52,821 nt of DNA, from assembly GCF_030160015.1 (NCBI RefSeq), contig NZ_BSNN01000009.1:1-52821 (forward strand). Direction: 5' to 3'. Positions within the stretch are counted from its first letter, which is position 1. Every line of letters begins with the position of its first letter. Position numbers and translations under genes: made by a program. The notes below the pieces were generated by a model that was not told the DNA's origin, ran no database searches, and saw nothing but the letters and a program-made list of their open reading frames with translations. Source of the stretch: Amylibacter marinus (GTDB taxonomy: Bacteria; Pseudomonadota; Alphaproteobacteria; Rhodobacterales; Rhodobacteraceae). Of this stretch, positions 1 to 52,821 are shown piece after piece.

Positions 1-82
1 GGGGGGGGGATCGCATATCAGCGCCACGCGGTGCTCGGTGGCCTCTGGGTGGACAAGGCGGAAGGTTTGGGTGACCAATTCG
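1..82. repeat. Terminal overlap, left copy
   Basis: Bases 1-82 are identical to 52740-52821. The left copy starts within a G run (9 G here, the last nine of 10 G at 52739-52748). A direct overlap at both ends that restores an open reading frame is the signature of a circular molecule linearised at an arbitrary point. It is not a biological terminal repeat. Confidence 0.95.
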
Positions 83-1962
83 CCCAGATCAAAGGCGGCC
101 TTGGTGCCGCCATCCTTGCGTACAAATCCACGCAGGGCACGGATGATATCTGCACCACGATGCGCCTGTGCGTCCAGCTCGGTTAATATCTGGCGCAGCT
201 CTGGGTTTGGGTCTGATTGATCCTCTAGGGTCAGGAGGGCGGCATCGGCGTTTTGGGTGATGGCGGTCAGCGGCTGGTTTAGCTCGTGTGCCAGACCAGA
301 GGCCATCTGGCCCATCATATTCACCCGCGCGAAATGCGATAGCTCTTGGCGTAGGGCGCTGATTTTTTGCTCGGCCTCTTTGTGCTGGGTGATGTCATCG
401 ATGCTGGCGATGATATGCAGGGGGTTGCCCTGTGGATCGCGCAGCAGGATTGCGTTTAGCCGCAGCCAGATTTCCCCGCCTGCGTGGTGCAAGAAGCGGT
501 GTTCGTGGTCATAGGCATTGCCTTGGTGCAGGGCGGCGCGCAGGGCGATCTCTTGGGCGGGGGTATCGGGGTGCAGGATATCGCCAAGGCGCATGGCCAG
601 CATTTGGTCGTTGTCATAGCCCAATATATCGCACAGCTGTTGGTTTATGCGGGTGAATTGGCCGGTTTCTGGGTCTATTTGTGCCATGCCCTGTGCGGCC
701 ATATCGAATGTCAGGCCGAATTCGCGTTCGAATGTTTTGCGCCGCGTGATCTCTTGGATCAGGGTTTGGTTGGCCTCGCGCAGCTCTGGGTAGGTTTTGC
801 CTAGGGCGTGATCGGCGGGCAGGTCGCCGCGCACCACCTGTGTGGCGCGTTTGGCGAAATTGCGCACGGGGCGGTTAATATATTGTGCCAGCTTTAGCCC
901 TGCGGCGCCGCTGATCATGGCGATAACGGCGGCGATCCAGATGTTGCGGGTGCGGTTGTCTTTGATACCGCCAATGAAATCATCCTCGCGGGCATAGATG
1001 GCAATTGTCCATGGCAGGGATTGCCCATGCGCGGGGATCAGGGTCGAGACATAGTTGTCGCCGCTGTGGTGGAAATCTGATTGCACCTCTTGGGTTAGGG
1101 CGCCGATATCTGATGGGGTCAGGGTGCCAAAGGCGGTTTGGGCGATGTCATCGGGGATATCGCTGATGCTGACAAAATCTAGATTACCATTGGGGCGTTT
1201 TATTTTTATCAGATTGGGGTCTGGGTGGGCGATAACATCGCCGTTGCGATTCAGGATCATCGCCGCCCCTGATGCGCCGATTTTCAGCTGTGCCAGAAAT
1301 TCCGATAGGGCCTGAATTTCGATATCCACGCCGATCACCCCGCGCAACAGGCCATCGGTGCCGATTACGGGGGTGGCGGTGGTGATGCCCGGGCGTTGTG
1401 ACGAGAAGAATATATAGGGGTCTGTCCAGATGATATCGCGGCTGGATTTGGCGTGGGTATACCACGGGCGGCCGCGCGGGTCGAATGTGTCATGTGGGTC
1501 TGACTGGCGTTTGACCACGTTAAAATCCGCATCGCGCCAAATGTATTCTGTATGTCTGAGGGTATCGGATTGGCGGATGAATTTGGTGCGGTAGGGGGCG
1601 GTGGCCTCGGTGCGGCTAACGAAGACGAAATTGCCCTGTTCATCGCCAAAATATACGCCAGAAAATTTAGGCGCCAGCAAGAGCTGCTGGAACAGCAGGG
1701 CCTCTAGTTCTTCTGGGTTGTCGCTGGCGATGATTTGGTTTTCGGCCAGCCGCTTGGCCAATTGTGCGGTGCCAAGGGCGGGATCTAGGAAGCCTTTGGA
1801 ATGTAGGATGGCGTTTTGGCCCAGATCGGACATCTGTGCGCGGGCGTGATCGATCAGCACCCTTTGCGAGGTGAAATAGGACAACAACACCACGGTGAGG
1901 ACTGCGATAAATTGCAGGCCAGCGAGACAGATTGCAAGCAGTGCGCCGAGCGAGAGTTTCAT
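1..1962 (-). CDS. Sensor histidine kinase, 5' part (gene continues at 52739-52380)
   Basis: This is the N-terminal and central part of a membrane sensor kinase whose gene crosses the ends of the window. Joined over the 82-bp terminal overlap it runs 1962 to 1 and then 52739 to 52380, giving 773 residues without a frame break. The start ATG is at 1962-1960. Reading my own translation: TM1 at about residues 8-30, a periplasmic Cache-like sensing region to about 335, TM2 at about 338-357, HAMP, one PAS domain at about 415-527, then a HisKA domain with phosphoacceptor H559 in the motif GLAHELNQPLT. The layout resembles DctS-type kinases, which in Rhodobacter control a TRAP dicarboxylate transporter through a FixJ-type regulator. 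Here the gene is divergent from a TRAP operon and upstream of a FixJ-type regulator, so control of that transporter is the likely role. The ligand is unknown. Confidence 0.9.
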   Translation of the reverse strand, partial: MKLSLGALLAICLAGLQFIAVLTVVLLSYFTSQRVLIDHARAQMSDLGQNAILHSKGFLDPALGTAQLAKRLAENQIIASDNPEELEALLFQQLLLAPKFSGVYFGDEQGNFVFVSRTEATAPYRTKFIRQSDTLRHTEYIWRDADFNVVKRQSDPHDTFDPRGRPWYTHAKSSRDIIWTDPYIFFSSQRPGITTATPVIGTDGLLRGVIGVDIEIQALSEFLAQLKIGASGAAMILNRNGDVIAHPDPNLIKIKRPNGNLDFVSISDIPDDIAQTAFGTLTPSDIGALTQEVQSDFHHSGDNYVSTLIPAHGQSLPWTIAIYAREDDFIGGIKDNRTRNIWIAAVIAMISGAAGLKLAQYINRPVRNFAKRATQVVRGDLPADHALGKTYPELREANQTLIQEITRRKTFEREFGLTFDMAAQGMAQIDPETGQFTRINQQLCDILGYDNDQMLAMRLGDILHPDTPAQEIALRAALHQGNAYDHEHRFLHHAGGEIWLRLNAILLRDPQGNPLHIIASIDDITQHKEAEQKISALRQELSHFARVNMMGQMASGLAHELNQPLTAITQNADAALLTLEDQSDPNPELRQILTELDAQAHRGADIIRALRGFVRKDGGTKAAFDLGELVTQTFRLVHPEATEHRVALICDPPP

Positions 1963-2035
1963 GCTGTGCCCTGATCTTTCTACGGGGTTATGGGTGGTGA
2001 AGAAGTCTAGTGCAGTATCTGTAAAAATTGAATTG

Positions 2036-2188
2036 GGTAAATTGGTAAATTTGCCTAAGGGGCGGTGGCGGGCAAATACGTATATTTGCCTTGTAGTGCG
2101 CGTGGCGGGCGTGGTGGCGGGCAAATACGTATATTTGCCTTGTGGTGCGTGTGGCGGGCGTGGTGGCTGGCAAATACGTATATTTGCC
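2036..2188. promoter_or_regulatory. Three 49-bp tandem repeats carrying a 20-bp dyad, plus a degenerate fourth dyad
   Basis: The sequence GGCAAATACGTATATTTGCC occurs at 2071-2090, 2120-2139 and 2169-2188, with an exact 49-bp period. Its arms GGCAAATA and TATTTGCC are inverted repeats around CGTA. The spacers are also similar, G+T-rich on the plus strand. A fourth copy at 2036-2055 matches 16 of 20 positions. The block fills the 337-bp gap between the divergent sensor kinase (start 1962) and the TRAP binding-protein gene (start 2300), which otherwise has no gene. I infer that these are binding sites for the FixJ-type regulator encoded with the kinase, acting on one or both promoters. Confidence 0.75.
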
Positions 2189-2299
2189 TAGGTAACCCTG
2201 CGCATAGAAATTTTGGCGAGGTTGGAACATGGTTACCAAGCGTGGGTTCCGTGCTGTTTACGGGGCCACGACGAAATTTATACATATGGGAGAAGTATA

Positions 2300-3259
2300 A
2301 TGTTAAAATCTCTATCAGCTGTTGCTGCTGTTTTGGCCGTAACGGCACCTGCCGCGCATTCAGAAGAGTTTATCACCATCGGTACCGGTGGTGTTACGGG
2401 TGTGTATTACCCAACAGGTGGCGCGATTTGTCGTCTGGTGAACAAGGGCCGCAAAGAGCACGGCATCCGCTGTTCTGTGGAATCAACAGGTGGTTCTGTT
2501 TACAACATCAACACCATCCGCGAAGGCGAGCTGGAATTTGGTGTGGCCCAATCTGATTGGCAGCACCATGCCTTCCACGGTACATCAAAATTCGAAGAGG
2601 CTGGTGCATTCGAGGGTCTGCGCGCAGTATTTTCTGTACACCCAGAGCCGTTTACCGTGGTGGCACGTGCCGATGCAGGCATCGCCAATTTTGATGATCT
2701 AAAGGGCAAGCGCGTAAATATCGGCAACCCAGGGTCTGGTCAGCGCGGCACTATGGAAGTATTGCTAGAGGCCAAGGGCTGGACAACCGGTGATTTCGCA
2801 TTGGCAACAGAGCTGAAGGCCGCCGAGCAATCAGCCGCCCTATGTGATAACCAAATTGATGCCATGGTTTACACCGTTGGTCACCCATCTGGTTCTATCC
2901 AAGAGGCCACCACCGCATGTGATTCCGTATTGGTTACCGTTGACGGTGATGCGGTTGCCTCTTTGGTTGGGGATAACCCGTTTTATCGTACCGCCAACAT
3001 TCCGGGCGGCATGTACCGCGGCAATGATGCGGATACCGCAACATTTGGTGTGGGTGCCACATTTGTAACATCAGACAAAGTATCAGAAGAAGCGGTGTAC
3101 CAAGTTGTGAAATCAGTGATGGAAAACATCGAAGATTTCCGCAAGCTGCACCCAGCGTTTGCGCATCTTCAGCCTGCGGATATGGCCACAGCTGGTCTAT
3201 CAGCCCCTCTGCACCCTGGTGCGGCTAAATACTATAAAGAAGCTGGTTTGATCAAATAA
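2300..3259 (+). CDS. TRAP transporter TAXI-family solute-binding protein
   Basis: Periplasmic substrate receptor of a TRAP transporter, 319 residues. The start at 2300 follows GGGAGAAGTATA and gives a typical signal peptide ([21 protein letters not shown]) of about 21 residues; upstream in-frame codons lack this. The mature N-terminus [20 protein letters not shown] is the hallmark of the TAXI (TRAP-associated extracytoplasmic immunogenic protein) family. Further family features include the [22 protein letters not shown] segment (quoted in part: [17 protein letters not shown]) and a [16 protein letters not shown] loop. It is followed after 69 bp by the fused membrane subunit, with a stem-loop between them that probably lowers downstream expression. 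TAXI receptors bind small organic acids such as glutamate or 2-oxoacids, but the ligand cannot be read here. Confidence 0.93.
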
Positions 3260-3269
3260 TCAAATCATG

Positions 3270-3290
3270 GGGGTGCGCGTTGCGCGCCCC
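3270..3290 (+). terminator. Stem-loop between binding-protein and permease genes
   Basis: GGGGTGCGC (3270-3278), loop GTT, GCGCGCCCC (3282-3290), followed by only three T. The stem is strong but the T run is short. It therefore looks like a leaky terminator or a 3'-end-protecting hairpin, which would let the receptor be made in excess over the permease. Confidence 0.55.
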
Positions 3291-3328
3291 TTTGCCCATG
3301 GGGGCATTATTAAAAAAGGGGAGAGGTT

Positions 3329-5932
3329 ATGGCGGAGAATTCAAGTGAGAATCGCCCATTAAGCGAAGAAGAGCTACAGGAACTGGTGGCATCAACGGAT
3401 GCTGGCGCGCGTGCGCCTGCGGGGTCTGTGGGCATGTTCTTGGCGATTATTGCGGTGGTTTGGTCGGTGTTTCAGGTGATCTTGGCATCACCCTTGGCAA
3501 ATTATATTTTGCCCGGCGATATTATTAATAATTCACGTCAGATCCATCTGGCCTTTGCAATATTCTTGGCCTTTATGGCCTATCCTGCGCTGAAATCCAG
3601 CCCGCGGGATTATATCCCGATCCAAGATTGGGTGATGGCGGGCTTGGGCGCGTTTATCGCGCTGTATGGGTTTTTCTTTTACCAAAAGATCGTAGATGCG
3701 GGTGGTTTGGCGGATAACACCGACAAATGGTTTGCGCTGGTTGGTTTGATCCTATTGTTCGAGGCGGCGCGCCGTGCGCTGGGGCCTGCGATGGCGATCA
3801 TTGCTACGATTTTCTTGTTGTATGTTTTCTTTGGCTCTTCGGAAATTGTGCCTGATGTAATCCGTTGGAAGGGCGCATCATTGAAGAAGGCGATGAGCCA
3901 TATGTGGATCACATCCGAGGGTGTGTTTGGCATAGCCCTGGGGGTTTCTACCAAATTTGTGTTCTTGTTCGTGTTGTTTGGCGCATTGCTGGATAAGGCC
4001 GGTGCGGGGAATTATTTCATCAAGATGGCCTTTGGTGCCTTGGGCCACCTAAAGGGTGGGCCAGCTAAGGCGGCTGTGGTTGGCTCTGCGGCTACTGGGC
4101 TGATCTCTGGATCATCTATTGCCAATGTGGTGACCACGGGGACATTCACCATACCGTTGATGAAACGGGTTGGGTTCAGTTCCGAGAAGGCCGGCGCGGT
4201 CGAGGTGGCCAGCTCGGTCAACGGGCAGATCATGCCGCCCGTGATGGGGGCTGCGGCGTTCTTGATGGTGGAATATGTGAATATTTCCTATGTCGAGGTG
4301 ATCACACACGCATTTCTACCCGCCACGATTTCCTACATTGCATTGGTGTACATCGTGCACCTAGAGGCGGTGAAATCCAATATGCCCACCCTTGGCAACC
4401 GTGTGGTTTCCATGGGGCGCACCATTGGCGGTATGATGGCGTTTTTCGTAGGTTTTGCGGCCCTGTGTTACGGGGTGCAATATCCGGTGCGCGCGATCAT
4501 TTCTATGGTGCCTGATGGGTCTGGAATTATTCTGTCCTTGCTGTTGCTGGCCACCTATGTGGGTCTGCTAAAGCTGGCGGCATCGGTGCCAGATCTGGCG
4601 GTGGATGATCCAAATGCCAAGGACGTGGAATTGCCCGTGGTTGGCGAGATTTACCGTGCCGGCCTGTATTATCTGTTGCCGATTATCGTCTTGGTCTATT
4701 TCCTAATGATCGAGCAGAAATCCCCTGGCCTGTCGGCATTCTGGGCCACATCGCTGTTGTTTGTGATCCTGTTGACGCAACGCCCGCTAAAGGCGCTGTT
4801 TCGCGGCGAGGAAAACCCCATTAGCCGCTTTAGCGATGGTGTTGCGGATTTGATCCAAGGCTTGATTGATGGCGCGCGCAACATGATCGGTATTGGTCTG
4901 GCCACGGCCACGGCCGGTGTGATTGTGGGTACGGTAACATTAACGGGTGTTGGTCAGGTTATGGCCGATCTGGTGGAATTCCTATCGGGTGGTAATCTGG
5001 TGTTGATGCTGGTGATGGTTGGTTTGCTAAGTTTGATTTTGGGCATGGGTCTGCCGACCACGGCGAATTATATCGTGGTGTCATCCTTGATGGCGGGTGT
5101 GGTTGTTGAATTGGGGGCGCAATCTGGTTTGATCGTGCCGCTGATTGCGGTGCATCTGTTTGTGTTCTATTTCGGGATTATGGCGGATGTGACCCCGCCT
5201 GTGGGGCTGGCCAGTTTTGCGGCGGCCGCTGTTTCTGGTGGGGATGCGATCAAGACGGGGTTTGTGGCGTTTTTCTACAGCCTGCGCACCGTTGCCCTGC
5301 CGTTTGTATTCATCTTTAACACCGATCTGTTGTTGATCGATGTGGGCTGGGCGCAGGGGATATTGGTCTTTGTGATTGCCTCGATTGCGATCCTGACCTT
5401 TACGGCCGGTACTATGGGCTGGTTTGTGACCAAATCGCGTATCTACGAGAGCGTGGCCTTGGTGTTGATTGCCTTTGTTTTGTTCCGTCCTGATTTTGTG
5501 ATGAATCGCATTCAGCCGCCGTTCGAGGATATTAAACCTGCGGCATTTTCCGAGGCGCTGGCGGGTGCAGAGGCGGGGGGCGAGATGCGCTTGATCGTTT
5601 CTGGGCCTGATTTTGACAGCGGTGAAATCAAGGAAACCACGCTGGTTCTGCCTGTTGCGGGCGATGCATCGGCGCGTCTGGATGCCACGGGGCTGTTGTT
5701 GATACCCGAGGGCGATGTGGTGAAAATGGACGAGCCTTCGTTCAGCTCGCCATTTGCGACATCTTTGGGCAGCTTTGATTTCTATGGGGATCAGCCGGTG
5801 CAGATCGCATCGGTCAAGGCCCCCGCCGATCAAATGGCCAAGGAATGGGTGTTTATCCCTGCATTGATCCTCTTGGTATTGGTGGGTCTATTACAACGTG
5901 CCCGCGTGGGCCGCACAGGAGAGGTATCATGA
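3329..5932 (+). CDS. TRAP transporter fused permease (4TM/12TM) with DUF3394 C-terminus
   Basis: Inner-membrane component of a TAXI-TRAP transporter, 867 residues. It fuses the small (DctQ-like) and large (DctM-like) membrane proteins, as is usual when the receptor is of the TAXI type. The N-terminal 30 residues are acidic and soluble, then many hydrophobic segments follow up to about residue 715. Typical DctM-family stretches are SGSSIANVVTTGTFTIPLMK, NGQIMPPVMGAAAF, ILGMGLPTTANYIV and FYFGIMADVTPPVGLASFAA. The last 170 residues or so contain a soluble part flanked by hydrophobic segments, as in the DUF3394 region of fused TRAP permeases. It uses an ion gradient rather than ATP. The GGGGAGAG Shine-Dalgarno lies just before the start. 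Its stop overlaps the next start as ATGA. Confidence 0.95.
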   Translation: MAENSSENRPLSEEELQELVASTDAGARAPAGSVGMFLAIIAVVWSVFQVILASPLANYILPGDIINNSRQIHLAFAIFLAFMAYPALKSSPRDYIPIQDWVMAGLGAFIALYGFFFYQKIVDAGGLADNTDKWFALVGLILLFEAARRALGPAMAIIATIFLLYVFFGSSEIVPDVIRWKGASLKKAMSHMWITSEGVFGIALGVSTKFVFLFVLFGALLDKAGAGNYFIKMAFGALGHLKGGPAKAAVVGSAATGLISGSSIANVVTTGTFTIPLMKRVGFSSEKAGAVEVASSVNGQIMPPVMGAAAFLMVEYVNISYVEVITHAFLPATISYIALVYIVHLEAVKSNMPTLGNRVVSMGRTIGGMMAFFVGFAALCYGVQYPVRAIISMVPDGSGIILSLLLLATYVGLLKLAASVPDLAVDDPNAKDVELPVVGEIYRAGLYYLLPIIVLVYFLMIEQKSPGLSAFWATSLLFVILLTQRPLKALFRGEENPISRFSDGVADLIQGLIDGARNMIGIGLATATAGVIVGTVTLTGVGQVMADLVEFLSGGNLVLMLVMVGLLSLILGMGLPTTANYIVVSSLMAGVVVELGAQSGLIVPLIAVHLFVFYFGIMADVTPPVGLASFAAAAVSGGDAIKTGFVAFFYSLRTVALPFVFIFNTDLLLIDVGWAQGILVFVIASIAILTFTAGTMGWFVTKSRIYESVALVLIAFVLFRPDFVMNRIQPPFEDIKPAAFSEALAGAEAGGEMRLIVSGPDFDSGEIKETTLVLPVAGDASARLDATGLLLIPEGDVVKMDEPSFSSPFATSLGSFDFYGDQPVQIASVKAPADQMAKEWVFIPALILLVLVGLLQRARVGRTGEVS

Positions 5933-6360
5933 GCAGTTCAGTTCTGGTTGCAGTCGACATCAGCAACAGCGGCGAAGACGCCAAGGTGATAAAAATTGCC
6001 GCCCGTCTGGCCGAGATGGAGGGGGCGAATTTGGATGTGGTGACGGTGGTGCCTGATTTTGGCATGAGCGTTGTTGGCTCTTTCTTTAGCGAGGGGCATC
6101 ACGACAAGGCACTGGCCGAGGCCAAGGCACGCCTAAAGCAAGAGGTGATCGATGCCTTGGGCACGGGGGGGGATATCAAAATCCGCCATATCGTGGCCAC
6201 GGGCAATGCTTATGACGAGGTGCTAAAGGTGGCCAAAGAGGCCGGATCGGATTTGATCGTGGTCGGCGCGCATAAGCCTGATTTCAAGGATTATTTGCTG
6301 GGTCCGAATGCGGCGCGCATTGTGCGCCACTCGGGCTGTTCGGTTTATGTGGTTCGTTAG
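5929..6360 (+). CDS. Universal stress protein (UspA family)
   Basis: Small cytoplasmic UspA-domain protein of 143 residues. The start at 5929 overlaps the permease stop (ATGA) and has GGAGAGG just upstream; the longer in-frame extension lies inside the permease gene and is rejected. The fold's features are the N-terminal strand SSVLVAVDIS, a central VVTVVPDF strand, IVVGAHK and the C-terminal LLGPNAARIVRHSGCSVYVV. The nucleotide-binding glycine pattern is only partly canonical. Usp proteins encoded at the end of TRAP operons (for example next to the ectoine transporter TeaABC, where TeaD is a regulator) are known to modulate transport, so a regulatory role on the TRAP system is likely. Confidence 0.9.
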   Translation: MSSSVLVAVDISNSGEDAKVIKIAARLAEMEGANLDVVTVVPDFGMSVVGSFFSEGHHDKALAEAKARLKQEVIDALGTGGDIKIRHIVATGNAYDEVLKVAKEAGSDLIVVGAHKPDFKDYLLGPNAARIVRHSGCSVYVVR

Positions 6361-6383
6361 GGGCCCCCAATCCCCCTAATGCA

Positions 6384-6415
6384 GGCGCGGGGGTACACGC
6401 CCCCGCGCCTTTTTT
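6384..6415 (+). terminator. Rho-independent terminator of the TRAP operon
   Basis: A perfect 10-bp stem, GGCGCGGGGG (6384-6393) with CCCCCGCGCC (6400-6409), a 6-nt loop TACACG and a run of six T (6410-6415). It lies 24 bp after the Usp stop codon and touches the 3' end of the converging ppc gene. Confidence 0.9.
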
Positions 6416-9149
6416 ATCCGCTGTTGCGTAGACCAGCGGCGATGCCATTGATCGATAGCTGAATGCCGAGCAGGATGTTCTCGTCGTTTTCATTCTCGCG
6501 GTACTGGCGTAGCAGATCCACCTGAATATGGTTGATCGGGTCAAAATACGGCGAGCGGTTTTTGATCGAGCGCTCTAACAGCGGGTTGGATTCCAACAGC
6601 CGCGTTTGGCCCGTGATTTTGAACAGCATCTCGATGGTCAGCGCATGTTCGGCGCTGATCATGTCAAACACGGTCTTGGCCAGATCTTGATCCGGTACCA
6701 AATCCGCATAGCGCCGCGCGATGCCCAGATCGGTTTTGGACAGAACCATATCCATGTTCGACATTTGCGACTGGAAGAATTGCCACTCTTTGAACATGCC
6801 TTGAATTTGGGCCAGACCTGCATCGCCATGATCGGCTAGGTATTGGTGCACGGCGGTGCCAAACCCATACCAGCCCGGTACCATCAGGCGGCATTGTGAC
6901 CAGCTGAAGACCCATGGGATGGCGCGCAGATCTTCGACTGCGCGTGTTTTCTTGCGCGAGGCGGGGCGCGAGCCGATGTTCAGCCCGGCGATTTCATTAA
7001 TCACGGTGGCATTCCAGAAATAATCCACAAAATTTGGTGTCTCGTAGACCAGCCCGCGATATTTCTTAAACGCATTGGTGGAGATTTCATCCATGGCCGA
7101 TAGGTAGTCGGGCAATGGATCTGGGCGTGATTTTTGCAGCAGCGATGCCTCTAGGGTGGATGCGGCCAATGTTTCCAGATTGCGCCGCCCCAATTCTGGG
7201 TTGGTGTATTTGCTGGAAATGATCTCGCCCTGTTCGGTCAGGCGCAATTGGCCGTTCACGGCGCCATTTGGTTGCGCCAAAATGGCATCATAGCTGGGCC
7301 CGCCGCCGCGCCCGACGGTGCCGCCGCGCCCGTGGAACAGGCGCAATTTCACGCCGTGTTTTTGGAACACTTTCACCAGCTCTATCTCGGCCTTGTAGAC
7401 CTCCCAGCTAGAGGTGATGAAGCCGCCGTCTTTGTTGCTGTCGGAATAGCCCAGCATCACCTCTTGGGTGCCGTCGGTGGCATCGATCAGGCGGCGAAAC
7501 TGTGGGTTGGACAGCAGCGCATCCATAATGCCAGGACAGGCCTGTAGATCGCCGATGGTTTCAAACAGCGGGATCAGGTGCATGCTGGTGTCGCCATTTG
7601 GGCGCACAAGGCCGACCTGTTTTAGGATCACGGCCAATTCCAGCAAATCGGATGCGGATTGTGCATTGGAAATAATCGCGTTCTGGATGCACTGATCGCC
7701 AAATTTTGCGCGTAGGGCGGCGGCGGTTTGGAAAATTTCCAATTCTTTGGTGGTGGCATCGTCATAGGTGAAATCGGGGCGCAGCAGCGGGCGGGCGTTT
7801 TGCAGCTCGGCTGACAAGAGCGCAATGCGCGCGTCCTCGGAAAGGGATGCATAGTCCGATGTGTTGTCTAGGGCATTGAACAATGCCGCCACCACATCCT
7901 GATGCACCGACGAGTTCTGGCGCATATCAAGGCTGGCCAAGTGAAAGCCAAAGCAATCAACCGCGCGCAGCAATTGGTGCAAACGCCCCTGTGCCAACAA
8001 GGCAGAGCCGTTGTCGATCAGGGAATCCTTGATGATGTTCAGATCATTGGTGAAATCCTGCGCGGTGGCATAGCCTGATTGCCCCGCGCGCCGTTTGGCG
8101 GGGCCATCTAGGGATTTCAGGGTGGCGGACAGGCGGGCCTTGATGGTTTTTAGCGCCTTGCGATAGGGTTCGGTGGCGGTGTGGATAGAGTTATCCTTGG
8201 ATTGGCCGACCAAGTCTTGCAAAGCATCGGATACATTGATCAGGCGCGAAGACAGCGACAACTCGTCGTTCAGTTTGCCCACCTGTTCGATGTAATAGCC
8301 AAGGGCCTTGCGGCTTTGGGTGTTCATGGTGCCCTGCATGACGGTCTTGTCAATAAAGGGGTTGCCGTCGCGATCGCCGCCAATCCATGCGCCGGTTTTA
8401 AGGAAGGATGCCAGATTGTGGGCATCCTTGGCACCCATTTGCGTCAGGCTGGTTTCGATTTCGGAATACAGCTTGGGCAGTTCTTTGAAGAAGGTGTAAT
8501 CGTAATAGGCCAGCCCGTTGGAGACCTCGTCTGACACGGTCAGTTTGGCGGGGCGGATGATATTTGTCTGCCACAGCACCAGAACCGCGCGGCGCAGTTT
8601 GGCCTCGACCTCGGCCTGTTCGCTGGGGGACAGCTGGTTGCGGCTGCGTTTGGCCAGCAATTTGGCCATGGCGATTTCGCGGCGCATGGTGGATTGGCGG
8701 CGCACCTCGGTTGGGTGGGCGGTCAGCACGGCGCGAACGGTGGAATTGTTAAAGAAGTCCAGCAGGTCCTGCACGCTGGATCCTTCGGTTATGGCGCGCT
8801 GGAATGCCTTGGCCAGTGATCCATCGCGGGGGGGGGATTCTGCCAATTCATGGGCGCGGTTGCGGCGGATGTGGTGCTGATCCTCGGCCATATTGGCAAG
8901 GTGGGAAAAATAGCTAAAGGCGCGGATCACCACCACGGTTTCCTCTGGGGTCATGCTGGCCAATGTTTTTTCCAGCGATTGTTTGGTATCGGCATTGGCA
9001 TCGCGCACAAAGGCGATGGAATTGGTGCGGATTTTTTCCACCAATTCGTATGTTTCGGGGCCTGCTTGGGCCTTTACGGTATCGCCCAGCAATTTGCCCA
9101 GAAGGCGGATGTCTTCGCGCAGGGGTGCGTCTTTGTCTTGGGTGCTCAT
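6414..9149 (-). CDS. ppc: Phosphoenolpyruvate carboxylase
   Basis: Cytoplasmic enzyme that adds bicarbonate to phosphoenolpyruvate to make oxaloacetate, refilling the TCA cycle. It is 911 residues, the full bacterial length. The catalytic histidine motif VLTAHPTEVRRQS lies near residue 140. The GGDRDGNPF segment, the substrate loop RLFHGRGGTVGRGGGPS, and the C-terminal IAAGLRNSG match the family to the last residue. All catalytic motifs look intact. It lies 12 bp downstream of the DeoR-type repressor on the same strand, so the two are probably co-transcribed. Carriage of this central enzyme on a plasmid is unusual; whether a chromosomal copy exists cannot be seen. Confidence 0.97.
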   Translation of the reverse strand: MSTQDKDAPLREDIRLLGKLLGDTVKAQAGPETYELVEKIRTNSIAFVRDANADTKQSLEKTLASMTPEETVVVIRAFSYFSHLANMAEDQHHIRRNRAHELAESPPRDGSLAKAFQRAITEGSSVQDLLDFFNNSTVRAVLTAHPTEVRRQSTMRREIAMAKLLAKRSRNQLSPSEQAEVEAKLRRAVLVLWQTNIIRPAKLTVSDEVSNGLAYYDYTFFKELPKLYSEIETSLTQMGAKDAHNLASFLKTGAWIGGDRDGNPFIDKTVMQGTMNTQSRKALGYYIEQVGKLNDELSLSSRLINVSDALQDLVGQSKDNSIHTATEPYRKALKTIKARLSATLKSLDGPAKRRAGQSGYATAQDFTNDLNIIKDSLIDNGSALLAQGRLHQLLRAVDCFGFHLASLDMRQNSSVHQDVVAALFNALDNTSDYASLSEDARIALLSAELQNARPLLRPDFTYDDATTKELEIFQTAAALRAKFGDQCIQNAIISNAQSASDLLELAVILKQVGLVRPNGDTSMHLIPLFETIGDLQACPGIMDALLSNPQFRRLIDATDGTQEVMLGYSDSNKDGGFITSSWEVYKAEIELVKVFQKHGVKLRLFHGRGGTVGRGGGPSYDAILAQPNGAVNGQLRLTEQGEIISSKYTNPELGRRNLETLAASTLEASLLQKSRPDPLPDYLSAMDEISTNAFKKYRGLVYETPNFVDYFWNATVINEIAGLNIGSRPASRKKTRAVEDLRAIPWVFSWSQCRLMVPGWYGFGTAVHQYLADHGDAGLAQIQGMFKEWQFFQSQMSNMDMVLSKTDLGIARRYADLVPDQDLAKTVFDMISAEHALTIEMLFKITGQTRLLESNPLLERSIKNRSPYFDPINHIQVDLLRQYRENENDENILLGIQLSINGIAAGLRNSG

Positions 9150-9161
9150 GTTTGAACCTTT

Positions 9162-9926
9162 TTAGTGGGGGGCGATGCGCAGGTGCACGCCGGCGTTTGT
9201 GAGGGTCTCTTGGATTTCGGGGGTAGGGGGGCGAGAGGTGATGACCTGCTCGAATGAATTGAGGTCTGCGAAATAGTGCAGGGCGGTGCGGGTGAATTTC
9301 TGGTGATCCACCAACAAACAGCTGCTGTGGGCGGCGGCCACCATCAGGCGCTTGGATTGGATCACCTCTTGGTCTTGGTGGAAACATTTGCTGCCGACAA
9401 TGGCGGATGAGGACACCAGCGCCAGATCAACGCGCAATTCGCGCAGGGCGGCCTCGGTCAGCAGGCCAAAAAATCCGTTGAATTTGCGTGAATAATTCCC
9501 GCCCAAGGTGATCAGGTTTATGCCATCCACCTGGGCCAGCTTGGTCACCACCGACAGGTTATTGGTGATCACCGTTAACGGACGGATTGTGGCGAGGTGA
9601 TCGGCCACCATGCCGGTGGTTGATCCATCATCCAACAGGATGCACATGCCCGGCTCTATCAAGGCGGCGGCGGCCTGTGCGATGCGCTGTTTATCCTGAA
9701 TGGCGCGCCGCTCGCGATAGCGAAAGCCGCTTTCGAATTGGGCGCTGGGTTCTATGGATGCGCCCCCGCGAATTTTGCGCAACAGGCCTGCGGATTCCAA
9801 TTCGTCTAGGTCGCGGTGGATTGTCATCTTGGACACCGAGAACGAGGCGGCCAGCTCTTCGACGCTGGCGCGGCTTTGCTCGACCAACAGATCAATGATG
9901 CGGTTTTTGCGTTCCTGAGCTTTCAT
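9162..9926 (-). CDS. DeoR/GlpR-family transcriptional repressor
   Basis: DeoR-family regulator of 254 residues from ATG 9926 (an ATG at 9944 adds six residues; neither has a strong ribosome site). The N-terminal winged helix-turn-helix spans about residues 5-58 (ERKNRIIDLLVEQ, VSKMTIHRDLDEL, LRKIRGGA). The rest is the DeoR sensor domain, recognised from LLDDGSTTGMVADHL, VITNNLSVV, LGGNYSRKFNGFFG and LVDHQKFTRTAL. Such domains sense phosphorylated sugars. It precedes ppc on the same strand, so it may couple anaplerotic flux to sugar metabolism. An AT-rich region with ATGTT/AACAT half-sites covers its promoter, which suggests autoregulation. Confidence 0.9.
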   Translation of the reverse strand: MKAQERKNRIIDLLVEQSRASVEELAASFSVSKMTIHRDLDELESAGLLRKIRGGASIEPSAQFESGFRYRERRAIQDKQRIAQAAAALIEPGMCILLDDGSTTGMVADHLATIRPLTVITNNLSVVTKLAQVDGINLITLGGNYSRKFNGFFGLLTEAALRELRVDLALVSSSAIVGSKCFHQDQEVIQSKRLMVAAAHSSCLLVDHQKFTRTALHYFADLNSFEQVITSRPPTPEIQETLTNAGVHLRIAPH

Positions 9927-9939
9927 GGGGATTGAATAT

Positions 9940-9994
9940 AACATTTCGCTGTGATTTTCAACATTTTGATGTTATTTTGTGAGATTTTTATGTT
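9940..9994. promoter_or_regulatory. Candidate operator of the DeoR-type repressor
   Basis: A dyad AACATTTTGATGTT at 9960-9973 (arms AACAT and ATGTT) is flanked by a further AACAT at 9940-9944 and ATGTT at 9990-9994. These lie at and just upstream of the repressor's start. DeoR proteins often bind several half-sites at their own promoters. The assignment is by position only. The remaining bases up to the sigma factor gene at 10236 show no gene. Confidence 0.5.
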
Positions 9995-10235
9995 CTTTTC
10001 GCGACTTAGCCCTGTCGACCTGCGTCATTTTTAGGGTTCAGCGGATCCTGAGGGCGGCATGTGCGCTGTAGGGTTTTGAAAATTTGGGGGATGATTCGGT
10101 TTGCGTTTGCACGATATCGTGATGAATGTGGGGAATGTCGTATAGATAGCCCCGCGGCGATAAAAATTGCCAAACCACCCGCTGATACGTACAGTCGATC
10201 CAATCCATAGCACAGACAGGCGCACGTATACATCC

Positions 10236-10778
10236 ATGGCACAGATACAGGACATCAATGAATGGATTGTGCGCACGGGTCTGGGCGATAGAAAAGCCTT
10301 TAACCTCTTATACGATGCCACCTCGGCGAAACTTTTTGGCGTGTGTCTACGTGTCTTAAATAATCGGGCCGAAGCAGAGGATGCATTGCAAGAGGCATTT
10401 ATTCGTATTTGGCAAAGGGCGGATCGCTTTGCCGCTAATGACTACAGCCCGATGACATGGTTGATCACCCTGACCCGCAATCTGGCCATAGACCGGCTAC
10501 GGGCCAGAAAGGCGCCAAGCGAAGATATCAGCGAGCGCGGCGATATTGCCGACACTGGCCCGACGCCAGAACAGGCCGCGCTGGATGCATCAGAGCGCGC
10601 CCGGATCGAGCAGTGTCTAGACGAACTAGACGACCCAAAGGCAGGTGCCGTGCGCGGGGCTTATCTGATGGGCGAAACATATGATGCGCTGGCGCAGAAA
10701 TACGGCGTGCCTGTGAATACGATGCGAACCTGGCTTCGGCGAAGCCTACTAAAGCTAAGAGAGTGTTTGATACGATGA
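10236..10778 (+). CDS. ECF sigma factor (SigK-like)
   Basis: RNA polymerase sigma factor of the extracytoplasmic-function class, 180 residues from ATG 10236; the in-frame extension to 10167 is not supported. Region 2 is clear (AFNLLYDATSAKLFGVCLRV, AEDALQEAFIRIWQRADRF, PMTWLITLTRNLAIDRLR) and region 4 lies at about residues 115-178 (DALAQKYGVPVNTMRTWLRR). The gene overlaps the anti-sigma gene by ATGA, the standard arrangement for a sigma/anti-sigma pair. The partner's RskA-like sequence and the nearby fasciclin gene suggest a SigK-type system that responds to a change at the membrane or in redox state. I could not derive a convincing shared promoter motif from the two upstream regions by eye. 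Confidence 0.92.
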   Translation: MAQIQDINEWIVRTGLGDRKAFNLLYDATSAKLFGVCLRVLNNRAEAEDALQEAFIRIWQRADRFAANDYSPMTWLITLTRNLAIDRLRARKAPSEDISERGDIADTGPTPEQAALDASERARIEQCLDELDDPKAGAVRGAYLMGETYDALAQKYGVPVNTMRTWLRRSLLKLRECLIR

Positions 10779-11467
10779 GCGTGGCGGACAAAAATGACCC
10801 AGACGACAATGCCCTAGCGGCGGAATATGCGCTGCATCTTCTGTCTGCGCAGGATCGCGCGGCATTCGAGACCCGGATGCGTGAGGATGCGGGGCTGCGT
10901 AAATTGGTGCGCGATTGGGACCATCATTTTCACCCGCTGTCTGATGATTTTGCGCCGACGACCCCCCCCGCGCGGCTAAAGGCATCGATCGATGCGGCCC
11001 TGTTTGCAGAAACCACAAAACCCAATACGTTTTCTGCGCTGTGGCGTTGGGTTCTGGGGGGGGGCGCAATGGCGGCCATTGCGGGGCTGTTTATTGTTCT
11101 GACGTTGTTTAATGACCCGTTAAGCATCACACCTACCCATAGCACCAGCATCAGTACCGCCGATCAATCCATCATCATCACGGCTGAATTTTCCGCAGAT
11201 CAGGGTGTTTTTGTGGTGCGCCGCCAGCAGGGCGCCCCCGCCGCGGGGCGTGATCACGAGATGTGGCTGATCCCCGAGGGCGCCCCGGTGCCTATCTCAT
11301 TGGGGGTTATTCCAGATACGGCCGAGGCGCGCATAGAAATCCCACAGGACCTGCGCCATCGGTTAACCGCAGCGGTGTTCGCGATCAGCGACGAGCCGCT
11401 GGGTGGGTCACCGACCGGTCAGGCCACAGGCCCGGTTTTGGCGGCGGGGCCGATCGAGATGCTATAG
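10775..11467 (+). CDS. RskA-like anti-sigma factor
   Basis: Membrane anti-sigma factor of 230 residues, starting at ATG 10775 inside the sigma factor stop. The cytoplasmic N-terminus (about 1-88) carries the sigma-binding segment with ALAAEYALHLLSAQDRAAFE, which is typical of the RskA/ChrR-like anti-sigma domain. One membrane segment lies at about 90-112. The periplasmic C-terminal domain (about 120-230) shows the RskA C-terminal pattern: GVFVVRRQQ, DHEMWLIPEGAPVPISLGVI and FAISDEPLGGSPTGQATGPV. In the known mycobacterial system RskA holds SigK at the membrane until it is released; the same topology is seen here. No zinc-binding HxxxCxxC motif is present, so it is not a ZAS-type anti-sigma factor. 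Confidence 0.9.
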   Translation: MSVADKNDPDDNALAAEYALHLLSAQDRAAFETRMREDAGLRKLVRDWDHHFHPLSDDFAPTTPPARLKASIDAALFAETTKPNTFSALWRWVLGGGAMAAIAGLFIVLTLFNDPLSITPTHSTSISTADQSIIITAEFSADQGVFVVRRQQGAPAAGRDHEMWLIPEGAPVPISLGVIPDTAEARIEIPQDLRHRLTAAVFAISDEPLGGSPTGQATGPVLAAGPIEML

Positions 11468-11700
11468 GGCGCGGTTAGGCGCCAGAAACATACCAATTTC
11501 TAGCCCGGTCTTTGGGGTGGATGGTAAGGGCCTGTCTGGTGCGACAGTGCCTAGATGTATTGGGCTGTGAAGCGCGCAGCCCGCCCACCATTGTTTATCC
11601 AGATTTCGCGGGCCCCAGCGGGGGATGATTCTGGGGGTTGGTGTTATTCTCGGGGTTAAATTCCATATATTATTAATAGAAATCAATGCGGTAGAAAATA

Positions 11701-11768
11701 ATTCAAAAAGAGTGAAACTTTTTTGAATGCGGATACGTGGTTTCATTATCTCCGGGCAAAAAGCCCGG
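11701..11768 (+). promoter_or_regulatory. Upstream region of the fasciclin gene with two inverted repeats
   Basis: The 323-bp gap 11468-11790 holds no believable gene. Near its end, ATTCAAAAAG (11701-11710) is inverted as CTTTTTTGAAT (11718-11728). The second arm overlaps TGAAAC, then 17 bp, then CGT, an ECF-like promoter spacing. A perfect hairpin, CCGGGC (11752-11757) and GCCCGG (11763-11768) with an A-rich loop, sits in the probable 5' untranslated leader, 22 bp before the start codon. Promoter use by the neighbouring sigma factor is inference. Confidence 0.4.
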
Positions 11769-11790
11769 CTGAAATCGAAAGGATATAACA

Positions 11791-12336
11791 ATGACTAAAT
11801 TCAACTTCCTTGGCACGGTTGCCGCGATCACACTTGCGGCTGGTGCTGCTTTTGCTGAAAACCCTATGGTTGGCGGTGCGGCGATGTATGAGGCCAAGAA
11901 TATTGTCGAAAACGCCGTTAACTCTGCGGATCACACAACATTGGTTGCTGCGGTAAAGGCGGCTGGTTTGGTAGATGTTTTGCAGTCCGCTGGCCCATTT
12001 ACGGTGTTTGCCCCGGTGAATGATGCCTTTGCTGCATTGCCAGAGGGCACGGTGGAAACCTTGCTAAAACCAGAAAACAAGGATACATTGACCAAGGTTC
12101 TAACCGCGCATGTCGTTGCTGGTGACATCACAGCCAAAGACATCATGAGCAACATCGGCGCAGATGGTTTTTACCACATGCAGACCGTTTCGGGCGATGC
12201 GCTCTCTGCCAAAGTAGATGGCAATGCGGTATACATTTTTGACGAAAGCGGTAATGCTGGTCGGGTGACGATTTCGGATGTAAACCAATCTAATGGTGTG
12301 ATCCACGTTGTAGACAAAGTGTTGTTGCCCAAATAA
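11791..12336 (+). CDS. Secreted fasciclin-domain protein
   Basis: Exported protein of 181 residues with a clear signal peptide (about residues 1-22, cut after AGAAFA) and one fasciclin (FAS1) domain covering about residues 35-180. The FAS1 landmarks are NAVNSADHTTLVAAVKAAGL, GPFTVFAPVNDAFAALP, LTKVLTAHVVAG and the H2-like ending NGVIHVVDKVLLPK. A good AAAGGATATAACA ribosome site precedes the start. It follows the sigma/anti-sigma pair and precedes msrB on the same strand. In mycobacteria SigK/RskA control the fasciclin proteins MPT70 and MPT83, which supports placing this gene in the neighbouring sigma factor's regulon. Its molecular role (adhesion or envelope) is unknown. Confidence 0.92.
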   Translation: MTKFNFLGTVAAITLAAGAAFAENPMVGGAAMYEAKNIVENAVNSADHTTLVAAVKAAGLVDVLQSAGPFTVFAPVNDAFAALPEGTVETLLKPENKDTLTKVLTAHVVAGDITAKDIMSNIGADGFYHMQTVSGDALSAKVDGNAVYIFDESGNAGRVTISDVNQSNGVIHVVDKVLLPK

Positions 12337-12410
12337 TTAGGTGGCTCCAGCCCCCAAGTGGCCTGTGTGATGGGCGATCAGGCAGGCCAATTTTGAACAA
12401 GGAGATTATT

Positions 12411-12875
12411 ATGAAACGTCGCGAATTTATCTATCTGGGCTCTGCTGCTGTATTTTCCAGCGGTGCCTCTGCGGTCTCTGCGGGTACGTTTGAAATCACG
12501 CGCAGCCCTGCGCAATGGCGCAAGATGTTGTCCGAGGCCGAGTATCTGGTCATGCGCGAAGAGAAGACCGAGCGCAAATTTTCCAGCCCCCTGAATACCG
12601 AAAAACGCGATGGGTTGTATCATTGTAGGGGGTGTGATCTGGCGTTATATTCATCGGATAAAAAATACGACAGCAAAACAGGCTGGCCCAGCTTTTGGGA
12701 TGTATTGGACAATGCAATTCGTACCAAAAATGACGATACATTGTTCACGCGGCGCACAGAATGCCATTGCCGCAGATGCGGTAGCCACTTGGGTCATATT
12801 TTTAACGATGGCCCAAGACCAACCGGCAAGCGCCACTGCCTAAATGGCGTAAGCTTGGTGTTTAAACCGGCATAA
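12411..12875 (+). CDS. msrB: Peptide-methionine (R)-S-oxide reductase, exported
   Basis: MsrB repairs oxidised methionine (R-sulfoxide) in proteins. It is 154 residues from ATG 12411, which has AAGGAG seven bases upstream; the first codons of a longer form are unlikely. The N-terminus MKRREFIYLGSAAVFSSGAS has a twin-arginine-like signal, so the enzyme is probably periplasmic. The catalytic cysteine is in KRHCLNGVSL near the C-terminus. Two CxxC pairs (CRGC and CRRC) form the structural zinc site. GWPSFWD and GSHLGHIFNDGP are also diagnostic. Its position after the sigma factor, anti-sigma factor and fasciclin gene points to envelope oxidative-stress repair. The reductant partner is not encoded here. 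Confidence 0.94.
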   Translation: MKRREFIYLGSAAVFSSGASAVSAGTFEITRSPAQWRKMLSEAEYLVMREEKTERKFSSPLNTEKRDGLYHCRGCDLALYSSDKKYDSKTGWPSFWDVLDNAIRTKNDDTLFTRRTECHCRRCGSHLGHIFNDGPRPTGKRHCLNGVSLVFKPA

Positions 12876-12935
12876 TGGCGCCTGAACTTTGCCCCTATGG
12901 CCGGATGCTGTAGGGGTTTATTAACATAATCACAG

Positions 12936-14315
12936 TTATTGGGGGTGTTGACGACCCCGATCCGCCAAAATATCCGCCATGCTGGCAATCAGATCCGCCT
13001 TTTTCATTGGCTTGCCTAGGTGGGAATCAAACCCCTTGCTTAGATACTCTTCGACCTGTTGTTTCATAGTATTGGCCGTCAGCGCACAAATCGGCACCCG
13101 CGGGGTCTTGTGGGTTTTTTCCAATTGGCGAATGGATTGGGTGGCCTCTATACCGCTGACCGCGGGCATATTGATATCCATGAACACAGCATCAAAGGCC
13201 CCGTCCTGATAGGCCTGAACAGCCTTGGCGCCATTATCCACCACGACAATATCCAAATCATAAGCCCCCAGCAGCTTTTGAAACACGATTTGGTTGGTGC
13301 GGTTGTCCTCTGCCAGCAAAATCCGCCACCGCTGTTGGTTTAATATTGATATCGCGCCTTCTAGAACCTTGGTCGTTTCTTTGGGCTTTGCCGAGATATG
13401 CACCGGCATTGTTACGCTAAATTGCGTGCCCTGGCCGACGGTGCTGTGCACAGAAATTGTACCGCCCAGCAAATCGCAGATCTGTTTGGAAATCGACAGG
13501 CCCAGCCCCGTGCCGCCATATTTGCGTGCGATCGAGGAATCAACCTGTGAAAATGGCTTGAATAGCCGATGCAGCCGATCCTCTGGGATGCCTTCTCCGG
13601 TATCTTTAACATCGATGGTCAACAGAAATTGGCCACCGCCCTGCTGGATCAGATCTACCAGAATTTGCACGCTGCCGGCAGTTGTAAATTTGATCGCATT
13701 TGAAACCAAATTCCCCACCACCTGCCGTAGCCGCGTCGCATCCCCCAATATCCATTGATCCACCTGTGCGCCCATGCGCAGAGCCAGCTCTAGGTTTTTT
13801 TCGCGCGCCTTGGGGGTGTAGAGCTGTTCCAAAGAGGCGAATAATTTGGCCAAGTGAACGGGCGCCTTTTCGATCTCCATTTGGCCTGCCTCGATCTTGG
13901 AAATGTCTAATATGTCATTCAACACAGACATCAGCATCTGCCCAGAGTCCGCTATAATGCCCAGCATTTTAGTTTGCTCGGCACTTATCGGGGTATCCAT
14001 CAGCGCCTCGGCCATGCCCAGCACCCCGTTTAGGGGGGTTCGGATTTCATGGCTCATGCTGGCCAGAAAAGTGCTCTTGGCGGTACTGGCGGCCCTAGCG
14101 GCCTGTAGGGCCACCCCTAAATCTTGGGTGCGGGCATTTACCAGCTCTTCTAGGTTTTCCGCCTGTTGTTGTAGTTTTTGGTTGGCCTCCCACAGCTCAC
14201 GGCTTTTGCTATCCAGCAGAGATTCGGCCTCTTGGCGTGCGCGGGTGGCGCGCTCGTACCTTCGGCGCGTTACGGTATCTGATTTGGGGGCAACGTTGGC
14301 AGGGGGTCTGTTCAC
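12936..14315 (-). CDS. Cytoplasmic hybrid histidine kinase paired with H-NOX
   Basis: Hybrid sensor kinase of 459 residues without membrane segments. The N-terminal 20-80 region is a probable coiled coil (RQEAESLLDSKSRELWEANQ and on). HisKA has phosphoacceptor H89 in SHEIRTPLNG. The ATPase domain shows GNLVSNAIKF, DTGEGIP and KYGGTGLGLSISKQI. A receiver domain spans about 330-455 with phosphoacceptor D380 in VFMDINMP. Its start codon overlaps the stop of the H-NOX gene by ATGA, so the two are translationally coupled. The kinase has no sensor domain of its own, so the H-NOX protein most likely supplies the signal, as in known HnoK systems where NO-bound H-NOX changes kinase activity. No downstream phosphotransfer protein or output regulator is next to it. 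Confidence 0.92.
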   Translation of the reverse strand: MNRPPANVAPKSDTVTRRRYERATRARQEAESLLDSKSRELWEANQKLQQQAENLEELVNARTQDLGVALQAARAASTAKSTFLASMSHEIRTPLNGVLGMAEALMDTPISAEQTKMLGIIADSGQMLMSVLNDILDISKIEAGQMEIEKAPVHLAKLFASLEQLYTPKAREKNLELALRMGAQVDQWILGDATRLRQVVGNLVSNAIKFTTAGSVQILVDLIQQGGGQFLLTIDVKDTGEGIPEDRLHRLFKPFSQVDSSIARKYGGTGLGLSISKQICDLLGGTISVHSTVGQGTQFSVTMPVHISAKPKETTKVLEGAISILNQQRWRILLAEDNRTNQIVFQKLLGAYDLDIVVVDNGAKAVQAYQDGAFDAVFMDINMPAVSGIEATQSIRQLEKTHKTPRVPICALTANTMKQQVEEYLSKGFDSHLGKPMKKADLIASMADILADRGRQHPQ

Positions 14316-14857
14316 TGGGCCATCACAATGTTAAAATCAGAATAGTATTTACCGTTTTCTGTCCGATCTTTGTGGGTGATGGTGGCGGGGGTGCCAAAAT
14401 GGTCGACACAGGCCTGTATCATGCCTAGGCAAAATGCCACCAAGGGGCGCTCTGATGAATAGATCATCATCAGCTCGCTGTCGCTGATCCTTTCGGTCTT
14501 AAAGCTGGGCAGCTCTGCCTCTGGGTACAGTTTGCGCACCTCTACGTGCACCTCGTTTTCGATGGATTCTAGCATGGTAAAGGCATCGTTTTTGCCGGCG
14601 AAAAACATCGGATAGCCATCGATAAATTTGGTAAACATCCACTGGCCAAATTTGGATTGCAAATCCTCTACCGGTGCATTCAGCGCCTGACCGAAGGCCT
14701 GAACCAGCGTCATCAGCTCGCCACAGGGATAATTGCCCACCGCGGTAAAGGCCCCGCCGGATTCCAGATCGCAAGAATCGATAATCTCATCGACCAACTC
14801 TTCGCCTGCAATTGATTCCGCCATTGCGATTAGCTCTACAAAGACAACACCTTTCAT
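14312..14857 (-). CDS. H-NOX heme nitric-oxide-binding sensor protein
   Basis: Stand-alone H-NOX protein of 181 residues, a soluble heme sensor of nitric oxide. The start at 14857 has GGAGG five bases upstream. The N-terminus MKGVVFVELIAMAE is typical. The proximal heme ligand is H104 in EVHVEVRKLYPEAELPSF, and the conserved proline that distorts the heme is P117. The heme-propionate motif YxSxR is present as Y133, S135, R137. The position five residues after R137, which is the oxygen-stabilising tyrosine in the Thermoanaerobacter protein, is F142 here. This predicts an NO-selective sensor that does not hold oxygen. It forms a two-gene operon with the hybrid kinase. Confidence 0.95.
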   Translation of the reverse strand: MKGVVFVELIAMAESIAGEELVDEIIDSCDLESGGAFTAVGNYPCGELMTLVQAFGQALNAPVEDLQSKFGQWMFTKFIDGYPMFFAGKNDAFTMLESIENEVHVEVRKLYPEAELPSFKTERISDSELMMIYSSERPLVAFCLGMIQACVDHFGTPATITHKDRTENGKYYSDFNIVMAQ

Positions 14858-14968
14858 ATCGGCCTCCATGATTCTAGACGCCCTGATTTTCATGAAATTT
14901 TGTAACCAAACCCTTAAATATATCCTAGGGTTGCATCATGGGTGTTGTCACATCCTTGGGGCGTATTT

Positions 14969-15889
14969 TCACCCCGACCCCATCGTTGCCAGAACCTCTT
15001 CCCAGAGGATATTCAATTTCGGCTTTTGGTTTTGCCGTGAACGATAGAGGCGGATTTCTAAGGGTACTGTGAAATCATCCCCCCCCGCCTGTGCAAGGGA
15101 TTTATCATTCAGCCCACCTTCGCAAACCTTCTGCGGTAGCCACCCCATCCCAAATCCCTCTTGGATCAGGGCCATGACTGAATTTGACAGCGCGTTCTGG
15201 CTGACCAATAGGGTCGAGGATGTGCCGCTGTGCACGGCCAAAATCTCGTCGACCACTGGGCGCAAAACAGAGGCAGATCCATAGGAAATAAGCGGCACCC
15301 GCGATTTGTCTGCATTGGGCAATTTAAACGTCGGCGCGCCCAATTGATTGGTTTTGGAAACGGGGATCAATACATCCTGTGCAACCGTTACATATTCGAA
15401 TTGGCCCTTGGAAATAGAGGACAGAAACCCCATCGAGGGATGCCAATAACACAGCATCAAATCACAGCTGTTTTGTTGCATTTTGCTGACGAATTTCCCC
15501 GCGGGCCAAGAGACGGAGTCCAGCTCTACGCTCAACATGCCGCGCTCTACAAAGGGCTCGATCAGGGTGCTGTGATAGGTGGTATACAGGGATTGGCTGG
15601 CGGCAATGCGCAGGATGTTTTCATCCTCTACCTCGATCACACGGCATTGCTCTAGCGTTTCTTCTAGGGAGGCCAGCATAGATTTGGAATGTTCAAGGAA
15701 CAGCGCCCCCGCAGGTGTAAGGCTTAGGGGCAGTGTATCGCGATTGATCAACCGCGCACCAACATAGGTTTCCAGTGCGCGAATGCGGCGAGAAAAGGCA
15801 GGTTGGCTAACATAGCGGTTCTCTGCCGCACGTGAAAAATTCTGGGTTGATGCCAGAGCAATAAAATCCTTGAGCCAGTTGATTTCCAA
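14969..15889 (-). CDS. LysR-family transcriptional regulator
   Basis: LysR-type regulator of 306 residues. The winged helix-turn-helix is in the first 60 residues (DFIALASTQNFSRAAENR, VSQPAFSRRIRALE, SLTPAGALFLEHS). The rest is the periplasmic-binding-like effector domain. It starts 10 bp after the last gene of the ABC operon on the same strand, so it is probably co-transcribed with the transporter and controls it, and perhaps also the divergent monooxygenase at 21748. The region between those promoters has LysR-type inverted repeats. The inducer is unknown. Confidence 0.93.
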   Translation of the reverse strand: MEINWLKDFIALASTQNFSRAAENRYVSQPAFSRRIRALETYVGARLINRDTLPLSLTPAGALFLEHSKSMLASLEETLEQCRVIEVEDENILRIAASQSLYTTYHSTLIEPFVERGMLSVELDSVSWPAGKFVSKMQQNSCDLMLCYWHPSMGFLSSISKGQFEYVTVAQDVLIPVSKTNQLGAPTFKLPNADKSRVPLISYGSASVLRPVVDEILAVHSGTSSTLLVSQNALSNSVMALIQEGFGMGWLPQKVCEGGLNDKSLAQAGGDDFTVPLEIRLYRSRQNQKPKLNILWEEVLATMGSG

Positions 15890-15898
15890 AACGTTGCC

Positions 15899-16942
15899 CT
15901 ACACCCAATCCAGCGCATCTATTCGCTTTTCCTCGACCGCATGGCAAGCCACGATTGATCCGTCGTCTTTCTGTAGCGGCATTGGTTTTTCCGCGGCGCA
16001 TCTGTTGTCCGCCAAGGGACAGCGCGAGGCAAAAGGACAACCCGCCGGCAGGTTGATCGGGGTGGGTATTTCGCCCTTTAGGCGGATGTGATTTGGGCGG
16101 TCATCTTTTAGCTGGGGCACCGCAGACAACAGCGCCTTGGTATAGGGGTGCTTGGGGTTAGAAAACAGGGTGCGCGTATCCGCCACCTCGCAGATTGATC
16201 CCAGATACAGCACGATCACCTTGGTGCCAAAATGCTCGACCACGCTTAGATCATGGGTGATGAACAGATAGGTCAGCCCATGGGCCTCTTGCATCTCTAG
16301 CATCAGGTTCAAGACCTGTGCCTGAATAGAAACATCCAGTGCTGATATCGGCTCGTCGGCCACGATAAATTCAGGATCCACCGTAAGGGCGCGCGCTATG
16401 GCGATGCGCTGGCGTTGCCCACCAGACAGCTCGTGCGCATAGCGCGCCGACCACGCAGGATCGATGCCCACAGATTTCATCACGGCAATGGCCTTGTCCT
16501 GTAGCTCGCCCTTTGACTTGCCGGGGTTATGATAGCGCAGCGGCTCGGCCAGGGTCTGTCCGATGGTCATGCGCGGGTTCAGCGATGCATAGGGGTTTTG
16601 GAATATCATCTGGATCTTCTTGCGCAGGGGCAACAGATCCTTGCCGCGCAGCCCATCTATGCGTGCGCCACCATAATGAATTTCGCCGTTGCTGGGGGAA
16701 ATCAGCCCCGCCACCATGCGCGCCACCGTCGATTTGCCGCATCCGCTTTCGCCAACCACACAGACGGCATCACCCTTGTTCACATCAAAGGTGATGTTGT
16801 TCACCGCATGCACCGCGCGGGTTTGGCGCGTGATTTTTCCACCCGAAAATTTCAGGCTCTCTAGCAGACCCTCATCAAGATCAAAACGTTTCTCAAGGCC
16901 GCGAACCCTAAGCAGCGGGCCTGTCTCTAAATCCCAGCTCAT
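15899..16942 (-). CDS. Peptide-type ABC transporter ATP-binding protein (OppF/DppF-like)
   Basis: Second ATPase of a five-component importer, 347 residues. Walker A is GESGCGKST, the signature is LSGGQRQRIAIARAL, and Walker B ends in FIVADEPISALD. The C-terminal oligopeptide/dipeptide extension has the cysteine-containing PAGCPFASRCPLADNRC segment, probably binding an iron-sulfur cluster as in DppD/DppF. The first 40 residues include an insertion (ESLKFSGGKITRQTRAVHAV) typical of the F subunit. The gene overlaps the upstream ATPase gene by ATGA. Confidence 0.93.
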   Translation of the reverse strand: MSWDLETGPLLRVRGLEKRFDLDEGLLESLKFSGGKITRQTRAVHAVNNITFDVNKGDAVCVVGESGCGKSTVARMVAGLISPSNGEIHYGGARIDGLRGKDLLPLRKKIQMIFQNPYASLNPRMTIGQTLAEPLRYHNPGKSKGELQDKAIAVMKSVGIDPAWSARYAHELSGGQRQRIAIARALTVDPEFIVADEPISALDVSIQAQVLNLMLEMQEAHGLTYLFITHDLSVVEHFGTKVIVLYLGSICEVADTRTLFSNPKHPYTKALLSAVPQLKDDRPNHIRLKGEIPTPINLPAGCPFASRCPLADNRCAAEKPMPLQKDDGSIVACHAVEEKRIDALDWV

Positions 16943-17931
16943 TGCGCCACCTCCTTTGGCAGATCTCTTTGCAGGCGGTGCACCTCGTGGCAGGCCACTG
17001 CGGTATCGCCAAATTGGCTAACCTCTGGGGCGGTGCGTTTGCATTCATCCGTTACATGAGCACAGCGCGTGTGAAATGGACAGCCCGTGGGCATGGCGGA
17101 TAGGGTCGGCATGGCCCCTGGGATTTGTTTTAGCCGCTGTCCGGGGGGGGTCTGTTGTGGCAAGGCATTGATCAGCCCCTGCGTATAGGGGTGCTGGGGA
17201 TCATTGATAATAGAACGCGTGGCGCCTGTCTCGATAATGCGCCCCGCATACATCACCATGGTGCGTTCTGTTACCTGAGAAACCACACCCAGATCATGGG
17301 TGATCAGGATCAGGCCCACTTGGTTAGATTGGCACATTTCCAGCAACAGCTCCATGATATCGGCCTGAATGGTCACATCCAATGCGGTGGTTGGCTCGTC
17401 TGCGATGATCAGTTTGGGATCCAGCAATAGCGCCATGGCGATGATAATACGCTGGCGCATCCCGCCGGACAATTCATGCGGGTATTGGTCTAGGCGCTCG
17501 TCTGGCGAGGGGATATAGACCTCTTTCAGCTTCACCAAGGCAATCTGGCGCGCCTCTTCAAAGGATAGGTTGCGGTGTGCGCGCAGGGTTTCCACCATCT
17601 GCTGGCCAATGGTCAAGACAGGGTTCAGCGTAACCATAGGATCCTGAAAGATCATCGCCATACGATTTCCGCGCATATCGCGCACCTGCTTGGGCGACAT
17701 CTGCGTCACATCTTCGCCCTCGAATAAAATCTCGCCACCATCAATAAAGCCGGGCTTGGACAGCAGGTTCATCAGCGCAAATCCGGTGATGGATTTGCCC
17801 GCGCCAGATTCCCCCACAATGCCAAGGCGCTCGCCGCGGGCCAGATCAAAGGATATCCCATTTAGGGCCGCCATAGCCCCATCACGGCTGGCAAATTTAA
17901 CCGTTAGGTCACGTACAGATAACAAAGACAT
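16939..17931 (-). CDS. Peptide-type ABC transporter ATP-binding protein (OppD/DppD-like)
   Basis: First ATPase of the importer, 330 residues. Walker A is GESGAGKSIT, the signature is LSGGMRQRIIIAMAL, and Walker B is KLIIADEPTTALD. The C-terminal extension contains PTGCPFHTRCAHVTDECKR with the conserved cysteines of this subfamily. It starts 3 bp after the permease gene upstream and overlaps the next ATPase gene by ATGA, so translation of the operon is tightly coupled. Confidence 0.93.
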   Translation of the reverse strand: MSLLSVRDLTVKFASRDGAMAALNGISFDLARGERLGIVGESGAGKSITGFALMNLLSKPGFIDGGEILFEGEDVTQMSPKQVRDMRGNRMAMIFQDPMVTLNPVLTIGQQMVETLRAHRNLSFEEARQIALVKLKEVYIPSPDERLDQYPHELSGGMRQRIIIAMALLLDPKLIIADEPTTALDVTIQADIMELLLEMCQSNQVGLILITHDLGVVSQVTERTMVMYAGRIIETGATRSIINDPQHPYTQGLINALPQQTPPGQRLKQIPGAMPTLSAMPTGCPFHTRCAHVTDECKRTAPEVSQFGDTAVACHEVHRLQRDLPKEVAQ

Positions 17932-17934
17932 GGA

Positions 17935-18897
17935 TTACCCTTTGTAGAGTTTGGGGTTCAGGACATCGCGCATCCAGTCACCTAGTAAATTAATAACCAG
18001 CACCAGCACCACCAGTACCAAGCCCGGGATCGCCGTGATCCACCAGCTGCCCGAGAAGATATAATCAAACCCAGAGGAAATCAGCGAGCCAAGCGAGGGC
18101 TGATTGGGCGGCATGCCCAGCCCAAGAAAGCTAAGAGAGGCCTCGGATATAATCGCATTGGCCACCTGTACCGTCGATATCACAAAAATCGGAGATAGCG
18201 AATTTGGCAGGATATGGCGCACCATAATCCGCATCGGCCCAAAGCCCATGACACGGGCCGCATCCACATATTCCTTCTTCTTTTCCGCCAGAACCGTGGC
18301 GCGCACCGTGCGGGCATATTGCGGCCATTCCGCCACGCCAATAACCCCCACCAGAAACAAAACCGCATAGCGGCTAAAAACCTCTGATCCAAACAGCGCC
18401 TGCGTAATGGCCAGAAAGATAATGGCAACCATCAGCGTAGAAAACGACAGCTGGATGTCCGCCAGCCGCATCAACAGGCTATCGGTGCGCCCGCCAACAT
18501 AGCCCGAGATCAAGCCGATCGATATCCCCAGAAATGCCTGCAGCGCCACCGCACATAGCCCGATGATTATCGACAGGCGTGTGCCGTATAAAATGGTGGA
18601 CAAGAGATCACGCCCCTGATCATCGGTGCCAAGGCTGAATTCCGGCAAAGATCCATCAATCCACACCGGGGGGTATTCGCTGTTTAGAATATCAATCTGG
18701 GATGGGTCATAGGGATTATAGGGCGCCAGCACCGGCGCAAAGAATGCCGCCAATGTGATCAGCCAGAACACCACCATAGATATAATCGCCACCGGATTCC
18801 GGCGAAAAGAATAGCCGATATTGCTGTTCCACATCAGCGAAAGGCGCGACGGGGTGGCAAGGGGTGGCGTGCCCGTATCAAAGGTAGAATTGCTCAT
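17935..18897 (-). CDS. Peptide-type ABC transporter permease (OppC/DppC-like)
   Basis: Inner-membrane permease of 320 residues with an N-terminal OppC_N segment (about residues 20-70) and the binding-protein-dependent permease domain after it. Diagnostic parts are LGTDDQGRDLLSTILYGTRL, the EAA loop with EYVDAARVMGFGPMRIMVRH, and EASLSFLGLGMPPNQPSLGS. Its start overlaps the OppB-like gene stop by ATGA. Confidence 0.93.
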   Translation of the reverse strand: MSNSTFDTGTPPLATPSRLSLMWNSNIGYSFRRNPVAIISMVVFWLITLAAFFAPVLAPYNPYDPSQIDILNSEYPPVWIDGSLPEFSLGTDDQGRDLLSTILYGTRLSIIIGLCAVALQAFLGISIGLISGYVGGRTDSLLMRLADIQLSFSTLMVAIIFLAITQALFGSEVFSRYAVLFLVGVIGVAEWPQYARTVRATVLAEKKKEYVDAARVMGFGPMRIMVRHILPNSLSPIFVISTVQVANAIISEASLSFLGLGMPPNQPSLGSLISSGFDYIFSGSWWITAIPGLVLVVLVLVINLLGDWMRDVLNPKLYKG

Positions 18898-19874
18898 GCG
18901 CCCATCCTCGCCAGATTGATCGTTGGATTCACCAACCCATAGATCAAATCCACAATCGTATTGGTCAGCACAAAGATAAACCCAACCACAATCAGATAGG
19001 CCACGATCAGGGGGGTATCCACGCGGTTAACCGCCTCTAGGAACATAGCCCCCATCCCCGGCCAGCTGAAAACGGTCTCGGTTAGGATGGTATATGCCAC
19101 CATTGTGCCAATCTGCACGCCCCCCACGGTGATCACCGGCAACAGTGTGTTTTTCAGCGCATGCACGAAATATATGCGCCAGGGGGCAATGCCCTTGGCC
19201 TGTGCGTAACGGATGTATTCGCTTTGTAAGACATCAATCATCTCTGCGCGGATTAGGCGGATGAACATCGGCAACATGATCGACGACAATGCAATCGAGG
19301 GCATGATAATATGCGCCCAGCCGTCCTTGGTGGCAAAATTGGTTTCCCAATACCCAAAGACATGCACAATCTCGCCCCGCCCAAATGAAGGCATCCAGCC
19401 CAGTTCAACCGAGAAGAAAAAGATCATCAAAATCGCCGTCAGGAACACCGGAATAGACAGGCCAACAATCGACAGCGATAGAATAATGCGCGTCAGAATA
19501 GAATTGGGCCAGATCGCGGTGAAAACACCCAGCGGGATCGACAGCCCAATGATAATAACCGTGGCCCCAAAGACCAATTCCAGCGTCGCGGGCAGCTTCT
19601 TTAAAATCACATCCAAAGCGGGCTCTTTAAAGAAATAGGATGTGCCCAGATCACCCTGTAGCGCATTGCCCAGAAAGCGCAGATACTGAACCGCAAATGG
19701 GTCATTTAGCCCAAGATCGTCGCGCAATTTCTGGCGCACCTCTTCAGAGACAGATTGCCCCACCAATTCACGCAAAGGATCGCCCAGATTGCCCTGGATC
19801 GCAAAGGCGATCAAGGAAATAGCCAACATAACGGCAATGGCCTGAAACACGCGTTTTACAAGATAAGCAAACAT
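18894..19874 (-). CDS. Peptide-type ABC transporter permease (OppB/DppB-like)
   Basis: Inner-membrane permease of 326 residues. I start it at ATG 19874, which has GGAG five bases upstream and gives the typical N-terminus MFAYLVKRVFQAIAVMLAIS; the longer form runs into the operon's stem-loop region. Family features are DLGLNDPFAVQYLRFLGNAL, GDLGTSYFFKEP, the EAA loop SEYIRYAQAKGIAPWRIYFV and the C-terminal NTIVDLIYGLVNPTINLARM. Confidence 0.93.
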   Translation of the reverse strand: MFAYLVKRVFQAIAVMLAISLIAFAIQGNLGDPLRELVGQSVSEEVRQKLRDDLGLNDPFAVQYLRFLGNALQGDLGTSYFFKEPALDVILKKLPATLELVFGATVIIIGLSIPLGVFTAIWPNSILTRIILSLSIVGLSIPVFLTAILMIFFFSVELGWMPSFGRGEIVHVFGYWETNFATKDGWAHIIMPSIALSSIMLPMFIRLIRAEMIDVLQSEYIRYAQAKGIAPWRIYFVHALKNTLLPVITVGGVQIGTMVAYTILTETVFSWPGMGAMFLEAVNRVDTPLIVAYLIVVGFIFVLTNTIVDLIYGLVNPTINLARMGA

Positions 19875-19918
19875 TTCTGCTCCGTTTGTGAAGTTCTTAT
19901 AATCAAGTATAGAGAAAA

Positions 19919-19950
19919 ACAGCGGGCGCGCCCAGTCGCGCACCCGCCCT
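19919..19950 (-). terminator. Stem-loop after the binding-protein gene
   Basis: On the minus strand GCGGGTGCGCG pairs with CGCGCCCGC around a short loop and is followed by TGTTTTT. It lies between the binding-protein stop (19972) and the permease start (19874). It is probably a partial terminator that keeps the receptor in excess over the membrane subunits. Confidence 0.65.
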
Positions 19951-19971
19951 TGGATCTGTTAAAATCGGGTC

Positions 19972-21531
19972 TTACTTTGCTACCGTTAGGTCACCAAAGT
20001 AGGGGAAATTTAGCGCATTAACGATATCGCCAGCGTTCATGCCCTCTTTGGCACCCCAAGCAAGGTTCTGCCAATGCAGCGGAATATAAGCCGCCTCATC
20101 ATACAAGATTTGCTCTAGGCGTTGCAGGTGCTCTCTGCGTTTGGCAATATCGGTCTCGGCATTTGCCATATCCATCAGCTTGTCTGCCTCTGGGTTACAA
20201 TAGTTGCCCGCATTATATTGACCGTTGCCAGATGTTTTATCCGCACAGGCAGACAAGAACTGGTGGAAATTTGCAGAATCTTCGGTATCCGCATGCCAGC
20301 CAATCATCATCATATCCGCGGCGCGCGCGTCGAACTCTGGCCAATATTGTGCCTTGGGCAGGGTTTGCAGATCAACTGTGATACCGATTTTGGATAGCAT
20401 AGAGGCAACCGCCTGCGCGATCTTGTCATCATTCACATAGCGATTGTTGGGTGCCATCATAGAGATAGAGAACCCATCCGCATAGCCAGCCTCGGCCATC
20501 AGGGCCTTGGCCTTTTCTACGTCATAGCGTGGCTCAAGATCAGAGATATACCCCAAATAACCCGCAGGCGATGCCTGTGCACCCACGGTGCCAAACCCGC
20601 GCATAATGCGATCTACGATGCCGGTGTTGTTTACGGCGTAATCAATCGCCTGACGCACCTTGGGATCCTTAAAGGCCTCTACGCGGTCTTGGTTCATCTG
20701 GAATGTGATGATGCGTGTGCCGGGCATGGTGATCAGGTTCACGCCTTCGGCCTTTTCTACGCGGGCCAAATCCGTTGGCGGAACCGGTGCGATGAAATCC
20801 ACATCCCCAGACAATAGGGCCGCCACGCGCGTTGGGTCTTCTTTGATCGGGGTTAGAATAATCTCGTCTACGTTGCCCTTGGATGCGCTATCCCAGTAGC
20901 CATCAAAGCGGTCGAACACCACCTTTACGCCCTGTTCGCGCTCACTCACCACAAAGGGGCCTGTGCCAGAAATATTGCGCGAGGCAAAACTGTCGCCGTG
21001 CTTTACGATCTCGGCTTTGTCTTTGCCATCCGCGGTTTGGCCGCTGTAAAATGCGCTGTCCATGGCAAATAGATAGGTGGCCGTGTGCAACACCAGCGGA
21101 AATGGCTCGGATGTTTTTAGATCAATGGTATAATCATCAACAACCTCGATATCTGTGAAGGGCGCAAAGATGCCCTTGAAATCTGGGCTTTCTTTCACAC
21201 GGTCAAATGTCCAGTCCATATCCTTGGCCGTAAAGGCATTGCCCGAATGAAAGGTGACACCCTTGCGCAGCTTAAAGCGCATGGTCGTCGGGTCGATCTG
21301 TTCCCAGCTTTCCGCAAGGCGGCTTTCGAATTCCAAATCTTGCGTCCAACGTACCAGAGGGTCAAACACCATGTGATTTAGCTGTAATGTTCCGCCAGAC
21401 AATTGCTCGTATGGGTCAAGCGATACGGGATCGGCATCATAGGCTACTTTAACGGATATCTCTGCAAATGTCGGGCTAGCAAGGGCGGCAACCAATGCAA
21501 GACCTGCGACGCAGTCTTTGAATTTCATCAT
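19972..21531 (-). CDS. Extracellular solute-binding protein family 5 (peptide-type)
   Basis: Periplasmic receptor of the ABC importer, 519 residues with a signal peptide of about 23 residues (cut after ASPTFA). Family 5 features include VKVAYDADPVSLDPYEQLSG, LAESWEQIDPTTMRFKLRKG, VTFHSGNAFTAKDMDWTFDR, and a C-terminal QRLEQILYDEAAYIPLHWQN region. AGGAG precedes the first of two adjacent ATG codons. This family carries dipeptides, oligopeptides, nickel, opines and many other ligands. With a hydroxybenzoate-type monooxygenase divergent from it, the ligand is not necessarily a peptide. Confidence 0.92.
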   Translation of the reverse strand: MMKFKDCVAGLALVAALASPTFAEISVKVAYDADPVSLDPYEQLSGGTLQLNHMVFDPLVRWTQDLEFESRLAESWEQIDPTTMRFKLRKGVTFHSGNAFTAKDMDWTFDRVKESPDFKGIFAPFTDIEVVDDYTIDLKTSEPFPLVLHTATYLFAMDSAFYSGQTADGKDKAEIVKHGDSFASRNISGTGPFVVSEREQGVKVVFDRFDGYWDSASKGNVDEIILTPIKEDPTRVAALLSGDVDFIAPVPPTDLARVEKAEGVNLITMPGTRIITFQMNQDRVEAFKDPKVRQAIDYAVNNTGIVDRIMRGFGTVGAQASPAGYLGYISDLEPRYDVEKAKALMAEAGYADGFSISMMAPNNRYVNDDKIAQAVASMLSKIGITVDLQTLPKAQYWPEFDARAADMMMIGWHADTEDSANFHQFLSACADKTSGNGQYNAGNYCNPEADKLMDMANAETDIAKRREHLQRLEQILYDEAAYIPLHWQNLAWGAKEGMNAGDIVNALNFPYFGDLTVAK

Positions 21532-21543
21532 GGGATTCTCCTA

Positions 21544-21557
21544 GGTTAATATTAACC
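21544..21557. promoter_or_regulatory. Perfect 14-bp palindrome in the divergent promoter region
   Basis: GGTTAATATTAACC is a perfect palindrome 12 bp upstream of the binding-protein gene start, in the 216-bp gap to the divergent monooxygenase. Further dyads of LysR style occur nearby, such as ATGC-N7-GCAT around 21592-21606. It may be an operator for the LysR regulator or another repressor. Confidence 0.45.
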
Positions 21558-21747
21558 AATACACTCGCCCAGCCCGCGAAATTGCGCCAATGCTAATTTT
21601 GCATAGCCCCATGCACCCTGTTTACCCGCTAGATGGGACGTAAATCCTGTATTGGCCCCTTGTAGAAACGCCCATCCTGTATTAATAGTTAACATAGCAA
21701 TTAAAGGCACCGCACAAGCACAGACCCATCACCCAGAGAGGGCAAAT

Positions 21748-23682
21748 ATGCAATTCCATCTAAATGGTTTCAAACCTGGCAATTATCAGGTCCCGGATGA
21801 GGCTAGAAAACCCTACCCCAATCCCCCAATTCTGGATCTGCCCCGCGAAGTGGATGTGCTGATTATCGGCACCGGCCCCGCCGGATTAACCATGGCACGC
21901 CAAATGTCCGAATTCGCTGATATAAAAACCTGTATCGTCGATATGGCGCCCGGCCCGTTGCTGTTTGGGCGCGCCGATGGGATTTCATGCCGCACCATCG
22001 AAATCATGGAGGCCTTTAACAGCAGCGAAATGGTGGTCAAGGAAACCTATCAGCTAAAGCAAAACACATTCTGGGAGCCAGACCCCCAAAACCCGCAAAA
22101 CATCAAACGCACCGAAAAAATCAAAGATGCCCGCGGCGGTCTGTCTGAATTCACCCACGGTATCGTAAACCAAGCCCGCCTGCACGAATTGCTGATTGAT
22201 GGCATGGCAAATTCAATCACCAATCTGCACCCCCACTACAGCCGTGAACTGTTGGATGTAGAAATTGACGACACCCAAACCCAAGACCTGAAGGCCCATC
22301 CAATAACCGCCACCTTTCAACGCACAGATCAGGCAGGCGCGCAAAAACGCGAAACCGTCAAGGCCCGCTTCGTCGTTGGCAGCGATGGCGGCAGAAGCCG
22401 CCTGCGCAAAAGCCTAGGCATCACCCTACAGGGCGATAGCGCGGATAAGGCATGGGGGGTGATGGACATCCTGCTGACCACAGATTTCCCAGATATCCGC
22501 GTCAAAAGCTTTATCCAATCTCAGGATCATGGGGCGGTCATGACCATCCCGCGCGAGGGCGGCTACCTCTGCCGTTTCTATATTGAATTAGATGCACTGG
22601 CCAAAGGCAAGCGCGCCACAGATATCAACCTGAGCGAACAGGACCTGATCGCCAAGGCCCAGAAAATATTCCACCCCTATACATTAGATGTAAAAGAGGT
22701 CGCATGGTGGTCTATCTATTCGGTGGGCCAGCGGATCGCAGATCGCTTTGATAACCGCCCGCTGAACAGCCCAGATACCATAATCCCGCGCGCCTTCGTA
22801 TCCGGCGATGCCTGCCACACCCACAGCCCCAAGGGCGGCTGGGGCCTGAACACCTCCCTGCCAGATACCTTTAACCTAGGCTGGAAAATGGCCGCCGTCC
22901 TACAGGGCAAGGCGCATCCAAAACTTCTGGCAACCTACAGCACAGAGCGGCGCAAGGTGGCCCAACAGCTGATCAACGCGGACAAAGAGCTCTCGAAATT
23001 GGTCGCCACCCGACCAACAGCCGGCGATGCATCCGAAAAGGCGCGCATCGATACCGCAGAAATCGAGGCCTTCATGAAACGCCAAAGCGGATTCGTCAGC
23101 GGCACCTCTATCGAATATGCCCCCTCCTACATCTGCACCGGGCAGGAAAACCAAGAATTGGCCACTGGATTCAAAATCGGCCAGCGGTTCCATTCGGCAA
23201 TTGCAACGCGCGTGGCAGATGGCCGAAGCCAACACCTAGGCCATCTGGTAAAGGCCGATGGCCGCTGGCGCATCTTCTTGTTTGGCGGTACAGAAAACCC
23301 CACCAATGCCGCATCTAGCGCCAATAGGTTTGTCGATTACTTGGCCAATTCCACCGCGTCACCGGTGCTGAAATACACCCCCAAGGGCGGCGATATAGAC
23401 TCGCTAATCGATACCTATGCCGTATTCCAACAACAGGATCTATCCATGCACGACCTGCCGGATTACCTATGGCCAGCAAAGGGTAAATACGCCCTGCGGG
23501 ATTACGAAAAGGTTTTCCAAACCCAAGAGGACAACGATCTCTATGATCTGCGCGGTATAGATCGCGATGCGGGCTGTGTTGTGATTGTCAGGCCGGATCA
23601 GCATATCGCATCGATCCTGCCAATCACCGCCCATGCCAAGGTTTCAGAGTTCTTTGATACCTTTATGCGCGTGCCAGATTAA
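21748..23682 (+). CDS. FAD-dependent aromatic monooxygenase, 3-hydroxybenzoate 4-monooxygenase-like
   Basis: Flavoprotein hydroxylase of the phenol 2-monooxygenase/MobA group, 644 residues from ATG 21748 (GAGAGGG five bases upstream). The FAD-binding GxGxxG is VLIIGTGPAGLTMAR at about residues 35-50. A second FAD motif is FVSGDACHTHSPKGGWGLN at about 350. GRADGISCRTIEIMEAFN and VVGSDGGRSRLRKSLGI are typical. The C-terminal 180 residues form the thioredoxin-like dimerisation domain of phenol hydroxylases. Length and motifs fit 3-hydroxybenzoate 4-hydroxylase (making protocatechuate), but related enzymes act on phenol or resorcinol. No ring-cleavage genes for protocatechuate are on this molecule, so the product must be handled by chromosomal enzymes. 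Confidence 0.85.
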   Translation: MQFHLNGFKPGNYQVPDEARKPYPNPPILDLPREVDVLIIGTGPAGLTMARQMSEFADIKTCIVDMAPGPLLFGRADGISCRTIEIMEAFNSSEMVVKETYQLKQNTFWEPDPQNPQNIKRTEKIKDARGGLSEFTHGIVNQARLHELLIDGMANSITNLHPHYSRELLDVEIDDTQTQDLKAHPITATFQRTDQAGAQKRETVKARFVVGSDGGRSRLRKSLGITLQGDSADKAWGVMDILLTTDFPDIRVKSFIQSQDHGAVMTIPREGGYLCRFYIELDALAKGKRATDINLSEQDLIAKAQKIFHPYTLDVKEVAWWSIYSVGQRIADRFDNRPLNSPDTIIPRAFVSGDACHTHSPKGGWGLNTSLPDTFNLGWKMAAVLQGKAHPKLLATYSTERRKVAQQLINADKELSKLVATRPTAGDASEKARIDTAEIEAFMKRQSGFVSGTSIEYAPSYICTGQENQELATGFKIGQRFHSAIATRVADGRSQHLGHLVKADGRWRIFLFGGTENPTNAASSANRFVDYLANSTASPVLKYTPKGGDIDSLIDTYAVFQQQDLSMHDLPDYLWPAKGKYALRDYEKVFQTQEDNDLYDLRGIDRDAGCVVIVRPDQHIASILPITAHAKVSEFFDTFMRVPD

Positions 23683-23783
23683 CCCCCGCGCACCTCACAA
23701 ACCCCTAACCAGATCGTTACCCACAACAGGCCATTGCTCGGTTAGGATAGCCAAAACGCTCTCCTAGCCCCGAAAGGCCCGCC

Positions 23784-25166
23784 ATGCCCCCTGCCCTAAC
23801 CCAACAAATGCGCTGGATCAGCGCCGCCCTCCTATCTGCCACGCTGATCACCGCCCCCCTTGGCGCCCAGACCACCACGCCCGATATTTCAGACGTGGCC
23901 ATCGCCCAGTTCGGCACCCCCCCCGCCGTGCCCACAGGCGCGCTGCCCCGCGCGGTGCGCCGCGCCATAACCACCGCATTTGTAGACAGCATGAAACAGG
24001 GCCAATGGGGCCCCGATCAAGACGCCGCCCTACAAACCATCGCCACATCAAAAGATGCGCGCGTGGTTTGGGTGATCAGCGATCTGTTGCGCTTTGTTTC
24101 CAGCTATCAGCTAAACGCCGCCCTAACCGAAACCGCCTCTGTGCTGCTGGGTGTGGATATTGCCCCCGGCAACAGCTGGGGTCAGGTTACGGATCATCTG
24201 ATCGCATGGGATATCCCCGCCCCGCCAAATTACCTAAAGACCAAGCGCGAAATCTACACCACCGTGGTGCCCAGCTGGCAGAAAATATTCACCAAGGGTG
24301 ATGTGGACTGGCGCCATGTGTCCTGGGGGGGCGTGTTGATCGATGATCGCGCCTTTGGCACCACGGACGAGCCCTGTAATTGCATCCCCGCCGCCGACGA
24401 CCCCGCCACCACCAGCGCCGATCAGGCCACGTGGCTAGACGAGGATGATATCGTGTTCGGCATAGAGGTAAACGGCGCATTCCGCGCCTATCCCCGCCAA
24501 ATCATGGAGGTGCGCGAAATGGTCAATGACACCCTTGGCGGGCGCGACCTAGGCATTCCATATTGCACCCTATGTGGATCCGCTCAGGCCTATTTCACCG
24601 ATCAAATGCCCGCAGGGGTCAAGCGGCCTGTGTTGCGCACATCGGGCCTGTTAATCCGATCCAACAAGGTGATGTATGACCTAAACACCTATTCCGTATT
24701 CGATACATTCAAAGGCACGGCGGTAACCGGCCCGCTGGCAAACAAGGGCATTACACTGCCGCAGGCCAGTGTGGTCACCACCACATGGGGTGATTGGAAA
24801 TCCGCCCACCCAGAAACCACCGTTCTGGCCGAATATCTGGCACTGGGGCGTGATCCTGACTTTAGGAATACGCGCGATGCCGATGGCCCGATTTTCCCCG
24901 TGGGGGATGTAGATCCGCGCCTTGGTGTACACGAGGATATCATCGGCGTGGTCGCCAAATCTGGAACACCGGTGGCGTTTCAACGCACCAAGGCGCTGGT
25001 GGCATTACAGGCGGGCCAAGAGGTGGGCTTTGAAAACATCCGCCTTGCCCTTGATGCGGGCGGGATCCGCGCCATCGATACAGACGGTCATGATTTAGGC
25101 AGCCACCAAGCGTTCTGGTTCGCTTGGTCACAATTTCACCCAACAACACGGCTGTGGTCAAACTAG
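23784..25166 (+). CDS. DUF3179-domain exported protein
   Basis: Protein of 460 residues with a signal peptide (about residues 1-33, cut near LGA). The central and C-terminal part matches the DUF3179 family: WLDEDDIVFGIEVNGAFRAY, PRQIMEVREMVNDTLGG, the cysteine pair motif IPYCTLCGSAQAYF, LIRSNKVMYDLNTYSVF and WGDWKSAHPETTVL. The CTLC pair could bind a metal or be redox active, but no biochemical function is established for the family. It follows the monooxygenase by about 100 bp on the same strand. Its last 4 bases overlap the 3' end of the converging dps gene. Confidence 0.85.
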   Translation: MPPALTQQMRWISAALLSATLITAPLGAQTTTPDISDVAIAQFGTPPAVPTGALPRAVRRAITTAFVDSMKQGQWGPDQDAALQTIATSKDARVVWVISDLLRFVSSYQLNAALTETASVLLGVDIAPGNSWGQVTDHLIAWDIPAPPNYLKTKREIYTTVVPSWQKIFTKGDVDWRHVSWGGVLIDDRAFGTTDEPCNCIPAADDPATTSADQATWLDEDDIVFGIEVNGAFRAYPRQIMEVREMVNDTLGGRDLGIPYCTLCGSAQAYFTDQMPAGVKRPVLRTSGLLIRSNKVMYDLNTYSVFDTFKGTAVTGPLANKGITLPQASVVTTTWGDWKSAHPETTVLAEYLALGRDPDFRNTRDADGPIFPVGDVDPRLGVHEDIIGVVAKSGTPVAFQRTKALVALQAGQEVGFENIRLALDAGGIRAIDTDGHDLGSHQAFWFAWSQFHPTTRLWSN

Positions 25167-25624
25167 CCCAGATGCGCGCGCAGGAACCATGCGAATTTCT
25201 GATGCACCTGCCCGCGCGCAATGCATAAATCCTCGGTCAATGTATCGCCGGCATCCGCCGCGATCTGCCCCGTGGCGCGCAGGGTTTCTACCAAAACCTC
25301 CTGTGCATCCAGCATCATTTGCACCATCTCTACATCCCTAGCGGGGCCTGATTGTTCGGGGATGGTGGCGCGCTTGATCATGCCCGCCAATGTGCCCTCG
25401 GCATAGCCCCCCAGCGCGCGAATGCGCTCGGCCAGATCATCCTGCGCCACAAAATGATCTTCGTAAATTTTCTGGAACAGGTCATGTAACGGCCCAAAGG
25501 CCATGCCCGTAACATTCCAGTGGAAATTTTGCGCCAGCATAGTGGCAACGGTTGTTTCCGCCACGGTTTGATTCAGGGCGTCATGAATAGAAGAATTAGC
25601 GAATGCGGGTGCTGTCTGTGCCAT
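25163..25624 (-). CDS. dps: Dps-family DNA-binding/ferritin-like protein
   Basis: Mini-ferritin of 153 residues that would assemble as a dodecamer, oxidise ferrous iron with peroxide and protect DNA. The ferroxidase residues are in NFHWNVTGMAFGPLHDLFQ and in YEDHFVAQDDLAERIRALGG, both intact. The short N-terminal tail has no lysine-rich stretch, so strong DNA binding is uncertain. An Irr-type box lies about 95 bp upstream of the start, so iron control is expected. Confidence 0.94.
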   Translation of the reverse strand: MAQTAPAFANSSIHDALNQTVAETTVATMLAQNFHWNVTGMAFGPLHDLFQKIYEDHFVAQDDLAERIRALGGYAEGTLAGMIKRATIPEQSGPARDVEMVQMMLDAQEVLVETLRATGQIAADAGDTLTEDLCIARGQVHQKFAWFLRAHLG

Positions 25625-25716
25625 GGTATATGTCCTAAATTGATGAAACAGGTGGCTGGCAATGCTGCTGGCTGCCTAGGGTCCATCATAGCAAATCAGG
25701 GGCGAATGTCCAGCAA

Positions 25717-25733
25717 TTTAGAATCATTCTAAA
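25717..25733. promoter_or_regulatory. Irr box (iron control element) upstream of dps
   Basis: TTTAGAATCATTCTAAA is a 17-bp near-perfect dyad that matches the iron control element bound by Irr in alphaproteobacteria (TTTRGAAYNRTTCYAAA type). It is 93 bp upstream of the dps start, on the dps side of the 364-bp gap to nirB. Irr represses iron-storage genes when iron is scarce, which fits dps. Confidence 0.8.
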
Positions 25734-25894
25734 TTGAGCATGTAAAATATTCCTGCACAGGAATTAGGCACCGCGCACAAATATCCACCACCACGGCCCG
25801 CAGCCGTAATCTCTTCGCGCATTTTCAATAAAAATTTCAGTTTGCTTTTGACTCTCCCCGCGCTGAATAAGAAAAGTTAGAACCGAATAGGGCC

Positions 25895-25937
25895 GTTACA
25901 ACGCTGTAATCCGCCCGCCACGTGGCAACGACGCTGC
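25895..25937 (+). promoter_or_regulatory. Candidate ANTAR (NasT) leader element upstream of nirBD
   Basis: Two consecutive hairpins with six-base loops lie in the leader 52-94 bp before the nirB start. The first has stem GTTAC/GTAAT (one G-U pair) with loop AACGCT (25900-25905). The second has stem GTGGC/GCTGC (two G-U pairs) with loop AACGAC (25927-25932). Both loops have A at position 1 and G at position 4, the pattern that ANTAR-domain antiterminators such as NasT need. The upstream GCCAC (25917-25921) could pair with the 5' arm GTGGC of hairpin 2 instead, giving a switch. NasS/NasT control of assimilatory nitrite genes is known in alphaproteobacteria; nasST themselves are not on this molecule. 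Confidence 0.6.
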
Positions 25938-25988
25938 ATCCTTATCATCCAACACCCACAATTGGGTCAGGCAAAGGTGTAGATAGCC

Positions 25989-28445
25989 ATGGCTAAACAA
26001 CGTCTCGTAATCATCGGCAATGGAATGGCCCCAGGGCGCATGCTGGAACACCTCTTCGAGGAAAACCACGCGGCATTCGATGTCACCATTTTTAACGCAG
26101 AGCCGCGCGTCAACTATGACCGCATCATGCTGTCCCCCGTGCTGTCAGGCGAAAAATCATTCGAGGATATCATCATCCACGACGATGCATGGTATGCGCA
26201 ACATAACATCACCCTACACAAGGGCGCCAAGGTTGCCAAAATTGACCGCACCGCCAAAACCGTAACATCAGAAAATGGCATCACCGCCCCCTATGACAAG
26301 CTGGTGATCGCCACCGGGTCTGATCCGTTTATCATCCCCTGCCCCGGCCATGATCTAGACGGTGTGTTACCCTACCGCGATCTGGATGATACCGATGCCA
26401 TGACCGCCGCGGCCAAACAGGGCGGCAACGCGGTGGTGATTGGCGGCGGCCTATTGGGCCTAGAGGCGGCGGCGGGGCTAAACACGCTGGGCATGGATGT
26501 TACCGTATTGCACCTGATGCCCACCCTGATGGAACGCCAACTGGACAGCGCCGCGGGCTATCTGCTGGAAAAAGAGCTGGAAAGCCGCGGCATTGATATC
26601 CGTTGTAAATCCAACACCAAGCAAATTATCGGCGAGGACGGCCAAGTCACCGGCGTAGAGCTGGAAGATGGCACATTGATCAAATGTGATATCGTGGTCA
26701 TGGCCGTCGGCATCCGCCCCAATGTCGCACTGGCCAAGGACACAGGCCTAGAGGTGAACCGCGGGATCGTGACCACCAACGGCATGCAAACATCCGATGC
26801 AAATATCTATTCCATCGGCGAATGCGCCGAGGTCGGCGGCATGGTCTATGGTCTGGTGGCCCCGCTCTACCAAATGGCCGCCGTGGCGGCCAAACACCTG
26901 TGCGGGCCAACCGATGCGCTATTCCAGCACAGCGAAACCCCAACCAAGCTAAAGGTCACGGGCTGTGATCTGTATTCGGTTGGGGATTTTGCCGAGGGCG
27001 ATGATCGCGAGGATATCGTGCTGCGCGATGCCAATATGGGCACCTACAAGCGGGTGATTATCCAAGACAACAAAGTGATCGGCGCGGTTCTATACGGCGC
27101 GGTAGAGGATGGCGGCTGGTACAACGAAATGTTGAAATCAGGCGAAGATATCTCGGATATGCGCGACACCCTGATCTTTGGGCAGGCCTACCAAGGCGGC
27201 GGCGAGCTTGACCCGCTGGCCATGGTTGCAGGCATGTCAGATGATGCGGAAATCTGTGGCTGTAACGGTATCACCAAGGGCATGATCACCTCGAAAATTA
27301 CCAGCATGGGCCTAACCTCGCTGGCCGATGTGCGCGCCCATACCAAGGCCTCCGCCTCCTGTGGCTCTTGTACCGGCCTTGTGGAAAACGTCATGGCCAT
27401 TACGCTGGGCGATGCATTTAAATTGCCCGAGGTCGAGGGCATGTGTGGCTGTACCCCCCATGATCACGGCACGGTGCGCCGCCTGATAAAATCCCAGGGC
27501 CTAAAATCCATCCCCGCCGTGATGCAGGAATTGGAATGGAATACCCCCGAGGGTTGTTCCAAATGCCGCCCCGCGCTAAATTACTATCTGGTGGCCGATT
27601 GGCCCGGTGAATACCAAGACGATCAGCAATCCCGTTTTATCAACGAGCGTGTGCACGCCAACATCCAGAAAGACGGCACCTATTCCGTGGTGCCGCGCAT
27701 GTTTGGCGGCCTAACCACCCCAGACGAGCTGCGCGCCATTGCCGATGTGGCCGATAAATTCGAAATCCCCACGGTCAAGGTCACCGGCGGCCAGCGCATC
27801 GATCTGCTGGGCGTGAAAAAGGATGACCTGATCCCGGTATGGGATGATCTGAACAAGGCGGGCATGATTTCTGGTGCCGCCTATGCCAAGGGTCTGCGCA
27901 CGGTGAAAACATGCGTTGGCACCGATTGGTGCCGCTTTGGCACCCAAGATTCCACAGGCCTAGGGGTCAGATTGGAAAAACTGCTCTGGGGGTCTTGGTC
28001 CCCTGCCAAGCTGAAATTGGCCGTCTCGGGATGCCCGCGCAATTGCGCAGAAAGCACCTGCAAAGATATCGGCATTATCTGTGTGGATAGCGGCTACGAG
28101 ATCCACTACGGCGGCGCGGCTGGCCTGCATATCCAAGGCACAACCAAGCTGGGCAATGTAGAAACCGAAGAAGAGGTTTTGGAATATTGCGCCGCAATGA
28201 CCCAATATTACCGCGAGACCGGCTACTACCTAGAACGCATCTACAAATGGGCAGATCGCTTGGGCTATGACCATATTAAATCCGTGATCTACGACGACCC
28301 AGTGGCCCGCAAAGACTATTACGAACGGTTCCTCCATTCGCAAAAATTCGCACAGGTTGACCCATGGGCAGAGCGCGTGAAAGGCGCAGAGGCCCACGAA
28401 TTTACCCCCATGGCCGACCTAACCCCCAGAGAGGCAGCAGAATAA
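25989..28445 (+). CDS. nirB: Assimilatory nitrite reductase [NAD(P)H], large subunit
   Basis: Cytoplasmic enzyme of 818 residues that reduces nitrite to ammonium with six electrons from NAD(P)H. The N-terminal FAD/NAD domain starts LVIIGNGMAPGRMLEHL and has a second dinucleotide motif VVIGGGLLGLEAAAGLNTLG. A BFD-like [2Fe-2S] region follows at about residue 418-465 (CGCN and CGSC). The C-terminal half is the siroheme/[4Fe-4S] domain, with ligand cysteines in the TCVGTDWCRFG and SGCPRNCAESTCKD segments (quoted in part). All domains are complete. The stop overlaps the nirD start. No nitrate reductase or siroheme synthase is present here, so the plasmid provides nitrite rather than nitrate use unless the chromosome supplies the rest. 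Confidence 0.96.
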   Translation: MAKQRLVIIGNGMAPGRMLEHLFEENHAAFDVTIFNAEPRVNYDRIMLSPVLSGEKSFEDIIIHDDAWYAQHNITLHKGAKVAKIDRTAKTVTSENGITAPYDKLVIATGSDPFIIPCPGHDLDGVLPYRDLDDTDAMTAAAKQGGNAVVIGGGLLGLEAAAGLNTLGMDVTVLHLMPTLMERQLDSAAGYLLEKELESRGIDIRCKSNTKQIIGEDGQVTGVELEDGTLIKCDIVVMAVGIRPNVALAKDTGLEVNRGIVTTNGMQTSDANIYSIGECAEVGGMVYGLVAPLYQMAAVAAKHLCGPTDALFQHSETPTKLKVTGCDLYSVGDFAEGDDREDIVLRDANMGTYKRVIIQDNKVIGAVLYGAVEDGGWYNEMLKSGEDISDMRDTLIFGQAYQGGGELDPLAMVAGMSDDAEICGCNGITKGMITSKITSMGLTSLADVRAHTKASASCGSCTGLVENVMAITLGDAFKLPEVEGMCGCTPHDHGTVRRLIKSQGLKSIPAVMQELEWNTPEGCSKCRPALNYYLVADWPGEYQDDQQSRFINERVHANIQKDGTYSVVPRMFGGLTTPDELRAIADVADKFEIPTVKVTGGQRIDLLGVKKDDLIPVWDDLNKAGMISGAAYAKGLRTVKTCVGTDWCRFGTQDSTGLGVRLEKLLWGSWSPAKLKLAVSGCPRNCAESTCKDIGIICVDSGYEIHYGGAAGLHIQGTTKLGNVETEEEVLEYCAAMTQYYRETGYYLERIYKWADRLGYDHIKSVIYDDPVARKDYYERFLHSQKFAQVDPWAERVKGAEAHEFTPMADLTPREAAE

Positions 28446-28765
28446 TGAACATTCAAAACACCCAATGGGTCACCATCGGCGCGCTAAACGATATCCCACG
28501 CCAAGGCGCGCGCCGCGTTATCGCCGGCCCCAAAACCATCGCCATCTTCCGCACCACCCAAGACGAGGTCTATGCCCTAGAGGATAAATGCCCCTTCAAG
28601 GATGGTCCCCTAAGCGAGGGCATCGTGCACGGCAAGACCGTATCCTGCCCCATTACAAACTGGGTGATCTCGCTGGAAACAGGCGCCGCACAGGGCGCCG
28701 ATCAGGGCCAAACACAGGTCTTTCCCATCAAACTAGAGGGCCAAACCATACAGCTGGGCCTGTAA
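28445..28765 (+). CDS. nirD: Assimilatory nitrite reductase, small subunit
   Basis: Small Rieske-fold partner of NirB, 106 residues, starting at 28445 directly at the nirB stop (TAATG). The fold is recognised from YALEDKCPFKDGPLSEGIVH and CPITNWVISLETG. The histidines that would complete a Rieske [2Fe-2S] site are missing (CPF in place of CxH, and CPITN in place of CxxH), as is usual for the NirD of NADH-dependent nitrite reductases. It probably has a structural rather than an electron-carrying role. Confidence 0.93.
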   Translation: MNIQNTQWVTIGALNDIPRQGARRVIAGPKTIAIFRTTQDEVYALEDKCPFKDGPLSEGIVHGKTVSCPITNWVISLETGAAQGADQGQTQVFPIKLEGQTIQLGL

Positions 28766-28807
28766 AACCCTGCGCCACAATCGTGCCACAGGGCGCGCGG
28801 GCCGCTC

Positions 28808-30025
28808 CTAAATCTCTGTGGCGGGCAGAATTTTGCCCGTGCATTCACCAAACCCCACGCGGAAACCATCCCCCATGGCCGCACCGCGCAATGTCAGGCG
28901 ATCCCCATCTTCTAGAAAGGCTCGCTCGGTGCCGCAATCCAATGTGATCGGCTCTTTGCCACCCCAAGAGATTTCCAACAACGATCCGCGCTGATCCTTC
29001 TGTGGCCCAGAAATCGTGCCCGACCCCAGCAAATCCCCCACCCGCATCGGACAGCCCGATGTGGTGTGATGGCACAGCTGTTGCGCAGCAGAATAATACA
29101 TCTCTTTGTAATTGGTGCGCGCAATCACGCTCTCGCCCTGACCCTCGGGGGTTAGACCCACGCTTAGGTCAATATCATAGAGCATCGGGCGCGGCTCGTG
29201 TAGATGCGCCAGCAATGCGCGGCTGCGGGTTGGCGTAGATGTGCGAAAGGGTTCTAGCGCCGCGCGCGTCACAATCCACGGCGATATGCTGGTGGCGGTT
29301 GCCTTGGCCTGAAATGGGCCAAGGGGCTGGTATTCCCACGCCTGAATATCACGCGCAGACCAATCATTCAGCAAAACATAGCCAAAGATCATCTGATCTG
29401 CATCCTCGACCGACACCATGCCACTAGACGGCTGGCCCACAATCGCCCCCATCTCTAGCTCCAGATCAAAGCGGCGCGATTTGCCAAAATGCGGCAAATC
29501 CTGATGCGGCGGCTTCAGCTGGCCCCAAGGGCGGGTTACATCGGTGCCAGATACCACCACAGATGAGGCCCGCCCATTATAACCGATGGGCATAGACAAC
29601 CAATTCGGCGGCAAAGCATTTTCAGGGCCACGAAACATGGTGCCCACGTTTTCTGCGTGATGACGCCCCGCATAGAAATCGGTAAACTCGCTGACCTCGA
29701 TCGGCATCAACATCTGCGCATCTGCCTGTGGCACCAAATGCGGGGATACCGCATCGCGCTGCGCCGCATCGGACAATAATTCGGTAATCCGCGCCCGCAA
29801 GCCATCCCACACATCCGACCCCGCCGCCATCACGCCGTTCCACGATGGGGCGGCGAATAATGCCGGGTCTTGCCCGTGATCCACCGCAGCGATATCCAAA
29901 ATCTGATCGCCAATGGCCACCCCCATGCGCGCGCCATTTCCCGCATCAAAGACCCCGTAAGGTAGGTTCTGAATCGGAAAATCCGTATCGCCATTGGCCG
30001 AAGCGACCCAAGATTGCTGTGCCAT
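28808..30025 (-). CDS. fahA: Fumarylacetoacetase
   Basis: Last enzyme of the tyrosine/homogentisate route; it splits fumarylacetoacetate into fumarate and acetoacetate. It is 405 residues from ATG 30025, which is 2 bp after the hmgA stop and has AGGGG upstream. An earlier ATG at 30049 inside hmgA would add eight residues and begins with the same MAQQ, so the start may have been duplicated. Family motifs are FYAGRHHAENVGTMFRGPEN, metal-binding FDLELEMGAIVG, LLNDWSARDIQAWEYQPLGP and LLGSGTISGP. It forms an operon with hmgA. Maleylacetoacetate isomerase is not encoded nearby. Confidence 0.95.
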   Translation of the reverse strand: MAQQSWVASANGDTDFPIQNLPYGVFDAGNGARMGVAIGDQILDIAAVDHGQDPALFAAPSWNGVMAAGSDVWDGLRARITELLSDAAQRDAVSPHLVPQADAQMLMPIEVSEFTDFYAGRHHAENVGTMFRGPENALPPNWLSMPIGYNGRASSVVVSGTDVTRPWGQLKPPHQDLPHFGKSRRFDLELEMGAIVGQPSSGMVSVEDADQMIFGYVLLNDWSARDIQAWEYQPLGPFQAKATATSISPWIVTRAALEPFRTSTPTRSRALLAHLHEPRPMLYDIDLSVGLTPEGQGESVIARTNYKEMYYSAAQQLCHHTTSGCPMRVGDLLGSGTISGPQKDQRGSLLEISWGGKEPITLDCGTERAFLEDGDRLTLRGAAMGDGFRVGFGECTGKILPATEI

Positions 30026-30026
30026 A

Positions 30027-31382
30027 TTATTTAACCCCTGCTGTGCCATCAAATTTCTTCTCTATACTGTCCCAACAATCGATATAATCGTCCTGTAGGG
30101 GCGCGGTTTCTGCCGCGAATTTCGTTAGGTGCTGCGGAAAGCGGGTCTCGAACATAAACGACATGGTGTTTTCCAGCTTCTCTGGCCCTAAATTCGCATT
30201 TGATGCCTTGTCAAAGGCCACCTGATCTGGCCCATGGGGCAACATCATATTATGCAAAGACATCCCCCCCGGCACAAAGCCATTTGGCTTGGCATCATAT
30301 TGCCCGTAAATATTGCCCATCAATTCTGACATGATGTTCTTGTGATACCACGGCGGGCGGAATGTATCCTCGGCCACCATCCAGCGATCGCGAAACAACA
30401 CAAAATCGATATTCGCCGTGCCCTCTTGGCCAGAAGGTGCGCTTAGCACGGTGAAAATCGACGGATCAGGATGATCAAACAGGATCGCCCCCACCGGGCA
30501 ATAGGTGCGCAGATCGTATTTATAGGGCGCATAGTTGCCATGCCACGCCACCACATCCAGCGGCGATTGGTTGATCTTGGTTTCGTGGAATTGCCCACAC
30601 CACTTGATGGTTAGGGTAGAGGCCACCTCGCGATCCTCGAATGCCGCCACGCTGGCCTTGAAATCGCGCGGGTTGGCCATGGCATTAGCACCAATGGGGC
30701 CACGGGCGGGCAGCTCGAATTTCTGGCCATAGTTTTCGCAGACAAAGCCGCGGCAAGGCCCCGCCAGAACCTCGACACGATATACCAAACCGCGCGGGAT
30801 AATCGCGATTTCCTGCGGGGCCACATCCAGAACGCCCAGCTCTGTATAAAACCGCAAGCGCCCCTGTTGGGGCACCACCAGCAATTCGCTGTCGGCAGAA
30901 TAGAAATACTCGTCGACCATGCTCTGGGTCACCAAATACACATGCGAGGCCATGCCGACCTGTGTGTTCACATCCCCCGCGGTGGTCATGGTGCGCATGC
31001 CCGTTAGCCACGTTAGATCCTGTGCCCCTGCCTCGATCGGATCCCAGCGGTACTGGCCTAGGCTGGTTACATCCGCGTGGATATCAGGGGCGGATCGCCA
31101 CAGCGGCAAATCGATGCGGCTGTAACGGGCCGAATGTTTTACGGATGGGCGAATGCGGTAACACCATGTGCGTTCTGGGATATGGGCCGTAAAGGCGGTG
31201 CCTGACAGCTGTTCGCCGTATAGCCCATAATTGCACTTTTGCGGGCTGTTCATGCCCTGGGGCAATGCCCCGTCTAGGGCCTCGGTTTCAAAATCATTGC
31301 CAAACCCGGGCATATAGCCTGCGTGGGGGCCGGGGGTGCTGGGGGCGCGGCGCATACCATCGCGCAGGGGATACTCGCTCAT
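30027..31382 (-). CDS. hmgA: Homogentisate 1,2-dioxygenase
   Basis: Iron-dependent ring-cleaving dioxygenase that turns homogentisate into maleylacetoacetate. It is 451 residues, full length. I take the second of two adjacent ATG codons (31382) because GGAG is then six bases upstream. The N-terminus has the signature [20 protein letters not shown] and [12 protein letters not shown]. The iron ligands fall in the region from [20 protein letters not shown] to [16 protein letters not shown] and [13 protein letters not shown]. It is divergent from a MarR regulator with two operators between them and is followed by fahA. The enzyme that makes homogentisate (4-hydroxyphenylpyruvate dioxygenase) is absent here. 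Confidence 0.96.
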
Positions 31383-31416
31383 CATCTACTCCGGTTCTGG
31401 GGTTGGTATAATATTC

Positions 31417-31459
31417 ATTGCATTTGCAACGATGTCAAGAAATTTGTTGCATCTGCAAC
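31417..31459. promoter_or_regulatory. Two MarR-type operators between hmgA and its regulator
   Basis: ATTGCATTTGCAAC (31417-31430) and GTTGCATCTGCAAC (31446-31459) are two nearly identical dyads with a 29-bp spacing. The second has perfect arms GTTGCA/TGCAAC. They lie in the 115-bp gap between the divergent hmgA and marR-type genes. I infer that the MarR protein represses both genes from here. Confidence 0.75.
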
Positions 31460-31497
31460 CAATCAGGCGCCATAATCCCCAAAACCAAGGACGCACT

Positions 31498-31938
31498 ATG
31501 CCCAAGCCCCCCGCCTTTGATCTGGATAGCTTCCTGCCCTATCGCCTGTCTGTTGTGGCCCAGCGGTTGTCGGATAATCTGGCCCGCCACTACCGCGCCG
31601 AATTCGGGATTTCCACGCCAGAATGGCGCATTCTGGCACATCTGGCGCAATCCGATGGCGTATCAGTGCGTGATATAGAACAGCGCATAGATATGGAAAA
31701 ATCCAAGGCCAGCCGCGCCGCCAGCAAATTGGTGGCCAAGGGGCTGGTGACCAAAACCGCCAATGCGGATGATCGCCGCCTGTTGCACCTAACCCTAACC
31801 CCCAAAGGGCAGACATTGCTGGCCGCGCTGCTGCCCCGCGCCGAAGCATTTCAGGCCGATCTACGCAAAGCCTTGGGCGCGGATGCCGATGCCCTGATGC
31901 GGGCACTGGATAACATTTTAAAAATCGACACCCCCTAG
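31498..31938 (+). CDS. MarR-family transcriptional regulator of the homogentisate genes
   Basis: Cytoplasmic winged-helix repressor of 146 residues. ATG 31498 is the first start that leaves the operators outside the gene. The MarR core is LPYRLSVVAQRLSDNLARHY, ISTPEWRILAHLAQ, the recognition helix MEKSKASRAASKLVAKGLV and the wing NADDRRLLHLTLTPKG. It is divergent from hmgA-fahA, like HmgR-type regulators of other homogentisate clusters, although those are often IclR proteins. The likely ligand is homogentisate or a related acid. Confidence 0.9.
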   Translation: MPKPPAFDLDSFLPYRLSVVAQRLSDNLARHYRAEFGISTPEWRILAHLAQSDGVSVRDIEQRIDMEKSKASRAASKLVAKGLVTKTANADDRRLLHLTLTPKGQTLLAALLPRAEAFQADLRKALGADADALMRALDNILKIDTP

Positions 31939-31942
31939 GGGG

Positions 31943-33028
31943 CTACAGCGTAACCGCCTGTCCTGTGGTGGCGGATTCCTGCGCCGCTAGGCCAATGGCC
32001 ACGGCCCATGCGCCATCTGCCAATGTCACCTCTGGCTCTTGTTGGCCCAACACCACGCGCTGAAAACCCTCGTGCTGGTAAAAGGTCGATCCATTGTGAT
32101 CCCCTGCATCCAATAGTTTTTCATCTACGGGGATCATCTCGGTCTGCGGGCCCTTGGGGTTGCGCGGGCTGATCACCAATTTCGAAACCGGTGCCGCACC
32201 TAATTCCACAGGCCAGAATCGCCCCGGCCCGGGCACAAAACATTCAATCTTGCCCTCTGGGCCAATGGCGCTGACATGCTCTTGATATTCCGCGCCCTCG
32301 GCAAACATAGATAATTCCAGCATGGCGCGCATGCCATTGGCAAAATCCACAATCACATAGCCACAATCCCAGATGTCAGATGTTTCGCCACCATAGACCT
32401 CGTCCAGATGGTTCACCTCTTGGCCCGCGCTGGCCATCACCCGCACGGGGTCAGATTTCGTAACCAAGCGCATCAAATCAAAAAAGTGACAGCATTTTTC
32501 CACCAAGGTGCCACCCGATTGCGCGTTAAAGCGATTCCAATCGCCTACTTTTGGCAAAAACGCAAAGCGGTGTTCGCGAATGGTCAGCATCTTTACCCCG
32601 CCCGTGCTGGCATCCACACGATCCAATAGCGCCGCAATCGGCGGCATATAGCGGTATTCCATCGCCACCCAAATCGGGGCGGCGTGGTTTTCGCCAATGG
32701 CGCGCACCCGCGCCGCATCACCCGCATCGGTATACAGCGGCTTTTCCACCAATATCGGCAGATCACATTTGGCGCTGATCTGTTCCAGCTGATCCACATG
32801 CACATGATTGGGGCTAACAATCACCAAGCAATCCAAATCCGCAATCGCCAGCAAATCATCCAGCGCATCAACCATCACCGCATCTGGGGCCAGCCCAGTG
32901 GCAATTGCCCGCATCTCTGGGTCTGGCTCATATATCGCGGCAACCTTGGTATCGGTTAGCAGCTGGATGTTCTTGATGTGCTCTTGGCCCATCATACCAC
33001 ATCCGATAATGCCGTAGTGAAGTGTCAT
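31943..33028 (-). CDS. Gfo/Idh/MocA-family protein, candidate NAD-dependent sulfoquinovosidase
   Basis: NAD(P)-binding oxidoreductase-fold protein of 361 residues. The Rossmann motif is YGIIGCGMMGQEHI at the N-terminus, the EKP motif is ILVEKPLYT at about residue 93, and the C-terminal domain has the DWNRFNAQSGGTLVEKCCHF segment. It lies 9 bp after the GntR regulator gene and divergent from smoC. Known oxidative sulfoquinovose clusters carry a GH31 sulfoquinovosidase (SmoI), which is missing here. A family of Gfo/Idh/MocA enzymes (GH188) that hydrolyse sulfoquinovosides by transient NAD oxidation has been described, and this gene is in the right place for that job. An alternative is a sugar dehydrogenase. 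Fold assignment is firm; the activity is inference. Confidence 0.75.
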   Translation of the reverse strand: MTLHYGIIGCGMMGQEHIKNIQLLTDTKVAAIYEPDPEMRAIATGLAPDAVMVDALDDLLAIADLDCLVIVSPNHVHVDQLEQISAKCDLPILVEKPLYTDAGDAARVRAIGENHAAPIWVAMEYRYMPPIAALLDRVDASTGGVKMLTIREHRFAFLPKVGDWNRFNAQSGGTLVEKCCHFFDLMRLVTKSDPVRVMASAGQEVNHLDEVYGGETSDIWDCGYVIVDFANGMRAMLELSMFAEGAEYQEHVSAIGPEGKIECFVPGPGRFWPVELGAAPVSKLVISPRNPKGPQTEMIPVDEKLLDAGDHNGSTFYQHEGFQRVVLGQQEPEVTLADGAWAVAIGLAAQESATTGQAVTL

Positions 33029-33037
33029 AGGGTATCC

Positions 33038-33751
33038 TTATTTAAGACGCGAAACATAGGCGGCCACATCTGGATCGAACCAATTGCGCGAATATTCCAC
33101 GGGGTTTGCATGTTGATCCCAAGCGATTCGCTCTACGAATCCGACCACATCGCCGGCCTTGGGGGAAAATTGATCTACCGTCCATCCCGGAACAGGCGCG
33201 GCGGATATGCTGTCTTCGGCCCGCGCGATCCACAGGCCCAGCTTGGATTTATAAAAATGATAGAGGCTTTCGGATACCTCGGATGTATCGATGCGATCCG
33301 CACAGGCCCCATCCAGCCAAATCTCCTCTAGTGCTGCGGGAATATTGCCCAGCAAACGCAATCGGCGAAACCGAAATGCGCGGGTAGATGTGCCAAACGC
33401 CGGCAGGTCATCGGGCTTGTCCATATGCGCCACAGACAGGGTCTGGGCGGTGGGCAATCCCCCCCCACCCTTTAGTTCTAGGCGAAAAAACGCATAGATG
33501 CTGTCGGCGCCATCCACATGGCGAATATAATTCCCCGACCCTTGGCGCCGCTCGATTAACCCGCGCGTCACCAACAGCGCCAGCGCCTTGCGCAGGGTGC
33601 CAACGGCCACGCCAATATCGGCGGCCATGGCGCGCTCTGGGGGCAGGCGATCGCCCACCAACAGATGCCCCGCCTCGATATCACGGGCGATCATCTCGGA
33701 AATTTGCACATAGGCAGGCAATGCCCCATGGGCGGAATCATCGGCCAGCAT
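33038..33751 (-). CDS. GntR-family regulator (HutC/UTRA type) of the sulfoquinovose cluster
   Basis: Repressor of 237 residues from ATG 33751, which has GGGAGGGG just upstream; an in-frame TTG four codons earlier is less likely. The winged helix covers about residues 13-78 (YVQISEMIARDIEAGHLLVG, LPPERAMAADIGVAVGTLRK, IERRQGSGNYI). The UTRA ligand domain follows (AFRFRRLRLLGNIPAALEEI, SISAAPVPGWTVDQF). It is co-oriented with the Gfo/Idh/MocA gene and divergent from the smoC operon, so it probably controls both with a sulfoquinovose-derived ligand. Confidence 0.9.
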   Translation of the reverse strand: MLADDSAHGALPAYVQISEMIARDIEAGHLLVGDRLPPERAMAADIGVAVGTLRKALALLVTRGLIERRQGSGNYIRHVDGADSIYAFFRLELKGGGGLPTAQTLSVAHMDKPDDLPAFGTSTRAFRFRRLRLLGNIPAALEEIWLDGACADRIDTSEVSESLYHFYKSKLGLWIARAEDSISAAPVPGWTVDQFSPKAGDVVGFVERIAWDQHANPVEYSRNWFDPDVAAYVSRLK

Positions 33752-33768
33752 TTCCCCTCCCAAAAAAA

Positions 33769-33803
33769 TTGATACACCATTGATTTATAATTTGATGCCT
33801 GAT
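33769..33803. promoter_or_regulatory. Phased TTGAT repeats between GntR and smoC
   Basis: TTGAT occurs at 33769-33773, 33780-33784 and 33792-33796, with CTGAT at 33799-33803. The first three are 11-12 bp apart, that is on the same face of the helix. They fill most of the 81-bp divergent promoter region and are the best candidate for the GntR operator. No cleaner dyad is visible. Confidence 0.4.
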
Positions 33804-33832
33804 TAACTATTCCCAAGCAAGAGGAAATTTCC

Positions 33833-34990
33833 ATGACCATCGTTCCCATCACATCCGCCGACCTAGACGCCGCCGAGGTCTCTTGGTTCTCGGCACTCTG
33901 TTCGGATGACTATCAATATCTGGGCGTGCCCGATGGCGCGTTGCGCTCGTCATGGGATCATTGCTCGGCCATCCTAAAACGCGCCGAGGAAAACGGATTT
34001 GGCAATATCCTGTGCCCATCATCCTATCAGGTGGGCCAAGATACCCTGTCATTTGTGGCCGGTGGTGCGCCAATTACCGACAAGATCAACATGCTGGCGG
34101 CGGTGCGCTGTGGCGAAATGCAGCCCATCATGCTGGCGCGCACCTTGGCCACGCTGGATCACATGCTACAGGGCCGCCTGACGGTGAATATCATCAGCTC
34201 TGATTTCCCCGGTCAAAAAGAAGACAGCAGCTACCGCTACCAACGCTCGCGCGAGGTGGTGGAAATCCTGCGCCAAGCATGGACACAGGATGAAATCAAC
34301 TTCGACGGTCAGATTTACAATTTCAGCGGCGTCAAAACCGATCCCGTAAAACCATTCCAACAAAACGGCGGGCCGCTGTTGTATTTCGGCGGCTATTCCC
34401 CCGATGCAATCGATCTATGCGCCGAACATTGTGATGTTTACCTGATGTGGCCAGAAACCAAAGAGGATCTGGCCGATCGCATGAAAACAGTGGCCGCCAA
34501 GGCCAGCGAATATAACCGCACGCTGGATTACGGCCTGCGGGTGCATATGATCGTGCGCGATACCGAACAAGAGGCGCGCGAATACGCCCAAGAATTGGTG
34601 TCCAAGCTACAGGACGACAAAGGCGAAGAAATCCGCAAGCGCGCATTGGACGCGGGATCGCTGGGCGTATCGCGTCAGGCCCGCAACCGCGATTTGGCCG
34701 ATATGGATGGGTTCATTGAACCCCACCTCTGGACAGGCGTTGGCCGCGCGCGCTCTGGGTGTGGTGCCGCATTGGTTGGATCCGCAGATCAAATCCTATC
34801 AGAAATCGAAAATTACAAAAAAATGGGCATGCGCGCCTTCATCTTCTCGGGCTATCCCCACCTAGAAGAATGCGATTATGTCGGCAAGCTGATCCTGCCC
34901 GAAATGAAAACATGCTCTCTGCCCCATGAATACGGGCGGGTACCCTCAACCACACCAAATACGCCCCTGGGCAATGGAAAGCGCACGTAA
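33833..34990 (+). CDS. smoC: Sulfoquinovose monooxygenase (flavin-dependent, SsuD-like)
   Basis: Bacterial luciferase-like (LLM) monooxygenase, 385 residues, using reduced flavin and oxygen to cleave the C-S bond of sulfoquinovose, releasing sulfite and 6-oxo-glucose. Sequence stretches such as LGVPDGALRSSWDHCSAILK, ILCPSSYQVGQDTLSFVAGG, LYFGGYSPDAIDLCAEHCDV, and the C-terminal TCSLPHEYGRVPSTTPNTPL are closer to SmoC than to general SsuD as I remember the families. It is the first gene of an operon with the reductase and ABC transporter expected for that pathway. AGAGGAAA precedes the start. If the substrate were another sulfonate, the sugar-type transporter and aldose reductase partner would not fit as well. 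Confidence 0.87.
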   Translation: MTIVPITSADLDAAEVSWFSALCSDDYQYLGVPDGALRSSWDHCSAILKRAEENGFGNILCPSSYQVGQDTLSFVAGGAPITDKINMLAAVRCGEMQPIMLARTLATLDHMLQGRLTVNIISSDFPGQKEDSSYRYQRSREVVEILRQAWTQDEINFDGQIYNFSGVKTDPVKPFQQNGGPLLYFGGYSPDAIDLCAEHCDVYLMWPETKEDLADRMKTVAAKASEYNRTLDYGLRVHMIVRDTEQEAREYAQELVSKLQDDKGEEIRKRALDAGSLGVSRQARNRDLADMDGFIEPHLWTGVGRARSGCGAALVGSADQILSEIENYKKMGMRAFIFSGYPHLEECDYVGKLILPEMKTCSLPHEYGRVPSTTPNTPLGNGKRT

Positions 34991-35883
34991 TGCAAAAATT
35001 GAATATCACCGAAAACCTAGACATGAGCCGCATCATCTATGGCATGTGGCGCCTAGGGGATGACACAAACACCAGCGCGAAACACGTTCAGGCCAAGATC
35101 GAGACCTGCCTAGAACAAGGGATCACCACATTCGATCAGGCCGATATTTACGGCGATTACGCCAGCGAAGAAATCCTAGGCGCCGCCCTGAAACAGGCGC
35201 CGCAATTGCGCGACAGCATGCAGATCATCACCAAATGCGATATCATGCTGACATCGGATAAATACCCAAATCGCCGCGTGAAATATTACGATACATCCGC
35301 CGCGCATATCACCGCATCTGTGGAAAATTCCCTGCGCGTGATGAATATCGACCAAATCGATATGCTGTTGCTACACCGCCCTGATCCACTGATGGATGCC
35401 GCAGAAACAGGCGCGGCGCTGGATGATCTGATCACCTCGGGCAAGATAAAATCCGCAGGCGTTTCCAATTTCAAACCCCATGATTGCTCGCTGTTGCTGA
35501 CCTTCATGAACCAACCGCTGGTTGCCAATCAAATAGAGCTAAGCCTGCTGGAAAACAGCGCGCTGACCAATGGCGATCTGGCCTTTATGCAGGAATGCGG
35601 CATCGCACCCATGGCGTGGTCTGCACTGGCAGGGGGGGCGCTATTCGCACCTGAAAACGCCACCCTTTTGGATAATCTGGCGCGTATCGGCGCCGATCAC
35701 GGCATCGATGCATCTGCGGTGGCGGTGGCATGGTTGCTGGCACACCCCGCTAAAATCATGCCGGTGCTGGGCACCAATAATCTGGATCGCATCGCCAAGC
35801 TATCCGATGCCACACGCATGGATATGGACCGCGAAACATGGTTCGAATTGTACGAAATCGCCAATGGACACGAGGTAGCCTAA
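34990..35883 (+). CDS. smoB: Aldo/keto reductase, 6-oxo-glucose reductase
   Basis: NADPH-dependent aldo/keto reductase of 297 residues. The catalytic tetrad is visible: D and Y in FDQADIYGDYASEEILG, K in QIITKCD, H in MLLLHRPDP. The C-terminal coenzyme loop is IMPVLGTNNLDRI. The start overlaps the smoC stop by one base (TAATG), showing coupling. In the oxidative sulfoquinovose pathway this enzyme reduces 6-oxo-glucose to glucose, which then enters normal sugar metabolism. The substrate is assigned from context. Confidence 0.85.
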   Translation: MQKLNITENLDMSRIIYGMWRLGDDTNTSAKHVQAKIETCLEQGITTFDQADIYGDYASEEILGAALKQAPQLRDSMQIITKCDIMLTSDKYPNRRVKYYDTSAAHITASVENSLRVMNIDQIDMLLLHRPDPLMDAAETGAALDDLITSGKIKSAGVSNFKPHDCSLLLTFMNQPLVANQIELSLLENSALTNGDLAFMQECGIAPMAWSALAGGALFAPENATLLDNLARIGADHGIDASAVAVAWLLAHPAKIMPVLGTNNLDRIAKLSDATRMDMDRETWFELYEIANGHEVA

Positions 35884-36410
35884 TGACCCACCACGCCCCG
35901 ACCAGTTTTGCACCCGATGCGGATGACCCGCGCCAATTGCGCGATGCATTTGCAAAATTCGCCACGGGCGTTTGCGTGATCACCACGCGCGGGGCCACTG
36001 GCCCCATTGGCATTACGGTAAACAGCTTTGCCTCGGTGTCGCTGGATCCTGCACTGGTGCTGTGGTCTTTGGCCAAATCCAGCAACAGATTCGGGGTTTT
36101 CGCACAGGCCACCCATTGCGCCATCCATATTCTGGCGGCGGATCAGATGCAGGGGTGCATGGATTTCACCAAACGGGCCGATGCCTTTGATAATTTTAAG
36201 ACCGAGTATAATACCCACGGCGTACCGGTTATTCAGGACTGCCTAGCCAGCTTTGAATGCAGCGCACATGCTGTGCATGATGGAGGAGATCATAGCATAT
36301 TTGTGTCCAAGGTAGACCGTGTCACCACCACCAAGGAAAACCACATGAAAGAGCCATTGGTTTTCTTCAACAAGGCCTTTGGTCAATTTGACACAGAGGC
36401 GCGCCAATAA
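35883..36410 (+). CDS. smoA: Flavin reductase, partner of SmoC
   Basis: Short-chain flavin reductase of the HpaC/flavin reductase-like family, 175 residues from ATG 35883 (TAATG overlap with the gene before). Family features are LRDAFAKFATGVCVITTRG, GITVNSFASVSLDPALVLWS and AIHILAADQ. It supplies reduced FMN or FAD to the monooxygenase two genes upstream, which cannot reduce flavin itself. Confidence 0.87.
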   Translation: MTHHAPTSFAPDADDPRQLRDAFAKFATGVCVITTRGATGPIGITVNSFASVSLDPALVLWSLAKSSNRFGVFAQATHCAIHILAADQMQGCMDFTKRADAFDNFKTEYNTHGVPVIQDCLASFECSAHAVHDGGDHSIFVSKVDRVTTTKENHMKEPLVFFNKAFGQFDTEARQ

Positions 36411-36442
36411 CATCAACATCGTAATTTCATAGGGAGGAAACA

Positions 36443-37708
36443 ATGAAATATTCAACCAAAATGCTGGCAACCGCCGGCACCATCCTTGCAGGATCCATCG
36501 CGGCACATGCCGACGAGGTGACATTCCTGTGCTACCAAGATGGCAACGAATGCGAGGTCTTTGCCGGCATGGCAGATGCCTTTACCGCCAAAACCGGCCA
36601 CACCGTTAAAATCGACACCGTTGGCTATGACGTGATCCGCGATCAGCTGGAAAACCAGCTGCAAACCGGCTCTGCCCCTGATGTGGCACGCGTAACCAAT
36701 CTGGGCGGCCTAAATCAATACTACCTAGACCTTACCCCCCACGTAGATACCGCATACTGGGAAGAAAACTACAGCGCCACATTGCCATGGTTCCGCCAAC
36801 CGGGCGGCGAAGATGCGGGCATCTATGGCTGGATGACACAGCTAACCGTGACCGGCCCATACGTAAACGTATCCATGTTCGAAGACGCAGGCGTTGATAT
36901 GCCTGGTGCGGGTGCGACATGGGATGATTGGGCCAATGCCCTGCGCGAGGTGAAAGAAACCCTTGGCATCACCGCTGGATTGGCCATGGATCGCACCGCC
37001 CACCGCATGGCCGGCCCCGCATTTTCATATGGCGCGAAATTCTTCGATGACACAGGCACACCGATCTTGGTCGACGAAGGTTTTCGCAAATTCGCAGAGA
37101 CATTTGTTGGCTGGCACAAAGAGGGCCTGATGCCCGCAGAAGGATGGCCCGCAGGGTCTGGCACACAGTATAAAAATGCCGCACCCCTGTTCCTAAGTGG
37201 CGAAGTAGCGATGCATATGTCAGGGTCTTGGATGATCAACAACTATGCCGAAAACATCAAAGATTTTGATTGGAAAGTGGTCCCCGCCCCCTGTGGCGAT
37301 GGCGGCTGTGGCGCAATGCCCGGCGGTGCCGGCGTGGTTGCCTTTAAATCCAGCAAAAGCCCAGAAGCAGCCGCAATGTGGGTGGATTTCCTAGCACAAA
37401 CAGAAAACACCGAGGCCTTCGCGGCCGCCACCCGCAACATCCCAGCCCACGCTGGCTTGCAGGCATCTGGTGTTGATTACGGTGATGCATCCCCCGTGGT
37501 TGCCGCATCTCTGTCTGTATTCGCGGCAAACGCTGGCGAGGCTGCTAAATCCACACCCCAAGCCTATACATTCCAAGGCTATAACAAAAACCACGTGATC
37601 TACGGTATCGTTCCCGATTACCTGACCAAGGCAATCACTGGCGAAATCACCTTGGATGCGGCCCTAGAGGCAATTGATGCGGATGTTGCCGCAAAAATCG
37701 CCGAATAA
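36443..37708 (+). CDS. smoF: ABC sugar-type solute-binding protein, sulfoquinovosyl-glycerol receptor candidate
   Basis: Periplasmic family 1 binding protein of 421 residues with a signal peptide of about 23 residues (cut after AAHA). GGGAGGAAACA is a strong ribosome site. Sugar-receptor features are DVIRDQLENQLQTGSAPDVA, AAPLFLSGEVAMHMSGSWM and MPGGAGVVAFKSSKSPEAAA. In the known cluster SmoF binds sulfoquinovosyl glycerol, which fits an importer placed after monooxygenase, reductase and flavin reductase genes. Which residues hold the sulfonate cannot be decided by eye. Confidence 0.83.
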   Translation: MKYSTKMLATAGTILAGSIAAHADEVTFLCYQDGNECEVFAGMADAFTAKTGHTVKIDTVGYDVIRDQLENQLQTGSAPDVARVTNLGGLNQYYLDLTPHVDTAYWEENYSATLPWFRQPGGEDAGIYGWMTQLTVTGPYVNVSMFEDAGVDMPGAGATWDDWANALREVKETLGITAGLAMDRTAHRMAGPAFSYGAKFFDDTGTPILVDEGFRKFAETFVGWHKEGLMPAEGWPAGSGTQYKNAAPLFLSGEVAMHMSGSWMINNYAENIKDFDWKVVPAPCGDGGCGAMPGGAGVVAFKSSKSPEAAAMWVDFLAQTENTEAFAAATRNIPAHAGLQASGVDYGDASPVVAASLSVFAANAGEAAKSTPQAYTFQGYNKNHVIYGIVPDYLTKAITGEITLDAALEAIDADVAAKIAE

Positions 37709-37746
37709 ACGCACACGCGACCACAGGCCAGCAAAGGGTTCTGACT

Positions 37747-38808
37747 ATGCTAGAAGCACTCTCAAATGCATTCTCCGGCAATAGCTGGCCTGTGGCATTT
37801 ATAATATACTTGGTCTTAGGCTGGGTTCTGGTGCGTCCCAAGGGGCGCATCGGCGGCCAGCTGATGTCCGCACTGGGCTGGCCCATCGAAATCGCACAGC
37901 GCCTATCGGGTGCCACGGGCCTGCCCTATATTTTCCTGCTGCCCAATATGATTATCTTTGGGCTGTTCACCTTCTCGCCCCTGTTTATCAACATCGGTTT
38001 TTCGGTGACCGAGGGCCAAAGCATCCTGTTTGAAAACCGCCCCTATGCGGGGCTGGATAACGCGCGCCGCCTACTGGCGGAAACGCAAATCGACACAGGG
38101 GCGCTAAACCGCGAGGATGATAAATTCCTACAGGCGGTGGCGGATACCTTTATCTTTGTGATCTTTCAGGTGCCGATCATGGTGTTTTTCGCACTGTGCA
38201 CCGCATTGGCCCTAAACCGCGAAATCATCGGCCGCGCCTTCTGGCGCTCGGTGTTTTTCTACCCCGTGATGCTCTCGCCCGTGGTGGTGGGATTCCTGTG
38301 GACATTGATCCTAAAACGCCAAGGCGTTCTGTCGATAACCCTGATGAATTGGGGCATAATCGATGAACCCATCCAATGGTTAACAGACCCCAGCTGGACA
38401 ATGTTCTGGTCGGTGGCGGTCTACACATGGGCACACCTAGGGTTTTATATGCTGATCCTGCTGGCGGGCCTACAGGCGATCCCCAAGGATCTATACGAGG
38501 CCGCCCGCATGGACGGCACCAACGAATGGCGCATGTTGCGCCGCATCACCCTGCCCTTGCTGATGCCCACGCTCTTGGTGGTCACCATCCTGTCACTGGT
38601 CAAGGCATTTCAGGCCTTCGAGGAACTCTATGCGCTGAATGTGCGCTGGATTTCACTGGTGGCCTATATTTTCGAAACATCGGGCCTGCGCGGCCAACCT
38701 ACGGCCAATGGTCTGGGCATTGCGGCCACGGCATCGCTGTTGGTGGCCTTGGTGCTGATCCTGCTGTCGCTGTTGCAAATCTATCTGACCTCGAGGCAAA
38801 GTAAATGA
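37747..38808 (+). CDS. ABC sugar-type transporter permease (MalF-like)
   Basis: Inner-membrane permease of 353 residues, SmoE/G/H-type component. It has an extra N-terminal membrane segment (about residues 13-30) before the usual six. The EAA loop is IPKDLYEAARMDGTNEWRML. The ribosome site is weak (GGTTCTGACT). It overlaps the next permease gene by ATGA. It would form the channel with the larger permease downstream. Confidence 0.88.
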   Translation: MLEALSNAFSGNSWPVAFIIYLVLGWVLVRPKGRIGGQLMSALGWPIEIAQRLSGATGLPYIFLLPNMIIFGLFTFSPLFINIGFSVTEGQSILFENRPYAGLDNARRLLAETQIDTGALNREDDKFLQAVADTFIFVIFQVPIMVFFALCTALALNREIIGRAFWRSVFFYPVMLSPVVVGFLWTLILKRQGVLSITLMNWGIIDEPIQWLTDPSWTMFWSVAVYTWAHLGFYMLILLAGLQAIPKDLYEAARMDGTNEWRMLRRITLPLLMPTLLVVTILSLVKAFQAFEELYALNVRWISLVAYIFETSGLRGQPTANGLGIAATASLLVALVLILLSLLQIYLTSRQSK

Positions 38809-40241
38809 GCGCTGTTTGGCAATTTTTGGGCCGCCGCCAAGGCCACGATAAACTCTCTGCGGTGGATTGGATCGTCTATATCTACCTGTTCTTCGGCTTC
38901 CTGATCATCGCCCTGCCCGTGGGCTGGATCGCGCTGAATTCCGTGAAATCCGCGTTTCAATTGGAAAAACAAGACCTGTCAATCCTGCCCAGCGATTTCA
39001 ATCGCGTGGCCCGCGCCACCGTCTATTCCGATCAGGGCCGCGAGATTTTCATCATCAACGACCTGCCGGATTGGGTGCTAAATTGGAAAGACCTGCGCCC
39101 AGAGGAACGCGCGGCGCGAAACGTGCCAGAATTCCTAGCCAGCTATGAGGGACGCGCATTCTATGCCCTGCGTTCACACCTAGGACAGGTACCAACACAG
39201 GTGCGCGCCCTGATCGCGGCGCAAAATATGCCGGAATGGTTGCTGCGCTACCCATCAATGTCCGCAACCGCGCGCCAAGACGTGGATATCGAGGCCGCCC
39301 TCGCAGGGCGCAGCGCGGACGAGCGCCGCCTGCTGGGCGAATTCCTAGGTCTTGCCCCCTATGAACCCAACCGCATGATCAGCCAAATTCTGGTCACCGC
39401 CCCGCACCCAGAAACGGGCGTTGTGCAAAACTATGCCGTGCCGAAATTCGACCCAAGCCGCCCGTTTTTGGCCGCGCGCGATGCCACCAATGCCACATCC
39501 GGCGTGATCCGCATCCCCACAGAAACCGCCACCGCCACGCGCACGATCAACCCCTCTTGGGGCAACTATATCGAACCGCTGTCGGGCAAGGCCTTTGGGG
39601 TGAATGTAAATTTTGCCGCCTGTTTCACCAATTCGGTGCTGGTTACGCTGATCGCCACGCTTCTGACCCTGCTGATCAATTCAATGGCCGCGTTTTCCCT
39701 ATCTAAATACAAATTCCGCGGGCAGACGATGTTCTTTGTGATCATTCTGGCCACGCTGATGGTGCCCCCCACCATCACCTTGGTTGGGGTGTTTAAGGCG
39801 ATTAACGCAACCGGCCTGTCTGGCTCTATCTGGGGGGTTATTATCCCAGGTGCGGCCACGCCTGCGGGGGTTTTCCTGTTGCGTCAATACATGTTGACCA
39901 TCCCAGACGAGCTGATCGAGGCCGCCCGCATGGACGCCGCATCGGAATGGAAGGTCTACTGGCGCATTATCCTGCCGCTGGCCCTGCCCGCATTGGCCGC
40001 ATTGGGCATCCTGTCGGTGATCTGGCGCTGGAATGACCTAATCCTGCCCATGGTGGCCATCGCCACCACCAAAGAGGCCTATACAATTCAGCTGTGCCTG
40101 TTGGAATTCCGCGGCGAGCACCTGTCACAGGAACACTACCGCTTGGCAATGACAATGGTCAGCCTTATCCCCACCACTCTGGTCTTCGTATTCTTGCAAA
40201 AACACATCACAACCGGTGTGGCGAATACAGGGCTTAAATAG
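38805..40241 (+). CDS. ABC sugar-type transporter permease (MalG-like) with large periplasmic insertion
   Basis: Inner-membrane permease of 478 residues, far longer than the usual 280-300 of MalG-type permeases. TM1 is at about 22-45. About 195 extra residues (roughly 55-248), hydrophilic and presumably periplasmic, follow before the standard domain resumes at FGVNVNFAACFTNSVLVTLI. The EAA loop is IPDELIEAARMDAASEWKVY. The insertion has no motif I recognise; it contains SDQGREIFIINDLPDWVLNW and similar soluble sequence. It might contact the receptor or the glycolipid-derived ligand. The rest of the protein looks intact. Confidence 0.87.
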   Translation: MSAVWQFLGRRQGHDKLSAVDWIVYIYLFFGFLIIALPVGWIALNSVKSAFQLEKQDLSILPSDFNRVARATVYSDQGREIFIINDLPDWVLNWKDLRPEERAARNVPEFLASYEGRAFYALRSHLGQVPTQVRALIAAQNMPEWLLRYPSMSATARQDVDIEAALAGRSADERRLLGEFLGLAPYEPNRMISQILVTAPHPETGVVQNYAVPKFDPSRPFLAARDATNATSGVIRIPTETATATRTINPSWGNYIEPLSGKAFGVNVNFAACFTNSVLVTLIATLLTLLINSMAAFSLSKYKFRGQTMFFVIILATLMVPPTITLVGVFKAINATGLSGSIWGVIIPGAATPAGVFLLRQYMLTIPDELIEAARMDAASEWKVYWRIILPLALPALAALGILSVIWRWNDLILPMVAIATTKEAYTIQLCLLEFRGEHLSQEHYRLAMTMVSLIPTTLVFVFLQKHITTGVANTGLK

Positions 40242-40250
40242 GACGAACCC

Positions 40251-41333
40251 ATGAGCGATTTAAAACTAGATAACCTGCATAAATCCTACGGCGCCACCAA
40301 GGTGATCCATGGCATCGATATGCAAATCGACAGCGGCGATTTCTGCGTCTTTGTGGGGCCATCGGGCTGTGGTAAATCCACGCTGTTGCGCATGATCGCG
40401 GGGCTGGAATCCGTAACCAGCGGTACCGTATCGATCGAGGGCCAGCCGGTGAATCACGTCCCCGCCGCACAGCGCGGTCTGGCGATGGTATTCCAATCCT
40501 ATGCGCTCTACCCGCATATGTCGGTGCGCCAAAACCTGTCATTCGGTCTAGAAAACCTGCATATGCCCAAACAAGAGGTGCAAGAGCGCATCAACGAGGC
40601 CGCCCGCATGTTGCAGATCGAGGAATTGATGGATCGCAAGCCCGGCCAACTGTCGGGGGGGCAACGCCAGCGCATCGCCATAGGCCGCGCCGTGGTGCGC
40701 GAACCTAAAATCTTCTTGTTCGATGAACCCCTATCAAACCTAGATGCGGAATTGCGCGTGGCCATGCGCGCGGAAATCTCTGATCTGCATTCCCGCCTTG
40801 GCAATACCATGATCTATGTGACCCATGATCAGGTCGAGGCCATGACCATGGCCGATAAAATCGCCGTGCTGCGCAAAGGTCTGGTCGAGCAATTCGGCCG
40901 CCCGCTGGACCTGTTCAACTACCCCGCCAACCGCTTCGTGGCTGGCTTTATCGGCTCACCGGCCATGAATTTTGCCGATGGGGTGATCAAGGGCGCGTCG
41001 GTTGTTCTAAACGCCGGCGGCACCATCCCGCTGCCCCAGGGCCGCTTTGACACTACAGATGGCCAACAGGTCACCTTCGGCATCCGCGCCAGCCACCTAT
41101 CGCTGGATGAAAACGGCCCCATAAAGCTGTCGGTCAAAACCGTCGAACAACTGGGCACCGAAAGCTATGTCTACGGCCAGCTAGACGACGGCACAGATTT
41201 CGCCCTGCACCAATTGGGCCAAGTAGATGTGCAACAAGGCACCGTGATCAACCTAGCCCCCACATTAGATCACAGCCACCTGTTCGACACAGACAGCGGC
41301 CTAACCCAGCGCATCGACACAGCCCCCACCTAA
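40251..41333 (+). CDS. ABC sugar-type transporter ATP-binding protein (MalK/UgpC-like)
   Basis: ATPase of the importer, 360 residues. Walker A is GPSGCGKST, the Q loop is AMVFQSYALYPHMSVRQNL, the signature is LSGGQRQRIAIGRAVV, Walker B is KIFLFDEPLSNLDAELR and the switch histidine is in MIYVTHDQVEAM. The C-terminal TOBE domain (about 235-355) is typical of the CUT1 sugar family. It ends the seven-gene operon that starts with smoC. Confidence 0.93.
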   Translation: MSDLKLDNLHKSYGATKVIHGIDMQIDSGDFCVFVGPSGCGKSTLLRMIAGLESVTSGTVSIEGQPVNHVPAAQRGLAMVFQSYALYPHMSVRQNLSFGLENLHMPKQEVQERINEAARMLQIEELMDRKPGQLSGGQRQRIAIGRAVVREPKIFLFDEPLSNLDAELRVAMRAEISDLHSRLGNTMIYVTHDQVEAMTMADKIAVLRKGLVEQFGRPLDLFNYPANRFVAGFIGSPAMNFADGVIKGASVVLNAGGTIPLPQGRFDTTDGQQVTFGIRASHLSLDENGPIKLSVKTVEQLGTESYVYGQLDDGTDFALHQLGQVDVQQGTVINLAPTLDHSHLFDTDSGLTQRIDTAPT

Positions 41334-41474
41334 GGCGCGGCGCATTAATCCCCCCGCACCGCACGCTCCAGGCGGGCGGGGGTGTATCCCCCACACTTGC
41401 CAAAACCATACCCCCGCGCTATATCGCCCCCATACCGGTCGAAGCCCTACCCGGTCATCAAAACAGGAAACATT

Positions 41475-42176
41475 ATGAAAACCCTCGTTATATGCTCTGG
41501 TGGGCTGGATTCCGTATCCCTTGCCTATAAAACCGCCGCCGAAGGCGCGCTGACGCGGCTGGTGTCCTTTGACTATGGCCAACGCCACCGTAAAGAGCTG
41601 GATTATGCCGCCCGTGCGGCCGCGGCGCTGAAGGTACCCCACCAGATTATCGATATGCGCAGCATTGGCGCCGCGCTTACCGGATCGGCCCTGACATCTG
41701 ATATCGACGTGCCAGATGGCCACTATGCCGAGGAAACCATGAAAATCACCGTGGTGCCCAATCGCAATGCAATCATGCTCAGCATCGCATTCGGCATTGC
41801 CGCGGCCAATGGCGACCAGGCCGTGGCAACCGCCGTGCACGGGGGCGATCATTTCATCTATCCCGATTGCCGCCCCTCCTTCACAACGGCGTTTAATACC
41901 ATGCAACGCGAGGCGCTGGACGGCTATGCGGATGTCTGGCTGGTAACACCCTATGTGAATGTGCCCAAATCCGATATCGTGGTGGATGGCGCGCGCCACA
42001 ACACCCCGTTTGCAGATACGTGGTCCTGCTACAAGGGGGGCGATCTGCACTGCGGGCGCTGTGGCACCTGTGTCGAGCGGCGCGAGGCCTTCCACATTGC
42101 AGGCATCCCTGATCCCACCGAATACGCCGACCCGGAATTCTGGGAAACGGCCGTAAATCTGATGGGGGATAAATAA
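41475..42176 (+). CDS. queC: 7-cyano-7-deazaguanine synthase
   Basis: Makes preQ0 from 7-carboxy-7-deazaguanine with ATP and ammonia. It is 233 residues from ATG 41475 (GGAAA upstream). The PP-loop is CSGGLDSVSLAYK. The zinc cluster is C-x8-C-x2-C-x2-C in WSCYKGGDLHCGRCGTCVER. VVPNRNAIMLSIAFGIA is also diagnostic. It heads a tightly packed queCDEF operon. The 141-bp gap upstream has a GGGGG-TGTAT-CCCCC hairpin (41378-41392) without a T run and no recognisable preQ1 riboswitch. Confidence 0.96.
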   Translation: MKTLVICSGGLDSVSLAYKTAAEGALTRLVSFDYGQRHRKELDYAARAAAALKVPHQIIDMRSIGAALTGSALTSDIDVPDGHYAEETMKITVVPNRNAIMLSIAFGIAAANGDQAVATAVHGGDHFIYPDCRPSFTTAFNTMQREALDGYADVWLVTPYVNVPKSDIVVDGARHNTPFADTWSCYKGGDLHCGRCGTCVERREAFHIAGIPDPTEYADPEFWETAVNLMGDK

Positions 42177-42529
42177 TGTTTCACATCACCAAGGAATTCC
42201 ACTTTTCTGCATCGCATCAGCTAACCCACCTAGCCGATGATCACCAATGTGCGCGCCTGCATGGGCATAACTACATCGTAACGGTGGAATTGGCCGCGCC
42301 TGCGCTGAACAACGATGGTTTCGTGCGCGACTATCACGAGCTAAAGCCGCTAAAGGACTATATCGATAACAGCTTCGATCATCGCCACCTGAACGATATC
42401 CTAGACGGCCACTCTACCGCAGAAAACATGGCATATCATTTCTACGAATGGTGCGCGGCCCGCTGGCCCGAAACCGCCGCCGTCACCGTATCAGAAACCC
42501 CCAAAACCACCGCCACATACCGCCCATGA
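42176..42529 (+). CDS. queD: 6-carboxy-5,6,7,8-tetrahydropterin synthase
   Basis: Converts dihydroneopterin triphosphate to 6-carboxytetrahydropterin, the second step after GTP cyclohydrolase I. It is 117 residues with zinc ligands H14, H29 and H31 ([16 protein letters not shown]) and catalytic C25. It begins one base inside the queC stop (TAATG) and overlaps queE by ATGA. Confidence 0.95.
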
Positions 42530-43236
42530 ACGCACCCCTGCGCATCGCCGAGATTTTCGGCCCCACAATCCAAGGCGAAGGCGCGCTGATCGGCGAGGCC
42601 ACCGTTTTTGTGCGCGCGGGCGGCTGTGATTACCGATGCGTCTGGTGCGATAGCCTGCATGCGGTCGATAGCGAAAACCGCCACCAATGGGCCAAAATGA
42701 CCCCCCAACAGGTCTGGGACCGCGTGCATGACCTCTCGGGCGGTGTGCCCCTAACGGTGTCCATATCAGGCGGAAACCCTGCAATCCAAGATTTTGCCCC
42801 CCTGATCGATCTAGGCCACGCACAGGGCTATCGCTTTGCCTGCGAAACCCAAGGATCGATCGCCAAGCCATGGTTTGCAGATCTGGATATGCTGGTGCTT
42901 AGCCCCAAACCCCCCAGCAGCAAGGAATTCGTTGATTGGGCGGCATTTGATGCCTGTATTGCCGCCGCAGGGGCGGCCAATACGGTGCTAAAAATCGTGA
43001 TATTCGACGACACAGATTACCAGTGGGCGCGGGATGTGGCCACGCGCTACCCTGCCCTGCCCCTGTTTATTCAACCCGGCAACCCCGAGGTCGACCCAAG
43101 CCAACCCGTTGATCTGAATGCCGCCACCGCGCGGCTGGAATGGCTGGTCAATAAAGCCAGCACAGATCGCTGGTTCACCCCTAGAATTCTCCCCCAGCTG
43201 CATGTGCTGATCTGGGGTAACAAACGCGGAGTCTGA
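42526..43236 (+). CDS. queE: 7-carboxy-7-deazaguanine synthase, radical SAM
   Basis: Radical S-adenosylmethionine enzyme of 236 residues that contracts the pterin ring to 7-carboxy-7-deazaguanine. The start at 42526 overlaps queD by ATGA. The [4Fe-4S] ligands are C34, C38 and C41 in [28 protein letters not shown] at the N-terminus and [12 protein letters not shown] (the glycine-rich SAM-binding strand) are typical. Confidence 0.95.
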
Positions 43237-43237
43237 C

Positions 43238-43702
43238 ATGAGCGATGATATCTACAAGAATTTAAAACAGCTGGGCGGGGATACCATCCAGCCCACCAGC
43301 CCAGAGGCGGCCGAGCTAGAGCGCGTGCAAAACCCGCAAAGTGATATCTCGTACAACGTGCGCTTTACCGCACCCGAATTCACATCCCTATGCCCCATGA
43401 CAGGCCAGCCCGATTTCGCGCATCTGGTCATCGATTATGTGCCCGGAGACTGGCTGGTCGAGAGCAAATCGCTAAAGCTGTTCCTGACATCCTTTCGCAA
43501 TCACGGGGCATTCCACGAGGATTGCACCATTTCCATCGCCCGCCGCCTGAATGATTTCTTGGCGCCCAAATGGCTGCGCATCGGCGGCTATTGGTACCCT
43601 CGCGGTGGCATCCCGATTGATGTGTTTTGGCAAACCGGCGAAATGCCCCGCGATGTATGGATCCCAGACCAAGGCGTGCCCCCCTACCGCGGCCGCGGCT
43701 AG
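43238..43702 (+). CDS. queF: NADPH-dependent 7-cyano-7-deazaguanine reductase
   Basis: Reduces preQ0 to preQ1, the precursor that is inserted into tRNA for queuosine. It is 154 residues, the short YkvM-like form. The catalytic cysteine is in [14 protein letters not shown] and the QueF motif is [20 protein letters not shown]. It ends the que operon and faces the rep gene, with 9 bp between the stops. GTP cyclohydrolase, the tRNA-guanine transglycosylase and QueA are not on this molecule. Confidence 0.96.
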
Positions 43703-43711
43703 ACCCCTGCC

Positions 43712-45001
43712 CTAGTCGGCGTCAAAACACCCCGGCACCATACCCTCCCAGAATTCAAAAATCGCGCGCGCATTCAACGCCGACCCCCAAGAATTGCGCG
43801 CGAAATCATCGCGCGACAAATCATCGGATAATTGGCTGGAAAACAGCGCCCTATCTGCGCCGCGCTGTGTGGGATTACGCGCCGCGACCAATTCCGCCAC
43901 AATGGCAAATTTGCGCACCCGCTCGCGGCGATCTGCATGGCGGGCATCCTCGGCGCGGGCCTGTGCCTGATCGGCCTGTTTGCGCGCCGCCCCTGCGGCT
44001 ATGGCGCGATCCGAGGGCGGTGGGGCCTTGGGCCTTTGGGCCAGCTTATAATCATCACGAATGGCGGCGGTAAGATATCCCAGCGATGATTTGGCCTTGC
44101 GGTTGGCCACATAGCTCAGCTTTTCTGCGATATATTCATCACCATGTTCGGCGATCCATTGGCGGGCCAGCCGATCTGATACGCCTTGGGCCAACAATGC
44201 CTCATAGACCTTGCTGGCGCGCAAACCATCGCTGTCGTCGATGTTAAACATCGCCAGTTGCGGGTTTTCGGCGATCTTGAATCGGATGTCGCTGATCGCG
44301 CGGCCCTTTTTGCGAAACTCTGGCACAATGGAAATATCAGATGTTTTGCACACCTCGGCCACGGCGGGTTTTATGATCTTGGCATTCAGGTGCTTAAAGC
44401 TCTCGTAGTAACTGCTGCCCTCAACCCCCATCAACTTGCGAAAGGTTTCAAGGCTCCACCATCCCGTGCTACCGGTGCGCACGAAACGATAACAGTTTTC
44501 ATAGAGCGCCAGCCCATGGCCGCTGGAAAAGTTGCGCTGAATATTTACATTGATCAGCGCATATATCTTGGGGTCATGCAATTTTTGCGCCAAAACGGGG
44601 CTATAGGCATATTCGCACACGCCCCCCTTTAGCTTAGCATAAGAGAGCAGCGCGCTAACCCCCCATTCCTGCTTGCCGTCCTCGTCCAGCATATCCCATT
44701 CGGCCACGGTCTCGGCCAGCGATTTCAGGCTGGCGCGCAGGGTATCCATATCGTTGGAATTATACCCCACAATCATCGCCAATGTCTTGGCATCAATGGA
44801 ATGGCTGGCGCTGGTTTGGAGGGTGTCATAGGCATTCAACAACAGCACATTGGACAGCTTGCGTTGCAACAGAGACAGCTTGCCCGATATGTGAATCGCG
44901 CCCACATGCTTTTTAACCGTCTCGCGGCGCAATGCCCCGCTGAGCTGTTCTGAATCTGTGCCTGTCTGTGCCATCATCTGCCGTGATTCTGCCTTTGGCA
45001 T
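43712..45001 (-). CDS. Plasmid replication initiator (Rep_3/RepB family)
   Basis: Winged-helix initiator that would bind the iterons upstream and open the origin. From ATG 45001 it is 429 residues; a TTG at 45013 or ATG ATG at about 44977 are alternatives since no strong ribosome site is present. The Rep_3 domain covers about 25-260: HISGKLSLLQRKLSNVLLLN, YSPVLAQKLHDPKIYALINV, ALYENCYRFVRTGSTGWWSL and FRKLMGVEGSSYYESFKHLN. The C-terminal part is basic and helix-rich (AARKQADQAQARAEDARHAD). Initiators of this family with divergent parAB are one of the main plasmid types in Rhodobacterales. Confidence 0.92.
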   Translation of the reverse strand: MPKAESRQMMAQTGTDSEQLSGALRRETVKKHVGAIHISGKLSLLQRKLSNVLLLNAYDTLQTSASHSIDAKTLAMIVGYNSNDMDTLRASLKSLAETVAEWDMLDEDGKQEWGVSALLSYAKLKGGVCEYAYSPVLAQKLHDPKIYALINVNIQRNFSSGHGLALYENCYRFVRTGSTGWWSLETFRKLMGVEGSSYYESFKHLNAKIIKPAVAEVCKTSDISIVPEFRKKGRAISDIRFKIAENPQLAMFNIDDSDGLRASKVYEALLAQGVSDRLARQWIAEHGDEYIAEKLSYVANRKAKSSLGYLTAAIRDDYKLAQRPKAPPPSDRAIAAGAARKQADQAQARAEDARHADRRERVRKFAIVAELVAARNPTQRGADRALFSSQLSDDLSRDDFARNSWGSALNARAIFEFWEGMVPGCFDAD

Positions 45002-45015
45002 AGGGTGACACAAAA

Positions 45016-45080
45016 GGTACCCAAGATCAATTAACGTTGGGTTCTTTGGGTAAATTCCGCCGGCCCCGCAGACGGGTACC
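45016..45080. promoter_or_regulatory. Candidate rep autoregulation sites
   Basis: Two further GGTACC cores lie outside the tandem array, at 45016-45021 and 45075-45080, in the short region upstream of rep. Next to the first, ACCCAA (45019-45024) and TTGGGT (45037-45042) form a dyad. Initiators of this type often repress their own gene by binding inverted copies of the iteron near the promoter. Confidence 0.5.
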
Positions 45081-45193
45081 TTTCAATCATCAGGCGGCGA
45101 TACAGGATTTTGAAGGACAGAATAGCCCCCAAATTCGCACGAAAACAGCCCAGATTGGTCGATTTATTGCCCAAAAACAGCCCCCTGCGAATC

Positions 45194-45303
45194 GGAACCC
45201 TTGATCCCGTATTCAGGTACCCATAGCCCCGTATCCGGGTACCCTTGCACCCGAGAATCGGTACCCTTGCGCCTGTATACAGGTCCCCAAGGAGGCGTAA
45301 CAC
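45194..45303. repeat. Five tandem 22-bp iterons (replication origin)
   Basis: Cores GGAACCC, GGTACCC, GGTACCC, GGTACCC and GGTCCCC start at 45194, 45216, 45238, 45260 and 45282, an exact 22-bp period (two helix turns). The following bases are also similar (TTGCNCCCGTATNCA-like). The outer two copies are degenerate. This spacing is the classical arrangement for a Rep_3 initiator binding side by side on one helix face. Confidence 0.85.
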
Positions 45304-45480
45304 ATTGAAAAAAAATAATTTTTCTAAGCTAAACCTCTTAAATACATTAAACTCATTAAACAGTTTATTGCGTGTTCTTTCTTTTTGTTTATTGGGTTTC
45401 GTCGCGAAACTTGGCCAAGGCTGGGAAAAACCTACAAACAATATTTGGTTCTTTGAATAATGTACGCTATTATCCCTGAT
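45304..45480. other. AT-rich segment next to the iterons (probable DNA-unwinding region)
   Basis: This stretch is clearly richer in A+T than its surroundings, with an A run at 45309-45316 and repeated ATTAAAC-like words (45347-45363). It lies directly after the iterons and before parA and holds no gene. Melting of such a segment starts replication in iteron plasmids. I did not find a perfect DnaA box. One parS copy lies inside it (45396-45410). Confidence 0.55.
45396..45410. promoter_or_regulatory. parS-like site 1 (in origin region)
   Basis: GTTTCGTCGCGAAAC, a 15-bp palindrome with arms GTTTCG and CGAAAC. The same element recurs twice within parA and parB with C in place of T at position 7. 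It is the likely ParB binding site (centromere). Confidence 0.7.
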
Positions 45481-45509
45481 ATCTGAAAAAATACCAAACA
45501 TCTGATGGG

Positions 45510-46907
45510 ATGCGCGATTTGACCAAGCAACAAACACCCCTGCCCCCCTATATGAACCTTAGCCCAGAGGCCGCGGCCAGCAAGCTCCCCGATCCTATCG
45601 ACACTGCGCGATTCGCAAAAGCGGCATCTTTCTGCGCGCAGGGGCGCGCTGATCTAGCACAGCGCGGCTATGCGCCTGATGGCAAAAAACACCTGCGCAA
45701 ATTTTCCACATGGGAGGTGACCAAATACCTGATCCCGGTGGCGCCCGCTCATTTGCGCCGTGTGCTAAAGGCCAATCCAGATTTGCCCCAAGGCGAGGGC
45801 GAGGGTGGGTCTAAGTGGTTTACCCTAGACGAAGTTCTAACCCTGCGCAGTCATTTCGCAACCGAGGGCATCAGCACCAAAGAATACCTGCCCTATCGGC
45901 CCAAAGGCCAGCCCGCCAAGGTGGCTGCAGTTGCCAATTTCAAGGGCGGCGTGGGCAAGACCAGCACGGCCGCACATCTGGCCATGTCCGCTGCGCTGGA
46001 TGGCTATAAGGTTTTGGTGATCGATCTGGACAGTCAGGGGTCAATGACCAGCATTCTGGGTGGGGATGTGCCTGATGAGTGGTCCACCGTGTTTCCGCTA
46101 ATCGCTAAGGATTATGCCAAATCTGTACAGGCCGAAAATCTGGTGCGCGCCGCGGCTGGCCAGCCTGAAATCCCGCTGGATGAAACCCTGACCGAAGCGC
46201 TAGAGGTTTCGCCGCGAAACGTTATCCAATCTACCCATTGGCCAAATATCGATCTGATCGGCGCCCAGCTGAATTTGTACTGGGCCGAGTTTCAAATTCC
46301 GGTCTGGCGTATGGGTCTACGCTCTTGGGCGCTGTGGGATGGGTTACAAAACTTCCTAACCGACGAGGGCATACTGGATGAATACGATCTGGTTTTGCTG
46401 GATACACCGCCTGCCCTTGGGTACCTAACCATCAATGCGCTGGCGGCGGCGGATATCTTGCTGGTGCCACTGGGTGCGTCGTTTCTAGAATTCGATAGCA
46501 CAGGGCGCTTCTTTGATATGTTATACACCACTTTCGCGTCTATTGAGGAAGGCGAGAATGCTGGCTTGCGGGCGGCGGGATTGCCAGAGATGAAGTTCGA
46601 GTGGGATGTGGTGCGCGCCATTGTCACACGGTTTGATGCCAGCCAACAGACCGACATGGCCAATGTTATCCAGGCCTATTTCGGGGATTTTATGAATGCC
46701 TACCGGCAGGATTATACCGCACTTGTTGGGCAGGCTGGCGAACAGGTGAATGGTATTTACGAGGCGGATTACCGCGATTTTAACCGCGATACCTATGTGC
46801 GGGGTCGTGAAGCATTCGATCGAACCTATGCGGAATTCAAAGAGCTGTTGATCGGCTCTTGGTGGCGCGATGAACAAATGAGCGAGGACAACAATGGCGA
46901 AACGTAG
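45510..46907 (+). CDS. parA: ParA-family partition ATPase
   Basis: Plasmid partition ATPase of 465 residues from ATG 45510 (an internal ATG at 45552 is possible). The N-terminal 130 residues contain a helix-turn-helix-like region (LRKFSTWEVTKYLIPVAPAH) as in type Ia ParA proteins that repress their own operon. The deviant Walker A is VANFKGGVGKTSTAAHLAMS at about residue 145-160, Walker A' is VLVIDLDSQGSMT and Walker B is DLVLLDTPPALGYLTINAL. It overlaps parB by 14 bp. A parS-like palindrome is embedded in the coding sequence at 46206-46220. Confidence 0.94.
   Translation: MRDLTKQQTPLPPYMNLSPEAAASKLPDPIDTARFAKAASFCAQGRADLAQRGYAPDGKKHLRKFSTWEVTKYLIPVAPAHLRRVLKANPDLPQGEGEGGSKWFTLDEVLTLRSHFATEGISTKEYLPYRPKGQPAKVAAVANFKGGVGKTSTAAHLAMSAALDGYKVLVIDLDSQGSMTSILGGDVPDEWSTVFPLIAKDYAKSVQAENLVRAAAGQPEIPLDETLTEALEVSPRNVIQSTHWPNIDLIGAQLNLYWAEFQIPVWRMGLRSWALWDGLQNFLTDEGILDEYDLVLLDTPPALGYLTINALAAADILLVPLGASFLEFDSTGRFFDMLYTTFASIEEGENAGLRAAGLPEMKFEWDVVRAIVTRFDASQQTDMANVIQAYFGDFMNAYRQDYTALVGQAGEQVNGIYEADYRDFNRDTYVRGREAFDRTYAEFKELLIGSWWRDEQMSEDNNGET
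46206..46220. promoter_or_regulatory. parS-like site 2 (inside parA)
   Basis: GTTTCGCCGCGAAAC within the parA coding sequence, identical to site 3 and differing by one base from site 1. Retention of a perfect palindrome in coding sequence suggests selection as a binding site. Confidence 0.65.
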
Positions 46908-47949
46908 ACGGCTAACAGCCCCCGACCCCAAGGCCCTAGAAGAGCTGGAAACAGGTTTCGCCGCGAAACCTCCGATAGGCTTGGAAACCAAGGCCATGGC
47001 CCCCATCGCCAAGGTCGCAGGCGAAGCCGCCGCACTGGCAGACCCAACCCCCCCAGAGAGCCGCGCCGCCGCCCTAAGCGATCAGGCCGATGCAGAACGC
47101 TATCGCCGCGCTGCTGCGCAGGGGTTGGTGATCGAGGATATCGAAATCAGCTTGATCAATGTGGATCACATCCAACGCGATCGGATTACCGATACCGAAG
47201 AGGCCCGCTCCGAGCTGCTTGCCTCTTTGCGCGCCAATGGTCAGCGCACCCCGATCGAGGTGGTGAAAACCGAAGAGGGCTATGGGTTGATTTCCGGCTG
47301 GCGGCGCCTGTCGGCGATGATCGATTTGGATTACACCCACATCAATGCGTTGATCCGTGCCGATGAAGACCGCCCCGAAATCTATCTAAACATGATCGAG
47401 GAAAACGAAATCCGCGCCAGCCTCAGCCATTATGAGCGCGGCCGCATCGCCGTTCTGGCCACCACACAGGGGGTGTTCACCAGTATCGAGGGCGCGGTTA
47501 ATCATCTGTTCGCCGCCGCCAGCAAGGCCAAGCGCAGCAAGATTCGCAAATTCGCATTCCTGCACGAGGCGCTGGGGGATCTCTTGGAATTCCCCACAGC
47601 CTTGACCGAGAAAACCGGTCTAGCCATCGCAGCGGCTGTGGATGAAAAATCCAATCTCAACCGCTTTCGCGCAACGCTTAGCTATTACGACCGCCGCACC
47701 GAGGCGGAAGAGGCCAGTGCCATCAAAAAGGCCCTAATAGAAACCAAACCCAAAGTGGCAGATGCCAGCAAAGGCGGGCGCCCTAGCACGCGCAAATCTC
47801 TGCCCAACCGCACGGCCAAAACCGGCGGCATTGTTACAGCCGTGGTTACCGAACAGGGGTTTGCCGTAGAGGTAAAGCACCGCGAAGTGCCCCAATATTT
47901 GGTCGAGGCAGTACAACGCGAAATAGCGCGGATGCTGGATGAGGCCTAG
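46894..47949 (+). CDS. parB: ParB-family partition protein
   Basis: Centromere-binding protein of 351 residues. The ParB nuclease-like/CTP-binding domain covers about 85-170 (SLINVDHIQRDRITDTEEAR, LLASLRANGQRTPIEVV, GYGLISGWRRLSAM, LNMIEENEIRASLSHYERGR). The helix-turn-helix region follows to about 260. The last 40 residues (VEVKHREVPQYLVEAVQREI) are probably the dimerisation part. The box GERR is present as SGWRR. It is translated together with parA (14-bp overlap). Confidence 0.93.
   Translation: MAKRRRLTAPDPKALEELETGFAAKPPIGLETKAMAPIAKVAGEAAALADPTPPESRAAALSDQADAERYRRAAAQGLVIEDIEISLINVDHIQRDRITDTEEARSELLASLRANGQRTPIEVVKTEEGYGLISGWRRLSAMIDLDYTHINALIRADEDRPEIYLNMIEENEIRASLSHYERGRIAVLATTQGVFTSIEGAVNHLFAAASKAKRSKIRKFAFLHEALGDLLEFPTALTEKTGLAIAAAVDEKSNLNRFRATLSYYDRRTEAEEASAIKKALIETKPKVADASKGGRPSTRKSLPNRTAKTGGIVTAVVTEQGFAVEVKHREVPQYLVEAVQREIARMLDEA
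46955..46969. promoter_or_regulatory. parS-like site 3 (inside parB)
   Basis: GTTTCGCCGCGAAAC near the 5' end of parB, identical to the copy in parA. Together with site 1 it gives three sites within 1.6 kb, all in the maintenance region. Confidence 0.65.
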
Positions 47950-48298
47950 GTCAATGTTAGATCAACCAAACCCGCAACCATAGGGCGCGAGGGCATTCGC
48001 CAGAAGGGGCGGGCGCATGTCTGGGAAAGCTTCGAGGATCAACAAGGAGCTAAACCGCCAGGGCCGCCGCGCTGATCACATGTAACACATTGATAATAAA
48101 TGATTTAATTCAATCGTTACGGGGGCTATAGTGGTCTGGCCGGCTCTAAGGGCTGCTGAGCGCCCTTTGCTTGCATTGGGTGTAAGGGCGTCAACTTGCT
48201 TGCCTACACCGCTCAGCGGGGCTCTGTCGCTGCGTCAGGGTTGAAATAGGGCAGGGGCTTAGGTCTATTTGGTTTGACCTACATGCAAAGGATCGGCC
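47950..48298. other. Gene-free structured region downstream of parB
   Basis: This 349-bp stretch has no believable gene. Between 48146 and 48217 it holds three competing inverted repeats: AAGGGC/GCCCTT around TGCTGAGC, CGCCCTT (48161-48167) with AAGGGCG (48184-48190), and GCTGAGCG (48155-48162) with CGCTCAGC (48210-48217), the last next to GGTGTA (48178-48183) with TACACC (48205-48210). It could be a small RNA, a switch in the leader of the aldehyde dehydrogenase gene, or the scar of a lost mobile element. I cannot choose between these. Confidence 0.45.
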
Positions 48299-49696
48299 AT
48301 GAGCATCCCCAATTCAATCCCAGCGGCCTTTGATCTGCAACTTGCCTATCAGCATCAGCGGCGTAAAACCTTTGGTTATGCACAGCGGCGGGACGTTTTG
48401 CGCCGTCTATCCGCGGAAATCCGTGCCCGCGAGCCCCAGATAATCGCGGCACTTCAGGCGGATTTTGGCAAACCAGCAAGCGAGACCATTCTGTCCGAAA
48501 TTCTGGTGGTGCAACAGGATATCAAACATACCCTGCGCCATCTGCGCCGCTGGATGCGGCCGCGCCGTGTGGTGCCGACGCTGATCGGGTTTGGGACATC
48601 TGCGCGGGTGGAATATCAGGCCCGGGGGCAATGCTTGATTATTGCGCCGTGGAATTATCCGTTTAATCTGGCCTTTGGGCCATTGGTGTCCTGTATTGCG
48701 GCGGGCAATAGCGCCATTGTTAAGCCTTCGGAGATGACCCCGGCCACATCGGCGCTGATCGGTGAAATAGTGGCGGCGGTGTTCCCCCCAGAATTGGTCA
48801 CGGTGATCGAGGGCGGTATCCCGGAATCAACCGAGCTGTTGGCATTGCCCTTTGATCACATCTTTTTCACAGGCAGCCCCGCGGTGGGCCAGATTGTGAT
48901 GGCGGCGGCGGCGAAAACGCTGGCCTCGGTTACGCTGGAATTGGGTGGTAAATCCCCCACGATCATCGGGCCGGATGCGGATATCAAACAGGCGGCGAAA
49001 TGGGTTGCCTTTGGCAAATTTTCTAACGGGGGGCAGACCTGTATTGCGCCTGATCATCTGTATGTGCATGAAACGCGCCGCGCCGAATTTATCACAGAGC
49101 TTGGTGCGCGCATTGCATCGGCCTACGCCGATGGCCCCACCAGCCCGCATCTGGCGCGTATGGTCAATGCGGCGCATGCGGATCGGGTTTGGGGTCTGGT
49201 GCAGGATGCCCGTGCCAAGGGCGCCGCGTTGGATGTGGATGGTATGCGGGCGGGGGATGCCATTGGCCCGACGGTTCTGGGGGGGATCACGCCGGATATG
49301 GATATTGATGGGGCCGAGATATTCGGCCCTGTGTTACCAATAATGGGCTACAGTGATATCGATACAGTGATTGCCCAGATCACTGCGCGCCCAAAGCCGC
49401 TGGCCCTGTATATATTTGCACAGGACAAGGCCTTGGTGCGGCGTGTTTTAGATCAGACCAGCTCTGGCGGGGTAGGGGTGAATTTGACCATGGCGCAATA
49501 TTCGCACAATAACCTGCCCTTTGGCGGGGTGAATAATTCGGGCATCGGCAATGCCCATGGGATGTATGGATTCCGCGCCTTTAGCCATGAGCGGGCGGTT
49601 CTGCGCAATCGCTTTTCGCTGATCCCGCTGATTTTTCCACCCTATACAGGGCGGGTCAGGCGGCTGATCGGGGTGGTGCGCCGCGTGCTAGGCTAG
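48299..49696 (+). CDS. Aldehyde dehydrogenase (class 3-like)
   Basis: NAD(P)-dependent aldehyde dehydrogenase of 465 residues. AAAGGA precedes the start. The general base glutamate is in TLELGGKSPTIIGPDAD, the catalytic cysteine is in FSNGGQTCIAPDHLYV, and the proton-relay/NAD region is IAPWNYPFNLAFGPLVSCIA. The C-terminus (FSLIPLIFPPYTGRVRRLIG) is hydrophobic and basic, as in membrane-associated fatty or coniferyl aldehyde dehydrogenases of this class. It converges on the aminotransferase gene with a 9-bp overlap of the ends. Substrate unknown. Confidence 0.92.
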   Translation: MSIPNSIPAAFDLQLAYQHQRRKTFGYAQRRDVLRRLSAEIRAREPQIIAALQADFGKPASETILSEILVVQQDIKHTLRHLRRWMRPRRVVPTLIGFGTSARVEYQARGQCLIIAPWNYPFNLAFGPLVSCIAAGNSAIVKPSEMTPATSALIGEIVAAVFPPELVTVIEGGIPESTELLALPFDHIFFTGSPAVGQIVMAAAAKTLASVTLELGGKSPTIIGPDADIKQAAKWVAFGKFSNGGQTCIAPDHLYVHETRRAEFITELGARIASAYADGPTSPHLARMVNAAHADRVWGLVQDARAKGAALDVDGMRAGDAIGPTVLGGITPDMDIDGAEIFGPVLPIMGYSDIDTVIAQITARPKPLALYIFAQDKALVRRVLDQTSSGGVGVNLTMAQYSHNNLPFGGVNNSGIGNAHGMYGFRAFSHERAVLRNRFSLIPLIFPPYTGRVRRLIGVVRRVLG

Positions 49697-51010
49697 GGCC
49701 GCGCCGATGGCGTGGGACAGTTTGGTCACCACCTCGTCAATTTGGGTATCACTGATGATAAAGGGTGGCGCCAGCAGGACGTGATCGCCGCGTTGGCCAT
49801 CGCGCGTGCCGGGCATGGGATAGCAAATCAGCCCCGCCTCTAGTGCGTGTTTCTTGATCCTGCCGGCAATGCCGCGTGCGGGGTCAAAGGGGGTCTTGGT
49901 TGTGCGATCCTTGACCAACTCTATCCCCGCAAACAGCCCACGCCCGCGGATATCGCCGATATGCGGGTGATCGCCGAATTCTGCCACCAGCGCGGTGTGT
50001 AATTTAGCGCCCATAGCCTGTACGCGCCTTGGCAGGTCGTTCTCGATGATTTCAGAGACCACCGCCAGCGCCGCCGCGGCCGCAACGGGGTGGCCTACAT
50101 AGGTATGGCCGTGCTGGAAAAACCCTGTGCCGGTTTCTATGGCGCTGTAAATCTCTGCCGAGCACAGCATGGCGCCGATGGGTTGATAGCCCGCGCCCAG
50201 CCCCTTGGCTATGGTTAGGATATCGGGGGCAACGGCGTCATGATCACAGGCAAACAGATGCCCTGTGCGCCCCATGCCGCACATCACCTCGTCTAGGATC
50301 AGGTGCACGCCGTATAGATCGCATATTTCGCGGATGCGTTTGAAATATCCCGCCACCGCCGGCACCGCGCCCAAGGTGGCGCCAACCACTGGTTCGGCCA
50401 CAAAGGCCATGACCGTATCCGGCCCTAGGCGCAGGATTTCATCCTCTAGTTCCTGTGCTGCGCGCAGGGCGTATTGGGCGGCGGTTTCGCCGTCTTGGCG
50501 TAGGATATATTCATAGCAGGGGGAAATATGGCTGATGTTGATCAGCAATGGGTCAAACTGTGCGCGCCGCCATGCGTTGCCCCCTGTGGCCAATGCGCCA
50601 AGGGTGTTGCCGTGATAGCTCTGTTGGCGGGCGATGATGTGTTTTCGTGCGCTTTGGCCGCGTTCTAGGTGTGCTTGGCGTGACAGTTTTAGCGCGGCCT
50701 CTATGGCCTCGGATCCGCCAGAGACCAGATAGACCCGATCCAGCGGGGCAGGGGCGTGTTTTATCAGCAGATCGGCCAGCTGTTCTGCGGGCTGGGAATG
50801 CATGAACCCCGTGTGGGCAAAGGCCAGTGTTTGCACCTGGTCCTGTATGGCCTTGATCACGCGCGCATTGCTGTGGCCAAGGCAGGATACGGCCGCGCCG
50901 CCAGAGCCATCGAAATAGCGTTTACCGTTGGTATCGATCAGGTAGCAACCCTCGCCAGAGGCGGCCATGGGCAGGGTGGATTTGCTGTGGCGGGGGAAAA
51001 TGTGGCTCAT
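49688..51010 (-). CDS. Class III aminotransferase (PLP-dependent)
   Basis: Pyridoxal-phosphate enzyme of 440 residues, the omega-amino acid/ornithine aminotransferase fold. Cofactor-binding parts are VSGGSEAIEAALKLSRQAHL, SYHGNTLGALATGG, LILDEVMCGMGRTG and the Schiff-base lysine in ILTIAKGLGAGYQPIGAM. It is the last gene of the kinase-regulator-BKACE operon, overlapping the BKACE gene by ATGA. It probably supplies or removes the amino group of the compound that the BKACE enzyme handles; exact substrate unknown. Confidence 0.92.
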   Translation of the reverse strand: MSHIFPRHSKSTLPMAASGEGCYLIDTNGKRYFDGSGGAAVSCLGHSNARVIKAIQDQVQTLAFAHTGFMHSQPAEQLADLLIKHAPAPLDRVYLVSGGSEAIEAALKLSRQAHLERGQSARKHIIARQQSYHGNTLGALATGGNAWRRAQFDPLLINISHISPCYEYILRQDGETAAQYALRAAQELEDEILRLGPDTVMAFVAEPVVGATLGAVPAVAGYFKRIREICDLYGVHLILDEVMCGMGRTGHLFACDHDAVAPDILTIAKGLGAGYQPIGAMLCSAEIYSAIETGTGFFQHGHTYVGHPVAAAAALAVVSEIIENDLPRRVQAMGAKLHTALVAEFGDHPHIGDIRGRGLFAGIELVKDRTTKTPFDPARGIAGRIKKHALEAGLICYPMPGTRDGQRGDHVLLAPPFIISDTQIDEVVTKLSHAIGAALA

Positions 51011-51762
51011 TGGTTTTCTCGGGCTAGGTAGGTGGAGAGCGATTCTGCGTTATCGGCGAAAACCGTGCCATCGCAGGCGTGGTGATTGTTTTCAAAACCG
51101 ATGCGGATATCGCCGCCTGCCTGTGCGGCGGCGCGTAGGCAGGTGTGTTCGTATTGGCCAAAGGCACAGGCCGCCCAGATCAGGTTCTGGGCCTGAATTT
51201 GATCTAGAAACTGGGCCAAATGTTTGGGTCTGGCCAATTGGGGTGGGTCATACTGGCCCAGCACGAAAATCACGCTGTTTTGGGGGGCATGCACCATTCC
51301 CTGTGCGCGCCATTCTAACAATTGCGCAAGGCACTGAGGGGTGTAGAGGATATGTTGAACATCTGTGCCTGTTTCGGCGCAGATGTCATAGGCGCGCGCC
51401 GCCTGTTTTGCATCGCGGGCCATTTCGCGCACCGCGATGCTGGCGCTATTGGGGCGCAGGGTCTCTAGGCAATGCACTTGGGCTGTTACGTTGTATATGC
51501 CGCCGCTTTCGGTGGTGATTTGCACGGGCATGGTGGGGATTTTCTGCGCCATTTCGGCCAATGCTTCGCGGTAGAGGCCCACATCTAGGCTGTGGCGGCC
51601 ATTTGGTTGGCGCACATGCAGGTGCAGTTCATCGGCGCCCAAGGCGTGGCATTTTTGGGCGGTTTCCAGTGTTTGTGCGATGGTGACGGGCAGGGCAGGG
51701 TGGTCTGATTTTTGCAATCTGGCGCCATTGGGGGCGAGGGTGATTTTAGGCTGGGTCATCAT
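51007..51762 (-). CDS. BKACE-family (DUF849) beta-keto acid cleavage enzyme
   Basis: Zinc-dependent enzyme family that condenses a beta-keto acid with acetyl-CoA to give acetoacetate and a CoA ester; the founding member is 3-keto-5-aminohexanoate cleavage enzyme. This protein is 251 residues, shorter than most members (about 270-310). The family motifs are ITLAPNGARLQKSDHPALP, the zinc motif LHLHVRQPNGRHSLD, MPVQITTESGG, and RIGFENNHHACDG in place of the usual RVGLEDN. It overlaps the response regulator gene by 17 bp and the aminotransferase gene by 4 bp. Membership is firm; substrate must be judged by neighbours (TAXI-TRAP transporter, aminotransferase). Confidence 0.88.
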   Translation of the reverse strand: MMTQPKITLAPNGARLQKSDHPALPVTIAQTLETAQKCHALGADELHLHVRQPNGRHSLDVGLYREALAEMAQKIPTMPVQITTESGGIYNVTAQVHCLETLRPNSASIAVREMARDAKQAARAYDICAETGTDVQHILYTPQCLAQLLEWRAQGMVHAPQNSVIFVLGQYDPPQLARPKHLAQFLDQIQAQNLIWAACAFGQYEHTCLRAAAQAGGDIRIGFENNHHACDGTVFADNAESLSTYLARENQ

Positions 51763-52387
51763 TGGTCACCAGATTATAGCGCAGGGCAATCACCACCAGT
51801 TCGGTCACGGAATTCACGTGCATTTTTTCCAGGATTCGGGCGCGGTGGTGATCCACGGTGCGCGGGCTGATGTCGAGCGTGCGGCCCACGTCCTTGCTGG
51901 AGATACTGGCGGAATTGGCGATCATCAGGCGGGCGATTTCCTGTTCGCGGTCTGTTAGGCGCGCCCAGCGATCCTGTCTGATCTTGGCTTGGCGGGTGCT
52001 GTCTTGGTATAGGCGGGCCTGTTCAAATGCGGAGGTGATGCAATTGATCAGGGTTTGCTGGCGGAAGGGTTTTTCCAGGAAATCCACCGCGCCTGCCTTG
52101 ATCGCGGTTACGGATTCGGCGATGCCGCCGTGGCCTGTGATGAAGATGATGGGGATGTGGTGGCCGGCATCAATCAGGTGGCGCTGTAATTCCAGACCGT
52201 TCATATCGTTCATGCCGTAATCCAGCAGCAAACAGCCCTGTGTATCGCCATCATAGCTGGCCAGAAATTCCGCCGCCGAGGCGAAGGAGACCACCGAGAA
52301 GTTGCGTTTGTGCAGGGCGCGCGACAGGGATGTGCGGATATCGGCATCATCATCCACCAAGTAAACGGTTAGGTCGGTATCAGGCAT
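51746..52387 (-). CDS. FixJ/LuxR-type response regulator
   Basis: Two-component regulator of 213 residues. The receiver domain has the acidic pocket in VYLVDDDADIRTSLSRAL, phosphoacceptor D56 in GCLLLDYGMNDMNG, the switch threonine in FITGHGG and lysine in DFLEKPFRQQ. The LuxR-type helix-turn-helix is at about 145-205 (LTDREQEIARLMIANSASIS, SKDVGRTLDISPRTVDHHRA). It overlaps the kinase gene by 8 bp and the BKACE gene by 17 bp. It resembles DctR/FixJ proteins. The three 49-bp repeats upstream of the TRAP operon are its likely targets. Confidence 0.94.
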   Translation of the reverse strand: MPDTDLTVYLVDDDADIRTSLSRALHKRNFSVVSFASAAEFLASYDGDTQGCLLLDYGMNDMNGLELQRHLIDAGHHIPIIFITGHGGIAESVTAIKAGAVDFLEKPFRQQTLINCITSAFEQARLYQDSTRQAKIRQDRWARLTDREQEIARLMIANSASISSKDVGRTLDISPRTVDHHRARILEKMHVNSVTELVVIALRYNLVTNDDPA

Positions 52388-52821
52388 TGGGCACCTCTGG
52401 GGCTATGGGCAGGGTAAAACAGAACCGCGACGAGGGAGTTTTGTGGTCATCCAACCACAGCCGCCCGCCATTGCTTTCGACGATGGATCGGCTGAAGGAT
52501 AGGCCAAGGCCCATGCCATCTGGTTTGCTGGTTTCGAATTGTGCGAATAGATCGATGCTGGTGTCCACGCCGCCGCCGGTATCCTCGACCTGCACCAGCA
52601 GATCGCTGTCTGCTATGCGGGTGGTTACGGTTATTTGGCGGGTTTTGGGCTGGGTCTGGGCGATGGCCTGAATGGCGTTGCGCATCAGGTTCACCATCAC
52701 CTGGGCAATTTGCACGCGGTTGGCCAGCGCGGGCGGTAGGGGGGGGGGATCGCATATCAGCGCCACGCGGTGCTCGGTGGCCTCTGGGTGGACAAGGCGG
52801 AAGGTTTGGGTGACCAATTCG
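52380..52821 (-). CDS. Sensor histidine kinase, 3' part (continues from 1-1962)
   Basis: The C-terminal ATPase domain of the kinase described at 1-1962, here truncated only because the circle was cut. The N box is VMVNLMRNAIQAI, the G1 region is VEDTGGGVD, and the G2 region is DGMGLGLSFSRSIVESNGG. The stop codon is at 52382-52380, overlapping the regulator gene. Ten consecutive G bases (52739-52748, proline codons on the coding strand) lie in this part. Confidence 0.9.
   Translation of the reverse strand, partial: ELVTQTFRLVHPEATEHRVALICDPPPLPPALANRVQIAQVMVNLMRNAIQAIAQTQPKTRQITVTTRIADSDLLVQVEDTGGGVDTSIDLFAQFETSKPDGMGLGLSFSRSIVESNGGRLWLDDHKTPSSRFCFTLPIAPEVPNA
52740..52821. repeat. Terminal overlap, right copy
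   Basis: Identical to bases 1-82; see the left copy. Removing one copy gives a 52,739-bp circle. Confidence 0.95.

Follow-up and report, generated by a model that had tools for sequence, protein, structure and literature searches.

Sulfoquinovose is the sulfo-sugar of plants and algae. The Agrobacterium smo cluster combines SmoF with the GH31 protein SmoI; the same set is seen in one of the loci compared below (L154). In the sulfo-SMO pathway, sulfite and 6-dehydroglucose are formed, according to excerpts of PMC13372026. For Roseobacter sulfo-SMO clusters, the use of GH188 instead of GH31 is described as near-universal in excerpts of Kaur et al. 2023 (PMC10755693), which also cover the mechanism and activity of homologous GH188 enzymes. 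The pairing of GH188, in place of GH31, with sulfo-SMO genes is already published and is not new.

The window (the whole analyzed stretch of 52,821 nucleotides from Amylibacter marinus) very probably carries a plasmid-borne sulfo-SMO locus, with import, cleavage, desulfurization and control as proposed below. As in the published Roseobacter clusters, GH188 replaces GH31 beside the smo genes. The divergent GntR gene and the plasmid location are shared with sulfo-SMO loci of relatives from this analysis. Unlike related Roseobacter-clade clusters, that of the window has no sulfate-exporter-like gene. The less expected part of the cluster is its importer, which does not match the known one.

Locus, replicon and proposed pathway

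All ORF coordinates in Table 1 were confirmed. Strands and Pfam families are concordant with a Gfo/Idh/MocA gene and a GntR regulator gene that diverge from the smo and ABC genes, as had been claimed from the sequence alone. Two starts were revised: gntR probably begins at the ATG, which lies behind a GGAGG, and smoA probably begins so that it overlaps the smoB stop codon (TAATG).

Table 1. Features of the window, with strand and basis of assignment.
Feature	Position	Strand	Basis
sqgA, GH188 NAD-dependent sulfoquinovosidase, Gfo/Idh/MocA fold, 361 aa	31943..33028	-	sequence, residues, Pfam
gntR, GntR/UTRA regulator; start in ORF list TTG 33763, likely start ATG 33751	33038..33751	-	Pfam
operator-like direct repeat ATTGATACACCATTGAT, between the divergent units	33768..33784	+	conserved motif
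smoC, FMNH2-dependent sulfoquinovose monooxygenase (inferred)	33833..34990	+	PDB, Pfam, NCBIfam
smoB, aldo-keto reductase, inferred 6-oxo-glucose reductase	34990..35883	+	Pfam, PDB
smoA, flavin reductase; start in ORF list 35838, probable start 35883	35883..36410	+	Pfam, generic match
ABC solute-binding protein, not SmoF	36443..37708	+	Pfam, PDB search
ABC permease 1	37747..38808	+	Pfam
ABC permease 2, 478 aa, clade-specific insertion	38805..40241	+	Pfam, comparison
ABC ATPase, UgpC/MalK type	40251..41333	+	Pfam, NCBIfam
terminal direct repeat, 82 bp	1..82, identical to 52740..52821	.	end-to-end comparison
plasmid maintenance region: Rep3 initiator (-), ParA (+), ParB (+)	43712..47949	.	domains

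The first 82 bases of the contig are identical to its last 82. This terminal direct repeat and the Rep3 and ParAB genes make a circular plasmid of 52.7 kb (52739 bp) probable, so that the plasmid location put forward by the sequence-only reading looks borne out. The cluster shows no compositional contrast (GC 0.558 vs 0.555). A promoter scan found 6 candidates vs 8.5 in shuffles, a terminator scan found 16 vs 12.0, and a PADLOC scan gave nothing.

What can be read directly from the sequence are the families to which SqgA, SmoC and SmoB belong, the set of SqgA residues, the gene order, the conserved repeat and the lack of a GH31 match; substrates, regulation and the direction of transport are what we infer. 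Sulfoquinovosyl glycerol, or sulfoquinovose itself, would enter the cell through the ABC importer. With NAD+ bound, SqgA would cleave the glycoside in steps of transient C3 oxidation, aglycone elimination, hydration and reduction. SmoA would supply FMNH2, with which SmoC and O2 would release sulfite and 6-dehydroglucose, the latter being reduced to glucose by SmoB. Such a cluster is in line with the published picture of marine bacteria accessing sulfolipid head groups.

Sulfoquinovosidase and desulfurization enzymes

By sequence and residues, the 361-residue protein of the Gfo/Idh/MocA fold belongs to the GH188 NAD-dependent sulfoquinovosidases, the redox glycosidases that the sequence-only reading had expected. 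Its PDB matches are headed by 8zn9 (E 2.4e-152), 8qc3 (ArSqgA, 2.9e-108) and 8qc2 (FlSqgA, 3.9e-107), and the next match is an inositol dehydrogenase (4.4e-19). With ArSqgA, it has 47% sequence identity, and it shares the fold family, the active-site residues and the sulfonate residues of ArSqgA and FlSqgA (PDB 8QC2, 8QC3, 8QC5, 8QC6, 8QC8). In the alignment, the active-site residues K96, Y125, E177, H181 and H311 correspond to K107, Y136, E189, H193 and H321 of ArSqgA, and the sulfonate-binding triad is fully kept (R154, L158 and K160, corresponding to R166, L170 and K172). For Glu163 of ArSqgA, in the numbering of the paper, the offset shared by the other eight residues does not lead to a Glu; a Glu one position further on aligns with E152. 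These eight residues and E152 are invariant in all 92 aligned SqgA proteins (window included), taken from 95 loci with an SqgA match. The discovery strain, Arthrobacter AK01, uses sulfo-EMP (excerpts of PMC10755693), whereas the window is of the sulfo-SMO type.

The sequence-only reading had also stated that a GH31 glycosidase is lacking. This holds genome-wide, with no match to the GH31 domain (PF01055) in the whole genome and a control that was positive in 6 of 14 genomes. SqgA is present in 73 of the 75 close SmoC loci (set A) with at least 2.2 kb of upstream sequence. Set B was hand-picked: 20 loci were selected from the 32 places of one search, leaning to lower identity so as to reach the SmoF type, and 8 came from other searches. 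For five set B loci with neither SqgA nor GH31 (L158, L161, L164-L166), a third kind of sulfoquinovosidase was considered and dropped. A Pfam scan in two of these five (six neighbors in L158, four in L166) returned mostly housekeeping and regulatory families and one GH25; three of the four L166 neighbors had no Pfam match.

The monooxygenase is, as judged by similarity, of the sulfoquinovose type and not SsuD. Its matches 7olf (E 9.8e-204) and 7oh2 (1.9e-198) are far ahead of the other alkanesulfonate monooxygenase chains in the PDB (3.9e-57 or weaker), and the NCBIfam alkanesulfonate monooxygenase model scores 239.8 bits, below its cut-off of 518.2. We take 7olf and 7oh2, which bear generic names in the PDB, to be SmoC. 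SsuD-like identity was rejected on these values, and SmoC-like identity, as originally proposed, was retained. The adjoining smoB codes for a protein that matches 7bby (E 1.1e-117), presumably SmoB under a generic PDB name. SmoA is a flavin reductase by a generic family match and by position, staying below the cut-off of every NCBIfam model that it matched. Assignment of the enzymes in the window to the sulfo-SMO type is thereby supported.

Two other readings of these enzymes were weighed. In the first, which is extremely improbable, the Gfo/Idh/MocA protein would be a common dehydrogenase of sugars or inositol, and its place next to the cluster a coincidence. Pfam and NCBIfam do resolve only its superfamily, and its best NCBIfam match is inositol 2-dehydrogenase (101.8 bits, cut-off 355). 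Against this stand the identity to ArSqgA with its catalytic and sulfonate residues, the conserved adjacency of sqgA to the smo genes and the paralogs. The five Gfo/Idh/MocA paralogs from the same genome are 19-24% identical to it and keep 3-4 of the nine positions, with E152, L158, K160 and H311 absent from all five. A generic dehydrogenase was thus ruled out by PDB ranking, residues and the paralog control. The sequence-only reading had named two outcomes that would count against it, a place among dehydrogenases devoid of the GH188 residues and a monooxygenase that groups with SsuD; both checks, run in part (by similarity, for SqgA also by residues), were survived. In the second reading, also improbable if less so, the substrate of the cluster would be not sulfoquinovose but a related sulfonate or sulfo-sugar. 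The exact substrate is beyond the reach of homology, and GH188 takes both anomers (excerpts of PMC10755693), but among alkanesulfonate monooxygenases, 7olf and 7oh2 are by far the nearest to SmoC, and the sulfonate triad in SqgA is complete.

The ABC importer

The gene series smoC-smoB-smoA-smoF-permeases-ATPase had been likened to the Agrobacterium type. Gene order and enzymes agree, but the transporter is not SmoEFGH and its binding protein is not SmoF. The latter identity was ruled out by 23% identity to a SmoF and by the lack of any SmoF among its 50 matches in the PDB (E up to 10); as a control, the binding protein from L154 matches SmoF (7nbz) at E 7.7e-209. L154 has SmoA, SmoB, SmoC and a GntR regulator in common with the window but has a GH31 sulfoquinovosidase and a SmoF importer, whereas the window has GH188 and another binding protein. 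In permease 2, the insertion comes after the first hydrophobic segment and falls approximately inside the range of residues 75-245. No convincing match to the insertion was found among solved structures (one at E 0.72).

No DctQMP (TRAP) genes were found beside smoA in the window. TRAP is present in 24 of 28 close relatives with a recognized importer. Among eight annotated plasmid loci, seven have TRAP (one of them, L172, with SmoC but other smo genes not annotated), and one (L109) has an ABC importer, the binding protein of which is 45% identical to that from the window. Besides the window, 6 of the 108 loci found with SmoC as seed have the window-type importer. Nine of 111 is not a frequency because two of the nine (L236 and L237) were picked for having this importer.

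We tentatively propose, at somewhat below even chances, that this ABC system is a separate importer family for sulfonated or sulfated sugars, with a permease that has an extra (probably periplasmic) domain. GH188 sulfo-SMO clusters may have acquired it repeatedly in place of TRAP, and sister copies lie beside sulfatases. On a SmoC tree of 98 of the 111 loci (the other 13 were left out because SmoC was incomplete or because the downstream sequence was short and showed no recognized importer), the window-type importer requires 6 changes (gains or losses), at least 5 of which are forced by well-supported branches.

Alternatively, the enzymes act as stated, while the ABC importer takes up a different sugar, with sulfoquinovose entering by another carrier in the genome, which is unlikely but carries real weight. 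The orthologous importers L238 and L239 and the 59% homolog L241 lie away from sulfoquinovose genes, two of these three adjoining sulfatases, and among the orthologous importers whose context could be read, 3 of 8 are not near such genes. Adjacency is not required, since no recognized importer lies near 47 of the 89 SmoC loci for which 6.5 kb or more of downstream sequence is available (TRAP was called at 50% identity, so that some of the 47 may hold diverged TRAP genes). Gene arrangement speaks against another sugar: of the 9 SmoC loci that have the importer, 8 carry it downstream of the smo genes and on their strand. In the remaining one (L151), it is convergent to the smo genes, and SqgA lies on its other side; L151 has no SmoF and no GH31 match, and its 667-aa protein looks GH42-like from the N-terminus. 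Moreover, none of the 111 loci combines the importer with TRAP or with SmoF. In a search seeded with the binding protein, 5 of 8 orthologous vs 4 of 24 paralogous importers had SqgA or SmoC nearby (Fisher p 0.023; p 0.072 when L247, with SmoB and SmoA at the edge, raises the paralogs to 5 of 24; both uncorrected for relatedness). If the proposed importer family is real, the sulfoquinovose desulfurization enzymes would be fixed while uptake is swapped among TRAP, SmoF-type ABC and window-type ABC systems, and SmoF-based surveys that predict uptake of sulfoquinovose glycosides would miss some users.

Divergent regulator and operator-like repeat

From the ATTGATACACCATTGAT repeat, the GntR protein probably keeps both divergent units repressed until a pathway sugar releases it. 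A single literature query that combined the monooxygenase with GntR returned no paper. Counting the window, 102 of 111 regions have a motif related to the repeat; the pattern used for the count had been selected on the same regions, and the shuffles used for comparison kept base composition only. The conserved repeat is a concrete candidate operator, and it is the sole perfect match in its own genome.

Predicted glycosidase and desulfurisation enzymes

All open reading frames noted in the sequence-only reading are present where it had placed them, and their families are as expected.

Features of the window and of two compared loci; genes on the plus strand are listed in their order
Feature	Strand	Coordinates	Basis
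Sulfoquinovose cluster (predicted)		window 31943-41333	
Gfo/Idh/MocA protein (SqgA)	-		family assignment
GntR/UTRA regulator	-		family assignment
Luciferase-like monooxygenase (SmoC)	+		family assignment
Aldo-keto reductase (SmoB)	+		family assignment
Flavin reductase (SmoA)	+		family assignment
Solute-binding protein	+		family assignment
Permease 1	+		family assignment
Permease 2	+		family assignment
ATPase	+		family assignment
Chromosomal-type genes: PEP carboxylase; nirB-like with Rieske partner; homogentisate dioxygenase with fumarylacetoacetase; QueC; PTPS/QueD family protein		window 6414-9149, 25989-31385, 41382-42529	
Sulfatase gene directly adjoining an orthologous importer		L239 7622-9130	
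Sulfatase gene directly adjoining a 59% homologous importer		L241 7835-9337	

The 361-residue protein, for which a GH188-type function had been proposed, matches the PDB chains 8zn9, 8qc3 and 8qc2 (E 4e-107 or better), while the next match is an inositol dehydrogenase (E 4.4e-19). In Kaur et al. 2023 (PMC10755693), 8qc3 is ArSqgA and 8qc2 is FlSqgA, both characterised GH188 sulfoquinovosidases. ArSqgA and the window SqgA are 47% identical (169/357 residues), and of the nine ArSqgA residues that this paper (PMC10755693) names, eight are identical at the aligned window positions. The ninth, Glu163, is paired with Val when the offset of the other eight is applied; the Glu at the next position aligns with E152 of the window protein. 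The nine window residues are invariant across 92 SqgA proteins (the window counted, three further loci with partial hits left out), whereas five Gfo/Idh/MocA paralogues from the same genome (19-24% identity) keep 3, 4, 3, 3 and 3 of them. The protein thus sides with GH188 rather than with generic dehydrogenases.

The monooxygenase is SmoC-like and not SsuD, in agreement with the sequence-only reading. It matches 7olf (E 9.8e-204) and 7oh2 (E 1.9e-198) over nearly its full length, and the best remaining chain is the alkanesulfonate monooxygenase 7jv3 (E 3.9e-57). Its score with the NCBIfam equivalog model for alkanesulfonate monooxygenase is 239.8 bits, below the cut-off of 518.2. SmoB matches 7bby. 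In the PDB these chains carry generic names; we take 7olf and 7oh2 to be SmoC and 7bby to be SmoB. SmoA is a flavin reductase by family, and the models give it no specific assignment. The claim that GH31 is lacking holds and extends to the whole genome, in which a domain search found no GH31 domain. It is well supported that the cluster is of the GH188 sulfo-SMO type, plasmid-borne and ordinary for its clade.

Pairing of GH188 with sulfo-SMO

This pairing is already known. According to Kaur et al. 2023 (PMC10755693), GH188 is near-universal in marine Roseobacter sulfo-SMO clusters, and our own locus census agrees. Among the close SmoC relatives (the top 80 out of at least 568, hence a set biased to close kin), SqgA occurs in 73 of the 75 loci that have 2.2 kb or more of upstream sequence, and the exceptions (L021, L031) have neither SqgA nor GH31; GH31 occurs in 0 of the 80. 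The 28 hand-picked, more distant loci, 20 of which are from one other family, comprise 17 with SqgA, six with GH31, none with both and five with neither. Plasmid copies of such clusters are not new: the 60-80% identity band holds 11 of the 120 plasmid records matched by SmoC and 10 of the 22 matched by SqgA.

Five SmoC loci on one deep branch (L158, L161, L164, L165, L166) carry neither SqgA nor GH31 within about 9 kb on each side, and the operator-like repeat (see below) is also absent. A Qingshengfaniella plasmid (L172) codes for GntR, SmoC and TRAP; for the stretch of 17 kb its annotation, which may be incomplete, lists no SqgA, SmoB or SmoA. On the Marinovum algicola plasmid pMaD9 (L109), sqgA and smoC lie on the same strand, an esterase and a dehydrogenase are added, and the binding protein is a 45% relative of that in the window.

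Identity and distribution of the importer

The binding protein had been named SmoF, which is wrong. SmoF is not among its 50 PDB matches (E up to 10). The positive control was L154, a locus of the known type whose glycosidase matches YihQ: its binding protein retrieves SmoF (7nbz, E 7.7e-209). The two binding proteins share 23% identity (91/389 aligned residues), and blastp between them gives chance matches only. SmoF identity is thus ruled out; L154 has the SmoF importer, whereas the window has a different ABC binding protein. ABC importers for sulfoquinovose are known in general (PMC12421959). In the sulfoquinovose papers covered, no account of the window-type importer or of the repeat was found, which does not prove novelty.

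Importer types were counted where 6.5 kb or more of downstream sequence was available. The close relatives (n = 61) have TRAP in 24 loci, the window-type ABC importer in four and no recognised importer in 33; the hand-picked set (n = 28) has TRAP in eight, SmoF in five, the window type in one and none in 14. Across 111 loci (both sets with their short loci, plus the window and two that were added on account of their importer), nine have the window type, 37 TRAP and five SmoF, without overlap; without that selection, the window type is found in 6 of 108. In L163 an SqgA (64%) is found together with a SmoF relative of 51% identity, so glycosidase and importer modules mix. When the window-type importer is mapped onto a tree of SmoC from 98 loci, it takes six state changes, at least five being forced by well-supported branches, compared with 8.7 for shuffled labels.

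In its own family, 63 of 394 genomes (own included) match the window binding protein at E 1e-60 or better. Identity is 72-79% in seven genomes besides its own, then 59% in one, then at most 52%; a second family has one orthologue (71%), the rest reaching at most 50%. Eight importers with at least 59% identity have a readable context (the stretch of L240 is too short): five adjoin SqgA and SmoC (L234-L237, L151), two a sulfatase (L239, L241) and one (L238) another Gfo/Idh/MocA protein. Among the 24 paralogues retrieved, SqgA or SmoC is nearby in four (L249, L250, L261, L262). The comparison of 5/8 with 4/24 gives p 0.023, or 0.072 if the paralogue L247 is counted in, with SmoB and SmoA at the edge of its stretch; both values ignore kinship between loci. 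Permease 2 is 477-487 residues long in seven of the nine clade members and 532 in the other two, where the start was called upstream; its counterpart has 348-387 in 22 paralogues. The additional stretch comes after the first hydrophobic segment and has no match among solved structures.

Putative operator, replicon and acquisition

AATTGATACACCATTGATTTA sits between the divergent units. The pattern TTGATNNANNATTG, chosen on the same data in which it was counted, is present upstream of SmoC in 102 of the 111 regions (shuffled mean 0.02). In the own genome, ATTGATNCACNATTGAT is matched perfectly once, between the divergent units, and seven further sites differ from it at two positions; the reversed pattern, used as a control, is matched once. 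The repeat is probably a single GntR operator serving both units.

The genome has 2.72 Mb in 14 contigs, one of which is the window (52,821 bases). Because it begins and ends with the same 82 bases and encodes Rep3, ParA and ParB, it probably represents a 52,739-base circular plasmid, which makes the proposed plasmid location of the cluster probable. In the ten matches listed, plasmid replication regions from Ruegeria and Phaeobacter share 73-76% identity with the DNA of these three genes, with 42-47% of the query aligned. No relaxase or transfer domain was found among the 40 window ORFs scanned.

SmoC is found in six of 32 congeners and the window-type importer in none; three of the six, opened more widely (L147, L148, L150), have TRAP. 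By tree path, the SmoC proteins nearest to that of the window are from L008, L007 and L009, all with the window-type importer. Transfer of the cluster by plasmid appears likely. In L234, L236 and L237, the ATPase gene is followed by a gene sharing 52% identity with one annotated as "putative sulfate exporter"; this gene is absent behind the window ATPase, and PF03601, presumably its family, has one match in the own genome, on a different contig. The plasmid also carries several genes of chromosomal type (see table).
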